From: Acidobacteriota bacterium
GTDB lineage: Bacteria > Acidobacteriota > Terriglobia > Bryobacterales > Bryobacteraceae
NCBI GenBank assembly: GCA_026393985.1
Contig: JAPKZB010000003.1
Location: 1-51,391, forward strand
Length of the DNA: 51,391 nt
Reading direction: 5' to 3'
Notes under the pieces: generated by a model
Told to the model about the DNA's origin: nothing
The model's input: only the letters and a program-made list of their open reading frames with translations
Database searches by the model: none
Made by a program: the position numbers and the translations under genes
Shown here: in pieces, positions 1-51,391 of the stretch
Numbering within the stretch: the stretch's first letter is position 1
How the letters are laid out: each line of letters opens with the position of its first letter

Positions 1-269
1 CACCACCTCGGGGAGGGTGCGAAAGTGGTCAAATTGTCCCGACGACTCGTTCAAATCGTTCCCGAGGAAGTTTGGCCGCAATCCATTGATTCCGCTATAT
101 TTACGGCCCGCTCGAGAAATGTTTACCGGACACTAGTGAGGGATGCTAAATGTGTATCACCCCGCTACCCGGGAGTCAAGCCAAGGCTCCATCACAAACT
201 AAGGAAGACCCATCCACAACCACCTGCTAAATTCCCCAGAGACTCAAGAAACAAAGGATACCCGGCAAC

Positions 270-790
270 GTCGACACGGAATCGTCACGAACGCCATCCC
301 CACGTCACGCACCCCAAGAAGACTATCATCCGGGAGCGATCTACCCCTCACTCGACACACTCATCTCGGTCCGGATCATACTCGGCACCACCGACGGTGG
401 CGCGGGAGAAGCCAAGAACAAGGGCCCCTCGCTCCGCGCCATCCGCCTCCCAAACACCCAACCCGTCTCCACCAAACCCCGCCCCGTGCCGCGCCAAACC
501 ACAGAGCCCTGGCCACCCTTCGTTCTCGGTGTACGGAGGTGGACACGGTTGCGATTCAACCGAATCGCGTCCTCGTCGACCCGGAAGCAGACGACCAAAT
601 CCTCGCCTCGCGTTCAGACCCTCCGGTCTTCATGGCGTAGAGCCTCGCGGAAGCCGCTGCGGTGCGCAAGGCCCAAGCCACTGCCCTCCAGGTTCTCAAC
701 GGCAGCCTCGAAAGCCCCGAACACCTGCCCGAACACCTCCCGTTGCTGTTTACCGCTGAAGCGCGTCACGCGCCGCCAAGGCCAAACGCC
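270..790 (+). pseudogene. decayed coding relic of unknown family
   Basis: No intact gene is supported in the first 817 bases. Plus-strand translation nevertheless shows protein-like stretches that change frame. One frame reads GAIYPSLDTLISVRIILGTT from about 333. A second frame, from about 539, reads VDTVAIQPNRVLVDPEADD, reaches a TAG at 638-640, and then continues as protein-like sequence (LNGSLESPEHLPEHLPLLF) to about 750. This is what a gene with at least one frameshift and one nonsense change would look like. I do not recognise the family. The 5' 250 bases look less GC-rich than the rest and hold nothing I can name. Alternatively this is chance coding-like sequence. Confidence 0.3.
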
Positions 791-817
791 CTCGGCCAAT
801 CGTTAACCGAACTCGCC

Positions 818-2263
818 CTACTTCGCCGTCACCGGCCCCGTCGCCGCCCCCAACTCCCACTCCCGCGCCGCATCATACTTCGCATTCTTCACCGGAATCT
901 GCGCCCCCGTCGCCGCCAGCCACGCCTCCAGCCGCTTCCGCATCGCCGCCGCCTTCCCCGGCTGCTCCTGCGCCAAATCCCGCTTCTCCCCAATATCCTC
1001 CCGTAAGTTATATAACTCCACCCGGCTATCTTCAAAAAACAGAATCAACTTATCCTCCCCGTTCCGCATCGCCGCCGCCGGCCGCCCTAACTGCGGGCTG
1101 TAGTGCGGATAGTGCCAGAACACATCCCGCGTCTTACCCGCCCGCCCCCGCAGCGCCCCCGCGAAACTCCGCCCGTCCATCCCCGCCCACCTCTCCCGCG
1201 GCACCCCCGCCGCCTCCGCCATCGTCGGCGCATAGTCATAACTCACCACCGGCTCCCCGCTCACACTCCCCGCCCTCGTCACCCCCGGCCACCGCACCAC
1301 CAGCGGCACCCGGATCCCCCCTTCGTAAACATGCCCCTTCCCCACCCGCAGCGGCAGATTCGACGTCACCGGCCGCCCCTTCCACTCCCGCGACGTCACC
1401 CCGCCGTTGTCCGAACTGAACACCACCAGCGTATTCTCCGCCACCCCCGCCGCCCGCAGCGCCTCCATCACCCGCCCCACGCTCTCGTCCATGCTCTCCA
1501 CCATCGCCCCGTACTCCCCGTAGTTCTGCCCCTCCTCCGGCCGCGCCTTGGCGTCGTACTTCTTCACCTTCTCAGGCTTACCCTCAATCGGCGTATGCAC
1601 CGCGAAATGCGGCAGATACAGAAAAAACGGCCGGTCTTTGTTACTCGCGATAAACTCCTCCGCCAGCGTCGTCAACCGGTCCGTCAGATACTCCCCTGGC
1701 TTGCCCTCCAAACTAACTTTCTTCAGCCAGGCCGGATAGAAGAAGTTATTGGTCGACCCCGCCTCGTCCCCGCCGTGCACCACGTCAAACCCCTGGTCCC
1801 CCGGCAGAAACCCCTTCGTCCCCAAATGCCACTTCCCGATGCAGGCCGTCCGGTAACCCTGCTCCCGCAGCAGCTCCGCTATCGTCTCCTCCTCAAGCGG
1901 CAGCGCTAGCCGCGTATTCGGCGGAACTACCTTGGCAAAGTGATACCGGTTCGATGCCCCCTGCAAATGCGCCGTCAAATGCAGCCGCGCCGGATACTTC
2001 CCCGTCATAATCGCCGACCGCGTCGGCGAACATACCGGACTCGCCGAGTACCCGTCGGTAAACACCATCCCCTCCCGCGCCAGCCGGTCCAGGTTCGGCG
2101 TCTCGTAGAACTTACTGCCGTTATACCCCGTATCGCGCCATCCGTAGTCATCAATTAGTATCAGCACGATATTCGGCCGCCGGCCCCGCGGCGCCGCCGC
2201 AGCCTTGGCCGCCTGTAAGCCGGCCCCCGCCAATCCTAGAAACGCTCTCCGCTCCATCTTCAT
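818..2263 (-). CDS. secreted arylsulfatase-type sulfatase
   Basis: Sulfatase of the alkaline phosphatase superfamily, 481 aa, expected to cleave sulfate esters outside the cytoplasm. After an N-terminal export-type segment (MKMERRAFLGLAGAGLQAA, Tat-like with RR) the fold opens with NIVLILIDD at residues 31-39, giving the metal-binding Asp pair. The sulfatase signature CSPTR begins at C78, the residue converted to formylglycine, and GKWHLG follows. The start at 2263 is chosen because GAGGGAG lies about 8 nt upstream and the signal sequence begins there; an in-frame ATG at 2317 would add an unlikely charged extension. It lies 25 nt downstream of the PQQ dehydrogenase, on the same strand, probably in one operon. 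The natural substrate cannot be told from sequence. The maturase is not in this window. Confidence 0.9.
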   Translation of the reverse strand: MKMERRAFLGLAGAGLQAAKAAAAPRGRRPNIVLILIDDYGWRDTGYNGSKFYETPNLDRLAREGMVFTDGYSASPVCSPTRSAIMTGKYPARLHLTAHLQGASNRYHFAKVVPPNTRLALPLEEETIAELLREQGYRTACIGKWHLGTKGFLPGDQGFDVVHGGDEAGSTNNFFYPAWLKKVSLEGKPGEYLTDRLTTLAEEFIASNKDRPFFLYLPHFAVHTPIEGKPEKVKKYDAKARPEEGQNYGEYGAMVESMDESVGRVMEALRAAGVAENTLVVFSSDNGGVTSREWKGRPVTSNLPLRVGKGHVYEGGIRVPLVVRWPGVTRAGSVSGEPVVSYDYAPTMAEAAGVPRERWAGMDGRSFAGALRGRAGKTRDVFWHYPHYSPQLGRPAAAMRNGEDKLILFFEDSRVELYNLREDIGEKRDLAQEQPGKAAAMRKRLEAWLAATGAQIPVKNAKYDAAREWELGAATGPVTAK

Positions 2264-2288
2264 AACGTGCTCCCTCTCTCGCTCAAAC

Positions 2289-4556
2289 TCACCGCCGCGG
2301 CAACGCGAACGCCACATACCCCTTCGGCAAATCCCCCCGCAGCCCCGCCTTCACCCCCGCGTGCGCCGCGTGCCCCCCGCCCGGCGTCACGTTCGACGAC
2401 GCCGAAACCACCAGAAACTGCCGCCCCCCGGCCTCGTACATCGACGGCACCCCCTCCGCCCCCGCCGGCAGCGTCGCCGTCCACAGCACCTGCCCGGTCT
2501 CGGCATCCATCGCCCGCACCTTCCCGTCGCTCGCCGCGATAAACAGCAGCCCCGTCGCCGTCACAATCATCCCGTGGTGCTCCGCCATGAACGCCCCTGT
2601 ATCTTTCGCCCCCTGCGCCGCCGCCGCCGCATCCTGCCCCAGCGGCGCCTTCCAGCGAATCGTCCCCTGGTTCAGGTCATACGCCACCACCTGCGACCAC
2701 GGAGGCCGCAGCACGTACGGCTGGTTCGGGTACAGCCCCCAGTCCGTGTAGTAGCGCGCCCGCGGCGCCCCGCTCCCCGCCGGATACTCCGGCCCGCCCA
2801 GCGGCGTGTACCGCCCCGCCGTGCTCTCCCGCGCCGCCAACCCGCCCGGCGCCCCGCCACGCGCCACCACCGGCCCCGCCGCCCGCGCCACCTCCTGCTT
2901 CACCACCGGCGCCGCCCCCCGGCCCAGCATCCGGTAAATCCCCGCCACCTCCGCCGCCTCCAGGTCTCGATACGCCGGCATCTTCCCCCGCCCGTTCCGC
3001 ACCACCGCCTCAAACGCCTCCAGCGTCAGCCGCCCCCCAATCCCCGCCAGCGCCGGCGGACCCGCCCCCGCCCGCACCCCGTTCTCCCCGTGGCAAACCT
3101 GGCACCGCGCCGCGAAAACCTCCCACGCCCCGCCCCCGCCGCTCCGCCGGCCCAGCGGATCCTCCGCACTCAGCTTGTAAATCGTCGGCCAGTCCTGCGT
3201 GTTCAGATACAGCATCCCCTTCGCCCCGTTCACCGCTCCACTCCCCCAATTCGACCCACCCCGCGCCCCCGGCATCGAAATCGTCTCCTCGAACCCCGGC
3301 GGCGTATACAACCCCTCGTTCCGCATCTTCCCGATCCGTTCCTTCCACGCCTTCTGCTCGGCCTCGGTCAAAATAAACGGATTCACGTCCTCCACCGACA
3401 CCGTCTGCCGCGCAAACGGCGGCGGCGCCGTCGGAAACGGCTGCGTCGGCCACGCCTGCTCCCCCGGCATCCGGCTCGCCGGCACCGGCCGTTCTTCAAT
3501 CGGCCACAGCGGCTCCCCGGTCACCCGGTTGAACACATACAGAAATCCCTGTTTGCTCGACTGCGCCACCACGTCCACCCGCCGCCCCTTGTGGGTCACC
3601 GTCAACAGCTGCGGCGCCGCCGTCGTGTCGTAGTCCCAAAGATCGTGGTGAACCAACTGGTAGTGCCACAGCCGCTTCCCCGTCCGCGCGTCCAGCGCCA
3701 CCAGGCAGTTCCCGAACAGGTTCTGCCCAATCCGGTCGGCCCCGTAGTAGTCGTAGGTGGGCGACCCGGTCGGCAGGTACGCGATGCCCCGCTTCTCGTC
3801 AATCGTCATCTCGCCCCACACGTTCGTTCCGCCGCTGTACTTCCAGGCCTCCTTCGGCCAAGTCTCGTACCCAAACTCGCCCGGACGCGGAATCGTGTGG
3901 AAGGTCCACTCCAGCTTCCCCGTCAGGACGTTATACGCCCGCACATCGCCCGGCGCCGACAGATACGCCTCCCCCGGCGTCGATCCCATCAGAATCAGGT
4001 TCTCAAACACCCGGCCCGGCGTATCCGTCTGAATCCGGTTCACCGTCTTCGGATCTCTCCCCAGCCCCTCCCGCAGATCCACCAGCCCGTTCTTGCCGAA
4101 GCTGAGGATCGACTTCCCCGTCCGCGCGTCAATCTCCTGCAGGTAGTCGTTGATGGCGAACAGCAGCCGCCGGTCCTTCCGGTCCGGGCTCTCCCAGTAA
4201 GCGATGCCGCGCGTCGACAGGCCGGGCAGGTTCTCGTGGATCCAGATCTCCTTCCCCGTGGCGGCATCCAGCGCCACCAGCGAGTGATTCCGCGCAAGCA
4301 CATACATCACCCCGTCCACCACCACCGGGTTGAACAGATAGGCGTGTTGATCCCCGGAAGGATAGACCCAGGCCACCTCCAGCTGTTTCACGTTCTCGCG
4401 GTTGATCTGCTGCAGGTTGACGAAATGCGAAGAGTCCGCCCCGCCCCCGTAGTCGGGCCAGTTGCGCGGATTCTTCCGCGCCGGTTGCCCCCACAGGGCA
4501 ACGACTAACCAGGCGCCCGCCAATCCGCGGGCCAACGATACAAAGGAAGGTCTCAT
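2289..4556 (-). CDS. PQQ-dependent dehydrogenase with embedded cytochrome c domain
   Basis: Exported quinoprotein dehydrogenase of the membrane glucose/alcohol dehydrogenase type, 755 aa. An N-terminal hydrophobic segment (residues 1-24) directs export. Propeller repeats with TGK.xW motifs follow (DAATGKEIW about 97-105; ARTGKRLWHY about 290), and HHDLWDYD at about 303-310 is typical of this PQQ family. A CxxCH haem-binding site, CQVCH, sits at residues 485-489, in a domain inserted before the last propeller blades (C-terminal GYVAFALPRR). This suggests that electrons pass from PQQ to haem within one chain. The start at 4556 is set by a strong GGAGGA ribosome site about 8 nt upstream. The substrate is unknown; a sugar or alcohol is most likely. 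It probably heads an operon with the downstream sulfatase. Confidence 0.9.
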   Translation of the reverse strand: MRPSFVSLARGLAGAWLVVALWGQPARKNPRNWPDYGGGADSSHFVNLQQINRENVKQLEVAWVYPSGDQHAYLFNPVVVDGVMYVLARNHSLVALDAATGKEIWIHENLPGLSTRGIAYWESPDRKDRRLLFAINDYLQEIDARTGKSILSFGKNGLVDLREGLGRDPKTVNRIQTDTPGRVFENLILMGSTPGEAYLSAPGDVRAYNVLTGKLEWTFHTIPRPGEFGYETWPKEAWKYSGGTNVWGEMTIDEKRGIAYLPTGSPTYDYYGADRIGQNLFGNCLVALDARTGKRLWHYQLVHHDLWDYDTTAAPQLLTVTHKGRRVDVVAQSSKQGFLYVFNRVTGEPLWPIEERPVPASRMPGEQAWPTQPFPTAPPPFARQTVSVEDVNPFILTEAEQKAWKERIGKMRNEGLYTPPGFEETISMPGARGGSNWGSGAVNGAKGMLYLNTQDWPTIYKLSAEDPLGRRSGGGGAWEVFAARCQVCHGENGVRAGAGPPALAGIGGRLTLEAFEAVVRNGRGKMPAYRDLEAAEVAGIYRMLGRGAAPVVKQEVARAAGPVVARGGAPGGLAARESTAGRYTPLGGPEYPAGSGAPRARYYTDWGLYPNQPYVLRPPWSQVVAYDLNQGTIRWKAPLGQDAAAAAQGAKDTGAFMAEHHGMIVTATGLLFIAASDGKVRAMDAETGQVLWTATLPAGAEGVPSMYEAGGRQFLVVSASSNVTPGGGHAAHAGVKAGLRGDLPKGYVAFALPRR

Positions 4557-4665
4557 CACAGCGTCCTCCGAACAGCCTATCACCCTGCGCGAAACTCCGT
4601 TCACCACCCGACTAACAAAATATCTCCCCTCTTTTCAACAACACCAACGCCCCACCCTCCCGAAA

Positions 4666-5050
4666 CCCGGAACGCACCGGTTATCATAAAAACAGGAAGA
4701 GCCCGCGGAAAACTCCATCGCGACCCCGCCCGCCAGCACGGCCTGTGCTACCTCACGGCCGCCGAAACAACCTACCGCGCCGCCAGCCAGCCGTTCCACC
4801 CCGAGCTTGGGTTCGTATCGCAAAACGCCCTTCGCGAGGCCGCAGCCGTCCCCCCGGAACCCGGAACGCAACGGTTATCCTGAAAACAGCAAGAACCCGC
4901 GGAAAACTCCATCGCGACCCCGCCCGCCAGCACGGCCTGTGCTACCTCACGGCCGCCGAAACAACCTACCGCGCCGCCAGCCAGTCGTTCCACCCCGAGC
5001 TTGGGTTCGTATCGCAAAACGCCCTTCGCGAGGCCGCGGCCGCCCACGAA
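4666..5050. repeat. 194-bp tandem duplication in intergenic region, plus degenerate third piece
   Basis: Two nearly identical copies lie head to tail with a period of 194 bp (copy 1 about 4666-4858, copy 2 about 4860-5050). Both carry the same blocks in the same order, including CGCGGAAAACTCCATCGCG, GTGCTACCTCACGGCCGCC and TTGGGTTCGTATCGCAAAAC. They differ at only a handful of bases. A weaker fragment near 5100-5130 (CTTCGAATCGCAAAACAGC) resembles the last block. The minus strand is open across the copies, but the peptide changes little between them only because the DNA is duplicated; I see no independent sign that it is a gene. The 4557-5138 gap otherwise holds only the leader of the PQQ dehydrogenase gene. 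Confidence 0.85.
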
Positions 5051-5138
5051 CCGCTTTCCGCTCTTTGAAAACTCAACCCGCCCACCCGGGGCGCCACGAC
5101 TGGCTTCGAATCGCAAAACAGCTAGCCGCCAGCGCTCC

Positions 5139-5978
5139 CTACCGCAGCAGATCCTCCAACTGAATCCGCGCGTCCGTCTTCGCATCCCGGTACTTGATGA
5201 TCACCGGAGTATAGATCGAGATCCCCCAATCCTTGCCCGGCCCGCTCGTCACCGCCCGCGAACCCGCCACCACCACCGCACCCTCCGGAATCACCAGCGG
5301 CTCCTCGTCCGTCGCCCGGATCACCGTCCCGTTCACCAGGTCATACACCGGCGTCGACCGGTTCAGAATCGTCCCCGTCCCCAGCACCGCCCGCGTCTTC
5401 ACCACCGTCCCCTCGTACACGCCGCAGTTGCCCCCGCACAGCACATCATCCTCGATGATCACCGGCAGCGCCCCCACCGGCTCGAGCACCCCGCCAATCT
5501 GCACCGCCGCCGACAGATGCACCCGCGCCCCAATCTGCGCGCAGGAACCCACGAGCGCATGCGAATCCACCATCGTCCCGTCGCCCACGTAAGCGCCCAC
5601 GTTAATGTACATCGGCGGCATACAAGTCACTGACTTGCCGATATAGCAGCCATCCCGCACGCTCGACCCGCCCGGCACAATCCGGATCCCCGCCCCCGCC
5701 GGAAACTGCCGCACCGGGTACGTCGCCTTGTCCATGAACGGCTGCCGCTGCGGGTCCACCGACATGTCCACAATCGCCCCCAGCCGGAACCCCAGCAGGA
5801 TCCCCTTCTTCACCCACGCATTCACCCGCCAGCCCGTCTTCTCCGCCGCATCCGGCGACGCGCTGCGAATCGTACCCGCGTTCAGCGCGGCCTTGAACTC
5901 ACCGAACAGCTTCCAGTGCTCTTCCGTGTAGCCGCCCGCCGGCTTGTTATCAAACGCCTCTTCAATTCTTGCCTGCAA
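5139..5978 (-). CDS. dapD: tetrahydrodipicolinate N-succinyltransferase
   Basis: Transfers succinyl from succinyl-CoA to tetrahydrodipicolinate in the succinylase branch of DAP/lysine synthesis; cytoplasmic and normally a trimer. The chain shows the N-terminal helical domain (RIEEAFDNK), the [16 protein letters not shown] segment, and then a left-handed beta-helix of hexapeptide repeats ([37 protein letters not shown]). The length (279 aa) fits the family. A TTG at 5978 is taken as start: GGGAGG lies about 6 nt before it and the resulting N-terminus (LQARIEEAF) matches the usual DapD beginning. An in-frame ATG at 5999 is the alternative and would add seven residues. Either start overlaps the end of dapA, implying translational coupling. 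It is the last gene of the riboswitch-led lysine operon. Confidence 0.93.
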
Positions 5979-6843
5979 GCAATGCCTCCCATACCGCATC
6001 CAACTTCGCCATCGCCGCCGCCGAAGGCGGGCACATCGGCAGCCGCCACACGGGCTCGAGCAGCCCCATCTTCGCCATCAGGTACTTCACCGGAATCGGG
6101 TTCGACTCGACAAAGTTCACCTCCATCAACGGCAGCCACTGCCGCTGCAGAGCTCGCGCCCCGTCATAGTCGCCCAGCCGCGCCTTCCGCGCCAGCTCTG
6201 TCATCTCCCCCGGTATCTGGTTCGATACCACCGAGATAATGCCCTTCCCGCCCAGCGCCGTCAGCGGAATCGTAATCGAGTCGTCCCCGCTCAGCACATG
6301 AAAGCTCTCCGGCACCTCGTGGATCACGCGGGCCATTTGACTGATGTTGCCCGAAGCCTCCTTCACGGCCACAATCGTCTCAATCGCCGCCAGCCGCTGC
6401 AGTGTCGCCGGCTCCACGTTCACGCCCGTCCGTCCCGCCACGCTGTACACCACAATCGGCGTCGCCACCGCCGCCGCAATCGCGGCATAGTGCTGGTAAA
6501 GGCCCTCCTGCGTCGGCTTGTTGTAGTAAGGCGTCACCGACAGCAGCCCGTCCACCCCCATCGCCGCCAACTCCTTGGCCAGCGCAATCACCTCGGCCGT
6601 GTTGTAGCCCCCCGCCCCGGCCACCACGGGAACCTTCCCCTTGGCCTCCTCAAGCGTGATCTCCACCACCCGCAGGTGCTCGGCGTGCGTCAACGTTGGC
6701 GATTCGCCCGTCGTCCCGCAGGGCACAAGAAAATCAATGCCCTCGCTGATCTGCCGCTGCACCAGCGCCCGCAGCGCCGCCTCGTCCAGCGACTGGTCCC
6801 GCCGGAAAGGCGTTACTAACGCGGTCCCGCATCCTGTAAACAT
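5962..6843 (-). CDS. dapA: 4-hydroxy-tetrahydrodipicolinate synthase
   Basis: Condenses pyruvate with aspartate semialdehyde, the first step committed to DAP and lysine. The 293-aa TIM barrel shows [11 protein letters not shown] near residues 40-50, [14 protein letters not shown] with the catalytic Tyr region near 133, and VAVKEASGN carrying the Schiff-base lysine near residue 160. Full length for the family. The ATG at 6843 is preceded by GAGG/AAGGA and lies 6 nt beyond the dapB stop. Its 3' end overlaps dapD. Confidence 0.96.
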
Positions 6844-6849
6844 GGTTCC

Positions 6850-7545
6850 TTACCTCACTCCAAACAAGATCTCGGAAAACTCGTAAAAGCCCTGCTTGCC
6901 AACCACCCACCGGGCGGCCTGCAGCGCCCCCCGCGCGAATCCCTCCCGGCTCCGCGCCGTATGCCGCAACGTGATCGTATCCGCCGCCGAGTCAAAGCCG
7001 ATCTCGTGCGTCCCCGGCACGCGCCCCGCCCGGTTCGAACTCACGTCAATCGTCCGCCCGTAGCCCGCCGTCTTCATCTCGTCCACCAGCTTCAGCAGCG
7101 TCCCCGACGGCGCGTCTTTCTTCTCGTCATGGTGGATCTCCCACGCATACGCCCCGTACTCCGGCTGCTCCTTCAACAACCTCGCCGCCTCGTGCACCAG
7201 CTTGAAGAACACGTTCACCCCCACCGAGTAGTTCGGCGACCACACCACCGGGCTCCCGTGCCGCTCGCTCGCCGCCCGCACCCGGTCCATCTCGCCCAGC
7301 CACCCCGTCGTCCCGATCACCACCGGCACCCGCAGCGCCGTCAGCGCCTCCACGTTCCGCACCGTCGCCGTCGGTATCGAGAACTCAATGGCCACATCGA
7401 TCCCGACGAAGTTCGCTGCCGTCAGCCCCTCGAAGTTCGCGTTGTTGTGCTCGTCCAGAATCAGCCCGACCTCCAGCCCGTACTCCGGCGCCAGCGCCTC
7501 GAGCATCTTCCCCATCTTGCCGTAGCCAATCAGTGCCAGCTTCAT
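6850..7545 (-). CDS. dapB: 4-hydroxy-tetrahydrodipicolinate reductase
   Basis: NAD(P)H-dependent reductase acting after DapA. The 231-aa chain begins with a Rossmann loop, GYGKMGKM (residues 8-15), then GTTGW and the active-site segment EIHHDEKKDAPSGT (about 143-156), with the catalytic His and Lys and the substrate-binding SGT. It is shorter than the roughly 270-aa enterobacterial enzyme, matching the compact DapB type also seen in Bacteroidetes. It overlaps lysC by 4 nt (ATGA), so it is probably translated by coupling. The start is clear from the Rossmann strand beginning at residue 2. Confidence 0.94.
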   Translation of the reverse strand: MKLALIGYGKMGKMLEALAPEYGLEVGLILDEHNNANFEGLTAANFVGIDVAIEFSIPTATVRNVEALTALRVPVVIGTTGWLGEMDRVRAASERHGSPVVWSPNYSVGVNVFFKLVHEAARLLKEQPEYGAYAWEIHHDEKKDAPSGTLLKLVDEMKTAGYGRTIDVSSNRAGRVPGTHEIGFDSAADTITLRHTARSREGFARGALQAARWVVGKQGFYEFSEILFGVR

Positions 7546-8891
7546 TCAAATACCCTCCCGTCGAGCGTTGCAAAGAACTCGGCGTGCAGCGCGGCCACCG
7601 CCGCCGGCAGCTCCCGGTCCTCCACCACCATACTCAAATTCAGCAGCGAAGCGCCCTGGCTGATCATATGCAGATTCGCCGTCCGCACCGCGCCAAACGC
7701 CCGCGCCGCCACGCCCGGCGTCTTCTTGATGCCCTCGCCCACCAGGCAGATGATCGACAGCTCCCGCTCCACGGTCACCTCGGCAATCTTCGAGAGCTCC
7801 GCCACAATCGCCTCCAGGTTCTCGGTCATGTCAATCGTCAGCGAAACCGAAACCTCGGAGGTAGAAACCATATCCACCGGCGTTGCATACCGGTCGAAAG
7901 TCTCAAAGATCCGCCGCAGAAAGCCATGCGCCATCAGCATCCGCAGGCTCTGAATGTTCACGAGCGTAATGCCCCGCTTGCACGCAATCGACTTCACCAC
8001 GTTGGCCGAAGCCACCGCCTCGGCCACAATCCGCGTCCCCGGCGAAGCCGGATTTCGCGAGTTCAAGATCAGCACCGGGATGTTCTTCTCCACCGCCGGC
8101 ACCACCGTCGCCGGATGCAGCACCTTCGCACCGAAGTAAGCCAGCTCTGCCGCCTCGGCAAAGCTGATCAGCTTCACGCGGTGCCCGCCCGGCAGAATCC
8201 GCGGGTCGCACGTCAGCATGCCATCGACATCGGTCCAGATCTGGATCTCGCTCGCCCCGAGGCCCGCCCCGAAGATCGCCGCCGAAAAGTCGCTCCCGCC
8301 CCGGCCCAGCGTCGTCGTAAACCCGTCCTGCGTCGAGCCGATAAACCCGCCGAGCACCACCACCTTGCCCATCTCCGCCAGCGGCTTCAGAATGCTCTGG
8401 CACTTGGCGTAGGTCCGCGCGTAAAGCGGCGCCGCCTGCTTGTGCCGCCGATCGGTGATCAACACCTCCCGCGCGTCCACGTGCACGCTCCGCAGCCCCA
8501 GCTTCTCAAACGCCACCGCCACGATCTTCGACGACAGCCGCTCCCCGTAGCTCGAGATCAAATCGACGTACTGGTCCGGAAACTCGCCAATCTGCGTGAG
8601 CTCATCGAGAAACGCGCCCAACTCCTGAAAGTGCAGCGCAATGAAAGCGGCCAGCGACGCATCCGCCTCGCCCAGCGTGAACCGCTCGAGCGCATCAAGC
8701 CCCTGCTGCGCCGCCTCGCGCTGCCCGCCGGCGGCCAACTCCGCCGCCGCCAGCAGCCCGTTCGTCGTCTTGCCCATCGCCGAAACGACCACTACCGGCT
8801 GCTGGTCCAACCGCTCCCGGACGATGCCGGCCACCCGCGCAATCGCGGCGGCGGACTCAACCGACGAGCCGCCAAACTTCATCACAATCAT
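7542..8891 (-). CDS. lysC: aspartate kinase
   Basis: Phosphorylates aspartate, the entry to the aspartate-family pathway. The 449-aa chain opens with the hallmark MKFGGSS, contains SYGERLSS and FTTTLGRGGSDFSAA in the amino-acid-kinase domain, and ends with two ACT-type regulatory repeats (about 300-449; GITLVNIQSLRML, LSIICLVGEGIKKTPGVAAR). No homoserine dehydrogenase is fused. Its architecture is like the lysine-sensitive E. coli LysC, which together with the riboswitch would give two layers of lysine feedback; the allosteric effector is inferred. Its ATG abuts the stop of the M20 gene. Confidence 0.95.
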   Translation of the reverse strand: MIVMKFGGSSVESAAAIARVAGIVRERLDQQPVVVVSAMGKTTNGLLAAAELAAGGQREAAQQGLDALERFTLGEADASLAAFIALHFQELGAFLDELTQIGEFPDQYVDLISSYGERLSSKIVAVAFEKLGLRSVHVDAREVLITDRRHKQAAPLYARTYAKCQSILKPLAEMGKVVVLGGFIGSTQDGFTTTLGRGGSDFSAAIFGAGLGASEIQIWTDVDGMLTCDPRILPGGHRVKLISFAEAAELAYFGAKVLHPATVVPAVEKNIPVLILNSRNPASPGTRIVAEAVASANVVKSIACKRGITLVNIQSLRMLMAHGFLRRIFETFDRYATPVDMVSTSEVSVSLTIDMTENLEAIVAELSKIAEVTVERELSIICLVGEGIKKTPGVAARAFGAVRTANLHMISQGASLLNLSMVVEDRELPAAVAALHAEFFATLDGRVFE

Positions 8892-9908
8892 CTATTCCAA
8901 TCCTTCCAGTAACTGCGTCACCAGCGTTTGATAGTGCTCCACCGCCGCCAGTAACTCCCGCTTCGGCACCCGCTCCTCGCTCGTATGTGCCACGTGGATC
9001 GTCCCGGGGCCGAACAGTAGCGGCTCGCCCCACTCCCCGCCAAACGCCGGGATGTCGGTGGTGTACGCCACGACGGTCGTCGGAATCCCCGGCACCGGCT
9101 TCAGATGAACCGCCGGGATGCAGATCACCTCCCGGGCCTCCACGAGGCCCTCGCACGCCGCCGCCATCGCCGCCCGCAGCGGCGCCGGGTCATCCACCAG
9201 CCGGAAGAAGACATCCGCCTTCGCCGCGTCCGGAATCACGTTTGGCGCCCGCCCCGCGGCCAGCGTCCCGATGTTCAACGTGCACGGCCCCAGAATCGGA
9301 TGCGTCGGCAGTTCAATCTTCCGTACCCGCTCCAAAGCATCAAGCAGCTTCAACACCGCCGATTCGCCCAGCTCCGGGTACGCCGAATGCGCCATCCGTC
9401 CACTCGCGTGCAGCTCATAGCGCAGCGCGCCCTTCGAGCCCAGCGCCAGCTGGCACTCGGTCGGCTCGCCGTTGATCAGATACTTCGACCCGCGCGGCTG
9501 CTTGGCCATGAAGTACGCGCCGGCCGAGTTCCGCTCCTCGCCGACGACAAACAGCAGGGCGAAGTTCCGCGTCCCTTTGGCGAGCAGCGCCTCGGCGGCC
9601 TTGATCATCGAGGCGATGATGCCCTTCACATCGCAAGCCCCGCGGCCCCAGATGAACTCGTCATCTTCTCGGGACGGAAAAAACGGCGGCACCGTATCGG
9701 TATGCGTCGACAGCGTCACCAGCGGCTGGCCAAAGGTGACGAGAATGTTGGGCCGGTTCGGCTCCACCTCGATCAGCTCCACCGTGCCGCCGTACTGCGC
9801 GGCCAGCGGCCGCAGGTACGCCTCCAGATAGGCGACGTGCGGGGCCTCGTTACCGGTAATCGACTCAATATCGATGAGCGCGCGGGTCAGTGCAAAGACA
9901 TTCATCAT
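8892..9908 (-). CDS. dapE: M20 family deacylase, probable succinyl-DAP desuccinylase
   Basis: Zinc peptidase/deacylase of family M20, 338 aa. Metal-site motifs are visible: STHTDTVPP (His and Asp), GRGACDVKG (bridging Asp), VVGEERNSAGA (general base and metal Glu) and a late HTSEE with a His ligand. A dimerisation domain occupies about residues 160-260. Sequence alone does not separate DapE from ArgE or LysK. The position as first gene of a riboswitch-led lysC-dapB-dapA-dapD operon with a succinyltransferase makes DapE the best reading. The start is placed at the ATG ATG of 9903-9908; upstream in-frame codons run into the riboswitch. No good Shine-Dalgarno lies in front of it, which may relate to riboswitch control. 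Confidence 0.82.
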   Translation of the reverse strand: MMNVFALTRALIDIESITGNEAPHVAYLEAYLRPLAAQYGGTVELIEVEPNRPNILVTFGQPLVTLSTHTDTVPPFFPSREDDEFIWGRGACDVKGIIASMIKAAEALLAKGTRNFALLFVVGEERNSAGAYFMAKQPRGSKYLINGEPTECQLALGSKGALRYELHASGRMAHSAYPELGESAVLKLLDALERVRKIELPTHPILGPCTLNIGTLAAGRAPNVIPDAAKADVFFRLVDDPAPLRAAMAAACEGLVEAREVICIPAVHLKPVPGIPTTVVAYTTDIPAFGGEWGEPLLFGPGTIHVAHTSEERVPKRELLAAVEHYQTLVTQLLEGLE

Positions 9909-9935
9909 GAGGGTATGTTGTGGGGAGGGATTGCC

Positions 9936-9954
9936 GGAAGAAGGCGGGCCTTCC
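9936..9954 (-). promoter_or_regulatory. candidate expression-platform hairpin after the L box
   Basis: Immediately 3' of the aptamer on the minus strand, GGAAGG can pair with CCTTC/TTCC across a CCCG loop. The 5' arm touches the 3' P1 strand, so the two structures could compete. No U-tract follows, so it does not look like a standard intrinsic terminator. A CCCTCCCC stretch just upstream of the start codon could instead pair with purine-rich leader sequence. The mechanism is therefore unresolved. Confidence 0.35.
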
Positions 9955-10148
9955 TCTCTAGCGCTCCACTCGAAAGGGCATCCGGCGTTGCACCGGCTCT
10001 TTGAGTGACAGTGGACCGGCTTTCGCCCGCGTCCCCCAGCCCGGCCGCTCACCAACAGCGCACCGTGCTTCGGCATCAAACCCTGGCCGGCTCGCTCCCG
10101 CTGGCGGGAACTACCGCAAGCGACCGTGGTTCATGCACCTCTACAGAG
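9954..10148 (-). promoter_or_regulatory. lysine riboswitch (L box) aptamer
   Basis: Read on the minus strand, this leader carries the conserved L-box elements in the right order and spacing. AGAGGTGC lies just after the 5' P1 strand (10136-10143), GCCGAAGC at 10074-10067, ACTGTCAC at 10012-10005 and GGAGCGCTA at 9967-9959. P1 can form between CTCTGTAG (10148-10141) and CTAGAGAG (9961-9954), seven of eight pairs. P5 forms between CACTC and GAGTG. The length of about 195 nt fits the class. It sits in the leader of the M20-lysC-dapB-dapA-dapD operon. Lysine binding is expected to stabilise P1 and lower expression; that direction is knowledge of the class, not shown here. Confidence 0.92.
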
Positions 10149-10181
10149 TTCTCTCAGAGTAGCGAAGCCCGCCCGCTGCCG

Positions 10182-11087
10182 TCAATCGTTCCCGGGGCCG
10201 CTCCAGATCCCTGCCGCCGTCCGGTACGTGTTCGCGTTCGCCCGCACGGTCGCCTCAATCGGCTCGGCGTACCCGCCGCCGAGCAGCAGCACAAAGGGCC
10301 TGCCATAGCCGTGCGCCGCCGTCATCACACGCCGGTCCCGCTCGGCCAATCCCGCATGCGTCAGCGCCAGTTTGCCGAGTTTATCTTCCCGCAAGCCATC
10401 CACCCCGGACTGATAGAACACAAAATCGGGTCGGAACTCCCACACCCGCGGCAGATACTCGTCAAGCGCCGCCAGATACTCCTCATCGCCCGCCCCATCG
10501 GCAAAGTCCACATCAATGCGGCTCGTCTGCTTGCGGAACGGGAAGTTGTTGCGGCCGTGAAACGAGAGCGTCAACACGTCCGGATCGTCCGCAAACAGCG
10601 CCGCCGTCCCGTCGCCCTGGTGCACGTCGAGGTCGACTACCGCTACGCGCCAGCCCCAGCCGCGCCGCCGCAGGTCAGCGATCGAGACCGCAATGTCATT
10701 GAAGACACAGAACCCGGAACCCTCGGCCCGGTAAGCGTGGTGCGTCCCCCCCATCAGCGCCCCGCCAAAGCCGCTCTCGTGCGCCGCCTCCGTCGCGGCC
10801 AGCGCGCCCCCCACACTCGCCAGCGTCCGCAGCACCAGCGCCGGCGACCACGGAAAGCCGATGCGGCGCACCGCCGCCGCCGGCAGTGCCCCTTCGAGGA
10901 ATTGCCGCACATACTCCGGGTCGTGCGCCCGGCAGACCTCTTCACGGGAAGCCAGCGGCGCCGGGTGAAACGCGAAGCGGCGATCTCCCGTCAACGCCTC
11001 CCGCAACAGACGGTACTTGCGCGCCGGAAACCGGTGGTCCGGCGGCAAGCCCATGTCGTAATGATCGCAGTAGTAAAGCCGCAGCAA
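10182..11087 (-). CDS. histone deacetylase superfamily (AcuC-like) zinc hydrolase
   Basis: Arginase/deacetylase-fold hydrolase of 301 aa. Visible features are MGGTHHAY with the tandem catalytic histidines H116-H117, VVDLDVHQGDGT with zinc ligands D152/H156 and structural D154, and a third metal Asp in YQSGVDGL (about D230). Bacterial members remove acetyl groups from small amides, polyamines or proteins; the substrate here is unknown. It starts 5 nt after the DUF1080 gene and ends about 30 nt before the lysine riboswitch, so transcription from upstream could enter the riboswitch leader. With potABCD nearby, an acetylpolyamine amidohydrolase role is conceivable but unproven. Confidence 0.88.
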   Translation of the reverse strand: MLRLYYCDHYDMGLPPDHRFPARKYRLLREALTGDRRFAFHPAPLASREEVCRAHDPEYVRQFLEGALPAAAVRRIGFPWSPALVLRTLASVGGALAATEAAHESGFGGALMGGTHHAYRAEGSGFCVFNDIAVSIADLRRRGWGWRVAVVDLDVHQGDGTAALFADDPDVLTLSFHGRNNFPFRKQTSRIDVDFADGAGDEEYLAALDEYLPRVWEFRPDFVFYQSGVDGLREDKLGKLALTHAGLAERDRRVMTAAHGYGRPFVLLLGGGYAEPIEATVRANANTYRTAAGIWSGPGND

Positions 11088-11092
11088 CGCGG

Positions 11093-11719
11093 CTACCGCT
11101 TGGTCAGGTCGCGAATCAGGATGTCCTTGAAGCGCATGTCCCCCGCGCCGCCCGAGTGCAGTTGCAGCGAGATGCCGCCGTCAAACGAGCGCGGCCGCGG
11201 GTCGGTGAAGTCCACGAGCACCACGCCGTTCAGACGCGAGACATAGCGGTTGCCTTCCACCTTCAGCAGATACTCGTTCCACTCGCCCTTGCGCACCACG
11301 GTTTCGTTCTCGGGCGAAGGCCACACGATCCACTGCCGCCCGTCGCCGTAGAGGCCGCCCGTGTGCTGGCCGATGGTGCAGTCGATCTCAAACTGCAGTC
11401 CCTGCGTGATGTCCGGCGTGCCGGGCTTGAACTCGGAGTGGAAGAACACGCCGCTGTTGCCCGTGCCTTCGCACTTGAACTTCATCGACAGATGAAAGTC
11501 CTTGTAGTTCTCTTTGGTGCGCAGATAGCCGTAGGCCTTGGTGGTAGCCTCACCGTGGATCTCGCCGTTTTCGACCGTCCACTTCTCCTTGCCAATCTCG
11601 GTCCAGCCCGTGAGATCTTTGCCGTTAAACAGCGGCACCCAATCTTCACCCGGTAGCTTCGCCTTCTTCTCCTGCGCGAACGCGCCTACTGCCAGAGCCA
11701 ACAACAGAACAAATTTCAT
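11093..11719 (-). CDS. secreted DUF1080 (3-keto-disaccharide hydrolase-like) protein
   Basis: Secreted concanavalin-fold protein, 208 aa. A clean signal peptide (MKFVLLLALAVGAFAQ) is followed by the DUF1080 hallmarks: WVPLFNGKDLTGW, NGEIHGEA, and a C-terminal GGISLQLHSGG...MRFKDILIRDL. Some members of the domain hydrolyse 3-keto-glycosides, and acidobacteria and planctomycetes carry many copies. The ATG at 11719 gives the signal peptide directly; ATGs at 11731 and 11728 would add four or three residues and overlap the glmM stop. It lies at the end of the cdaA-cdaR-glmM run and just before the HDAC-like gene. Confidence 0.85.
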   Translation of the reverse strand: MKFVLLLALAVGAFAQEKKAKLPGEDWVPLFNGKDLTGWTEIGKEKWTVENGEIHGEATTKAYGYLRTKENYKDFHLSMKFKCEGTGNSGVFFHSEFKPGTPDITQGLQFEIDCTIGQHTGGLYGDGRQWIVWPSPENETVVRKGEWNEYLLKVEGNRYVSRLNGVVLVDFTDPRPRSFDGGISLQLHSGGAGDMRFKDILIRDLTKR

Positions 11720-11727
11720 GACTGCCA

Positions 11728-13059
11728 TCATACTAAGGCCGCCGCGATCTGCGCGGCAATGGCTTGCGCGTGGTGCTCGACGCGCCCTGCCGAAGGCCCT
11801 TCCACCATCACCCGCGCCAGCGGCTCGGTGCCCGAGAACCGCACGAGCACCCGCCCGGCGTCGCCGAACTCCCTCTCGCAGTCCCGGATCGCCTGCTGTA
11901 CGCCCGCCTGCTCCTCGAGCGGCCGCTTGACGGCAAACCGCACATTGATGAGCCGCTGCGGAAACACGGTGAACTCCTCGGTCAACGCATCGAGCCCGGT
12001 GTCTTCACGCAGCATGACATCGAGCAACAGCAACAGCGTCAGCACGCCATCGCCCGTCGTCGCGTGCTCGTGGACGATCATGTGCCCGCTCTGCTCCCCG
12101 CCGAGCAACGCATCCCGGCGGATCATCTCTTCGAGGACATACTTATCGCCCACCGCCGTCCGCACGAGCGTAATGCCGTGGCGGCGCAGCGCGACTTCAA
12201 GCCCGAGATTCGACATTACGGTGGCGACCACTTCGGCCTTGGGCAACCGCCCCCGCCGCTCGAAATCGCGACCGAGGATGAAGAGCACATGATCGCCATC
12301 AATGAGCTTTCCGGTCGCCGAGACGAACATCGCCCGGTCGGCATCGCCATCAAACGCCACGCCGCACCAGGCGCCGTGCTCGACCACGGCGCGCTGTAGA
12401 TTTTCCGGATGCAGCGCTCCGCAGCCGGCGTTGATATTCCGGCCGTCCGGCTCACCCGCCAGCACAATCACTTCGGCGCCCATCTCGCGCAGCAGCAGCG
12501 GCCCGGAGGAGAAAGCCGCGCCGTTGGCGCAATCCACCACCAGCTTCCGGCCGGCGAGCGAGTGCGAAAATATGGAAGCCAGGTGCTCGCGATACGGACG
12601 ATCGCGCATCCCGAACCAGCGCCAACTCACCGGCTCCGGCTCCGGACCCGCCAGAGCAAAGATGCGGTCTTCGAGCTCCTGCTCAACGGCGTCGGGCAGC
12701 TTATAGCCGGTGTGGGCAAAAACCTTGAGGCCGTTGTCCTGGTACGGGTTGTGCGAAGCCGAGATCATCACCCCGGCGACAAACGGGCCGTGCTTGGTCA
12801 TCCACGCCACGCAGGGCGTCGTGACCACGCCGTGATGGTCGGGCGTGACGCCGGCGGCCTTCAGGCCGGCCATCAGCCAGCGGGAGAGCTGCTCGCCTGA
12901 TTCCCGCGTGTCCATGCCGATCGCCACCCGCGGTTCGCTACTATGCGCCCGCGCCCACTCGCCCAGAGCTCGACCGAACGCATAGACCGTTGGTGCATCG
13001 AGCGGGAACCGGCCAGCCACTCCCCGCATGCCGTCGGTCCCGAAAAGCTGTTTGCCCAT
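11728..13059 (-). CDS. glmM: phosphoglucosamine mutase
   Basis: Interconverts glucosamine-6-phosphate and glucosamine-1-phosphate for UDP-GlcNAc and peptidoglycan synthesis. The 443 aa show the start motif FGTDGMRG, the phosphoserine loop ISASHNP with the catalytic Ser at about residue 102, the metal loop FDGDADR, GGEQSGH, and the phosphate-binding RFSGTEPLARVM near the C-terminus. It begins exactly where cdaR stops. The cdaA-cdaR-glmM order is the widely conserved c-di-AMP cluster, in which GlmM can bind and inhibit the cyclase in Firmicutes; that control is only assumed here. Confidence 0.96.
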   Translation of the reverse strand: MGKQLFGTDGMRGVAGRFPLDAPTVYAFGRALGEWARAHSSEPRVAIGMDTRESGEQLSRWLMAGLKAAGVTPDHHGVVTTPCVAWMTKHGPFVAGVMISASHNPYQDNGLKVFAHTGYKLPDAVEQELEDRIFALAGPEPEPVSWRWFGMRDRPYREHLASIFSHSLAGRKLVVDCANGAAFSSGPLLLREMGAEVIVLAGEPDGRNINAGCGALHPENLQRAVVEHGAWCGVAFDGDADRAMFVSATGKLIDGDHVLFILGRDFERRGRLPKAEVVATVMSNLGLEVALRRHGITLVRTAVGDKYVLEEMIRRDALLGGEQSGHMIVHEHATTGDGVLTLLLLLDVMLREDTGLDALTEEFTVFPQRLINVRFAVKRPLEEQAGVQQAIRDCEREFGDAGRVLVRFSGTEPLARVMVEGPSAGRVEHHAQAIAAQIAAALV

Positions 13060-13728
13060 TTATTGCTCCAACGCCGGTTGGGCGATTCGTTCCATGATGA
13101 TGCGCACGCGGACCAACGAAGGGCCCTCAATCCGCACCTGCCCGTCGGCGACAAAGGTGTTCACGCGCAGCTCCGCCTCACTCAGCACCCCGCTCAAATC
13201 AATCGGATCGGTCTCGGCGCTCTGCAGCTCTTCGACCCGGCTCTGCGGCCCGACCACGCGCAGCACCTCCGGATAGACCTCCTGCTTCAGGATCCGGTAG
13301 CCGGGCATCGGGGTGTTCGCGTAGCGGATAATCACCGGCACATCCCGGGCGGTGCGCTGCTCAAAGCGCAGCCGGATCTGCGATGGAATCACGCGTTCCA
13401 GCGTAACGCCCTGCGGCAGGCGCAGACTCTGCCGGTCGAGATTGAAGGTTCGCTCCCCGGGCCGGGTGACCTCGGTGAGATCCACGACCAAGGCCGCGCC
13501 GGCCAGATTGCCCGCTTCGAGCTTTTCGGGCGGCGCATGAACCAGCAGATTCACCCGGCTCACCATCTCCGAACTCGCCTCCAGGCTCTTCGGGAAGTTC
13601 TTGTACTCAACGGGCACGGACACCGAGCTACTCAGCTCCTGTTCGCCGACGATGGCCACCCAGAGCAGACCGGCCAAGGCCAGGCTCAGCAGCTTCATGC
13701 CAACGTTCTCGGTTACCAGACGCTTCAC
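13060..13728 (-). CDS. cdaR: YbbR-domain protein, CdaA regulator
   Basis: Membrane-anchored protein with extracytoplasmic YbbR domains, 222 aa. One N-terminal transmembrane segment (about residues 12-28, LLSLALAGLLWVAIVG) is followed by repeats with the YbbR look: VPVEYKNFPKSLEAS, VPVIIRYANTPMPGYRI, VVGPQSRVEELQSAETDPIDLSG. CdaR-type proteins bind and modulate the diadenylate cyclase. It overlaps the 3' end of cdaA by 4 nt and abuts glmM, supporting one transcript and a shared function. It is shorter than Bacillus CdaR, with fewer repeats. Confidence 0.88.
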   Translation of the reverse strand: MKRLVTENVGMKLLSLALAGLLWVAIVGEQELSSSVSVPVEYKNFPKSLEASSEMVSRVNLLVHAPPEKLEAGNLAGAALVVDLTEVTRPGERTFNLDRQSLRLPQGVTLERVIPSQIRLRFEQRTARDVPVIIRYANTPMPGYRILKQEVYPEVLRVVGPQSRVEELQSAETDPIDLSGVLSEAELRVNTFVADGQVRIEGPSLVRVRIIMERIAQPALEQ

Positions 13729-14540
13729 GCCTGCCGCTCCTCGGCCACGCCCATGACCCGTTTGAGCGACGGGCGCTCTCGTTTCGTCAGCGCCGCCTCG
13801 ACGCGTTCGAGCGGGACGTCGTACTCAATTTCGCCGTACTGGGCAATGGAGATGCGCCCGGTCTCTTCGCTGACGATCAGCGACAGACAGTCGGTCTCTT
13901 CGGTTACGCCAATGGCCGCGCGGTGCCGCGTGCCGAGGTAGCGCAGCAGTTCGGGGTTCATAGTCAGCGGCAGAAAGCAGGCCGCCGCGGCGATGCGATC
14001 GCCCTGGATGATCACCGCGCCATCATGCATGGCCGCTCCTGGGTGGAACAGCGCCAGCAACAGGTCCCGCGAGATGGCCGCATCAAGCGGAACACCGCTT
14101 TCAACAAACGTTCGCAGGCCAATCTCCCGCTCCACCACAATCAAGCCGCCGATCTTCTGCTGCGCCAACTGCTGCAGAGCCAGCAGAATCTCATCGACCG
14201 TCTCGCGCCGCTGCAGGCGGGAGCCAAAGCCAATGAGCCGCTGTTTGCCCAACCGGGCCAGAAGCCGGCGGATTTCGCTCTGGAACATGACGATCATGGC
14301 GAACGCTGTATAGGGCGCGAGCGTGGCGAGTAACGTCCGCAGCAGCTCCATGCGGAAAGCGAGCGCCACCAGATAAACGAGCACCAGCACAAGCAAGCCG
14401 CCAAACATATGGGCGGCCCGCCGCCCACGCACGATCTGGAGCAGCTGATAGATGATCACCGCCACCAGCAGGATGTCGAGCGCGGCAACCCAGGTCAACC
14501 GAGGCAGGGCGAACTCAAAGGGTGAGAGCAGCGGGATCAT
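13725..14540 (-). CDS. cdaA: membrane diadenylate cyclase
   Basis: Makes c-di-AMP from two ATP. Three transmembrane helices fill residues 15-85, followed by the DAC domain. The catalytic DGA motif is at 173-175 (MHDGAVIIQGDR) and the RHR motif at 205-207 (LGTRHRAAIG), both intact, so it should be active. The length of 271 aa matches CdaA/DacA. It starts 27 nt after the potD stop on the same strand; no terminator is visible between them, so its promoter lies in or before potD or it is co-transcribed. Targets of c-di-AMP are not in the window. Confidence 0.94.
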   Translation of the reverse strand: MIPLLSPFEFALPRLTWVAALDILLVAVIIYQLLQIVRGRRAAHMFGGLLVLVLVYLVALAFRMELLRTLLATLAPYTAFAMIVMFQSEIRRLLARLGKQRLIGFGSRLQRRETVDEILLALQQLAQQKIGGLIVVEREIGLRTFVESGVPLDAAISRDLLLALFHPGAAMHDGAVIIQGDRIAAAACFLPLTMNPELLRYLGTRHRAAIGVTEETDCLSLIVSEETGRISIAQYGEIEYDVPLERVEAALTKRERPSLKRVMGVAEERQA

Positions 14541-14567
14541 TGGTTCTTACAATTCTACCGCCCCTTT

Positions 14568-15575
14568 TTAGCCCGACTTGATTTCAGTCCAAAGACGGTC
14601 CCGCAACCGCTGCGCCGAGGAGGACATGGTGGCAAACCACTCGGCGCGCGCCATGACGTCGGGGGGCGGATAAAGAGTAGGGTTGTCGCGCGTGGCGGCG
14701 GGAAGGATTTGCTTGGCCGCGAGGTTGGCGGTGGCGGTGCGCATCGAATCCGCCACGCGGGCGCTGACCTCGGGACGCAGCAGGTAGTTGATCCACTCGT
14801 GGGCGAGGGCCTGGCGCGGGCTTTCGCGCAGGATGACGGCGCAGTCGAGATTGACGGGGAAGCCTTCACGAGGATAGACGAAATCGAGGCCGGGGGCGGC
14901 GTCGATGGCCTGCTGGGCGGTGGTGGACCAGAGTTGGGCGGCGAGCACGTCGCCGGCGACCACCTGGTCGCGGACTTCGGAGTTGAGATAGGCGCGCAGG
15001 AGCGGCTTTTGGCGCAGCGCTTCGCGTTGAGCGGCCCGGAGTTGGGTAGGATCGCTCGTGTTGAGGCTGTAGCCGAGCTTGCGCAGGGCGGCGGCGAGGA
15101 CCTCGGCGGGGTCGTCGAGCATGGTGATCTTGCCGGCGAAGCGAGGGTCCCAGAGGTCGGCCCAGGCGGTAGGCGGGGGTTGCAGCTTCTGGTGGAACAG
15201 GATGCCGGTGGCGTTCCACATGTACGGTACGGCGTGGGTGAGCAGGCCGGGGCGCGCGAAGGCCGGGTCGAGGTTTTTGAGATTCGGCAGCCGGAAATGG
15301 TCGAGCGGGGCGAGTAGGCCCTGCTCGCGCATAGGCGGCACAATGTAGTGCGTGGGGAAGACCACGTCCCAGCCGGAGTTGCCACTGAAGACGCGGGCGA
15401 GCATCTCCTCGTTGGACTCATAGACGGAGTAACGAACGCGGACGCCAAACTCGGCGGCGAAGTTGCCGACGGTCTCGGGCGCCACATAGCTCGACCAGTT
15501 GAACACGTTGAGGCGAGGCCGGGCGGGCGCGCACCCGAAGGCCGCCAGCGAGAAGGCCAGAGCGCGGCGCTTCAT
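14568..15575 (-). CDS. potD: spermidine/putrescine-type ABC substrate-binding protein
   Basis: Periplasmic solute-binding protein, 335 aa, for the adjacent importer. The N-terminus MKRRALAFSLAAFGC resembles a lipoprotein signal, although the lipobox (AFGC) is imperfect. The mature chain begins NVFNWSSYVAPETV, then YSVYESNEEMLARV and WDVVFPTHYIV, all typical of PotD/PotF binding proteins. Overlap with potC by 4 nt shows operon membership. The ligand is probably a polyamine, but the paired guanine deaminase leaves open a purine-related or other cationic ligand. Confidence 0.88.
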   Translation of the reverse strand: MKRRALAFSLAAFGCAPARPRLNVFNWSSYVAPETVGNFAAEFGVRVRYSVYESNEEMLARVFSGNSGWDVVFPTHYIVPPMREQGLLAPLDHFRLPNLKNLDPAFARPGLLTHAVPYMWNATGILFHQKLQPPPTAWADLWDPRFAGKITMLDDPAEVLAAALRKLGYSLNTSDPTQLRAAQREALRQKPLLRAYLNSEVRDQVVAGDVLAAQLWSTTAQQAIDAAPGLDFVYPREGFPVNLDCAVILRESPRQALAHEWINYLLRPEVSARVADSMRTATANLAAKQILPAATRDNPTLYPPPDVMARAEWFATMSSSAQRLRDRLWTEIKSG

Positions 15576-16333
15576 GATTTCTGCAGCCTTTCAGAAGCCA
15601 GGATGAGGGCGCCGAGGGCGACGAGGATGACCGTGGAGATGGCGCTGACGACCGGGTTGGCGCCGCGGCGGGCCATGGCGTAGAGCATCATGGGCAGGGT
15701 TTCCGAGTCGACACCGGCGACCAGCGACGTGATGACATAGTCGTCGAAGGAGACCGTGAAGGCGAGCAGCGCCGCGGCGGCGATGCCGGGACGGAGCATG
15801 GGGAGCGTGACGAGGCGGAAGGCCTGCCACTCGGTGGCGCCAAGGTCGAGGGCGGCCTCTTCGAGCGCGGGGTCGGCCGTGCGCAGCCGGGCCATGACGA
15901 CGAGCAGGACGTAGGCAATCGAGAAGGTGACATGGGCAAGGATTACCGTGTGCATGCCGAGTTGGAGGTGGAAGTAGCGGAAGGCCCACTGGAAGGTGGC
16001 GAGCAGGGCGATGCCGGTGATGATCTCGGGGGTGACCAGCGAGAGATAGAGAGATCCCGAGAGCAAACGGGCGTTCTTCTTCCAGAGGCCGTAGGCGGCG
16101 AGGGTGCCGACGGCGGTGGCGATGACGGTGGAAGCGACGGCGATCAGCAGCGAGTTCCAGGTGGCTTCGGCGAGGGCCGCGTCGTTCCACATGGCGCGAT
16201 ACCAGACGAACGAGAAGCCCTCCCAGAGGGTGAAGCGCGAGGAATTGAAGCTGAACGCGCACAGGATCAGCAGCGGGACATGCAGGAAGGCGTAGACGCT
16301 GAGGACGTAGAGCGGAAGCAGCCGCTGCCTCAT
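15572..16333 (-). CDS. potC: polyamine-type ABC transporter permease
   Basis: Inner-membrane permease, 253 aa, with about six transmembrane segments and the binding-protein-dependent transport (EAA) loop near residues 155-180 (LEEAALDLGATEWQAFRLVTL). It opens with a hydrophobic helix (LPLYVLSVYAFLHVPLLILC). It overlaps potD and potB by 4 nt each, so stoichiometric coupled expression is likely. Confidence 0.92.
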   Translation of the reverse strand: MRQRLLPLYVLSVYAFLHVPLLILCAFSFNSSRFTLWEGFSFVWYRAMWNDAALAEATWNSLLIAVASTVIATAVGTLAAYGLWKKNARLLSGSLYLSLVTPEIITGIALLATFQWAFRYFHLQLGMHTVILAHVTFSIAYVLLVVMARLRTADPALEEAALDLGATEWQAFRLVTLPMLRPGIAAAALLAFTVSFDDYVITSLVAGVDSETLPMMLYAMARRGANPVVSAISTVILVALGALILASERLQKS

Positions 16334-17160
16334 AACATCTCTCCCCCATCGCGCCGCAGCAGGGCCCAGAGCAGAAGCATGACGATAGCCATGAGGGCGA
16401 GTGAGAGCGCCGAGCCGAAGGGCCAGTCGCGGGCCGAGGTGAACTGGTTCTGGACGAGGTTGCCGATCATCATGCTCTTGCCGCCGCCGAGCAGGTCCGG
16501 GGTGAGATAGGCGCCGAGACAGGGGATGAAGACGAGGACGCCGGCGGCGCGGAGGCCGGGGGCGGTGAGGGGCAGCACGATGTGGAGAAGCGTTTGCCAG
16601 GGACGGGCGCCGAGGTCGGCGGCGGCTTCAAGCAGCGACTTGTCGAGCCGCTCCAGATTGCTATAGAGCGGTAGCACGGCGAAGGGGAGATAACCGTAGA
16701 TGAGTCCGACGATGACGGCGCCGTCGTTGTAGAGCAGCGGGAGGGGCTCGGTAATCAGGCCGGCGGCGAGGAGCGCAGAGTTGATGAGGCCGGTGTCGCG
16801 GAGCAGGAACATCCAGGCGTAAGTGCGGACGAGAAAGCTGGTCCAAAAGGGCAGCATGACCAGGTTGAGGAGAAGGGTTTTGCGGCGGCCGGAGCGGGCG
16901 ATGTAGTAGGCGAGCGGAAAGGCCAGGACGATGCAGCCGAGCGTGGAGACGGCGGCCATGAGGAAGGAGCGCAGGAGGATAACGCCGTAGAGCGGGTCGA
17001 GCAGGCGGGCGTAGTTTTCGAGGGTCCAGGGCGGGACGACGCCTCCGTAGACGCCCTTGGTTTCGAGCGAGTAGACGACGATGATGAGCAGCGGGCCAAG
17101 GAAGAGCAGGAGCGTGAAAGCCCAGGCCGGGAGCAGGAAGAGAGCGCGCAGGCGGCTCAT
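16330..17160 (-). CDS. potB: polyamine-type ABC transporter permease
   Basis: Second permease subunit, 276 aa and about six transmembrane helices. The EAA-type loop LLEAAADLGARPWQTLLHIVL couples to the ATPase. I start it at the ATG of 17158-17160, which overlaps the potA stop as ATGA; an upstream start at 17193 would give a charged, non-membrane extension inside potA. The N-terminal helix (ALFLLPAWAFTLLLFLGPLL) then begins at once, as expected. Confidence 0.92.
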   Translation of the reverse strand: MSRLRALFLLPAWAFTLLLFLGPLLIIVVYSLETKGVYGGVVPPWTLENYARLLDPLYGVILLRSFLMAAVSTLGCIVLAFPLAYYIARSGRRKTLLLNLVMLPFWTSFLVRTYAWMFLLRDTGLINSALLAAGLITEPLPLLYNDGAVIVGLIYGYLPFAVLPLYSNLERLDKSLLEAAADLGARPWQTLLHIVLPLTAPGLRAAGVLVFIPCLGAYLTPDLLGGGKSMMIGNLVQNQFTSARDWPFGSALSLALMAIVMLLLWALLRRDGGEML

Positions 17161-18116
17161 TGGGGGAGCGCCATCTCGTCGTCGGTGCGCCACCAGACGT
17201 GGACATGGTCGCCGCGGCGGAACTCGCCGAGGCCGTGGGCGATTTGGGCGATGATGTGGTCGCCGGCCGGGGTGCGGGTCTCCACCTGCAGACAGTCGCC
17301 GAGGAATATGGAGGAGTTGACGGTGGCTTCGAGGGCCCGGGCGCCGGGGCCGGGGGCTTCGCGGGAGATGCGCGTGGCTTCGGGACGGACGCCGACATCA
17401 CCGACCCAGTTGACCGGGCCGAGGAAGCCGGCGACGAAGCGGGTGGCGGGTTGGAGGTAGATCTGTTGGGGGGTGCCGATCTGTTCGAGGCGGCCTTTGT
17501 GCATGACCGCGATCTGATCGGAAAGCGAGAGCGCCTCTTCCTGGTCGTGCGTGATAAACAGGAAGGTGATGCCGATGCGGGCTTGGAGTTCTTTGAGCTC
17601 GAGACGCATCTGCTTGCGCAGTTTGGGGTCGAGGGCGGAGAGCGGTTCGTCGAGCAGCAGGAGTTCGGGTTCAACGACGAGGGCACGGGCGAGGGCGGTG
17701 CGCTGGCGTTCGCCGCCGGACATCTGGGCCGGGAGGCGGTCGGCTTTGGCGGTGAGTTGGACGAGGTCGAGCGCGGCTTTGACTTTGGAGGCGGCGTCGG
17801 GGTCGCGCTTACGCTCGAGACCGAAGGCGATGTTTTCGGCCGCGGTGAGATGGGGGAACAGGGCGTAGTTTTGAAAGACCGTCGTGACGGGGCGCTGGTA
17901 GGGGCGCAGGCCGTTGAGGGTGCGGCCGCCGAGCTGGATGGTGCCGCGGTCGGGTTCGTCAAAGCCGCCGATCATGCGGAGGGTGGTGGTTTTGCCGCAG
18001 CCGGAGGGTCCGAGGAGGGAGTAGAAGCAGCCCTGGGGGATGGTCAGCGAGATGCCGTCGACTACCCGGTGCGAGGGGAAGTCCTTGTAGATTGCGTCGA
18101 GAGAGAGATCGCCCAC
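17157..18116 (-). CDS. potA: polyamine-type ABC transporter ATPase
   Basis: ATP-binding subunit, 319 aa. Walker A is LLGPSGCGKTTTLRM (about 33-47), the Q-loop is VFQNYALFPH, the signature is MSGGERQRTALARAL, Walker B is LLLLDEPLSALD and the switch His is in FITHDQEEA. A C-terminal TOBE-like region follows (about 230-319). The signature Gln is replaced by Glu (SGGE), a tolerated variant. Translation starts at GTG 18116, sharing one base with the guaD stop, so the deaminase and transporter genes are one unit. Confidence 0.93.
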   Translation of the reverse strand: MGDLSLDAIYKDFPSHRVVDGISLTIPQGCFYSLLGPSGCGKTTTLRMIGGFDEPDRGTIQLGGRTLNGLRPYQRPVTTVFQNYALFPHLTAAENIAFGLERKRDPDAASKVKAALDLVQLTAKADRLPAQMSGGERQRTALARALVVEPELLLLDEPLSALDPKLRKQMRLELKELQARIGITFLFITHDQEEALSLSDQIAVMHKGRLEQIGTPQQIYLQPATRFVAGFLGPVNWVGDVGVRPEATRISREAPGPGARALEATVNSSIFLGDCLQVETRTPAGDHIIAQIAHGLGEFRRGDHVHVWWRTDDEMALPQ

Positions 18117-18580
18117 TAGTAAGGTACTTTAGCGGAAAACTGGCGCCAGGCAAGCAGCGGGGCGAGGCCTTCGGCGGCGAGGGCCTGTTCGACGGGGGTG
18201 CGGCGGGCGGCGGGGGGCTTCGAGAGTTCGGCGTAGAAGGCGGCGTCGTCGAAGCCGGCGGCGGAGGCATCGGCCCGGGTGGCGGCGTAGATGACGCGGT
18301 CGAGGCGGGCCCAGAGGATGGCGCCGAGGCACATGGGGCAGGGCTCGCAGCTTGCAAAGATGGTGCAGCCGGACAGGTCGTGCGTGGCAAGGGCCTGGCC
18401 GGCGGCGCGGATGGCGGTGACTTCGGCGTGGGCGGTGGGATCGCACAGCGCGGTGACGCGGTTGACCCCTTCAGCGAGAACAGCGCCGCCGCGGACGATC
18501 ACGGCGCCGAAGGGACCGCCGCCGGCGGCGACGTTTTCGCAGGCCAGGGAGATCGCGCGGCGGAGATAGGATTCTTCCAC
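18116..18580 (-). CDS. guaD: guanine deaminase (CDA superfamily)
   Basis: Zinc nucleobase deaminase, 154 aa. It carries HAE with zinc ligand H51 and proton-shuttle E53, and SCEPCPMC with C81 and C84. The surrounding sequence (GGPFGAVIVRGG, DPTAHAEVTAIR, and the C-terminal AWRQF) follows Bacillus GuaD rather than TadA, so guanine to xanthine is the likely reaction. The GTG at 18580 is chosen because the family alignment begins there (VEESYLRRAISLACE) and a longer version would run into the divergent moxR gene. No strong ribosome site is seen. It heads the potABCD operon. tRNA adenosine deaminase is the less likely alternative. Confidence 0.82.
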   Translation of the reverse strand: MEESYLRRAISLACENVAAGGGPFGAVIVRGGAVLAEGVNRVTALCDPTAHAEVTAIRAAGQALATHDLSGCTIFASCEPCPMCLGAILWARLDRVIYAATRADASAAGFDDAAFYAELSKPPAARRTPVEQALAAEGLAPLLAWRQFSAKVPY

Positions 18581-18616
18581 AGAATCAGGGTATCTTGTTT
18601 CAAAGGGAGTATACGC

Positions 18617-19585
18617 ATGATGGCGCCATCGGCCAGCGATCTTTCGGTCGCGCTGCGCAGCCGCCTCGAACAATTGGAAGCTCATCTCGGCACGGTGCTG
18701 CGCGGCAAGGCGGAGGTGGTGCGGCTGAGCCTGGTGGGTTTGCTGGCGCGCGGGCATTTGCTGATTGAAGACGTGCCGGGGGTGGGCAAGACGACGCTGG
18801 CCAACGCGCTGGCGCGGGCCGTCGACAGCGGCTTCCACCGGATTCAGTTTACGGCCGATCTGCTGCCGGGAGACGTGCTGGGCGTAACGGTGTTCAACGC
18901 CCGGACGCAGGAGTTCGAGTTCAAGCCGGGGGCTATTTTCACGAACTTTCTGCTAGCCGATGAGATCAACCGGGCGACGCCGAAGACGCAATCGGCGCTG
19001 CTGGAAGCGATGAACGAACAGCAGGTTTCGATCGACGGCCGGGTGTATCCGCTGGCGCGTCCGTTTATGGTGATTGCGACGCAGAACCCGGTGGAGCACC
19101 ACGGGACGTATCCGCTGCCGGAGTCGCAGTTGGACCGGTTTCTGCTGCGGCTGCGGATTGGGTATCCGGATGCGGCGAGCGAGCGGGAGATTTTGCGGCG
19201 GGGGTCGGCGGAGGCGGGGGCGGCGCCGGCAGCGCTGCTCACGCAGGGAGAGATTCTCGAGCTGCAACAGGCGGTGGAAGGGGTGTACGTCGAAGACGCG
19301 GTGGTGGACTATCTGCTGGCGATAGTCGAGCGGACGCGGACGCACGAGGCGCTGGCGCTGGGGGTGAGCCCGCGGGGGGCGAAGGCGCTGTACCGGGCGG
19401 GCCAAGCGCTGGCGATGGTGGAGGGCCGGGGGTTCGTAACGCCGGATGATGTGAAGCGATTGACGGTACCGGTTTTCGCGCACCGGGTGGTGCTGCACGC
19501 CCGAACGGCGGGGGCGCAGCGGGGAACGGCGGCGGCCGAGCGGCTGCTCGAGAGCATCCTCACGATGATCGACGTTCCGCTCTGA
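18617..19585 (+). CDS. MoxR-family AAA+ ATPase
   Basis: Chaperone-like AAA ATPase, 322 aa. Walker A is EDVPGVGKTTLANAL (about 50-63), with ADLLPGDVLGV, FLLADEINRATPKTQSALLEAM (Walker B and MoxR signature), ATQNPVEHHGTYPLPESQLDRF, and a C-terminal lid domain with SPRGAKALYRAGQAL. Start at ATG 18617, with AAAGGGAG about 8 nt upstream. Such ATPases usually sit beside DUF58 and VWA-domain genes, but here the gene stands alone, divergent from guaD and convergent with lnt, overlapping lnt by 26 nt at the 3' end. Its client is unknown. Confidence 0.92.
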   Translation: MMAPSASDLSVALRSRLEQLEAHLGTVLRGKAEVVRLSLVGLLARGHLLIEDVPGVGKTTLANALARAVDSGFHRIQFTADLLPGDVLGVTVFNARTQEFEFKPGAIFTNFLLADEINRATPKTQSALLEAMNEQQVSIDGRVYPLARPFMVIATQNPVEHHGTYPLPESQLDRFLLRLRIGYPDAASEREILRRGSAEAGAAPAALLTQGEILELQQAVEGVYVEDAVVDYLLAIVERTRTHEALALGVSPRGAKALYRAGQALAMVEGRGFVTPDDVKRLTVPVFAHRVVLHARTAGAQRGTAAAERLLESILTMIDVPL

Positions 19586-21047
19586 CGGCCTCGGGCAGGT
19601 AGTGGGGCCACTGGGTGGCGAGCAGGCAGGCGAAGGCGATGGCGAGTCCGGCCCAGGAGAACCAGTCGCCGTAGCGGGTGTAGGGGGTAAGGTCGGAGCG
19701 CCAGCCGAAGCTGAGCGTACCGGCCATGGCTTGAAAGCCGGGAAAGGTTTGGCGGACGGCGCCGGCGGGGTCGATGGCGGCGGTGATGCCGTTGTTGGTG
19801 ACACGAAGGATCCAGCGGCGGTTTTCGACGGCGCGCATACGGACGAGTTGGAGATGCTGCTCGCGGGCGGCGGAGGCGAAAAAGTAGCCATCGTTCGAAA
19901 GGTTGACGAAGAGTTCGGCGCCGGCGCGGGCGAACTGGCGGACGTGGTGGGGCACGGCGCTTTCATAGCAGATGAAGGCGCCGACGGAGCGGCCGTCGAC
20001 CGGGAAGGTGACCACGCGGTGGCCTGGGGTGTAGGCGCCGACTTCGCCGCTGACCTGATTGACCCAGGAGAAGAGCTCCGGCACGTACTCGCCGAAGGGG
20101 ACGAGGTAGACCTTGTCATAGCGGGGGCCGGTTTCGCTTTTGGCGTTGACGAACTGGGCGGTGTTGAGCGCCTGGCCGGTGGCGCTGCGGGCGATGGAGC
20201 CGAAGAGCATGGGGGCGCGGAGCGTGGCGGTGATGTCGCGGACACGGCTTTGGAGATCAGGGTCGGTGCCGAAGAAGATGGGGGTGGGGGTTTCGGGCCA
20301 GAGGACGAGGTCCGGGGGCCGGGAGCGGCCGGCGGCGAGGGTGAGGGAGGTGAGCAGATCTTTCTGCTGGCGGTAGAGGTCGGTGGCCCAATCGCCGAGC
20401 ACCGGGAAGTTGGGTTGGACGGCGACGGCGGAGCCGGCGGTTTTGAGTCCTTCCGGCACCTTGGGCAGGAAGACGGGCAGCAGGACGAAGAGCAGCCAGG
20501 CGGTGTGGTGGCGGGGCTTGCGGAGGAGGACGAGAGCGAGGCAGATGGCCATCAGGGCGAAGACAAAGGAGATGCCGTAGACGCCGGTGTAAGGAGCCAG
20601 GCGGAGGGCCATGGGGATCTCTGTACCGGCGTTGCCGAGCATGAGCCAGCCAAAGCCGGTGAGCGGCTCCTGGGTGCGTTCGAGGCCGGCCCAGAGAAGC
20701 GCCATGGCGGGAGGGCCGTACCAGTGGCGGACGAGGATGGCGCCGAGCCAGCTATAGACGCCGTAGTGGATCGACTTGAGGACGCAGAACAGAGCGAACG
20801 AGCCCCAGCCGCCCCAGAAGCCCAGGCCACCGTGGACTTCGAGGACCGAGGCGATCCAGGAGCAGGTGATGGCCCAAAACAGGAGCCCCATGACCCAGCC
20901 GAGCAGGAACCGCCGGAGCGGGACGTATTCGTGGGCCATGGCAAGCGTGAGGGGCGTCAGCGCCACGGGCGCCAGCCACCAGGCGTCGTAGCGGGGAAAG
21001 ACCAGCGCCAGTAGGACGCCGCTAATCGCCGCGAGCAGAAACGGCAT
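19560..21047 (-). CDS. lnt: apolipoprotein N-acyltransferase
   Basis: Adds the third acyl chain to lipoproteins in the inner membrane, which implies a diderm envelope. The 495 aa begin with a bundle of about six membrane helices (1-190) and continue with a nitrilase domain. The catalytic triad is visible: E252 in LWPETP, K312 in YDKVYLVPFGEYVP and C360 in GAFICYES. A final membrane helix lies near residues 470-485. The 5' end overlaps the lipA 3' end by 26 nt, and the 3' end overlaps the convergent moxR gene. Confidence 0.95.
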   Translation of the reverse strand: MPFLLAAISGVLLALVFPRYDAWWLAPVALTPLTLAMAHEYVPLRRFLLGWVMGLLFWAITCSWIASVLEVHGGLGFWGGWGSFALFCVLKSIHYGVYSWLGAILVRHWYGPPAMALLWAGLERTQEPLTGFGWLMLGNAGTEIPMALRLAPYTGVYGISFVFALMAICLALVLLRKPRHHTAWLLFVLLPVFLPKVPEGLKTAGSAVAVQPNFPVLGDWATDLYRQQKDLLTSLTLAAGRSRPPDLVLWPETPTPIFFGTDPDLQSRVRDITATLRAPMLFGSIARSATGQALNTAQFVNAKSETGPRYDKVYLVPFGEYVPELFSWVNQVSGEVGAYTPGHRVVTFPVDGRSVGAFICYESAVPHHVRQFARAGAELFVNLSNDGYFFASAAREQHLQLVRMRAVENRRWILRVTNNGITAAIDPAGAVRQTFPGFQAMAGTLSFGWRSDLTPYTRYGDWFSWAGLAIAFACLLATQWPHYLPEAVRAERRSS

Positions 21048-21930
21048 GTTCTTCCACCAGGTCGGCCATGTAGGAGCTGCGCACTAAGGGCCCGCTGAAC
21101 ACCATTTGAAAGCCGATGCCGCGGCCGTAGTGTTCGTAGGCGGCGAAGCGTTCCGGAGTGACGTACTCGGCGACGGCCATGTTGCGGCGGGTGGGCTGAA
21201 GATATTGGCCGATGGTGGCGATGTGGACATCGGCGGCGCGGAGATCGCGCAGGAGCTCCTCCACCTCTTCGACACGTTCGCCGAGGCCGACCATGAGGCC
21301 GGACTTGGTGAGCGTTCCGGGCTGGTAGCGGCGGGCGAAGGCGAGGACGTCGAGCGACTGCTGGTAGCCGGCCTGGGGGCGGACGCGGGAGTAGAGGCGC
21401 TGGACGGTCTCCATGTTGTGGTTGAAGACGTGGGGGCCGGCATCGAGGACACGGGCGACGGCATCGGTGTCGCCGCAGAAGTCGGGGGTGAGCACTTCGA
21501 CTTTGGCGGCGGGGAGGCGGCGGCGGACGGCGCGAACGGTAGCCGCCCAGTGGTGGGAGCCGCCATCGGGGAGTTCGTCACGGTTGACGCTGGTGATGAC
21601 CACGTAGCGAAGGTCCATTTCGGTGGCCATAGCAGCGACGTGTTCGGGCTCATCGGGATCGAGGGTGAATTCGCGCTTGGCGGGCGAGCCTTTGGGCACG
21701 GAGCAGAAGGCGCAGCCGCGGGTGCAGAGGTTGCCGAGGATCATGAAGGTGGCCGCGCCGCGGTGGAAGCATTCGTGAATGTTTGGGCAACGGGCGGACT
21801 CACAGACGGTGTGCAGCCGCTTTTGGCGGAGTTCCCGCTTGAGCAGATGCACGGACTCGAAATGAGTTTCCGGCTTGCGGAGCCACTCCGGCAGGCGGGG
21901 CCGGGCGGTGATCTGGACCAGCTCGCTCAC
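21022..21930 (-). CDS. lipA: lipoyl synthase
   Basis: Radical SAM enzyme inserting two sulfurs into octanoyl chains on E2/GcvH proteins. Both iron-sulfur clusters are marked: C43-C48-C54 (CESARCPNIHEC) for the auxiliary cluster and C69-C73-C76 (CTRGCAFC) for the SAM cluster. The chain of 302 aa ends with the usual RSSYMADLVEE, holding the Arg-Ser-Ser that ligates the auxiliary cluster. The GTG start at 21930 lies 1 nt beyond the SPOR gene stop. No lipB is seen nearby. Confidence 0.96.
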   Translation of the reverse strand: MSELVQITARPRLPEWLRKPETHFESVHLLKRELRQKRLHTVCESARCPNIHECFHRGAATFMILGNLCTRGCAFCSVPKGSPAKREFTLDPDEPEHVAAMATEMDLRYVVITSVNRDELPDGGSHHWAATVRAVRRRLPAAKVEVLTPDFCGDTDAVARVLDAGPHVFNHNMETVQRLYSRVRPQAGYQQSLDVLAFARRYQPGTLTKSGLMVGLGERVEEVEELLRDLRAADVHIATIGQYLQPTRRNMAVAEYVTPERFAAYEHYGRGIGFQMVFSGPLVRSSYMADLVEEHAVSARGD

Positions 21931-21931
21931 G

Positions 21932-22603
21932 CTAGATTCTCTTGGGCACGGCGCCCTTCATGCCGATGGATTCGAGGCGGGTGCGGACGCGGGCGACCTC
22001 TTCGGGAGAGCTTAGCGGCCCGACCAGCACGCGGACAATGTTGGGGCGGTCGGCGGGGCCGGGGGCGATGATGGCCTGGAAGCTGCGCTTGCGCAGGGAG
22101 TCGACCATGATGTTGGCGCCTTTGACGTCGATAGCGGCGACCTGGAGATAGGACCCGGGAGCGGGCTTGCCGACGGCGGTCGCAGCAGGGGGTTCGGTTG
22201 GCGCCGGCTTGGGCTTTTCCGGCTCCTTTTTCGGGGGTTCGGGTTTGACGGGATCGGCTTTGGCGATCTCGGTTTTGGGCGGCTCGACTTTAGGAGGGGC
22301 TAACTTGGGAGGCTCGGCCTTGGGAGGCTCGGCCTTGGGGGCTTCGGTTTTGGGCGGGTCGATTACGCGGGGCGCGGTGGGTGCGGGCGAGGTGGCATCG
22401 ACCTCGCGCGGAGGGCCGGCTGGGCCGCCGGCGGGTTTGCGGGCCACGGCGAGATTGGCCGCCTCCAGGCTCGGATTGTTTCGTCCCACGATATAGCCCA
22501 TCGTGAAAAATACTCCCAGTAGAACCACCAGGATGAAAAATACGCTCAGCAACTGTTTGTTGCCGAGCACCAGTTCGAATTCGCCTTCTTCGTTGCGGGC
22601 CAT
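21932..22603 (-). CDS. membrane-anchored SPOR-domain protein
   Basis: Probable peptidoglycan-binding cell-division or envelope protein, 223 aa. A cytoplasmic N-terminus of about 17 residues precedes one transmembrane helix (about 18-40). Then comes a flexible Pro/Lys/Glu linker with repeated PPKxEPPK units (about 75-140) and a C-terminal SPOR domain (about 145-223; GSYLQVAAIDVKGAN, VLVGPLSSPEEVARVRTRL). SPOR domains bind denuded glycan strands at the septum. It lies between the NfeD-like gene and lipA on the same strand. Confidence 0.88.
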   Translation of the reverse strand: MARNEEGEFELVLGNKQLLSVFFILVVLLGVFFTMGYIVGRNNPSLEAANLAVARKPAGGPAGPPREVDATSPAPTAPRVIDPPKTEAPKAEPPKAEPPKLAPPKVEPPKTEIAKADPVKPEPPKKEPEKPKPAPTEPPAATAVGKPAPGSYLQVAAIDVKGANIMVDSLRKRSFQAIIAPGPADRPNIVRVLVGPLSSPEEVARVRTRLESIGMKGAVPKRI

Positions 22604-22656
22604 ATCGCTCCTGAAAACCTTTCCCTATTCTGACAAAGAAATCGCGAGGGTATAAA

Positions 22657-23007
22657 TCAGTTTAGACCACTCTTGTTTTGGAGTGCGCGCCCGGCGATGC
22701 CGAGGAGCCACCAGGTGGCTCCGATGAGCGGCACGAGGATGGCCGGATGGGCGTCCATTCTCCAGCAAAGCAACGGCAGAGCGACAGAGGCGACCCAGCC
22801 CACCCAGCGTGGCCAGGCGCCGAGGGCGGCCAAGGCTAGTACGGCCCAACAGAGGGCAAGAGTAAGCAAGCCCCAGAGCATGCCGCGCAGGGCGAGATGG
22901 TAGCCGCCGACAACGGCCATGACGCCCCCAGCCACGCCAAAGACGACCCAACCGGGGCGGCAGAATTCGACGAAGACGAGGAGCACCCCGCCGACCAACC
23001 ACGACAT
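22657..23007 (-). CDS. small NfeD-like integral membrane protein
   Basis: 116-aa membrane protein with four hydrophobic stretches. The first, LLVFVEFCRPGWVVFGVAGGV, is reminiscent of the NfeD membrane domain (E-x-x-x-PG near the first helix), but no C-terminal OB domain follows, so function is unassigned. I favour the ATG at 23007; an ATG at 23046 would overlap the divergent M20 gene. It lies 53 nt before the SPOR gene, same strand. Confidence in the family is low; that it is coding is fairly likely from the clean hydrophobic pattern. Confidence 0.6.
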   Translation of the reverse strand: MSWLVGGVLLVFVEFCRPGWVVFGVAGGVMAVVGGYHLALRGMLWGLLTLALCWAVLALAALGAWPRWVGWVASVALPLLCWRMDAHPAILVPLIGATWWLLGIAGRALQNKSGLN

Positions 23008-23044
23008 CGCGGCATTCGCACTCACCCTGCTATGGTAATGCTTC

Positions 23045-24121
23045 ATGCTGGCGCTACTTCAGGAGTTGGTCCGGACAAACTCAGTGAACCCGTCGCTCGA
23101 GGCGGGGGCGCCGGGCGAAGGGGCGGTGGCGGCGATTGTCGAGCGGGAGTTTGCGGGGGGCCGATTTGCAGTGAGACGCCTGGAGGCGACGGCGGGGCGG
23201 CCATCGGTGGTGGTGCGCCTGCCGGGGACGGGGGGCGGGCGGAGCTTGATGTTCAACGCGCACATGGACACGGTAGGGGTGGAGGGGATGGCGGAGCCGT
23301 ATTCGGGCCGGGTGGAGGGCGGCCGGCTGTACGGGCGGGGGGCGTACGACATGAAGGGGTCGCTGGCGGCGGCGATGGTGGCGATGCAGCGAATGCCGCG
23401 GCTGCGGGGGGATGTTTATTTGGCGGCGGTGGCGGATGAGGAGTTTTTGAGCCTGGGTACGGAGGAGGTGCTGCGGCACTACCGGCCCGATGCGGCGATT
23501 GTGACCGAGCCGACGGGGCTCGACCTGTGCGTCGCGCACAAGGGCTTTGCGTGGTTTGAGTGGACGGTGGAGGGGCGGGCGGCGCACGGTTCGCGGCCGG
23601 ACCTGGGGGTGGACGCCAATTTGGAGGCGCTGCCGGTGCTGGAGCGGTTAGCGGCGCTGCGGGCGGAGCTGGCGGGGCGGCCGGGGCATCCGCTGCTAGG
23701 GCCGCCGAGTTTGCACGTGGCGATGGTGCAGGGCGGGACGGGTTGGAGCACGTACGCGGCGGGGTGCACGATTCGCGTCGAGCGGCGGTTGGTGCCCGGG
23801 GAGACGGCGGAGCAGGCGGCGGCGGAGATGCCGGCGGGGGCGCGGATGGTGTTCGCGCGGCCATTTTACGAAACGAAGCCAACGGGGCGGCTGGTGGAGT
23901 TGGCGCAGCGGGCGCTGCCGGGGGCGCGGCTGGTGGGGCAGACGCCGTGGTTTGATTCAGCGCTGTACGCGGCGGCGGGGATAGAGACGCTGGTGCTGGG
24001 ACCGGCGGGGGCGGGGGCGCACGCGGCGGAGGAGTGGGTGGAGCTCGAGAGCGTTGAGGCGGCGGCGGAGGCGTATGTGCAGATTGCCCGCGAGTTTTGT
24101 CAGACTGAGGAGCTACGATGA
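23045..24121 (+). CDS. M20 family metallopeptidase/deacylase
   Basis: Zinc deacylase of the ArgE/DapE/CPG2 class, 358 aa. Motifs: NAHMDTV (His, Asp), GRGAYDMKGSLAA (bridging Asp), AVADEEFLSLGTE (Glu pair), a lid domain with GRAAHGSRPDLGVDAN, and a late GAGAHAAEEWVEL with a His ligand. It is distinct from the lysine-operon M20 gene. Its stop overlaps the start of the sulfatase gene as ATGA, so the two are co-translated. The substrate is unknown; an N-acyl or peptide product feeding catabolism is one possibility. Confidence 0.88.
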   Translation: MLALLQELVRTNSVNPSLEAGAPGEGAVAAIVEREFAGGRFAVRRLEATAGRPSVVVRLPGTGGGRSLMFNAHMDTVGVEGMAEPYSGRVEGGRLYGRGAYDMKGSLAAAMVAMQRMPRLRGDVYLAAVADEEFLSLGTEEVLRHYRPDAAIVTEPTGLDLCVAHKGFAWFEWTVEGRAAHGSRPDLGVDANLEALPVLERLAALRAELAGRPGHPLLGPPSLHVAMVQGGTGWSTYAAGCTIRVERRLVPGETAEQAAAEMPAGARMVFARPFYETKPTGRLVELAQRALPGARLVGQTPWFDSALYAAAGIETLVLGPAGAGAHAAEEWVELESVEAAAEAYVQIAREFCQTEELR

Positions 24122-25593
24122 ACCGACGTACCTTTCTTCAGACGCTGCCGGTGGTGGCAAGCGCGCAGCAGCGGCGGAAACCGCGCAACATCATCTTCAT
24201 TCTGAGCGACGACCACCGGTACGATGCGCTGGGTTTTTTGAAGGGCCAGCCGTTTGTGGAGACGCCGCATCTGGACCGGCTGGCGCGGGAGGGCGCGCAC
24301 CTGAAGAATGCCTTTGTGACGACGGCGCTTTGTTCGCCGTCGCGGGCGACGATTCTCACCGGCAAGTACGCGCACAAACATAAGATCGTAGATAACAACA
24401 CGGCCATTCCGGCGGGAACCACTTACTTTTCCAGCCACTTACAGAAAGCGGGTTACAAGACAGCATTCCTTGGTAAGTGGCACATGGGCGGCGAGTCCGA
24501 TGCGCCGCAGCCGGGATTTGACCGCTGGGTATCGTTCCGAGGCCAGGGGACCTACCTGCCAAGCGCGAACGGACTGAACGTGGACGGGAAGAACCTACCC
24601 CAAACAGGGTATATCACGGATGAGTTGACGGACTATGCCGTCGAGTTTATCGAGCAGCAGAAGGGACCGTACTTTCTGTACCTTTCGCACAAGGCGGTGC
24701 ATGCGGAGTTTGTGCCGGCCGAGCGGCACAAGGGGAAATTCAAGGACGCGAAGTTCGTACCGCCGGCATCGCTCGACGCCCCGGCGACGGACCGGCCGAT
24801 GTGGGTGCAGAATCAGCGCAACAGCTGGCACGGGGTGGATTACCCGTATCATTCGACGCTGAATATTGAAGAGTACTACCGGCAGTACGCCGAGACGCTG
24901 TGCGCGGTGGACGAAAGCGTGGGGCGGTTGCTCAAGCTGCTTGAGCGGCGGGGGGAGCTCGATTCGACGCTCTTGATCTACATGGGCGACAACGGGTTCG
25001 CTTTTGGGGAGCACGGGTTGATCGACAAGCGGACGGCGTACGAGGAGTCGATGCGGGTGCCGCTGCTGGCGCGGTGTCCGGAGTTGTTCCGGGGCGGGCA
25101 GACGGTGACGCAGGTGATCGCCAACCTCGACATCATGCCGACGGTGCTCGAGGCGGCGGGGGTGGCGGCGCCGGCGGGCGGGGACGGGGCGAGTTTTCTG
25201 CCGCTGCTCGAGGGCAAGACGGTGACATGGCGCGATTCCCTGCTCTATGAGTATTACTGGGAGCGGAACTTTCCGCAGACGCCGACGATGCACGCGCTGC
25301 GGACGGACCAGTATAAGTACATCCGTTACCACGGCATCTGGGATCTGGATGAGTTATATGACATTCAGAACGACCCGCGGGAGTTACAGAATCTGATCCA
25401 TAGTCCGGCTCACCAGGAGATCGTCCGGAGGATGAACCAACGTTTGTTTGCGATTCTGGAGAGTACGGACGGGATGAATATGCCGCTGTACCGGGACAAG
25501 GGCGGGGTGAGTAACCTGCGTAACCCGAAAGGGGCGGGGGCGGCACCGTTTCCGAAGGCGTTCGAGAGGCCGCCGGCGCGGCCGCGGCGCTAG
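24118..25593 (+). CDS. secreted sulfatase
   Basis: Second sulfatase in the window, 491 aa. An N-terminal export-like segment with RR (MNRRTFLQTLPVVASAQ) precedes IIFILSDDH (metal Asp pair), the formylglycine signature CSPSR beginning at C72, and GKWHMGG. A later MGDNGFAFGEHG supplies further metal ligands. It resembles the GAG/choline-sulfatase branch more than the first sulfatase does. It overlaps the upstream M20 gene by 4 nt and the convergent GH-like gene by 4 nt. The polysaccharide or small-molecule target is not evident. Confidence 0.9.
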   Translation: MNRRTFLQTLPVVASAQQRRKPRNIIFILSDDHRYDALGFLKGQPFVETPHLDRLAREGAHLKNAFVTTALCSPSRATILTGKYAHKHKIVDNNTAIPAGTTYFSSHLQKAGYKTAFLGKWHMGGESDAPQPGFDRWVSFRGQGTYLPSANGLNVDGKNLPQTGYITDELTDYAVEFIEQQKGPYFLYLSHKAVHAEFVPAERHKGKFKDAKFVPPASLDAPATDRPMWVQNQRNSWHGVDYPYHSTLNIEEYYRQYAETLCAVDESVGRLLKLLERRGELDSTLLIYMGDNGFAFGEHGLIDKRTAYEESMRVPLLARCPELFRGGQTVTQVIANLDIMPTVLEAAGVAAPAGGDGASFLPLLEGKTVTWRDSLLYEYYWERNFPQTPTMHALRTDQYKYIRYHGIWDLDELYDIQNDPRELQNLIHSPAHQEIVRRMNQRLFAILESTDGMNMPLYRDKGGVSNLRNPKGAGAAPFPKAFERPPARPRR

Positions 25594-27032
25594 AGGCGAC
25601 GGAACTGGATGGCGTAGAGGTCGGCGTCTTTGAGGGCGACGCGGAGGCGGACGGGTTTGCCGGCCCAGGCGCTCAGGTTGGCTCCGCCCTGCCAGCGGAC
25701 GGGGCGGTCGATTTCATCGCCGATGAGTTCGGCCGATTCGGCGAGTTTGGCGCCGGAGGGGTCTTCGAGGGTGAAGCGGAGGCCGCCCGGGGCGGAGGTG
25801 GAGAAGTTGGCGCTGAGTTCGCTGCCGTCGTTGGTGAAGAGTTTGGTGAGCATTTCGCCTCCGGCGTAGCCGGCGTGGAGGGAGGCGAAGCCGTCGAGGC
25901 GGAGGGTGTAGCGTTCGAGGTGAATCGAGGGCTGGCCGTAGTTCTTGACGACATAGAAGGCCATGTGGCGGGGGCCGGCCAGGATGAGGTTGAGGGCCGG
26001 GTAGTTGGACCGGGAGACCCAGTTTTCGACGCCAAGGCCGGGGCGGAGGAAGGCTTCCAGGAAGGTGCGTTGGTAATGGGTGCCGCCGCGGGAGGTGAGG
26101 AGGACGGCGTCCGAGCAGTCTTTGAAGTAGCCGGGGTCGACGTTGATCAAGCGAGCTTCGGCTTCGGTGAGCACCTGGCGGCCGGGCAGGAAGCGGGCGG
26201 CGAGGGAGACGTAGAGGTGGGGGGCGCGGAAGTAGGCGCTGGTCTGGTTGGTGTAAAGGTGTTCGGGGGGCGCCTGGCCGAAGTCCATTTCGCCCTGGTT
26301 TTCCCAGTCGACGAAGTTGCGGCTGACGGCGCGGGAGATCCAGCGGTAGCCGGTGCCGTTGATTTTCTTGAAGGTGCGGTAGTAGAGGACGTAGCGCTGT
26401 TCGGCTGCGGACCAGAAGGCGAGGTTCTGGGAGTCGAAGGCGCCGTCGCGGAAGACGGGTTCGGGGCGGAGGGTGGTCCAGTGGATGCCGTCGGGGGATT
26501 GGAAGGCGACGAGGCCGCTTTTTTGGGTGCCGGCGATGCCTTTGTAGCGGGCGGCGGGGTCGACGCCGGGGCGGGTATCGAGGAAGGGGGAGAAGTTGTG
26601 CTGGAGCGGGGGGTTGCCGGCGAGGATGACGTTGTTTTCGGCGTGGCCGCGGACGGTGTGGAGGCGGAGGTTGGGGCGGGTGAATTGCGCGCCGCCGGCG
26701 GGGGATTCGGCGTAGCAGTAGACTTCGTCGCCGCGGCCGTCGGCGCCGGCGTTGGGGACGCCGCGGTAGTAGAGGCGAACGAGGTCGCCGTCGGGGATGA
26801 CGGTGACGTAGTTGCAGAAGCGGCCTTCCCAGGGGCGGTCGAAGGCGAAGGCGGAGCCGGTGTCGATGGGGGAGCCGAGGCGGAGTTCGGCGCCGGTGAG
26901 TTTCTCGATGAGGAAGGAGTCGACGAAGAGTTCGCGGCGGTGGCCGAGGGCGAGGGGGGGAGCGGGTTGGGCGGCGGCGGGGACGAGGGGGGCGAGGGCG
27001 GTGGCGAGGCAATGGCGCCGGGAGAGGTGCAT
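25590..27032 (-). CDS. secreted glycoside-hydrolase-like beta-propeller protein
   Basis: Secreted 480-aa protein. A signal peptide (about 1-22, ending AAAQPAPP) leads into a GHRRELFVDSFLIEKL segment typical of a planctomycete/acidobacterial family loosely related to five-bladed GH32/43/117 propellers. Blade-like strands follow (SPDGIHWTTLRPEPVF, WISRAVSRNFVDWENQG), and a beta-sandwich-like tail (about 370-480) ends the chain. Catalytic residues are not certain. The gene faces the sulfatase gene tail to tail with a 4-nt overlap. Carbohydrate processing alongside the sulfatase is plausible but inferred. Confidence 0.75.
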   Translation of the reverse strand: MHLSRRHCLATALAPLVPAAAQPAPPLALGHRRELFVDSFLIEKLTGAELRLGSPIDTGSAFAFDRPWEGRFCNYVTVIPDGDLVRLYYRGVPNAGADGRGDEVYCYAESPAGGAQFTRPNLRLHTVRGHAENNVILAGNPPLQHNFSPFLDTRPGVDPAARYKGIAGTQKSGLVAFQSPDGIHWTTLRPEPVFRDGAFDSQNLAFWSAAEQRYVLYYRTFKKINGTGYRWISRAVSRNFVDWENQGEMDFGQAPPEHLYTNQTSAYFRAPHLYVSLAARFLPGRQVLTEAEARLINVDPGYFKDCSDAVLLTSRGGTHYQRTFLEAFLRPGLGVENWVSRSNYPALNLILAGPRHMAFYVVKNYGQPSIHLERYTLRLDGFASLHAGYAGGEMLTKLFTNDGSELSANFSTSAPGGLRFTLEDPSGAKLAESAELIGDEIDRPVRWQGGANLSAWAGKPVRLRVALKDADLYAIQFRRL

Positions 27033-27083
27033 GGGTGGGGTTTCCTTGCTCCTTAGGCTATCAGGAGAGGGGGCGGGGCGGGG

Positions 27084-28103
27084 TTAGATGAGTTGAAAGG
27101 TATAGCCTTCGGCGCGGAGGTTGCGATTGGTGCGGGAGACGGCGTACTCGAGGCTGGGCCCCCAGGGGGCGAAGGCGTTTTCGACGTCGTAGGTGATGAG
27201 GTTGGCGATCCAACGGGAGGGGGTGACGGAGCGGGAGGGGGAGGTGGTCCAGTAGGCGTAGCGTTCGTTGCCTTCGCGGCGCCAGCGGGCGATTTTGCGG
27301 ACGATGGGGTAGTTATGGCGGAACGAGGAGCAGCCGAAGAAGCAGAAGACGCGGCAGCGGACATCGACGGCGCCCCATTCACTGGGGTGGCTGTGGGTGT
27401 CGCGCCAACCGGCGTGGTGGACGATGTTCCAGGCGCCGCCGGCGGGGTAGGCGAGGTAGCGGCGGCCGGGGGCGTGGTGGCGGATCAAGGGGGGGAGTTC
27501 GGGATGGATCTGCTCGGCGGTGCGGGGTTCGAGGAGACGGCGGTAGGGGCGGAGGTCAGGGTGGCAATCGGCGGCGGGGGGTGGGCCTTCGGATTCCTCG
27601 AGGAGTTTGGCGGAGTAGCCGTGCTCGATGATTTCGGCGACGGGGATACCGATGAAGGGGAAGCCCATGCGGAAGATTCCGGTGGTGGCGGGGTTGGTTC
27701 CCTCGCCCCAGTCCTGGGTTTTCATGGCATCCGGGGTGGAGCGGCCAAAGCAGGGTCCGCGGCCATGGCGGGCGTGGCCACGGTAGATGACGTGGAGTTC
27801 GGGGGTGGCGAGCCAGTCCCGGAAGACCGATTTATCGGTGGTTTCGCGAATGGTGAAGATGACGCGCTGGCGGTGATTGCGGTATTCGTGGTCGCTGACC
27901 TTTTCAACGTGGGGGAAACGGGGGAGGAGGGGATCGAAGTAGGGATTGAGGAGCCACTCGTTGGGGAGTTGATCGGGGTGGCGTTCGGTGCCGTGGGCGA
28001 TGCAGATGTGGCGGCGTTCGTAGACGGGGGAGAGGGTGGAGTGGGAGGTGGAGCCGGTGTGCTGGCGGCTGATGGCGGGGAGGTGGGCGGGCAGGGAGCT
28101 CAT
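27084..28103 (-). CDS. unknown protein with caspase-like His/Cys pattern (paralogue A)
   Basis: 339-aa cytosolic-looking protein, no signal peptide or membrane segment. I do not recognise a named family. TTDKSVFRDWL then ELHVIYRGHARHGRGPCFG places a strand before G109-H110, as in clan CD (caspase/CHAT) proteases. RCRVFCFFGCSSF then places C258 at the end of a second hydrophobic strand, as a catalytic Cys would be. The His-Cys spacing of about 148 residues is larger than usual in caspases, so the assignment is tentative. It is the tandem paralogue of the gene immediately upstream, which it abuts. Last gene of the LysM cassette. A non-protease role is equally open. Confidence 0.7.
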   Translation of the reverse strand: MSSLPAHLPAISRQHTGSTSHSTLSPVYERRHICIAHGTERHPDQLPNEWLLNPYFDPLLPRFPHVEKVSDHEYRNHRQRVIFTIRETTDKSVFRDWLATPELHVIYRGHARHGRGPCFGRSTPDAMKTQDWGEGTNPATTGIFRMGFPFIGIPVAEIIEHGYSAKLLEESEGPPPAADCHPDLRPYRRLLEPRTAEQIHPELPPLIRHHAPGRRYLAYPAGGAWNIVHHAGWRDTHSHPSEWGAVDVRCRVFCFFGCSSFRHNYPIVRKIARWRREGNERYAYWTTSPSRSVTPSRWIANLITYDVENAFAPWGPSLEYAVSRTNRNLRAEGYTFQLI

Positions 28104-29114
28104 TTAAATCACCTGGTAGGAACATCCCGCGGCGCGGAGACTGCGGTTGGTGCGGGTGACGGCGTCGGCGAGGCTGGGCTGCCAGGAGGCGAAGGCGTTT
28201 TCGACATCGTAAGTGATGAGGTGAGCGACCCAGAGGGCGAGGGTGGGTTCGGAGGAGAGGTTGGTGGTCCAGAAGGCGTAGTGGTCATTGCCGTCGCGCC
28301 GCCATCCGGCGAGGCGGCGGACAACGGGGTAGTTATGAGTAAACGAGTTGCAGCCGAAGTGGCAGAAGACGCGGCAGCGGACGCGGGTAGCGCCCCAGTC
28401 GGAGGGCTGGCTGCGGGTGTTTTGCCAACCGGCGTGGTGGATGACATTCCATTCGTCGCCGGATTGGTAGGCCCAGTAGCGGTCGGCGGGCTGGTGGCCG
28501 TGGAGGAAGGGAGCGAGGCCGGCGCGCAATTGGTCGGGCGTGCGGGGCTGCAGGGAGCCGAGATAGGGGCGGAGCTGGGGGTGGCAGCGGGAGGCCGGGG
28601 GGAGGCCTTCGGACTCTTTGAGCAGGTAGGCGTGATAGCCGTGTTCGGGGATTTCGGCGACGCGGATGGCGAGGAAGGGGAAGCCCATGCGGAACATGCC
28701 GCTGGTGGTGGGGTTGTTGCCTTCGCCCCAGTCCTCGCTGCGTGCGTGATTGGCGTTGACGCGGCCAAAGCAGGGTCCGCGACCGTTGCGGGCGTGGCCG
28801 AGGTATATGACGTGGAGTTCGGGGGTTTCGAGCCACTGGCGGAAGACGGATTTGTCGGTGGTTTCGCGGAGATCAAAGATGACGCGCTGGCGGTGGTTCC
28901 GGTACTCCGAGTTACTCACCTTTTCGACATTGGGGTATTGGGGCAGGACGGAGTCGAGATAGGGTTGTAACTGCCAGGGGGCGGGCAGTTGGTCCTGGTG
29001 GGCTTCGAGGCCTAAGGCGATGCGGAGGCGGCGGCGCTCGTAGGCGGGGGCGAGGGTGGAGTGGGCGGTGGAGCCGGTGTACTGGCGGCTGATGGCGGCG
29101 GGGATGGAACTCAT
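28104..29114 (-). CDS. unknown protein with caspase-like His/Cys pattern (paralogue B)
   Basis: 336 aa, similar to paralogue A along the whole length (shared SRQ.TGST, VEKVS, EYRNHRQRVIF, RETTDKSVFR, GHAR.GRGPCFG, DWGEG.NP, ITYDVENAFA). Candidate catalytic residues are H107 (YLGHARNGRG) and C255 (VFCHFGCNSF). The start is placed at the ATG of 29112-29114, which overlaps the preceding stop as ATGA; a 47-residue low-complexity extension upstream is rejected. The pair looks like a duplication that has diverged under constraint, with the putative catalytic positions kept in both. Confidence 0.7.
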   Translation of the reverse strand: MSSIPAAISRQYTGSTAHSTLAPAYERRRLRIALGLEAHQDQLPAPWQLQPYLDSVLPQYPNVEKVSNSEYRNHRQRVIFDLRETTDKSVFRQWLETPELHVIYLGHARNGRGPCFGRVNANHARSEDWGEGNNPTTSGMFRMGFPFLAIRVAEIPEHGYHAYLLKESEGLPPASRCHPQLRPYLGSLQPRTPDQLRAGLAPFLHGHQPADRYWAYQSGDEWNVIHHAGWQNTRSQPSDWGATRVRCRVFCHFGCNSFTHNYPVVRRLAGWRRDGNDHYAFWTTNLSSEPTLALWVAHLITYDVENAFASWQPSLADAVTRTNRSLRAAGCSYQVI

Positions 29115-29596
29115 TGGCCGGTGGCCTCCAGGAACAGGTCGCTTTGGCGGAAGGCCTGGATGGCGGCGTTGCGCTCCTTTTCCGGAAGTTCCCGGAAGCC
29201 GGGGACGCCGGGGTGGTGGAGGAGGCGGGTGGCGAGGACGTAGACGGCATCGCACAGGCGCAGGCCTTCGGCGAGCGGAGAACGATCGGCGAAGTGGGGG
29301 GCGAGGCGGCGGAGGGCATCGCGGCGGAGGCCGTTCATCTCCTGGCCGAGATAGCGGATCTTCCAGACTTCGTCAGCGACGGCGTTGGCCGGGGCGGAGG
29401 CGGCGAGCACGGCGAGGGCGGGTTCGCGGGCGACGTCGAGGAGCGCCATGGCTTTGCGGCCGGCGGTGGGGAGTTCGGCGGCGGCGAGGGTGGCCGGGTA
29501 GCGGGAGTCGGCGAGAAGTTCCTGGGCGAGGCGGGCGGGCGTGGCGGGGTCGTGCTGGCCGCGGGTGAGTTGTTCGACGAGGGTGAGGGGGGTCAT
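29111..29596 (-). CDS. hypothetical protein of the LysM cassette
   Basis: 161-aa helical-looking protein with no signal peptide and no domain I recognise. Visible segments include LAQELLADSRYPATLAAAEL and GRKAMALLDVAREPALAVLA (Ala/Leu-rich helices), and a C-terminal PEKERNAAIQAFRQSDLFLE. The ATG at 29596 lies 4 nt after the LysM gene stop; a Pro/Ser-rich upstream extension is rejected because it overlaps that gene. Tight packing with the LysM and caspase-like genes implies a common function; an adaptor or chaperone would be a guess. Confidence 0.7.
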   Translation of the reverse strand: MTPLTLVEQLTRGQHDPATPARLAQELLADSRYPATLAAAELPTAGRKAMALLDVAREPALAVLAASAPANAVADEVWKIRYLGQEMNGLRRDALRRLAPHFADRSPLAEGLRLCDAVYVLATRLLHHPGVPGFRELPEKERNAAIQAFRQSDLFLEATGQ

Positions 29597-29600
29597 GGGT

Positions 29601-30236
29601 TCAGCTTCCGTGGAGTTGGCGGAGGGCCGAGCGGGTGGCGTCGTCCGGTTCGCCGGACTCCGGGAGTTGGCGTTCGCGCTGGAAGGCGCGGAGGGCGGCG
29701 CGGGTGGCATCGCCGAGTTCGCCGTCTTCGCCGCCGCAGTGGTAGCCGAGGTTAGCGAGGCGGCGCTGGAGGCCGGAGAGGGTGTCGAGCGGATCCATGT
29801 GGCCGAGTTGGAGGCGGTGCTCTTCCTGGCGGCCGTTTTCCGTGAGGACGAGGTGCACCTCGCGGGCGTTGGGCGGGGCGACGAACTCGATCATGCCGTC
29901 GCCATCGGAGGCACCTTCCGCGCGGTTGCCGTCGACGTTGGCCGAGTAGCGGACGTTGCAGCGAGGACGGCGTTCGAAGTCGAGGAGGCGGAGCCGGACT
30001 TTGGCGGGGGTGCCGAGGCGGACGAACTTATGGGTCTGGTCGGTGGCCTTCTGGTGCTCTTTGAGGCGCTTGTCCGGGATGAAGAGGACATCGCCGGGCA
30101 GCAGGATATTGGGATCTTCGCGGCGCGCCTTGAGTTGGGAGTTGTTTGGATGGTTCCAGATGGACTCCCAGCGCAGGCCATGGTCGTGGGCGATGTTGAG
30201 GAGGCAATCGCCGGCCTCGATGGTGTAGTCGGGCAT
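29601..30236 (-). CDS. LysM and peptidoglycan-binding domain protein
   Basis: 211 aa. An N-terminal LysM-type module (about 1-57: YTIEAGDCLLNIAHDHG, LWNHP-like IWNHPNN, DPNILLPGDVLFIPDKRLKE), a central beta domain (about 66-140), and a C-terminal PG_binding_1 domain (about 152-207: LQRRLANLGYHCGGEDGELG, ALRAFQRERQLP). This architecture without a signal peptide is familiar from genes next to VgrG/PAAR-type spike and effector genes in Proteobacteria and myxobacteria, where it may act as a loader or effector part; that link is from memory. No VgrG, PAAR or sheath gene is in this window. Confidence 0.85.
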   Translation of the reverse strand: MPDYTIEAGDCLLNIAHDHGLRWESIWNHPNNSQLKARREDPNILLPGDVLFIPDKRLKEHQKATDQTHKFVRLGTPAKVRLRLLDFERRPRCNVRYSANVDGNRAEGASDGDGMIEFVAPPNAREVHLVLTENGRQEEHRLQLGHMDPLDTLSGLQRRLANLGYHCGGEDGELGDATRAALRAFQRERQLPESGEPDDATRSALRQLHGS

Positions 30237-30242
30237 GGTGGT

Positions 30243-30785
30243 CTACTCGTCGGCCGGCGGGAGGAGCCGGGTGAAGACGCCGGTGCGCTGGTAGTTTTCG
30301 ATTTCGGCGTTGCGCTGGGGGTTGGGCTGGGCGAGGAAGAGATCGGCTTCCATTTGGGCGTCGAGTTCGGACTCGCCGCCGGTTAAGCGACGGAGGGCGA
30401 GATAGGCTTCGTCGGCGATGCGGGTGACGGGGACGGGGACTTCGATGCGCTCGTGGTAGGGGGGCAGGGGGACGGTGCGGAAGTCGGTGAGGGCGCGGCG
30501 GAGATAGGCGGTGGTTCTGGCTTCGAGGCCCGTGACGAGGCGGCCGAAGCGAGCGAGGCGGGGGTAGTCGTTCACCCGTTCGAGGACAGGCCAGGAGGCT
30601 TCTTCGAGCAGGGCGAGGGTGGCGGCGGCGGTAGGGCCGAGACCGTCCTTTTGCTCGGCGAGGGCGGCGAGACTCTCGATGGCTGGCCGGTTGGCGGCGT
30701 TGTAGGTGTTGTAGAGCTGCTCGAGGGCGGGAGCATCGTCGGGGGCGGTCCGCTGCCAAGCAGCGAGAAACTCTTCCTTGGTCAT
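30243..30785 (-). CDS. hypothetical protein heading the LysM cassette
   Basis: 180 aa, no recognised domain. It is mostly helical and acidic, with ALEQLYNTYNAANRPAIESL and LALLEEASWPVLERVNDY, a Pro-rich middle (VPLPPYHERIEVPVPV), and a C-terminal NPQRNAEIENYQRTGVFTR. No signal peptide. A good ribosome site (AAAGGA) precedes the ATG at 30785. It lies 6 nt before the LysM gene, so it is part of the same operon. A structural-tail-like role is only a guess. Confidence 0.72.
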   Translation of the reverse strand: MTKEEFLAAWQRTAPDDAPALEQLYNTYNAANRPAIESLAALAEQKDGLGPTAAATLALLEEASWPVLERVNDYPRLARFGRLVTGLEARTTAYLRRALTDFRTVPLPPYHERIEVPVPVTRIADEAYLALRRLTGGESELDAQMEADLFLAQPNPQRNAEIENYQRTGVFTRLLPPADE

Positions 30786-30804
30786 GATCCTTTATGGATA
30801 ACAC

Positions 30805-30835
30805 GCGCACAACGGACTCGCTTCGGCCAGTGCGC
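30805..30835. repeat. short inverted repeat in the cassette leader
   Basis: GCGCAC and GTGCGC arms separated by 19 nt lie between the large kinase/UDPGP gene stop and the ribosome site of the cassette's first gene. It could fold as a hairpin or bind a regulator. It is not followed by a U-tract on the minus strand, so it is not a standard terminator. Confidence 0.35.
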
Positions 30836-30845
30836 TTCTAAAAAA

Positions 30846-33800
30846 CTAACAAAGCCCGAGCAGGCCGACAACTGCGGCGGCCGAGCCGTCACGGACCCAG
30901 GCGTCGAGCTGGGAGACATCCTTCAACTGCTGGCCGCGCTGGCGGTGGACTTCGACGTAGCGGCAGCCGAGTTCGTCGAGGGCGGTCATGTCGCCCCAGA
31001 GGCGTTCGAACTGGGCGACGGGGAAGACGTCTTCCTGACCGCGGCCCCAGCGGCGCTTCACCTCCTTGATGGTGATGTAGCTGGGCATGCGCTGGGCCGT
31101 GCGGCGGACGGCGGCGGCGACGTGGGCGGGGTCGGCGAGTTGGGAGCGGGTGAGGCCGAAGGCGGCCAGAAGCGACTCGATGGTGATCCAGTAGCTGCCG
31201 GTGTTGTAGAAGCGGAGTCCGAACTCGATTTGCTCGCTGGGCAGGCAGAGGCCTTCAACAAGGCGGGGCTTCCCGTTGACGAGGGCGAGTCCGCCGCCGT
31301 GGTCGTCGTACTGGCGGCCGATGACTTCGACGGTCATGCCGGCTCCGGAGGCGATGTGGTGGCCGAGCAGGTCGGCGGCGGGGGTGGCGCCGAGGGTGTC
31401 GATGTTATGCAGGAAGAGATAGTCGAGGGCGGGCTGTTCGGCGAGGAGGGCGGCGAGAGTGCCGTTGCGGAGGAGATTGGGGAGTTCGTACCAGTGGCCG
31501 ACGGGGTGGATGCACTGGGAGGCGAGATTGTCGGTGTAGTCGCTGGCTTCGCCGGCGGCGCGGACCCATTGCAGGAGGCTGGAGCGGCCGCTTTCGCGCA
31601 CCTTTTGCTTCTGGGCGTCGAGCTGCTGTTGGGGGAGGACCTCCCAGAGATAGCGCAGGTCGGCGACGGTGGGGACCATGCGGAGGCCGATGCTGCGGCC
31701 GGCCGAGACGCGGACGCCGGTGGCGGCGATGGGGGCGTAGGTGAGGTAGCTGGTGGTGACGAGATGGGGCACGCCGGCGCGGCGCGCCTTTTCACGCTGG
31801 ATATCGAGAAAGCTCCAGTAGCGGTTGCCGATGCGGTGGAAGGGATGGAGGGCTTTGACGACGCCGGCGCCTTTGGTCCAGCGGCTGCCGACGCCGCCGG
31901 CCATGGTGACCATGGCGAGGCGACCGTGGCGGAGGGCTTGGTCGCCGAGGGCGGAGTGTTGAGCGGTAGGGGTGGCGACGTGTTCGGGGCGGACGTCTTC
32001 GATGAGGGTATTGGCGGGGAGGCGGTTTTGCGCAAGGCCGACGCGGCCGGCGCGGTAGTCGGCGCGGAGCTGTTCGTGGGCGGCGGGGTCGAAGCCGTTG
32101 GCGGCGAGGAGTTGGGCGAGTTCGGCGCCGGCGCCGCGGTGGGCGGCGGCCTCTTTGGGCAGGAGGCGTTCAAAGAGGGCTTCGGTGTGGCTGCTGTACT
32201 GGTGGGCGAAGCGGGTGAGTTCGGCGCGGCGTTCGGGGGTGAGGAGGCGGGGCTCCTGGCGGAGGTCGGCGGGGGCGCGGAGGAGATAGTAGGGGGCGCT
32301 GAGGAGGGCGTCGGCGCCGGGGCGGAGGTCGGCCATGGTGCCGTGTTCGTTGATGGTGAAGTCGTAGACGACGGGTTCGACGGCGAAGGGGAAGCTGGCG
32401 GCCATGGCCTGTTTGGTTTCAGCCAGGATGGAGGGCATGGCGGCGAGGGCGGCCGGGCGGAGGGCGGGAGAGAAGACGAAGCCCATGCCGCCGCCGCTCA
32501 TGCCGCCGAGCATCCAGAAGCCCCAGAATCCGTCGCCGAAACGGGCGCGGCACTGCGCGATGAGGGCTTCGGTGTAGGCGTTGCCGGCCCAGGGGATGAT
32601 GGACTGAATGGGGCCGTCGTAGTTGGCCTGGGTGAGCGAGGCGAGGCGCTGGATGTCGCCCTGGCGCAGGGCTTCCTGCAATTGATCGAGGAGGGCGACG
32701 GCCTGCTGGCGGCTCTGCCATTCGGGCCCGCTGCGCAGGAGATAGCGCTCGGTGCACATTTCGAGAATGGGCCCGACGTCCTGACTCATCCCGCCGTGGA
32801 CGAGCACGAGCGACTCTTCGAGGCGGCGGCGGGCGGCGGCGGGGACCTCGTCGAGGAGACGGTGGCGGGGCAGGAGGCGGCCGCGGCTGACGCCGAACTC
32901 GGGGTCGCCGGGGGCGGCCTCTTCGGCGGCGATGAGTTTGATGCCGGGCCAGACGCCGCCGGAATCCTGCCAGCCGCCGCCGCTGCCGCCGAGCCATTCG
33001 CCGAGGATGGCGCGGGCGGCGACCTGGCGGCGGTCGTCCTCGGCGAGGGGGCCGGTGAGGGCGCGGATCTGGCCGGTCGAGCGCATGCAGAGGGAGATGA
33101 GGCAGGCCAGCAGGTTGGTGCTGACGGCGAAGCGGCTGCCTTTGGGGATGTCGTTGACCTGGCTTACCAGTTCGAGGCCGCAACCTGCGCGGCCGGTGAG
33201 GCGGGCGAGGAGGGCCGGGAGGCGCTGGCCGCTGCCTTCGAGACCGGCCGGAACGAGGCCGCTGGCGATGACGGCGGCTTTGAGGAGGCCGAGATAGTCG
33301 CGGGCGAAGTCGAAGACTTCGTCGAGGGAGGAGATATCGACGGCGGCGCCGAGGTCGACGCTGACGAGGCGGAGGACGGGTTCGTCGATGACGCGGAGGA
33401 AGGCTTCAACGGGGGGCCGGGGAGCGGCGCCGGAGCCGCGGACGGCGAGGTCGACGGAGATATTGATGACCCGGGCGCCCGCGGGGTAGTCCATGGCGAG
33501 GAAGAAGATGTCGCTCCAGGCGCTGTGGGAGAGGTCCATGCGGACGGGGGTGGCTTCGTGGAGGACGGGGAAGGGGCCGGGGGTGGTGAGTTCGGGGCGG
33601 AGGCGGAGGGGATAGTCGGCGAGGTGGCCGGTGCGGAACATCCACTGGTTGCCGGGGAAGCGGCGGACGCTTTGGCGGACCTGGTCGGCGAGGGTTTGGA
33701 AGGCGAGGCCGCGGTAGGCGGTGGCGAGGGCGCTGCTGAGGGCGGGGCTCGCCAGGCCAGGGGCGAGAAGTTCGGCGATGGCCTGTTCAAAACGGCGGGC

Positions 33801-34043
33801 GCGGATGTGTTCGATGGCGCGGTAGGGGATGAGGGCTGAGGCGGGAGCGAGAGGGCCGATGGAGAAGCGGTGGAGCGTGGAGAGGAAGACGAGGGCGCGG
33901 ACGCGGTCGTAGAGATTGGTGGCGTCCTTGCGGAAGGCTTCGAGGCGGGCGGCTTCGGCGAGGAGGTCGGCGAGAGGGCGGCCGGCGGTCCACTCTTCAA
34001 AGGGGGCGTGGGCGCGGGCCGTGATGCGGTCGACGAGGGTCAT
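30846..34043 (-). CDS. GHMP-kinase/UDPGP nucleotidyltransferase fusion protein
   Basis: 1065-aa two-part enzyme. The N-terminal half resembles fucokinase-type GHMP kinases: VRMDLSHSAWSD (sugar site, about 167-178), PKGSRFAVSTNLLA (about 300-313, in the place of the Gly-rich ATP loop), GGSGGGWQDSGGVWPGIKL (about 352-370) and GGMSGGGMGFVF (about 513-524). The C-terminal half has a UDPGP pyrophosphorylase loop, MAGGVGSRWTKGAGVVK (about 714-730), plus HNIDTLGATP and FYNTGSYWITIES. It would phosphorylate a sugar and activate it to a nucleotide sugar. The ATP loop lacks the usual GLGSS, so kinase activity is uncertain. It overlaps the next upstream gene by 4 nt (ATGA). The sugar is unknown. Confidence 0.8.
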   Translation of the reverse strand: MTLVDRITARAHAPFEEWTAGRPLADLLAEAARLEAFRKDATNLYDRVRALVFLSTLHRFSIGPLAPASALIPYRAIEHIRARRFEQAIAELLAPGLASPALSSALATAYRGLAFQTLADQVRQSVRRFPGNQWMFRTGHLADYPLRLRPELTTPGPFPVLHEATPVRMDLSHSAWSDIFFLAMDYPAGARVINISVDLAVRGSGAAPRPPVEAFLRVIDEPVLRLVSVDLGAAVDISSLDEVFDFARDYLGLLKAAVIASGLVPAGLEGSGQRLPALLARLTGRAGCGLELVSQVNDIPKGSRFAVSTNLLACLISLCMRSTGQIRALTGPLAEDDRRQVAARAILGEWLGGSGGGWQDSGGVWPGIKLIAAEEAAPGDPEFGVSRGRLLPRHRLLDEVPAAARRRLEESLVLVHGGMSQDVGPILEMCTERYLLRSGPEWQSRQQAVALLDQLQEALRQGDIQRLASLTQANYDGPIQSIIPWAGNAYTEALIAQCRARFGDGFWGFWMLGGMSGGGMGFVFSPALRPAALAAMPSILAETKQAMAASFPFAVEPVVYDFTINEHGTMADLRPGADALLSAPYYLLRAPADLRQEPRLLTPERRAELTRFAHQYSSHTEALFERLLPKEAAAHRGAGAELAQLLAANGFDPAAHEQLRADYRAGRVGLAQNRLPANTLIEDVRPEHVATPTAQHSALGDQALRHGRLAMVTMAGGVGSRWTKGAGVVKALHPFHRIGNRYWSFLDIQREKARRAGVPHLVTTSYLTYAPIAATGVRVSAGRSIGLRMVPTVADLRYLWEVLPQQQLDAQKQKVRESGRSSLLQWVRAAGEASDYTDNLASQCIHPVGHWYELPNLLRNGTLAALLAEQPALDYLFLHNIDTLGATPAADLLGHHIASGAGMTVEVIGRQYDDHGGGLALVNGKPRLVEGLCLPSEQIEFGLRFYNTGSYWITIESLLAAFGLTRSQLADPAHVAAAVRRTAQRMPSYITIKEVKRRWGRGQEDVFPVAQFERLWGDMTALDELGCRYVEVHRQRGQQLKDVSQLDAWVRDGSAAAVVGLLGLC

Positions 34044-34864
34044 CGGGCGGTGAGCTCCAGCATGAGAGAGAGGATCTCGTCGCGGTCGGCGCCCTGGAGG
34101 CCGAGGGCGAGTTGGGCCTGGAGGAGGCCGTATTTGCTGCCGATATCGAAGCGGCGGCCGGGGAGGACGGTGGCGAGGTAGCGTTCCTGGCGGGCGAGGA
34201 GTTGGAGGGCGAGGGACAGGCCGGGGACGGCGCCGGTGGCGGTGTGGTGGGTGTGGAGGATCTCCATGAGGCCGGGCGAGAACAGGTGAATGCCAAAGAA
34301 GCAGAGGTAGTGGCCCTGGCGGAGGCCAGCGGCGACGAGTTCGCGTTCGGCCTGAGTGGGAGTGGGTTTTTCGAGGACCGTTTCGACCTGGTAGAGGCCG
34401 TGGCCGAGGGCCGGGCCGCCGACGGCGCCGAAGTAGGGCAGGAGGCCTTCGCGGGTGGGGAGGACGGCGCTGACGCTGCAGCCTTCGGCCGCGTGGAGGC
34501 GGACGAGTTCGGCGGTGAGGGCGCTGACGGGGCCCTGGTCGGCGAGGTAAAAGTGGTCGCCGACGAGATGGAGGAAGGGTTCGGCGCCGACGAAGTCGCG
34601 GGCCTGATAGAGGGCGTGGCCGTAGCCTTTTGCTTCGGTTTGCTCGATCAGGGTGATGCGGCGGCCGGAGGGGGCAAAGAGGTCGGCGATGGGGGCGCGG
34701 TCGCCGGCGGGGATGACGATGCCGATTTCGTCGACGGCGTCGGCGAGGAGTTCGAGCAGGAAGTCGCCCATGGTGGGCCGGCGGTTGTCGGGCGTCGCCA
34801 GGGTCTGGTGCAGGATGTGCCGCTGGCCGGGGGCGGCTGCCGTGATTACTGCCTTGAGTTTCAT
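34040..34864 (-). CDS. GalU-like nucleotidyltransferase homologue with altered loop
   Basis: 274-aa protein of the sugar-nucleotide transferase fold. It retains GalU-like features: KAVITAA at the N-terminus, QTEAKGYGHALYQARDFVG (about 75-93), LHLVGDHFY, VLEKPTP, and a C-terminal RRFDIGSKYGLLQAQLAL. The canonical GLGTRLLPxTK loop is replaced by APGQRHILHQTLATPDNRRP (about 11-30), so catalysis may differ or be lost. Translation is coupled to the kinase/UDPGP fusion by ATGA overlap. The two proteins may form a complex; a regulatory or scaffolding role is possible. Confidence 0.78.
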   Translation of the reverse strand: MKLKAVITAAAPGQRHILHQTLATPDNRRPTMGDFLLELLADAVDEIGIVIPAGDRAPIADLFAPSGRRITLIEQTEAKGYGHALYQARDFVGAEPFLHLVGDHFYLADQGPVSALTAELVRLHAAEGCSVSAVLPTREGLLPYFGAVGGPALGHGLYQVETVLEKPTPTQAERELVAAGLRQGHYLCFFGIHLFSPGLMEILHTHHTATGAVPGLSLALQLLARQERYLATVLPGRRFDIGSKYGLLQAQLALGLQGADRDEILSLMLELTAR

Positions 34865-34905
34865 CGCTCTCGCTATTGTAGGGGCTAGACTGGAGTTAGT
34901 GCGCG

Positions 34906-35829
34906 ATGCGTGAACTTTTTAATGCCCTGCATACCTGGCTGTACGAGGCCGTGCTGCAGCCGCTGCTGTTCCGGTGGGATTTGATGGGCTGGGCGGAGCT
35001 GGCCTACGAGTGGTCGGAGCTGTTTCTACTGGGGGCGATCGAGGTCGTCGTGCTGTGGGCGCTGCTGCGGCCGCTCGAGGCGCTGTTTCCGGTGGAACGG
35101 TGGGAAGACCGGGCGGAGACGCGGGTGGACGTGGTGTACACGCTGCTGGCGCGGTTGGGGATTCTGCCGATTTTCTTCTTTATCGTGCTGCAGCCGGCGG
35201 TGGATGCCGTGCACGCGGCGCTGCGGCTGCGCGATGTGATTCCGCCGAATCTCGAGGACTTACTGCCGGTTTTGCGGGACCGGCCGTGGCTGAGTTTGCT
35301 CGCTTATGCGGTGGCGTTTGACTTTCTCGATTACTGGCGACACCGCGGGGAGCATACCTATCGGCGCTGGTGGGCGCTTCATGCGGTGCACCATTCGCAG
35401 CGGCAGATGACGTTCTGGTCCGATGAGCGGGAGCATCTGCTGGGGCAGGCGGTGGCGGCGCTGCTGCGGGCGGGGTTCGCCGTGGTGATCGGGGTGCCGG
35501 CGGCGGACTTTCTGATGGTGACGCTGGCGGCGGGGGCGATTGAGAGTTTGTCGCACGCCAACATCCGGATGAGTTTCGGGCGGATTGGGGACCGGCTGCT
35601 GGTGAGCCCGCTGTACCACCGGACGCATCACGCGCGGCACGTCAACACGGCGACGAATCTGGCGACGCTGTTTCCGGTGTGGGATATTTTGTTCGGCACG
35701 GCGGACTTTTCGCGGACCTACCCGGCGACGGGCATCGACGATGACCGGGAGTATGGCCGGGGGTTCTGGCGGCAGCAGTGGCTGGGAGTGACGCGGCTAT
35801 TTGCGAAAGTGGAAGCGGGCGATCGGTAG
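34906..35829 (+). CDS. sterol desaturase/fatty acid hydroxylase family membrane protein
   Basis: Membrane di-iron oxygenase candidate, 307 aa. Membrane helices lie near residues 38-55, 77-98 and 128-142, with histidine boxes HRGEH (146-150), HAVHH (159-163) and HRTHH (238-242), plus H217. These fit the hydroxylase/desaturase family acting on lipids. ATG 34906 follows TGGAG. It is divergent from the GalU-like gene by about 40 nt. The 3' end overlaps the convergent phosphoesterase gene by 33 nt. The substrate (a membrane lipid, sterol or hopanoid) is unknown. Confidence 0.88.
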   Translation: MRELFNALHTWLYEAVLQPLLFRWDLMGWAELAYEWSELFLLGAIEVVVLWALLRPLEALFPVERWEDRAETRVDVVYTLLARLGILPIFFFIVLQPAVDAVHAALRLRDVIPPNLEDLLPVLRDRPWLSLLAYAVAFDFLDYWRHRGEHTYRRWWALHAVHHSQRQMTFWSDEREHLLGQAVAALLRAGFAVVIGVPAADFLMVTLAAGAIESLSHANIRMSFGRIGDRLLVSPLYHRTHHARHVNTATNLATLFPVWDILFGTADFSRTYPATGIDDDREYGRGFWRQQWLGVTRLFAKVEAGDR

Positions 35830-38235
35830 CGGCATTTCGCTGGCGGCGCCGCGGACGCTCTTCCAGATGATTTCGTTGAGGGCGAGCATGGGGGCGCGGT
35901 CGTACTCTTCGAGGTTCATTTCGAGCGACTCTTTGGCGCCCCAGGCGAGGGCGGTGTTGAGCGCGTTGAGATCGATGCGCGGCTTTTCGTGGGTGTAGGG
36001 GGTGAGGTCGGCGGTGGTGCCCATGGCGTTGTACATGGGGGTGGCGGCGGCATCGTACTGGCTCATGGGGGGCAGGCCGAGGAGGAGTTCGATGGAGCGG
36101 AGCATGGAGGTGGTGGTGTAGAGGGTGCTGTCGACGGTTTTGCGTTTGGTGTAGGGGCTGATGAGGAGGCCGACGGTGCGGCGGGCGTCGACGTGGTCGG
36201 GGCCGTTCTGGGCGTCGTCTTCGATGACGAAGATGGCGGTTTTGGGCCAGTAGGGGGAGCGGGAGAGGCGGTCGATGATGAGGCCGAGGGCGTAGTCGTT
36301 GGAGGCGACGGCGGCCTGGGGGGTGGGGGCGCCGGGGCGGGTGCCCTGGGTGTGGTCTTCGCCGAGGCTCATGACGGAGTAGTTGGGGAGGCGGCGGGCG
36401 GGGTCGGGCGAGGCGAAGTTGCGTTCAAACTCGTCGAGTTCCGCGAGGAAGACCTGGGCGTTGGCGGTGTCGCGCATGCCGGGCAGTTTGAACTTGGGCG
36501 AGACGTGGGCGTAGAGGTTGCCGATGCCGGGCGAGGCTTCCATGGTGGTGCCGTCGCTTGAGCGGGTGGCGTATTCGCCGTAGCTGCGATAGGTAAGGCC
36601 TTTGGCCTTGGCGACGTCCCAGAGGTTGCCGCCGCTGGGGATGTAGGCGTTCGAGATGCCGGATTTCGAGTGGCCGCCGTAGGTGATGGGCCAGAGCTTT
36701 TCGTTGAAGTCGGTGGCGTAGGCGGCGTTGGACCAGGAGTGGCCGTCGACGCTGACTTCGCCGTCGCAGAAGAGGTTATCGAACAGGACGAACTCTTCGG
36801 CGAGCTTGTGATGGTTGGGCGTGATCTCGCGGCCGAAGATGGTGAGGCGGGCGTCGCCGTTACCTTGCTTGAGATCGCCGAAGACCTGATCGTAAGTCCG
36901 GTTTTCCTTGATGATGTAGACGATGTGTTCAATGGGCGAGCCGACGCCGACGGCGGCGGGGATGACGGAGGGCTGCTGGGGGGCGGCGGCGCGGGTGAGC
37001 TGTTCGTCGCGGTAGGGGATGTTGGCGAGGACCTGGGCGGTGTACTTGCCGAGTTCGTTTTTGAGGTTCTTGAGGTCGACGCGGTGGACGGAGCCTTTCT
37101 GGAGGCTGCGGACACTGTTTTCGGGCATGCCGGGCTGGCGGAGGGGGCTGGTGGGGCCGGTGACGTTCGAATAGCCGCCGAGGCCTTTGGCGTTGCCGAT
37201 GATGAGCTGATTGGTGGCGGGCAGATAGGAGAGAGCCGAGGGGTACCAGCCGGCGGGGATGAAGCCGAGGATGGCGCTTTCGCCCTGCTCTTTGACGTTG
37301 ATGACGGCGACGGCATTGTTGTCGGCGTTGGCGACGAAGAGCATCTTGTTGGCGTCATCGAAGGCGAGGGCGTTGGGGGTGGAGCCTTCGGGGGCGAGAG
37401 CGGTGATGCCGACGTTGATGCGTTCAGTGGGGCGGAGTTTGGCGGTATCGATGACCATCACGCTGTTTTTGTTGGCGCAGGAGACAAAGAGGCGGCCGTC
37501 GGAGGCGAGCAGGAGGTCGTTGGGGTTGGGGTCGACGTCGATGGTGCGGACGACTTTGGAGGTAGCGACATCGATGACGGAGACCGAGGCGCTGGCCCAG
37601 TTGGAGACGTAGAGGGTTTTGGCGTCGCGGGAGAGGACGACGTCGTAGGGGTTGATCTGCGTGCGGATGCGTTCGAGGAGTTTGCCGGTGGCGGCGTCGA
37701 AGACGACGAGGTGGCCGGGTTCGTTGCCGGTGCCGCGGTTGGCGGCGTAGAGCTTGCCGTTGGTGGGATGGTGGACGAGGCCGGCCCAGAGGATTTTGTT
37801 GAGCGGGATGGTTTCGTCAAAGCGCTGCGTGGGTTCGGGGCTGAGTTTGCCGTTGGCGTAGGAGTAGGCGTAGATGGGGGCGCGCTGGGGGTTCTGGCGG
37901 CTGTCGGCGTTGCCGCCGGAGGCGTAGAGGGTTTTGCCGTCGGGGCTGAAGCCGAGGCCGAACCAGGCGGACTTCATGGGGATGCGCTGGACAGCCTCCC
38001 AGGAGGCGAGGTTGATGACGTCGAGGCCGTGGGGGTTGAAGCCGGCGTGAAGGCCGATGATGACCTTGCCGTCGGGGGACGGCATCAACTGGAGGGTCAT
38101 GTCTTCGGTGGGAACGGCGGGGCCGACGGGGGTGATCCGCCATCCGTTGGGGAGGTTGTAGCCACCGGGCATGGGGCCGGGGCGCTGGGCGAGGAGGAGG
38201 GCGGCGAAGGTGAGCAGGCAGAATAGGCGGCGCAT
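35797..38235 (-). CDS. secreted YncE beta-propeller / phosphoesterase fusion
   Basis: 812-aa exported protein. The signal peptide (about 1-16, RLFCLLTFAALLLAQ) is followed by a YVTN/YncE-type propeller (about 40-410; KTLYVSNWASASVSVIDVAT, MLFVANADNNAVAVINV). A phosphoesterase domain starts near IEHIVYIIKENRTYDQVFGD (about 440-460), with ITPNHHKLAEEFVLFDN, YGEYATRSSDGT and FVIEDDAQNGPDHVDARR. The C-terminal half is of the alkaline-phosphatase/acid-phosphatase AcpA class; combined proteins of this kind are common in acidobacteria. Substrate unknown. Its 3' end overlaps the convergent hydroxylase gene. Confidence 0.85.
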   Translation of the reverse strand: MRRLFCLLTFAALLLAQRPGPMPGGYNLPNGWRITPVGPAVPTEDMTLQLMPSPDGKVIIGLHAGFNPHGLDVINLASWEAVQRIPMKSAWFGLGFSPDGKTLYASGGNADSRQNPQRAPIYAYSYANGKLSPEPTQRFDETIPLNKILWAGLVHHPTNGKLYAANRGTGNEPGHLVVFDAATGKLLERIRTQINPYDVVLSRDAKTLYVSNWASASVSVIDVATSKVVRTIDVDPNPNDLLLASDGRLFVSCANKNSVMVIDTAKLRPTERINVGITALAPEGSTPNALAFDDANKMLFVANADNNAVAVINVKEQGESAILGFIPAGWYPSALSYLPATNQLIIGNAKGLGGYSNVTGPTSPLRQPGMPENSVRSLQKGSVHRVDLKNLKNELGKYTAQVLANIPYRDEQLTRAAAPQQPSVIPAAVGVGSPIEHIVYIIKENRTYDQVFGDLKQGNGDARLTIFGREITPNHHKLAEEFVLFDNLFCDGEVSVDGHSWSNAAYATDFNEKLWPITYGGHSKSGISNAYIPSGGNLWDVAKAKGLTYRSYGEYATRSSDGTTMEASPGIGNLYAHVSPKFKLPGMRDTANAQVFLAELDEFERNFASPDPARRLPNYSVMSLGEDHTQGTRPGAPTPQAAVASNDYALGLIIDRLSRSPYWPKTAIFVIEDDAQNGPDHVDARRTVGLLISPYTKRKTVDSTLYTTTSMLRSIELLLGLPPMSQYDAAATPMYNAMGTTADLTPYTHEKPRIDLNALNTALAWGAKESLEMNLEEYDRAPMLALNEIIWKSVRGAASEMPLPIARFHFRK

Positions 38236-38321
38236 GATCGATTCATTAGATCATCAAAGTGTGAACGGGTGATGACGGCGACCGCCTTCCCTGCCCCGGT
38301 GCCTGTAGAATAAGGCTCGAT

Positions 38322-39320
38322 ATGATTGTCTCTCCCGTCTCGTGTTCGGTGCCGCTCGACGCGGCCCACGGCAAGTATCCCGGCCATCTGGCGATTCCGT
38401 ACTCCTACAACCTGGGCGGTTGGGCGAACCTGCAGGTGCCGATCTGCTTGATTGCGAATGGACCCGGGCCGACGGTGCTGCTGATGGCCGGCAACCACGG
38501 CGATGAGTATCCGGGGCAGGTGGCGATCCATCATCTCTGGCGGCAGCTGGAGCCGGCGCAGGTGCGGGGCCGGCTGATTCTGATTCCGACGCTGAGCCCG
38601 CCGGCGGCGAGTGCGGGCACGCGGCTGTGGCCGCTGGACGGGCGGAACTTCAACCGCTGCTTTCCGGGCGACCCGGCCGGCACACCAAGCCAGGTCCTGG
38701 CGCATTTTCTGTCGAGCGTGCTCTTCCCGCTGGCCGACGTTGTCATCGACCTGCATACCGGCGGCCGCAGCATGAACTTCGTTCCCTGCGCCCATATGCA
38801 TCTGGTGGACAACCCGGCGATGTTCGCCGCCACCGAGGCGTTTCTTACCGAATTCTGTTTTCTCTACACCGATGTGGCCGGGGCGGGCTTGCTGCCGACC
38901 GAGGCCGAGCGGCAGGGCAAGGTGGTGATCACGACCGAGTTGGGGGGTGGGGAGACCGTCACAGCTTCGCTGCACCGGCTGACACAACGGGGATTGGGCA
39001 ACGTGCTGCGGCACATCGGGGTGGTCGACGGCGCGCCGGCGCCGCGGCAGGCCCCGGCCCGGTGGGTACAATCGCTCGACCGCGAAGATTACCGCTTTGC
39101 CCCGATTTCCGGTTTGTTTGAGGCAACCGTGGACCTCGGCGGCGCCGTAGCCACCGGCGATGTGCTGGGCCGCATCCACGACCTCGAAGACCCGAATCGG
39201 CCGCCGGCGCTCGTGGTTTCCCCGAGCGCGGGGCTGCTGATCGCCAACCGTTCCCCATCGCGCGTCGCCCAGGGCGATTGCGTGGCTGTGATCGCGCACG
39301 AGACCATTCCCTATGCCTAA
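38322..39320 (+). CDS. AstE/AspA family zinc deacylase (DoeB-like)
   Basis: Cytoplasmic M14-like deacylase, 332 aa. Zinc ligands appear in AGNHGDEYPG (H59, E62) and VIDLHTGG (H145). The overall pattern (NFNRCFPGDP, TTELGGGE, VVSPSAGLLIA) resembles N-acetyl-diaminobutyrate deacetylase (DoeB) of ectoine catabolism and succinylglutamate desuccinylases. AAGG lies just before the ATG. It overlaps the MlrC-type gene by 8 nt. Deacylation of an N-acyl amino acid or amine is the likely reaction; the exact substrate is unknown. Confidence 0.85.
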   Translation: MIVSPVSCSVPLDAAHGKYPGHLAIPYSYNLGGWANLQVPICLIANGPGPTVLLMAGNHGDEYPGQVAIHHLWRQLEPAQVRGRLILIPTLSPPAASAGTRLWPLDGRNFNRCFPGDPAGTPSQVLAHFLSSVLFPLADVVIDLHTGGRSMNFVPCAHMHLVDNPAMFAATEAFLTEFCFLYTDVAGAGLLPTEAERQGKVVITTELGGGETVTASLHRLTQRGLGNVLRHIGVVDGAPAPRQAPARWVQSLDREDYRFAPISGLFEATVDLGGAVATGDVLGRIHDLEDPNRPPALVVSPSAGLLIANRSPSRVAQGDCVAVIAHETIPYA

Positions 39321-40818
39321 AATCCTCATCAACGAACTGAAGCAGGAGATCTCTTCTTTCAATCCGCACCTGGGCCAGTACCGCGACTTTCTGATCGCAC
39401 GGGGCGAGGGGGTGCTGGCGGCCCACCGCGGCCTGCGTTCGGAAGTAGCCGGCGCCATGGCGGTGTGGGCCGGCCATCCGGAGGTGGAACTCGTCGGCGG
39501 CTACAGCGCCCGGGCCATCACCTCGGGAGGCACCCTGGCCGATGCGGCGTTTGCCCGGTTGGCCGAAGAGTTTCTCGCCGCCGTGCGGGCCAACCGGGAC
39601 GCCGATGCCATCTACTTCTGCCTGCACGGGGCGTGCGCGGCGCAGACGATCCACGACTGCGAGGGGTATCTGCTGGCCGAGACGCGGAAGATTGTGGGCG
39701 ACCGGGTGCCGCTGGTGACCTCGCTCGACCTGCACGGCATTCTGACGGACGATATCCTCACGCATTCTTCGGCGGTGGTGCTGTACCATACCTATCCGCA
39801 CGTGGACTTCTACGAGACGGGCGAGCGTTCGGCGCGGCTGCTGCTGCGGGTGCTCCGGGGCGAGGTGGAGCCGGTGTCGATCCGGGTGCCGATTCCGGCG
39901 CTGGTGCGGGGCAACGAGTTGAAGACGGCGACGGGGCGCTGGGGCGAGTGCGTGCGCGCGGCGATCGCGTTCGAGAATAGCCCGGGAGGACTATCGGGTG
40001 GGATGTTCATCGGCAACCCGTTTACGGACGTGCCGGATCTGCTTTCGAACGTCCTGCTGGTGGCGGACGGGGAGGCCAATGCGGCGGCGGCCGAGGCCGA
40101 GGCGGTGCGGATCGCCGAGACTTTCTGGGCGATGCGGCACCATCTGCATCAACCGCTGACGCCGCTCGGCGAGAGCATTGCGCGGTTTGCGCAGGCGACG
40201 GGGCGGGTGGTGCTGGTGGATGCGGCGGATGCGACGAGTTCGGGGGCGTCGGGGGATTCGAATGCGATTCTGCGGGAGCTGCTTGAGCAGGGGGTGCGGC
40301 GGACGGTGCTGCTGCCGGTGGTGGATGCCCCGGCGGTGCGGGCGGCGATGGCGGCCGGCATTGGCGCGACAGTGACGGCGCCGCTGGGCGGCACGCTGGA
40401 CCCGGGGAGGTTTACGCCGCTAGAGTTCACGGGCACGGTGCGGCATCTGTCGGATGGGCGGTTCCGGAGCGAATCGAACGGGGAGATCTGGGACGGCGGG
40501 CCGACGGCGGTGCTGGCGGCGGGGAACATCACGGTGGTGGTGATTAGTCAGGCGGTGAACCTGTTTGACCGGTCGCTGTTTCTGGCGCACGGGCTCGACC
40601 CGGCCTACTTTGACGGCACGGTGGTGAAGAGCCCGCACTGCCAGCCGCATATGTTTGATGACGGGGCGGAGCTGATTCTGAATATCGACGCGCCGGGTTC
40701 GACGAGTGCGAATTTGCCGTACCTGGGTCACACGCGCTGCGCGCGGCCGATTTTTCCGCTCGAGCCGGAGACGGAGTTCACGCCGCGGCCGCGCCGCTTT
40801 CGTTCGGCGGCGATTTGA
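39313..40818 (+). CDS. MlrC-type M81 family metallopeptidase
   Basis: 501-aa protein of the microcystinase C family. Features: NELKQEISSFNP at the N-terminus, AIYFCLHGA, and the metal cluster SLDLHG (D139, H141) with YHTYPHVDFYETG (H159, H163). The C-terminal domain (about 290-490) has LVDAADATSSGASGDSNAIL and HGLDPAYFDGTVVKSPH. MlrC cuts linear peptides after other Mlr steps, but most homologues occur in small-molecule catabolic clusters without microcystin degradation. Placed between a deacylase and an aldolase, it may act on an amide or peptide intermediate. Confidence 0.88.
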   Translation: MPKILINELKQEISSFNPHLGQYRDFLIARGEGVLAAHRGLRSEVAGAMAVWAGHPEVELVGGYSARAITSGGTLADAAFARLAEEFLAAVRANRDADAIYFCLHGACAAQTIHDCEGYLLAETRKIVGDRVPLVTSLDLHGILTDDILTHSSAVVLYHTYPHVDFYETGERSARLLLRVLRGEVEPVSIRVPIPALVRGNELKTATGRWGECVRAAIAFENSPGGLSGGMFIGNPFTDVPDLLSNVLLVADGEANAAAAEAEAVRIAETFWAMRHHLHQPLTPLGESIARFAQATGRVVLVDAADATSSGASGDSNAILRELLEQGVRRTVLLPVVDAPAVRAAMAAGIGATVTAPLGGTLDPGRFTPLEFTGTVRHLSDGRFRSESNGEIWDGGPTAVLAAGNITVVVISQAVNLFDRSLFLAHGLDPAYFDGTVVKSPHCQPHMFDDGAELILNIDAPGSTSANLPYLGHTRCARPIFPLEPETEFTPRPRRFRSAAI

Positions 40819-40826
40819 CATATGGT

Positions 40827-41684
40827 ATGGCAATGATCAGAGCTCTTCGATTGGTCCTTCCCGGATTGGTTCTGTGCGCCGCCACGCTGCCGGCGCAGAA
40901 CCAGCCGCGCATTTTCAATACCGTCAAGCAGAAGCTGGCGGCCGGTAAGCAGGTGGTGGGCGGGACGGTCAACATCGGCAATCCGGACACCTACTGCGCG
41001 ATGGCGAACGCAGGCTTCGATTTCCTGTGGATCGAGATGCAGCACAGCCCGATGAGCTATCAGGACGTGGCGCACATGGTGATGGCGTGCAAGGGCGCCC
41101 CGGCGATGCCGTTTATCCGCGTGCCGGATGCGACCGAAGGCGACATCCAGAAGGCGGTGGACCTGGGCGCCGTCGGCATTATCATCCCGATGGTGGACGA
41201 TGTGCAGAAGGTGAGGAACGCGATTAGATTCGCCATGTATCCGCCCAAGGGCAAGCGGAGCCTGGGCGGGGGGCAGTACGGGGCGCTCTACGGGCCGGAC
41301 TACCGGCGGATTGCCAACGATAACATGATGATTGTCGCCATGATCGAGTCGCCGGCCGGGGTGAAGATCGCCCGGGAGCTGGCGGCGATTCCCGAGGTGG
41401 ATGTGGTGTTTGTGGCCAGCACCGATTTGAGCAGTTTTTCGGGTTTGCAGCAGGGCGATGCCAAGTACGAGGCGATGGTGTCCGAGGTGCGGGACGCAGT
41501 GCTGGCGGCGGGGAAGAAAGTGGCGGGGCCGCTGGCGTGGAAGTCGACGCGGAAGGGCTACTCGTTCTATCAGGGGCCGGGCGAGACGTCGCTGCTCAAG
41601 TCCGGGGTGCAGTTGGCGCTGGGCGATTCACCGCAGAGCGAGTCGAAGAAGGGCGTGGCGCCGACCGAGGGGGCCGAGAAGTAG
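40827..41684 (+). CDS. exported HpcH/HpaI aldolase family protein
   Basis: Aldolase fold of the class II 2-keto-3-deoxy-sugar/hydroxy-oxo-acid type, 285 aa. Unusually it begins with a hydrophobic signal-like segment (MIRALRLVLPGLVLCAATLPAQ). The barrel has FDFLWIEMQHSPMSY, PFIRVPDATEGDIQKAVDLG, IIIPMVDDV and AMIESPAGV. The metal Glu is in the IES motif. The active-site His is present in MQHSP, where the usual order is EH. The start at ATG 40827 or 40833 is chosen over a TTG inside the mlrC-like stop. If exported, it would act in the periplasm on an external hydroxy-acid. Tail to tail with DUF4159. Confidence 0.82.
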   Translation: MAMIRALRLVLPGLVLCAATLPAQNQPRIFNTVKQKLAAGKQVVGGTVNIGNPDTYCAMANAGFDFLWIEMQHSPMSYQDVAHMVMACKGAPAMPFIRVPDATEGDIQKAVDLGAVGIIIPMVDDVQKVRNAIRFAMYPPKGKRSLGGGQYGALYGPDYRRIANDNMMIVAMIESPAGVKIARELAAIPEVDVVFVASTDLSSFSGLQQGDAKYEAMVSEVRDAVLAAGKKVAGPLAWKSTRKGYSFYQGPGETSLLKSGVQLALGDSPQSESKKGVAPTEGAEK

Positions 41685-41690
41685 GGGCGC

Positions 41691-42467
41691 TCAGTGCGTC
41701 ATGGCGTAGAGGATGTAGTTGATGCCGAAGCGGTAGGCTAAGGCGGTCATCTTCTCCGGGTATTCGGGCATGTCGGCGTGCTCCCAGGCGTCGCCGACAT
41801 CCTGATTGAAGTTGACGGCGACGACCATGCGGCCGTGGGCGTCGTAGATGGCGCGCCACTGCGGGGCGGTGGCCTGGGGGCTGACGCCGATGAGGCCGTC
41901 GGGGCCGCGGCGCAGGTGGCGCAGGCCGGGGATAAAGGTCCGTTCGGTGATGTCGTAGACGACGTGGAGCACGGGGTCGTGGTCGGGGATATCGACGATG
42001 GGGCGGTCGGGGAAGACGCGGGCCATGGTGTGGCGGAAGAGCTCCCATTCGCGATCGCCGTAGAAGTCGTCGGTGACGAGGAAGCCGCCGCGGTTGAGGT
42101 ATTCGCGGAGCTGGTTGACTTCGGGGTCGCTCAAGTCCCAGTAGCCGACCTGAGTGGCGTAGATCCAGGGGTAGTCGAAGAGGCGGTCGTCGGTGAGGGG
42201 GACGTGGACGGGAACGCCATTGTCGATACGGGTGAGGCGACGGACGCCCTGAGCGAAATGGGCATCGGCTTCGGGCCAGTCCTGACGCCACCAGCCGCGA
42301 CCGCGGCTGAGGGCGGGCAGGTCCCGATACTCGAGCCGGACAAAATGGAATCCGCCCGCGACGGGAAAATCGGCTTCGCTTTCGCCCCACTGGGCCTGCA
42401 CCGCCACAGCGATGACGGCGAACCGCAACAGGTGGCCGAAGGAGCGAAGCGGATCGAAATCGAACAT
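41691..42467 (-). CDS. DUF4159 domain secreted protein
   Basis: 258 aa. An N-terminal hydrophobic segment (about 11-26) looks like a signal peptide. The remainder is DUF4159: FHFVRLEYRDL, YPWIYATQVGYWDLSD, LREYLNRGGFLVTDDFYGDREW, and PVLHVVYDI. The fold suggests a glutamine amidotransferase-like Rossmann domain without obvious catalytic residues. Often found near MoxR/DUF58 clusters in acidobacteria, but the moxR gene here is 22 kb away. It precedes nothing on its strand for over 70 nt. Confidence 0.82.
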   Translation of the reverse strand: MFDFDPLRSFGHLLRFAVIAVAVQAQWGESEADFPVAGGFHFVRLEYRDLPALSRGRGWWRQDWPEADAHFAQGVRRLTRIDNGVPVHVPLTDDRLFDYPWIYATQVGYWDLSDPEVNQLREYLNRGGFLVTDDFYGDREWELFRHTMARVFPDRPIVDIPDHDPVLHVVYDITERTFIPGLRHLRRGPDGLIGVSPQATAPQWRAIYDAHGRMVVAVNFNQDVGDAWEHADMPEYPEKMTALAYRFGINYILYAMTH

Positions 42468-42540
42468 GGGCGCTATCCCTCCGAACCGGGAGACACACGG
42501 GGCTTGAGCCTATTGTGGCACAGCGGGAGCGCAAGAAAGA

Positions 42541-42630
42541 TGGCGGAGAAGGCGGGATTCGAACCCGCGGTACCCTTTCGAGTACACACGCTTTCCAAGC
42601 GTGCGCCTTAAACCACTCGGCCACCTCTCC
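42541..42630 (-). tRNA. tRNA-Ser(GGA)
   Basis: Cloverleaf on the minus strand. Acceptor GGAGAGG pairs with CTTCTCC, with one G-U pair. The D-arm contains GGCCGAGTGG, the anticodon loop CTTGGAAAG has anticodon GGA reading UCC/UCU, a long variable arm GTACTCGAAAGGGTAC is characteristic of class II serine tRNA, and the T-arm GCGGGTTCGAATCCCGC is standard. A CCA end is encoded (42541-42543); discriminator is G. It lies between DUF4159 and the secreted unknown. Confidence 0.97.
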
Positions 42631-42644
42631 GCGACAAATCTCTT

Positions 42645-43469
42645 TTAGTTTACCGCGTTCCGGTAGAGGAAGTCACGCACGCGGAGATACCATTCGGGGG
42701 CTAAATCTTTTTGCCAACCTTCCACCGGCGCCGCACACCAGGCTTCGTTGGTCAACGAGATGCCTCCGGCCTGCAAGGCACCTGCCGCTGCCGCGCCCAT
42801 CTTTTTCGCGAGTGCGACATCCTGCAGCACATTGCGATGCTGCAGCAGACGGACGGTGGTTTTTTCCGGCTGGGTTTGCGCCGGCAGCGGACGGCAGAGC
42901 GCATCCCGCCATGGGTTGACTACGCCCGCGTCGGCTCGCAGAGTGGAAGCCGGCAGGCCCCAAAATTTTTGTGTCACCGCCGGTACGGTGGCCCATTGGA
43001 CGCGCACCTCCATGGGATAGACCAGCCAGCGGTCGCCCACCCACACCTGCGGCTCGACCTTGATGCGGCGCACGGGCGCGCCGCTCTCGACCCAGAGATC
43101 GCGCCAATAGCTGCGCACCTCCGGCCGCTCGGTCCGGCCCTTGACCGGCATCTCCACCTTGGTCAGTTCGTCGGGAACGCCGGCGGCATCGGGCACGGTC
43201 TGGTAGAGCACCGCGCGGACGGCGTTTTCCGGATTCTGCCCCACCTCGAGATACCAATCGACGCCGGCCGGCAGCGAGACGGTCAGAAAGTAGGAGGCAT
43301 ATGCGTTGCGAGCGACCGCGGGAGAGAGGATCTCCCGCGGTCGCTCGGTTTTATCGACAGGCACCACTTCGCCGTCCGGGCCCGGGCGCTGGAACTCGCT
43401 GCGGACCCGGAGGTCCTGGCCCGCGGCGAGCGCCAGGGTGAGGGATGCGACTGTCAGCCAGCGCCGCAT
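42645..43469 (-). CDS. secreted protein of unknown function coupled to RNase E/G
   Basis: 274 aa. A signal peptide (about 1-18, MRRWLTVASLTLALAAG) leads into a mostly beta chain with DWYLEVGQNPENAVRAVLYQ, VKVEMPVKGRT-like KVEMPVKGRTERPEVRSYW, and VYPMEVRVQW. No family recognised. I start it at ATG 43467-43469, overlapping the RNase gene stop as ATGA. A much longer reading inside the RNase gene is rejected as shadow. The coupling may reflect only shared transcription. It ends 14 nt before the tRNA gene. Confidence 0.75.
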   Translation of the reverse strand: MRRWLTVASLTLALAAGQDLRVRSEFQRPGPDGEVVPVDKTERPREILSPAVARNAYASYFLTVSLPAGVDWYLEVGQNPENAVRAVLYQTVPDAAGVPDELTKVEMPVKGRTERPEVRSYWRDLWVESGAPVRRIKVEPQVWVGDRWLVYPMEVRVQWATVPAVTQKFWGLPASTLRADAGVVNPWRDALCRPLPAQTQPEKTTVRLLQHRNVLQDVALAKKMGAAAAGALQAGGISLTNEAWCAAPVEGWQKDLAPEWYLRVRDFLYRNAVN

Positions 43470-46249
43470 CAGCCCAGATCGTACTTCTCGATGTGCACCG
43501 AGGCGTCGCCCTTGACGAGCACCGGCTTCTTGAAGATGCCTTCGAGCTCTTCGAGGTACTGATTCTTGTGGGACTTGAGGACTTTGGCGACCTCCGGATG
43601 CACCCGCAGCATAACCTCCTTGCCGTCGACGGCGCGGGAGAGTTTCTGCGCTTCGGCCAGGATCTCGCCGATCACGGTCTGCACGCTCTTCACGGTACCC
43701 GAACCTTCGCAGTAGGTGCAGGGCATGCACAGACTGCGTTCGAGCGACTGTTTGACGCGCTTGCGGGTGATCGCCACCAGGCCGAAGTCGTTGAACTGGA
43801 GAATTTTGTACGGCGCCCGGTCCACTCGCATGGCCTCTTCGAGCGCCTGCATTACCTTCTGCCGGTTCTTGCGCTCATCCATGTCGATGAAGTCGACGAC
43901 GATGATGCCGCCGAGATCGCGCAGACGGATCTGCCGGACGATCTCTTTGACCGCTTCGGTGTTGGTTTTGACGATCGTATCTTCGAGGCGGTTCGACTTA
44001 CCGACGTACTTGCCGGTGTTGATGTCGATGGCGACAAGGGCTTCAGTCTGGTTGATGACGATGTAGCCGCCGGACTTGAGCCATACCTTCGGCCGCAGTG
44101 CTTTTTCGAGTTCAGCGGTGATGTTGAAGGTATCGAAGATGGGCACGGGGCGCGTCCACAGCTTCACCTTATTGACGAGCGCCGGCTGGAAGCGCTGGAC
44201 AAAGTTAACCGTGCTTTCGTACAACTCTTCGTTGTCGAGCCAGATGGTTTTGTAGTCGGTCGTCAACTGGTCGCGCAGCGTACGCTGCACGATGTCAAGA
44301 TCGTGATGGACGAGCAGGGGCGCGGCCTTCTTTTCGGCCTTGGAGCGGATATCGAGCCAGAGGTTGTAGAGGAAGTTCATGTCGGCGGCGAGTTCCTCTT
44401 CGCTCTGCCCTTCCCCGGCGGTCCGGATGATGAAGCCGCCCGGCATGCCGGTGCGATGGGTCTGGAGAATCCGCTTGAGCCGGAGCCGCTCTTCGTCGGA
44501 GCTGATTTTGCGGGACACGCCGTTGTGGTCGGTCGTCGGCATGTAGACGCAGAAGCGGCCGGGCAGGGCGATGTGCGAGGTGATGCGGGCGCCCTTGGCC
44601 CCGATGGGCTCTTTCGAGATCTGGACCAGGATCTCCTGGCCCGGCTTCAGCAGGTCGGTAATCTGGGGCAGGGGCGGACGTTCGCGGCGATCGCGGTCCC
44701 CGCGGTCGCTCCGCTCGCTCCGTTCGCTCCGTTCGGGGCGTTCGGAGCGTTCACTGCGTTCCGGGCGCTCGCGCGTCTCGGCCGGGGCCACCGCCTCGGC
44801 GATGGGGGCTGGTGCATTCGGATCTTCGATTTCGTTGCCGCGCTCGCGCGGGCCGCGACGGCGTCCGCGGGAGCGGCGGCCACGGGCCTGGAAGCGGGCG
44901 TTGCGGTCGCGGTCGCGCAGGGCGGCGGTGAGACTCTGGGGCTGCCGGGCCGGTTCGGGGCCGTCGGCGCCATCTACAGCACTGAAAGAGGGTTCGTCGT
45001 CCCCTTCGCCATCACTTTCGCCCTCTGCCTCTTGGTGTGCCGAGGCGTTCTCGGCATCAGCGAGGGCGTCTTCGGCGGCGAGAGCGGCCTCAGCGGCGGC
45101 CTGCGCCGCGTCGAGTTCGTCCTCTTCCTCGTCGACGTCCTCGTCGATCTCATGCCGGGCCTCTTCGATGGCTGCCTCCTCGTCGGCCTCAATCTCCTCT
45201 TCGACGCTATGGGCGGTTTCGAGGCGTGCTTCCGGCTCGGGGGTGGGCTCGGAAACCGCTACGACGGCCGCGACGATGGGGGGCGGCTCGGGAGTGGCTT
45301 CCGGCTCCGGCGCGGCGACGATGGGCGGCGGTTCGGGGGCGGCAACCGCCTCGACCTGGGCCTCGACCTGGGCCTCGACCTGGGCCTCGACTTGGGCCAG
45401 CACCTGTTCAACGACCGCCTCATTTTCAACTTTCGCCGCCACGGGTTCGACGACGGCTTCGTGGGTCTGGATGGGAGGCCGAACGGGCTGGGGCCGGCGA
45501 TACTTGGCCAGGGATTCGCCCGGCAGCACAATCGGCTCAACCAGAGAGGGCGCCCAGATGGACCCGCTCCCGGGAGCCTGGGCCTCCGGCTGCGCCTCGA
45601 TCTCATCGGGCTCATTGTCGCCCGCTTCGCCGTGGGAGTACCCTTCGTCGGCGGGAGCCTCCTCGGCACTGGCGTACTTGGACTCCGGCAGATTGCCCGA
45701 TCCTCTTTCCCGGCGTCCGCGCCGGCGGCCACGGCGACCGCGTCCGCGATCGCGGTCCCCGCCCCGATCCCCGCGGCGCCCGTCATCGATACCTGCGGCG
45801 ATTCCTGCGGCGCCACTAGCGGAGACTGGATCGGCGCCGGAGGCTTCCTCCTCGCCCTCCAGATCACCGCCTAGCGGGGCGTCTTCATCCACTACCGGCG
45901 CAGCGGCCAGGGGAGCCACCGGGCGGCGGTCGCGGTCGCGGTCGCGCCGGTGTCCCCCGCCGGAGCGCTCCCGCTCCGGCCGCGGCTCATCACCACCGAC
46001 TTTGTCGAGATCGTCGTGGTGTTCTTCAAAGAAGTCCGAGACGTAGAGGAACCCATCGCGTTCCAGTCCCAGGTCGACAAAGGCCGACTGCATGCCAGGC
46101 AGAACCCGCGTCACTCTTCCTTTGTGAATACTGCCGGCCAGGGAATACTCGTTGGCCCGCTGAAAGTACAGTTCAACTAATTGATCATCCTCAAGAATCG
46201 CCACTTTTGTTTCGTGGCGGTTCGATGAGATCACTAACTCTTTACTCAT
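43469..46249 (-). CDS. rng: RNase E/G family ribonuclease with giant insert in S1 domain
   Basis: Endoribonuclease for rRNA/mRNA processing, 926 aa. The S1 domain starts normally (about 37-82: GSIHKGRVTRVLPGMQSAFVD), is interrupted by about 445 residues of low-complexity sequence (about 83-529; acidic, Arg- and Pro-rich, VEAQ and SER/PER repeats), and then resumes (about 530-560: LLKPGQEILVQISKEP). The catalytic core has D742 in AIDINTGK and D786 in VVDFIDMDERK; the Zn-link cysteines are near 841-847 (CMPCTYC). A GAGGAG site precedes the ATG. The insert replaces the C-terminal scaffold of E. coli RNase E as a disordered region. rne would be an equally fair symbol. Confidence 0.93.
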   Translation of the reverse strand: MSKELVISSNRHETKVAILEDDQLVELYFQRANEYSLAGSIHKGRVTRVLPGMQSAFVDLGLERDGFLYVSDFFEEHHDDLDKVGGDEPRPERERSGGGHRRDRDRDRRPVAPLAAAPVVDEDAPLGGDLEGEEEASGADPVSASGAAGIAAGIDDGRRGDRGGDRDRGRGRRGRRRGRRERGSGNLPESKYASAEEAPADEGYSHGEAGDNEPDEIEAQPEAQAPGSGSIWAPSLVEPIVLPGESLAKYRRPQPVRPPIQTHEAVVEPVAAKVENEAVVEQVLAQVEAQVEAQVEAQVEAVAAPEPPPIVAAPEPEATPEPPPIVAAVVAVSEPTPEPEARLETAHSVEEEIEADEEAAIEEARHEIDEDVDEEEDELDAAQAAAEAALAAEDALADAENASAHQEAEGESDGEGDDEPSFSAVDGADGPEPARQPQSLTAALRDRDRNARFQARGRRSRGRRRGPRERGNEIEDPNAPAPIAEAVAPAETRERPERSERSERPERSERSERSDRGDRDRRERPPLPQITDLLKPGQEILVQISKEPIGAKGARITSHIALPGRFCVYMPTTDHNGVSRKISSDEERLRLKRILQTHRTGMPGGFIIRTAGEGQSEEELAADMNFLYNLWLDIRSKAEKKAAPLLVHHDLDIVQRTLRDQLTTDYKTIWLDNEELYESTVNFVQRFQPALVNKVKLWTRPVPIFDTFNITAELEKALRPKVWLKSGGYIVINQTEALVAIDINTGKYVGKSNRLEDTIVKTNTEAVKEIVRQIRLRDLGGIIVVDFIDMDERKNRQKVMQALEEAMRVDRAPYKILQFNDFGLVAITRKRVKQSLERSLCMPCTYCEGSGTVKSVQTVIGEILAEAQKLSRAVDGKEVMLRVHPEVAKVLKSHKNQYLEELEGIFKKPVLVKGDASVHIEKYDLG
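45349..45396. repeat. four 12-bp tandem units coding VEAQ repeats
   Basis: Four head-to-tail copies of CCTCGACCTGGG (the last with one change) lie inside the disordered insert of the RNase E/G gene and encode VEAQ units. Copy number is likely to vary between strains. Confidence 0.9.
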
Positions 46250-46418
46250 CGCTCACTCTCCTCACAGAGCAAGCAGCCAAACGTTACGGCGCAAGTAGGG
46301 CAAGAATATCACGCAGGCGGCAACAGGGCCGGCCCCGGCGGAAAATGGAATCCGAAATCAAATCTTGGTCTGTCCTCTACGCCGGAGCTGCGTCTGCCGC
46401 TGCATCCAGTTCGATTCA

Positions 46419-47510
46419 TCAATTCACAAAACGCCGAAGCCGAACATTATGCACAAGCCCCAGCATCATAAAAACGCTCAACATGCCGGATCCCCCGCTG
46501 CTCATGAAGGGAAGCGGAATGCCCGTTACAGGCATCCGGCCCACTACCATGCCAACGTTCACCAGCAGGTGAAAAAGCAATAACGAGCAGATGCCCATGC
46601 AGATATACATCCCCGCGCGGTCCGGCGAGGTCTGTGCGTTCTGCACGATCTGCATCAACAACAAAAAATACAACCCAAGGACGACAACTACGCCGACAAA
46701 TCCGTGCTCCTCGGCAAAGGCCGAGAAGATAAAGTCTGTATGCGGCACCGGGAGGAACTGCAGTCTGGTCTGCGTTCCCTGCGTCACTCCCTTGCCCCAC
46801 ATGCCCCCGTTTCCGATGGCAATTTTGGATTGAATCACTTGATAGCCTTCGCCCTTCGGGTCCCGGCTGGGATCGAGAAACGTCTCAATCCGGCTCTTCT
46901 GATAATCCTTGAGTAAGAACCAGCTCGACGGAATCAACACCGCCACCACAATGCCCAAAATCAGCGCATACTGCCAGCGCAGGCCCGCCAGGAAGATCCC
47001 CGTGGCGAGAATGGGTAGATAGGTGAGAGAGGTGCCCAAATCCGGCTGCTTCATTACGAGAGACATCGGCAGCCCGACCAGACCGATGAGCTTCAACAGA
47101 TCCCGCCAGTGAAGGGCGTCTGTTTTCAGCTCGGTGAGGAACCGGGCCACCATAAGAACTATGACAATCTTAGCGAATTCCGAGACCTGTAGGAGTACAC
47201 CCCCCGGCAGTGCTATCCACCGCCGGGCGCCGAACACCTTGGTCCCCACTACAAACGTCAACAGCAACAATATCAGGATCCCGGCGTACAGCAGCGGGAC
47301 CTGGCCAAGCAACGTGTGATAGTCAATCGAACTGATCAACCACATCAGCAGCAGACCCAAAAGCACCCACACCACCTGTTTCCACCACGCGTTATGCCAC
47401 TTGGTGCCCTGCGTCGCGCTGTAGATCTGCAGCACGCCGAGGCCGCAAAGGAACAGCGAGAGCAGCAGCAAAGCCCAGTCGATATCCCGCAATGTCCGGT
47501 AGGAAGCCAT
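46419..47510 (-). CDS. rodA: rod-shape peptidoglycan polymerase RodA
   Basis: SEDS-family glycosyltransferase of the elongasome, 363 aa with about ten membrane helices. Motifs include DYHTLLGQVPLLYAGI, a conserved PDLGTSLTYLPI and an RLQFLPVPHTDFIFSAFAEEHGF loop with the catalytic-type Asp/Glu, followed by GIPLPFMSSGGSGML. Its ATG shares one base with the stop of mrdA, so the polymerase and its partner transpeptidase are co-translated. Last gene of the mre operon before the RNase gene about 170 nt on. Confidence 0.95.
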   Translation of the reverse strand: MASYRTLRDIDWALLLLSLFLCGLGVLQIYSATQGTKWHNAWWKQVVWVLLGLLLMWLISSIDYHTLLGQVPLLYAGILILLLLTFVVGTKVFGARRWIALPGGVLLQVSEFAKIVIVLMVARFLTELKTDALHWRDLLKLIGLVGLPMSLVMKQPDLGTSLTYLPILATGIFLAGLRWQYALILGIVVAVLIPSSWFLLKDYQKSRIETFLDPSRDPKGEGYQVIQSKIAIGNGGMWGKGVTQGTQTRLQFLPVPHTDFIFSAFAEEHGFVGVVVVLGLYFLLLMQIVQNAQTSPDRAGMYICMGICSLLLFHLLVNVGMVVGRMPVTGIPLPFMSSGGSGMLSVFMMLGLVHNVRLRRFVN

Positions 47511-49393
47511 CAGTTTACGGCAAACCCCTTCTGCCCGAGCGGCGCGAGGGCGAGCGTGGGCACGCGGGATACGTTGCGAGCTTTCTTGTCGAAATAAATC
47601 TTCATCACATCCCGTACCATCGGCCCGGCCAAATTGCCGTGTTCTCCATTTTCAAACAACGCCGCCACAACAATTTCCGGATTGGTCCGCGGCGCAAAGC
47701 CGACAAACCAGGCGTTATCCCGCAGATCTTTGGCCACGGTCGCCCCCTTGGCCCGCACATCGTACCCATACAGCTGCGCCGTCCCGGTTTTCCCGCAAAC
47801 CTCAATGCCCGGCAGACGCGCGACGCCACCCGTTCCGCCCAGATTGACGACGCTGTACATGCCGTACACCACGCTGCCGACGTTGGCCGGGTTAACCTGC
47901 AGCTTGTGCAACTCCCGTTTGTTCGGATCGGTGACCAGATGCGGGCGCGACCACATGCCGCCGTTGGCGATCCCGCCAATCATCACAGCCAACTGAATCG
48001 GCGTCACGTTCACATAGCCCTGGCCAATACCCACGTTCACCGTGTCGCCGCCCATCCACTTCTGCCGCAAAGTCCGGGCCTTCCATTGCGAGGAGGGCAG
48101 GAGGCCCTTGCCTTCAAACGGCAGATCGATGCCCGTCTCCCGGCCAAGTCCTAGCTGCTCACCGTACTCGTAGATCTTGTCAATGCCCATCAGATTTGCC
48201 GCGCTATAGAAAAAGACGTCGCAACTCTGCGCCATGGCCCGCTGCAGATTTACCCGGCCGTGGCCGGACCGGGCGTGGCAGCGGAAGTACCGGCCGTAAA
48301 AGGGAATGCCCCCGTTGCACTGGAATGTCGTCTGGTCATCGATGACCCCGGACTCGAGCCCGGCGAGTGCCACGAGCGGCTTGAAGGTCGACCCGGGCGA
48401 GAAGTTCGACTGGATCGCCCGGTTAAACATTGGCTTGTCCGGGTTCAGCACGATCTCGTCCCAATCCTTGCGCCGGATGCGGCCGGCGAACTTGTTGGCG
48501 TCATAGGCCGGGCGGCTGACCATGGCGAGCACCTCACCGGTCCGCACGTCGAGCGCCACGACGGCACCTTTGCGGCCTTCGAGCGTCATCTCGGCCACGA
48601 TCTGCAGGTCGAGGTCGATGGTCAATTGCAGACTGCGCCCCGGAATCGCGTCCTTGTAGCCGATGAGTTCCCGCTCGTTGCCTTTCGAGTCCACGACGGA
48701 TTGCCGCTCACCGTCGGTGCCCATCAGGACATCGTTGTACTGCCGCTCAATTCCGGCTTTGCCGATGACATCGCCCTGGTTGTACTTGGCGAACTCGGGC
48801 TGGTCGAGTTCATTTTCCGTCACCTCGCCGACGTAGCCGATGACGTGCGCGAGCAGGTTGTCTTTCGGGTACATCCGGTGCTGCACGTGCGCCAACTCCA
48901 ATTCCGGAAAGGTATCCGGATCATTGTGGCTCTCCACAAACGAGATCTCGGCCGGGGTCAACTCCTCTTTCACAACAATAGCCCGGTACTTCGGCACCGA
49001 CTTCCAACGGCGCAAGCGGCCCGCGAGATCCTCGACGTCCAGGTTGAGCCCGGCGGCAATCGCCGGGAGGTGCTCCTCCTTAAGATTTTCACGGGAGAGG
49101 ATGACCGAGAAAGACGAGTGATTGTCCACAATCACGCGGCCTTCGCGGTCGAGGATTTTGCCGCGCGCCGCCAGCATGGGGGTGGATTTGATCCGGTTCC
49201 GGTCGGCCGCCTCGGTGTAGATTTCGTTCTCCTGCACCTGCAGGTTCCAGAAACCGGCCAGGATGAATAGAAAAACGGCGACGATCACGTACTGAAAAAA
49301 GGCGATCCGGCCCGCGGCAAAGGTGGTGTCATCGCGGAGTACGGCCGGGTCTAACTTTTCGTGCTGAGTTGGATCGTGCAGGTGCGGCGCCAC
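47510..49393 (-). CDS. mrdA: penicillin-binding protein 2 (transpeptidase)
   Basis: Class B PBP partner of RodA, 627 aa. A single N-terminal membrane helix (about 33-50) precedes a dimerisation/pedestal region with the usual RNRIKSTPMLAARGKILDR. The transpeptidase motifs are S335-T-F-K (SPGSTFKPL), SCD (SQSCDVFFYS) in the SxN position, and KTGTAQ. GSTFKPL and GMSPIQL-like TPIQLAVM are as in MrdA. It starts 36 nt beyond mreD's stop and overlaps rodA. Confidence 0.96.
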   Translation of the reverse strand: MAPHLHDPTQHEKLDPAVLRDDTTFAAGRIAFFQYVIVAVFLFILAGFWNLQVQENEIYTEAADRNRIKSTPMLAARGKILDREGRVIVDNHSSFSVILSRENLKEEHLPAIAAGLNLDVEDLAGRLRRWKSVPKYRAIVVKEELTPAEISFVESHNDPDTFPELELAHVQHRMYPKDNLLAHVIGYVGEVTENELDQPEFAKYNQGDVIGKAGIERQYNDVLMGTDGERQSVVDSKGNERELIGYKDAIPGRSLQLTIDLDLQIVAEMTLEGRKGAVVALDVRTGEVLAMVSRPAYDANKFAGRIRRKDWDEIVLNPDKPMFNRAIQSNFSPGSTFKPLVALAGLESGVIDDQTTFQCNGGIPFYGRYFRCHARSGHGRVNLQRAMAQSCDVFFYSAANLMGIDKIYEYGEQLGLGRETGIDLPFEGKGLLPSSQWKARTLRQKWMGGDTVNVGIGQGYVNVTPIQLAVMIGGIANGGMWSRPHLVTDPNKRELHKLQVNPANVGSVVYGMYSVVNLGGTGGVARLPGIEVCGKTGTAQLYGYDVRAKGATVAKDLRDNAWFVGFAPRTNPEIVVAALFENGEHGNLAGPMVRDVMKIYFDKKARNVSRVPTLALAPLGQKGFAVN

Positions 49394-49428
49394 GCGGGGG
49401 AAAACTCTATCCTTAGTCTAATCGCAAA

Positions 49429-49962
49429 CTACGACCGTTGGCGCAAACGGTCCAGGATTAAAAACAGCGGTACGGCGACCAACGCGTTGAACGCCCCGAA
49501 CAGGACGGTCTGCAGCAGGTCGAAGGTGATGTTCTGCCCCAGCAGCGCGCGGCCGAGGACCCACAGGAAGAACTGGTGGAAGAGGAAGAAGAAGAAGCGC
49601 AGCACAAGGCGGACGGCAGTGTTCTCGACGTCAAAGCGCAGACTCACCGAAGCGGCGAAGTATCCCACCAGCGTCTTCACAATCCCGAAAACCCCAATGA
49701 AGTGGTTCGACATCGAGTCCTGCACCAGGCCGATGGCGGCGCCGATGAGCGTACACGTGACCGGTTCGCGGCGCATCAGCGAGAAGTACACCGTCACGAG
49801 CAGCGGCATCTCCAGATACGACAGATGGCGGAAAAAGAGCGGCACGTTGACTTGAAACAGAATGGCCAGCAGCGGCACCACAATCAGCCAGTAGGGACGG
49901 TAGCGGGAGATGCGGCTTCGCCGTGGGTTGTCGATCAGAATCTGATGGCTGAGTTCCGACAT
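49429..49962 (-). CDS. mreD: rod shape-determining protein MreD
   Basis: Small polytopic membrane protein of the elongasome, 177 aa with about five helices (first YWLIVVPLLAILFQVNVP). SLMRREPVTCTLIGAAIGLVQDS and NHFIGVFGIVKTLVGY follow the family pattern. The start at 49962 gives MSELSHQIL and lies 4 nt after the mreC stop; a longer in-frame reading is inside mreC and rejected. Located between mreC and mrdA as expected. Confidence 0.9.
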   Translation of the reverse strand: MSELSHQILIDNPRRSRISRYRPYWLIVVPLLAILFQVNVPLFFRHLSYLEMPLLVTVYFSLMRREPVTCTLIGAAIGLVQDSMSNHFIGVFGIVKTLVGYFAASVSLRFDVENTAVRLVLRFFFFLFHQFFLWVLGRALLGQNITFDLLQTVLFGAFNALVAVPLFLILDRLRQRS

Positions 49963-49966
49963 GGCG

Positions 49967-51109
49967 TTAGGGCTGAGTAGCCGCCAGGGCGGGGGTCCGG
50001 GCGGGTTGAGATTTGGCCTCGGGCGGTTTGGCGGGAGCGACGAAGAGCGGTTGGGCGGGGCGGGAAACCTGCGCGGGATCCATGTTGAAGTTGGGCAGTC
50101 GGGAGCCGGCGCTGCCGAATTGCACGCCTTGCACTTCGCCAATCCGGCGGATCTTCTCCCGGAGGCGGTCGGCATCGGTGCTCAGCGGAGCGAGTCGCTC
50201 CGGCGTGGGGGCATCCGGAGCGGCCGGGCGGGCGGTTTCCGGCGGCGCCGGGTTCATCACAAACACAGGCCCTTCGGGCGGCAGGTCGCCTTCGGGGATC
50301 GCGGCATGGACCCCTTCGAGTACCACGAGCACCTCTTCAAGTCCGCGCAGCAGACCGCTCGGGTCGAGATAGATCTCTTTGAAGGTTAAGCCGGACTTGA
50401 CGACCTTGGCCTGGCCGGCCGGCAGCCCCTTGGGAAAGACGCGGTCATCGCCCGAAGTGAAGAACCACTCGCCCTCCTCCACCTTCACTTCGTTCTGCAC
50501 CCAATCCACCTGGACCTGGCTGCGTCCAAGCCCCTTCAACGTGCCTGGCACGCGGTTCTTCTGAGAGATCACACCGGCGGCAAAGGTCGGATCGGTAATC
50601 AGCAAAACCTGCGCGGCGCCGGGGAAGACGAACGTCACTTTGCCGACGATGCCATCGGGCGTAATCACGGGCATCCCGCGCTGGACCCCGTCTTGCTTAC
50701 CCCGGTCTATAAAGACTACCTTTGAGTTGGCCCCGGTACCGGTGCCGATCACCCGCGCCGCGACGGTCCGACTGCGGCTGCGCTCCTGAAAAACGGCCAG
50801 CGCCTTGGCGCGGTCGGCCGTTGCCAACTCGGTGCGCAGGAACTGATTCTCGAGCTTCAACCGGTCCAGATCGGTTCGCAGTTGGACGTTTTGCTGGTTG
50901 ACACCGAACAGGACGAAGTAGCTTTCAAACAGACCAACGGTGCCGGAGCGCAGCGCCTCCAGACCTTTGGCCAGCGGCGAGACCGCCGTCACCGTCCATA
51001 CGCGCAAGAGCGTGACATCCTGATTGGTCCGCACCTGAAAAGCCAGTAGAATCAACTGCGCGGCAACCACCACGACAAGCACGGCCAAATTGCGGTACCG
51101 GCTGAACAT
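49967..51109 (-). CDS. mreC: rod shape-determining protein MreC
   Basis: Periplasmic organiser of cell elongation, 380 aa. One membrane helix (about 7-24, NLAVLVVVVAAQLILLAF), a coiled-coil stretch (about 70-105), then a double beta-barrel (about 120-270; ARVIGTGTGANSKVVFIDRG, VITPDGIVGKVTFVFPGAAQVLLITDP). A Pro/Ala-rich tail of about 100 residues follows, longer than in many MreC proteins. It starts 19 nt beyond the mreB stop. Confidence 0.93.
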   Translation of the reverse strand: MFSRYRNLAVLVVVVAAQLILLAFQVRTNQDVTLLRVWTVTAVSPLAKGLEALRSGTVGLFESYFVLFGVNQQNVQLRTDLDRLKLENQFLRTELATADRAKALAVFQERSRSRTVAARVIGTGTGANSKVVFIDRGKQDGVQRGMPVITPDGIVGKVTFVFPGAAQVLLITDPTFAAGVISQKNRVPGTLKGLGRSQVQVDWVQNEVKVEEGEWFFTSGDDRVFPKGLPAGQAKVVKSGLTFKEIYLDPSGLLRGLEEVLVVLEGVHAAIPEGDLPPEGPVFVMNPAPPETARPAAPDAPTPERLAPLSTDADRLREKIRRIGEVQGVQFGSAGSRLPNFNMDPAQVSRPAQPLFVAPAKPPEAKSQPARTPALAATQP

Positions 51110-51128
51110 AAAATCCCGGGCAGCCGCC

Positions 51129-51391
51129 TTATTCGATTGCGATGCGGCGGAGCAGTTTGAAATCGGTGAGCATTTTGCCGGTGCCGAGCACGACGCTGGC
51201 GAGCGGGTCCTCGGCGATCGAGACCGGCAGGCCGGTCTCTTCCCGGATGCGCTTGTCCAGGTTCTTCAACATCGCGCCACCACCCGAAAGGACGATACCG
51301 CGGTCGCTGATGTCGGCCGAAAGCTCCGGCGGGGTGCGTTCGAGCGCCACGCGAATGGCGTTCATGATCGTCGCCACACACTCCGACAGGC
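51129..51391 (-). CDS. mreB: MreB cell-shape actin homologue, C-terminal part
   Basis: The gene is cut by the window edge; only about 87 C-terminal codons are present. Visible motifs are [34 protein letters not shown] and [20 protein letters not shown], which are the end of the actin-fold ATPase MreB. Its N-terminal part and the operon promoter lie beyond the right edge. It opens the mreBCD-mrdA-rodA unit. Confidence 0.95.

Follow-up and report, generated by a model that had tools for sequence, protein, structure and literature searches.

A recurring five-gene LysM/PG_binding_1 cassette as a candidate orphan T6SS effector unit in Acidobacteriota

Results and discussion

The cassette and its genes

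The locus raises the question of what a compact cassette does when it combines a LysM/PG_binding_1 protein with two paralogous proteins of an undescribed family and two further small proteins. A sequence-only reading had proposed either an orphan effector or a defence-like module. The best explanation is that the cassette is an orphan (VgrG-less) T6SS effector unit, in which gene D is the loader, genes A and B are cargo effectors and genes E and C most likely provide cognate immunity; this reading is given a probability of about 0.6. Positions refer to the window, which is the whole 51,391-nt stretch of DNA that was analysed, in forward-strand numbering.

The cassette occupies 27084-30785 on the minus strand. 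The five minus-strand genes of the sequence-only reading are present in the ORF list and the gene caller output, and they recur as a unit in other genomes. Trained on 12 genes of the window, the gene caller overlooks or truncates some genes, such as A and one D at locus L025. Gene E (30243..30785, 180 aa; ORF and gene caller) encodes a small, probably helical protein with no Pfam match. Gene D (29601..30236, 211 aa) encodes LysM, a middle part that may be Ig-like, and PG_binding_1. Gene C (29111..29596, 161 aa) encodes a diverged paralogue of E; its start was taken from the gene caller, which avoids the overlap with D that the longest ORF has. Gene B (28104..29114, 336 aa; ORF, gene caller and alignments) is a paralogue of A and a putative effector. 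Gene A (27084..28103, 339 aa; ORF, relatives and alignments) is a putative effector and a possible Cys/His hydrolase. The spacing between the genes ranges from a 4-base overlap to a 6-base gap. Two minus-strand genes lie outside the cassette: the chromosomal neighbour F (30846..34043, 1065 aa, Pfam match to UDPGP) and Z (25590..27032, 480 aa), which forms the second border of the insertion.

Compared with near orthologues, the dN/dS values are 0.35 for A, 0.29 for C, 0.15 for D and 0.20 for E. The value of 0.62 for B against the copy in genome G092 is based on very few changes (dN 0.013, dS 0.021). Since the unit recurs and the dN/dS values are of this order, the cassette is more than a chance arrangement. 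None of the five proteins has a hydrophobic leader as judged by hydropathy only. A spike, sheath or PAAR protein is also absent among the five by Pfam, in agreement with the sequence-only reading, and there is no Pfam match to an NTPase in the cassette.

Recurrence and insertion site

Among the 257 genomes of the order, 7 have relatives of A; outside the order, one further genome of the phylum has one, G584, which is the only one with an A relative among the 38 genomes of its class. None was found in viral contigs or plasmids. In the 8 genomes the relatives of A and B adjoin gene D and small helical proteins. The six genomes of the genus have the order E-D-C followed by A in one to three copies, with G092 lacking E and part of D at a contig end. 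G126 and G584 carry the cassette genes in other orders, and G126 has two C-like genes between D and a gene for a trypsin-nuclease protein. Homologue neighbourhoods with no recurring cassette had been named beforehand as evidence against the sequence-only reading; the unit recurs in the genomes with A relatives, so this objection falls away.

Gene F is present in 14 of the 19 genus genomes, several of which have no cassette beside it. In the sister genome L174 the site reads Z, a 194-aa gene and F. The cassette is a small inserted five-gene unit for which a cassette-free site exists in a sister genome.

Association of gene D with VgrG and the T6SS

The assignment of D as a LysM/PG_binding_1 protein holds, with an E-value of 1.5e-13 for PG_binding_1 and a LysM match below its own cut-off (Pfam). 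The family of D is linked to the T6SS by gene position. The operon at L076 encodes, by Pfam, a gp25-like protein, TssF, TssG, a ClpB/ClpV-type ATPase and VgrG, and D follows directly. The source genome itself has a VgrG (at C1; L056) directly preceding one D copy. Of the 49 D copies examined, 17 have a same-strand VgrG gene at most three genes away, and in 15 it is directly upstream. These copies come from 40 stretches picked by hand among the D matches, not a random sample, plus the 8 cassette loci; they include 6 cassette copies, and one D in L085 may be counted twice. For the D copies without VgrG, 22 loci were listed from the 26 non-cassette copies, and in 16 of the 22 the next gene downstream is on the same strand and encodes at least 480 aa. 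The neighbours of D include a PLD match above its cut-off and zincin-like and metallo-beta-lactamase matches below theirs; against the T6SS effector reading, many neighbours lack a Pfam match and one is a DNA polymerase III subunit.

TssF occurs in 45 of 50 D-positive genomes versus 105 of 207 D-negative genomes, a comparison that ignores kinship. All 7 carriers of A within the order have TssF. In G584, which is not a member of the order, Pfam identifies VipA, VipB, Hcp, TssF, TssG and VgrG. VgrG is encoded in all 8 cassette genomes. VgrG is thus present in homologue neighbourhoods of the D family, where D lies directly after it in 15 of the 49 copies, but not beside the cassette itself: tblastn detected no relative of VgrG or Hcp in the analysed stretches of the 8 cassette loci, four of which are contigs of only 6 to 8 kb. 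For this reason the cassette is described as orphan.

The closest described counterpart is the T6SS vgrG locus of Ketobacter alkanivorans (Kalk_10465/10460/10455/10450). According to the part of PMC10673891 used here, the effector Kalk_10455 depends on the LysM protein Kalk_10460 for binding to VgrG, and Kalk_10450 confers immunity. Both loci place a LysM gene beside genes for putative or proven effectors and immunity proteins, and the D family likewise follows VgrG. Unlike the Ketobacter locus as given there, the cassette lacks an adjacent VgrG, carries an undescribed effector family in two copies, and has D between two small proteins that are paralogues of each other. Spike accessories of the Tvp type were also considered as a counterpart and set aside, as LysM is absent from the main text of PMC13373197 in the portion covered. 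Taken with its Pfam matches and its VgrG-adjacent relatives, the Ketobacter account suggests that D is a putative VgrG-to-effector loader.

The orphan-effector half of the sequence-only reading is supported by the T6SS operons in which a D-family gene directly follows VgrG, by VgrG in 8 of 8 carriers and by the recurring cassette. In the proposed mechanism, D, which has no signal sequence, would attach cargo to a VgrG spike whose gene lies at another site in the genome. B and A would be this cargo, putative effectors with a cytoplasmic site of action in a neighbouring bacterium, and E and C would most likely protect the producer as cognate immunity proteins.

Genes E and C and the alternative explanations

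E and C had been treated as two unrelated unknowns, which does not stand. The two proteins are 21% identical in alignment, and the intermediates L017X (C 4e-12, E 2e-5) and L025E (C 5e-7, E 7e-6) match both; by these sequence comparisons E and C are therefore diverged paralogues. The E/C profile is found in 8 of the 257 order genomes, which are the same 7 that carry A and G143, where the match is weak and partial (E 1e-4). E and C are small, probably helical proteins with a putative role in immunity or co-loading. An AlphaFold2 prediction of E from 5 alignment rows is an all-alpha model with a mean pLDDT of 46.0, and Foldseek returned nothing for this low-confidence model at E <= 0.001. As with the Imm-HEAT immunity proteins of PMC3482391, in the part used here, and the HEAT protein beside a VgrG-LysM locus on plasmid NZ_CP020372.1, E/C appear helical and lie beside a putative effector gene. 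The hhalign similarity of E/C to HEAT covers 20 columns around R-[VIL]-C-D, with a probability of only 4%.

The main alternative keeps the same cassette and T6SS delivery, but E and C would be chaperones or co-adaptors that hold A and B on D, and immunity would be located elsewhere or not be needed. Both genes flank D in the genus, next to one to three copies of A, and the two C-like genes of G126 lie between D and the trypsin-nuclease gene. The number of E/C genes is one to three per locus and does not follow the copy number of A (E/C to A is 2:2 in the window, 2:3 in G091, 3:1 in G095, 3:1 in G126 and 1:1 in G584), so a shared partner fits as well as one-to-one immunity. However, two E/C relatives have a hydrophobic leader that appears to be a signal peptide (hydropathy only), a feature more in keeping with immunity than with loading. 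The family is also restricted to cassette genomes, apart from the weak match in G143, and is absent from the other D loci surveyed. A chaperone role is therefore considered unlikely, and cognate immunity is preferred for E and C.

The remaining alternatives do not involve T6SS delivery. Clan CD proteases are known in prokaryotic defence, and the conserved His and Cys of A and B would be compatible with an intracellular defence or cell-suicide system in which E and C restrain caspase-like proteases until D senses phage or wall damage. This is quite improbable, since D relatives are often linked to VgrG, the cassette has no NTPase match and the search of viral contigs and plasmids found no relative of A. 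The defence-like half of the sequence-only reading also found no support in PADLOC, whose models matched none of the five proteins at E-values up to 5. A module of the cell's own envelope, in which D binds peptidoglycan and A and B process wall or surface proteins, would account for the LysM and PG_binding_1 matches; the lack of a leader on all five proteins and the VgrG genes preceding D relatives make it very improbable. LysM proteins are core parts of extracellular contractile injection systems (PMC10673891, in the part used here), and such a system could use D and its cargo in place of the T6SS. T6SS-type genes adjoin D relatives, however, and this explanation, weighed with genome-wide searches that covered T6SS families, is the least probable of all.

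Catalytic residues of A and B

The cargo of the proposed orphan T6SS effector unit may be enzymatic. A and B are 65% identical in alignment, and H110 and C258 of A (H107 and C255 of B) are invariant in 12 of 12 aligned homologues, comprising 11 rows of one alignment and L025; one more copy, interrupted by an in-frame stop, was excluded. The tandem paralogues and these residues are as the sequence-only reading described them. The segments before H110 and C258 reach beta-propensity percentiles of 99.7 and 97.9, respectively. H104, C118, H161, C180, C250 and H263 are likewise invariant, so the H110/C258 dyad is not singled out and provides weak evidence for clan CD.

Searches of Pfam, NCBIfam, PADLOC and PDB sequences gave no match for A. 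An hhalign comparison of the 12-row alignment of A with CHAT and Peptidase_C14 domains of related genomes (20 of each) resulted in E-values of 0.55 for CHAT and 0.12 for Peptidase_C14, while A scored better against its own reverse (0.014). The positive control, CHAT against C14, gave 9e-6. The A profile has an Neff of 2.26 and the comparison therefore has low power. A comparison with one C25-like sequence was also null. A block scan centred on the catalytic residues, run at five settings over 286 to 318 positions, is ambiguous: H110 ranks 5th to 24th against C14 and 44th to 166th against CHAT, whereas C258 ranks 7th to 49th against CHAT and 109th to 251st against C14. An AlphaFold2 model of A, built from 7 rows (window, L014 and L015 only), has a mean pLDDT of 42.7, too low for use, and Foldseek found nothing for it at E <= 0.001.

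The evidence on a caspase-like fold is therefore divided: the conserved His and Cys do follow likely strands, but profile similarity to CHAT or Peptidase_C14 is lacking although the positive control worked. A and B are most plausibly Cys/His-dependent hydrolases, with a caspase-like protease as the leading, unproven candidate. A zinc metallopeptidase and a Ser hydrolase were set aside, as A of the window contains neither HExxH nor GxSxG. The invariant C118 may have a papain-like use, an alternative that was considered and also set aside.

Two sources, each as far as the part used here goes, offer comparisons. Some clan CD domains of polymorphic toxins (PMC3482391) have a proposed toxin role and a catalytic pair of His and Cys, of which H110/C258 and H107/C255 would be the counterparts in A and B. 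A and B differ from them as stand-alone 340-aa proteins that do not resemble CHAT or C14 by profile comparison, and the toxin domains are delivered by routes other than the T6SS. Cpe1/Cpi1 (PMC12136450) is a T6SS-associated cysteine protease toxin with its cognate immunity protein, to which A is likened by description only; the papain-like fold of Cpe1 would set it apart from A and B.

A more specific proposal is that A and B form a new caspase-like protease family which the T6SS injects as separate, stand-alone cargo by way of a LysM loader, that a duplicated E/C immunity family surrounds the loader gene, and that the G126 unit encodes an additional effector, a trypsin-plus-nuclease protein, alongside E/C-type partners of its own. 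As a whole this proposal is tentative and somewhat doubtful. A caspase-like cargo effector, if confirmed, would be a new T6SS enzyme class; none is named in the titles and abstract openings of the part of the literature that was surveyed.

To our knowledge, few T6SS effectors are known from Acidobacteriota. If the orphan T6SS effector unit is real, an undescribed effector family and a probable immunity family would be added to the T6SS arsenal of this phylum. It would also mean that the LysM loader can move in cassettes lacking VgrG, which would make LysM/PG_binding_1 genes without a signal a means of locating orphan effectors.

Relatives of D were not found in phages, and in plasmids they are present in 2 of 72,556 records. 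Plasmid NZ_CP020372.1 carries VgrG, two PG-binding genes, a protein with what we read as a zincin-type motif and then a HEAT protein.

Gene content, recurrence and insertion

The cassette is a conserved inserted unit in which the pairing of A with E/C proteins is near-exclusive; its carriers have genes for type VI secretion (T6SS) and D comes from a VgrG-linked family. Its five genes, in transcription order E, D, C, B and A, fill 27084-30785 of the minus strand on contig C93 of an assembly with 96 contigs and 5.9 Mb. The tandem paralogues A and B, the putative effectors, share 65% identity, with a dN/dS of 0.58 between them. D, the putative loader, matches PG_binding_1 in Pfam (E 1.5e-13) and, weakly, LysM. 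Of the small putative partners E and C, the latter preferably starts at 29596, giving 161 aa. At E up to 1, Pfam has no family for A, B, C or E (the longest ORF being scanned for C), and NCBIfam and PADLOC have none for them at E up to 5; the PADLOC result leaves the defence-like module considered in the sequence-only reading with no support. PDB sequences, searched with A only, gave no match. The kind of system is already known, and the effector and partner families appear to be undescribed in these libraries (PDB for A only).

Relatives of A occur in 7 of the 257 genomes searched in the order and in one further genome (G584) among 396 drawn from the phylum. They were not found in viral contigs, in plasmids or in the other 37 genomes of that genome's class. 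The closest copies on named contigs belong to metagenome-assembled Bryobacteraceae and Acidobacteriaceae. The near orthologues look to be under constraint, with dN/dS values of 0.35 (A), 0.29 (C), 0.15 (D), 0.20 (E) and 0.12 (neighbouring gene F). The value of 0.62 for B against the G092 copy comes from very few changes.

The six genomes of the genus share the order E-D-C, after which come between one and three copies of A. A contig end removes E and part of D in G092, and a contig start truncates E in G094. G095 has one extra C-like gene after A, and one A copy in G091 contains an in-frame TAG. The order in G126, from a different genus, is A-E-D, two C-like genes and a 749-aa protein, and in G584 it is D-E-A-D with an additional D-like piece at the contig end. 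The 749-aa protein (L021:7582-9831, minus strand) matches Trypsin_2 and Endonuclease_NS, a trypsin-like peptidase fused to a DNA/RNA non-specific endonuclease; its gene lies 24 bases past a C-like gene that appears to encode a signal peptide.

E and C are only about 21% identical when compared directly. Judged by sequence they are paralogues, because two common intermediates match both: L017X matches C at 4e-12 and E at 2e-5, and L025E matches C at 5e-7 and E at 7e-6. The motif R-[VIL]-[CA]-D-x-x-Y is present in 11 of the 12 rows of the E/C alignment (A5). The A5 profile found the same seven genomes of the 257 as A, plus a weak partial match in G143 (E 1e-4) which is taken as chance; therefore, the A-E/C pairing is near-exclusive.

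By comparison of flanking genes, the cassette is an insertion. In G097 only a 194-aa gene lies between the flanking genes Z and F (25590-27032 and 30846-34043 in the window), and in G095 the cassette sits between that gene and F. The 194-aa gene has no significant match in the window stretch examined. Cassette and F are on different contigs in G094, and the cassette flanks differ in G093, G126 and G584. At the G095 cassette edge the 40 codons that open the 194-aa gene occur a second time (95%; L017:9997-10116), which suggests that the cassette was imported through recombination at this same site. F encodes 1065 aa, with UDPGP (residues 843-959) as its sole Pfam match, and is conserved in 14/19 genomes of the genus. 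Elsewhere in the window, G+C falls to 0.54-0.59 at 46001-48000, compared with 0.60-0.72 in all the other 1-kb steps.

Is A caspase-like?

A and B had been proposed to be caspase-like (clan CD), with H110 and C258 of A as the catalytic dyad. The dyad residues fared well, both being invariant in 12/12 sequences and both following beta-prone segments. The segment before H110 shares the highest beta propensity in A with another at residue 83, and the one preceding C258 is at the 97.9th percentile. The layout strand-GH-...-strand-C-...-strand is the order expected of a caspase-like fold. However, A has eight invariant His/Cys columns, six beyond the dyad, and hhalign linked it to none of CHAT, C14 and the single C25-like sequence compared; A scored higher against its own reverse than against CHAT or C14, whereas CHAT and C14 detected each other. 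H110 and C258 are 148 residues apart, therefore a caspase-like fold would need a large insert. A block scan against CHAT/C14 gave ambiguous ranks and AlphaFold2 gave no usable model of A. Given a thin profile for A (Neff 2.26), these nulls only weaken the caspase idea, which we regard as somewhat less likely than not. Published work describes both caspase-like toxin domains and HEAT-type immunity proteins (PMC3482391), and reports a papain-like T6SS-associated protease toxin (PMC12136450); the titles and abstract beginnings of the matches listed named no T6SS effector of caspase type.

Association with type VI secretion

D, unlike the A-E/C pair, is common to many other loci, with relatives in 50/257 genomes of the order. 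The 48 loci examined contain 49 D copies between 150 and 300 aa long, of which 17 have a same-strand VgrG within three genes, directly upstream in 15; none of the six cassette copies among the 49 does. A Pfam-confirmed run in L076 reads gp25-like, TssF, TssG, ClpB/ClpV-type ATPase, VgrG and D, and contig C1 of the window's genome has the same gene clusters, with its VgrG confirmed by Pfam. A D relative also directly follows VgrG on plasmid NZ_CP020372.1; within 9 kb of the D relative on the other plasmid, no VgrG is annotated. In 16 of the 22 non-VgrG loci listed, the next gene after D is on the same strand and encodes at least 480 aa. Pfam matches in a chosen set of D neighbours include phospholipase D and, in three, OmpA or PG_binding (over cut-off), zincin-like and metallo-beta-lactamase (below cut-off) and one DNA polymerase III subunit; many have no match.

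TssF is present in 45/50 D-positive and 105/207 D-negative genomes (not corrected for kinship), and in 7/7 carriers of A in the order. G584 has VipA, VipB, Hcp, TssF, TssG and VgrG by Pfam. All eight cassette carriers encode VgrG, and the eight cassette stretches contain no detected VgrG or Hcp relative. The recurring unit, the T6SS genes of its carriers and the VgrG-linked family of D support the earlier suggestion of an orphan effector.

D would dock A and B onto a VgrG encoded elsewhere in the genome, and A and B would be injected to act in the target cytoplasm as putative Cys/His hydrolases. PMC10673891 names six domain families of vgrG loci, LysM and PG_binding_1 being two of them, and reports a downstream effector that binds VgrG only with the LysM protein and a next gene that confers immunity. 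E and C would protect the producer, the least certain step; the main rival explanation is that they have a loading role instead. By hydropathy rather than a trained predictor, a hydrophobic leader starts two E/C relatives (G095, G126) and none of the window's A to E; the AlphaFold2 model of E is helical, with low confidence.

Three side observations concern other loci. On a Thiodictyon plasmid (L141:6465-12719), VgrG is followed in a row by two PG-binding proteins, a HELGH protein (a zincin-type motif) and then HEAT and DcrB-related proteins, a candidate effector/immunity set. A family of about 650 aa occurs in 11 surveyed T6SS loci (including L056, L073, L074, L075, L076 and L083), directly after D in 10; the two members tested (L076, L056) had no Pfam match, and it is possibly a resident T6SS effector or spike accessory. 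The window's genome has a further VgrG locus, its second (L183:2486-7159, minus strand), which encodes VgrG, a DUF4123 protein, a 123-aa gene product and a 529-aa protein with no Pfam match, and is likely a separate effector locus.
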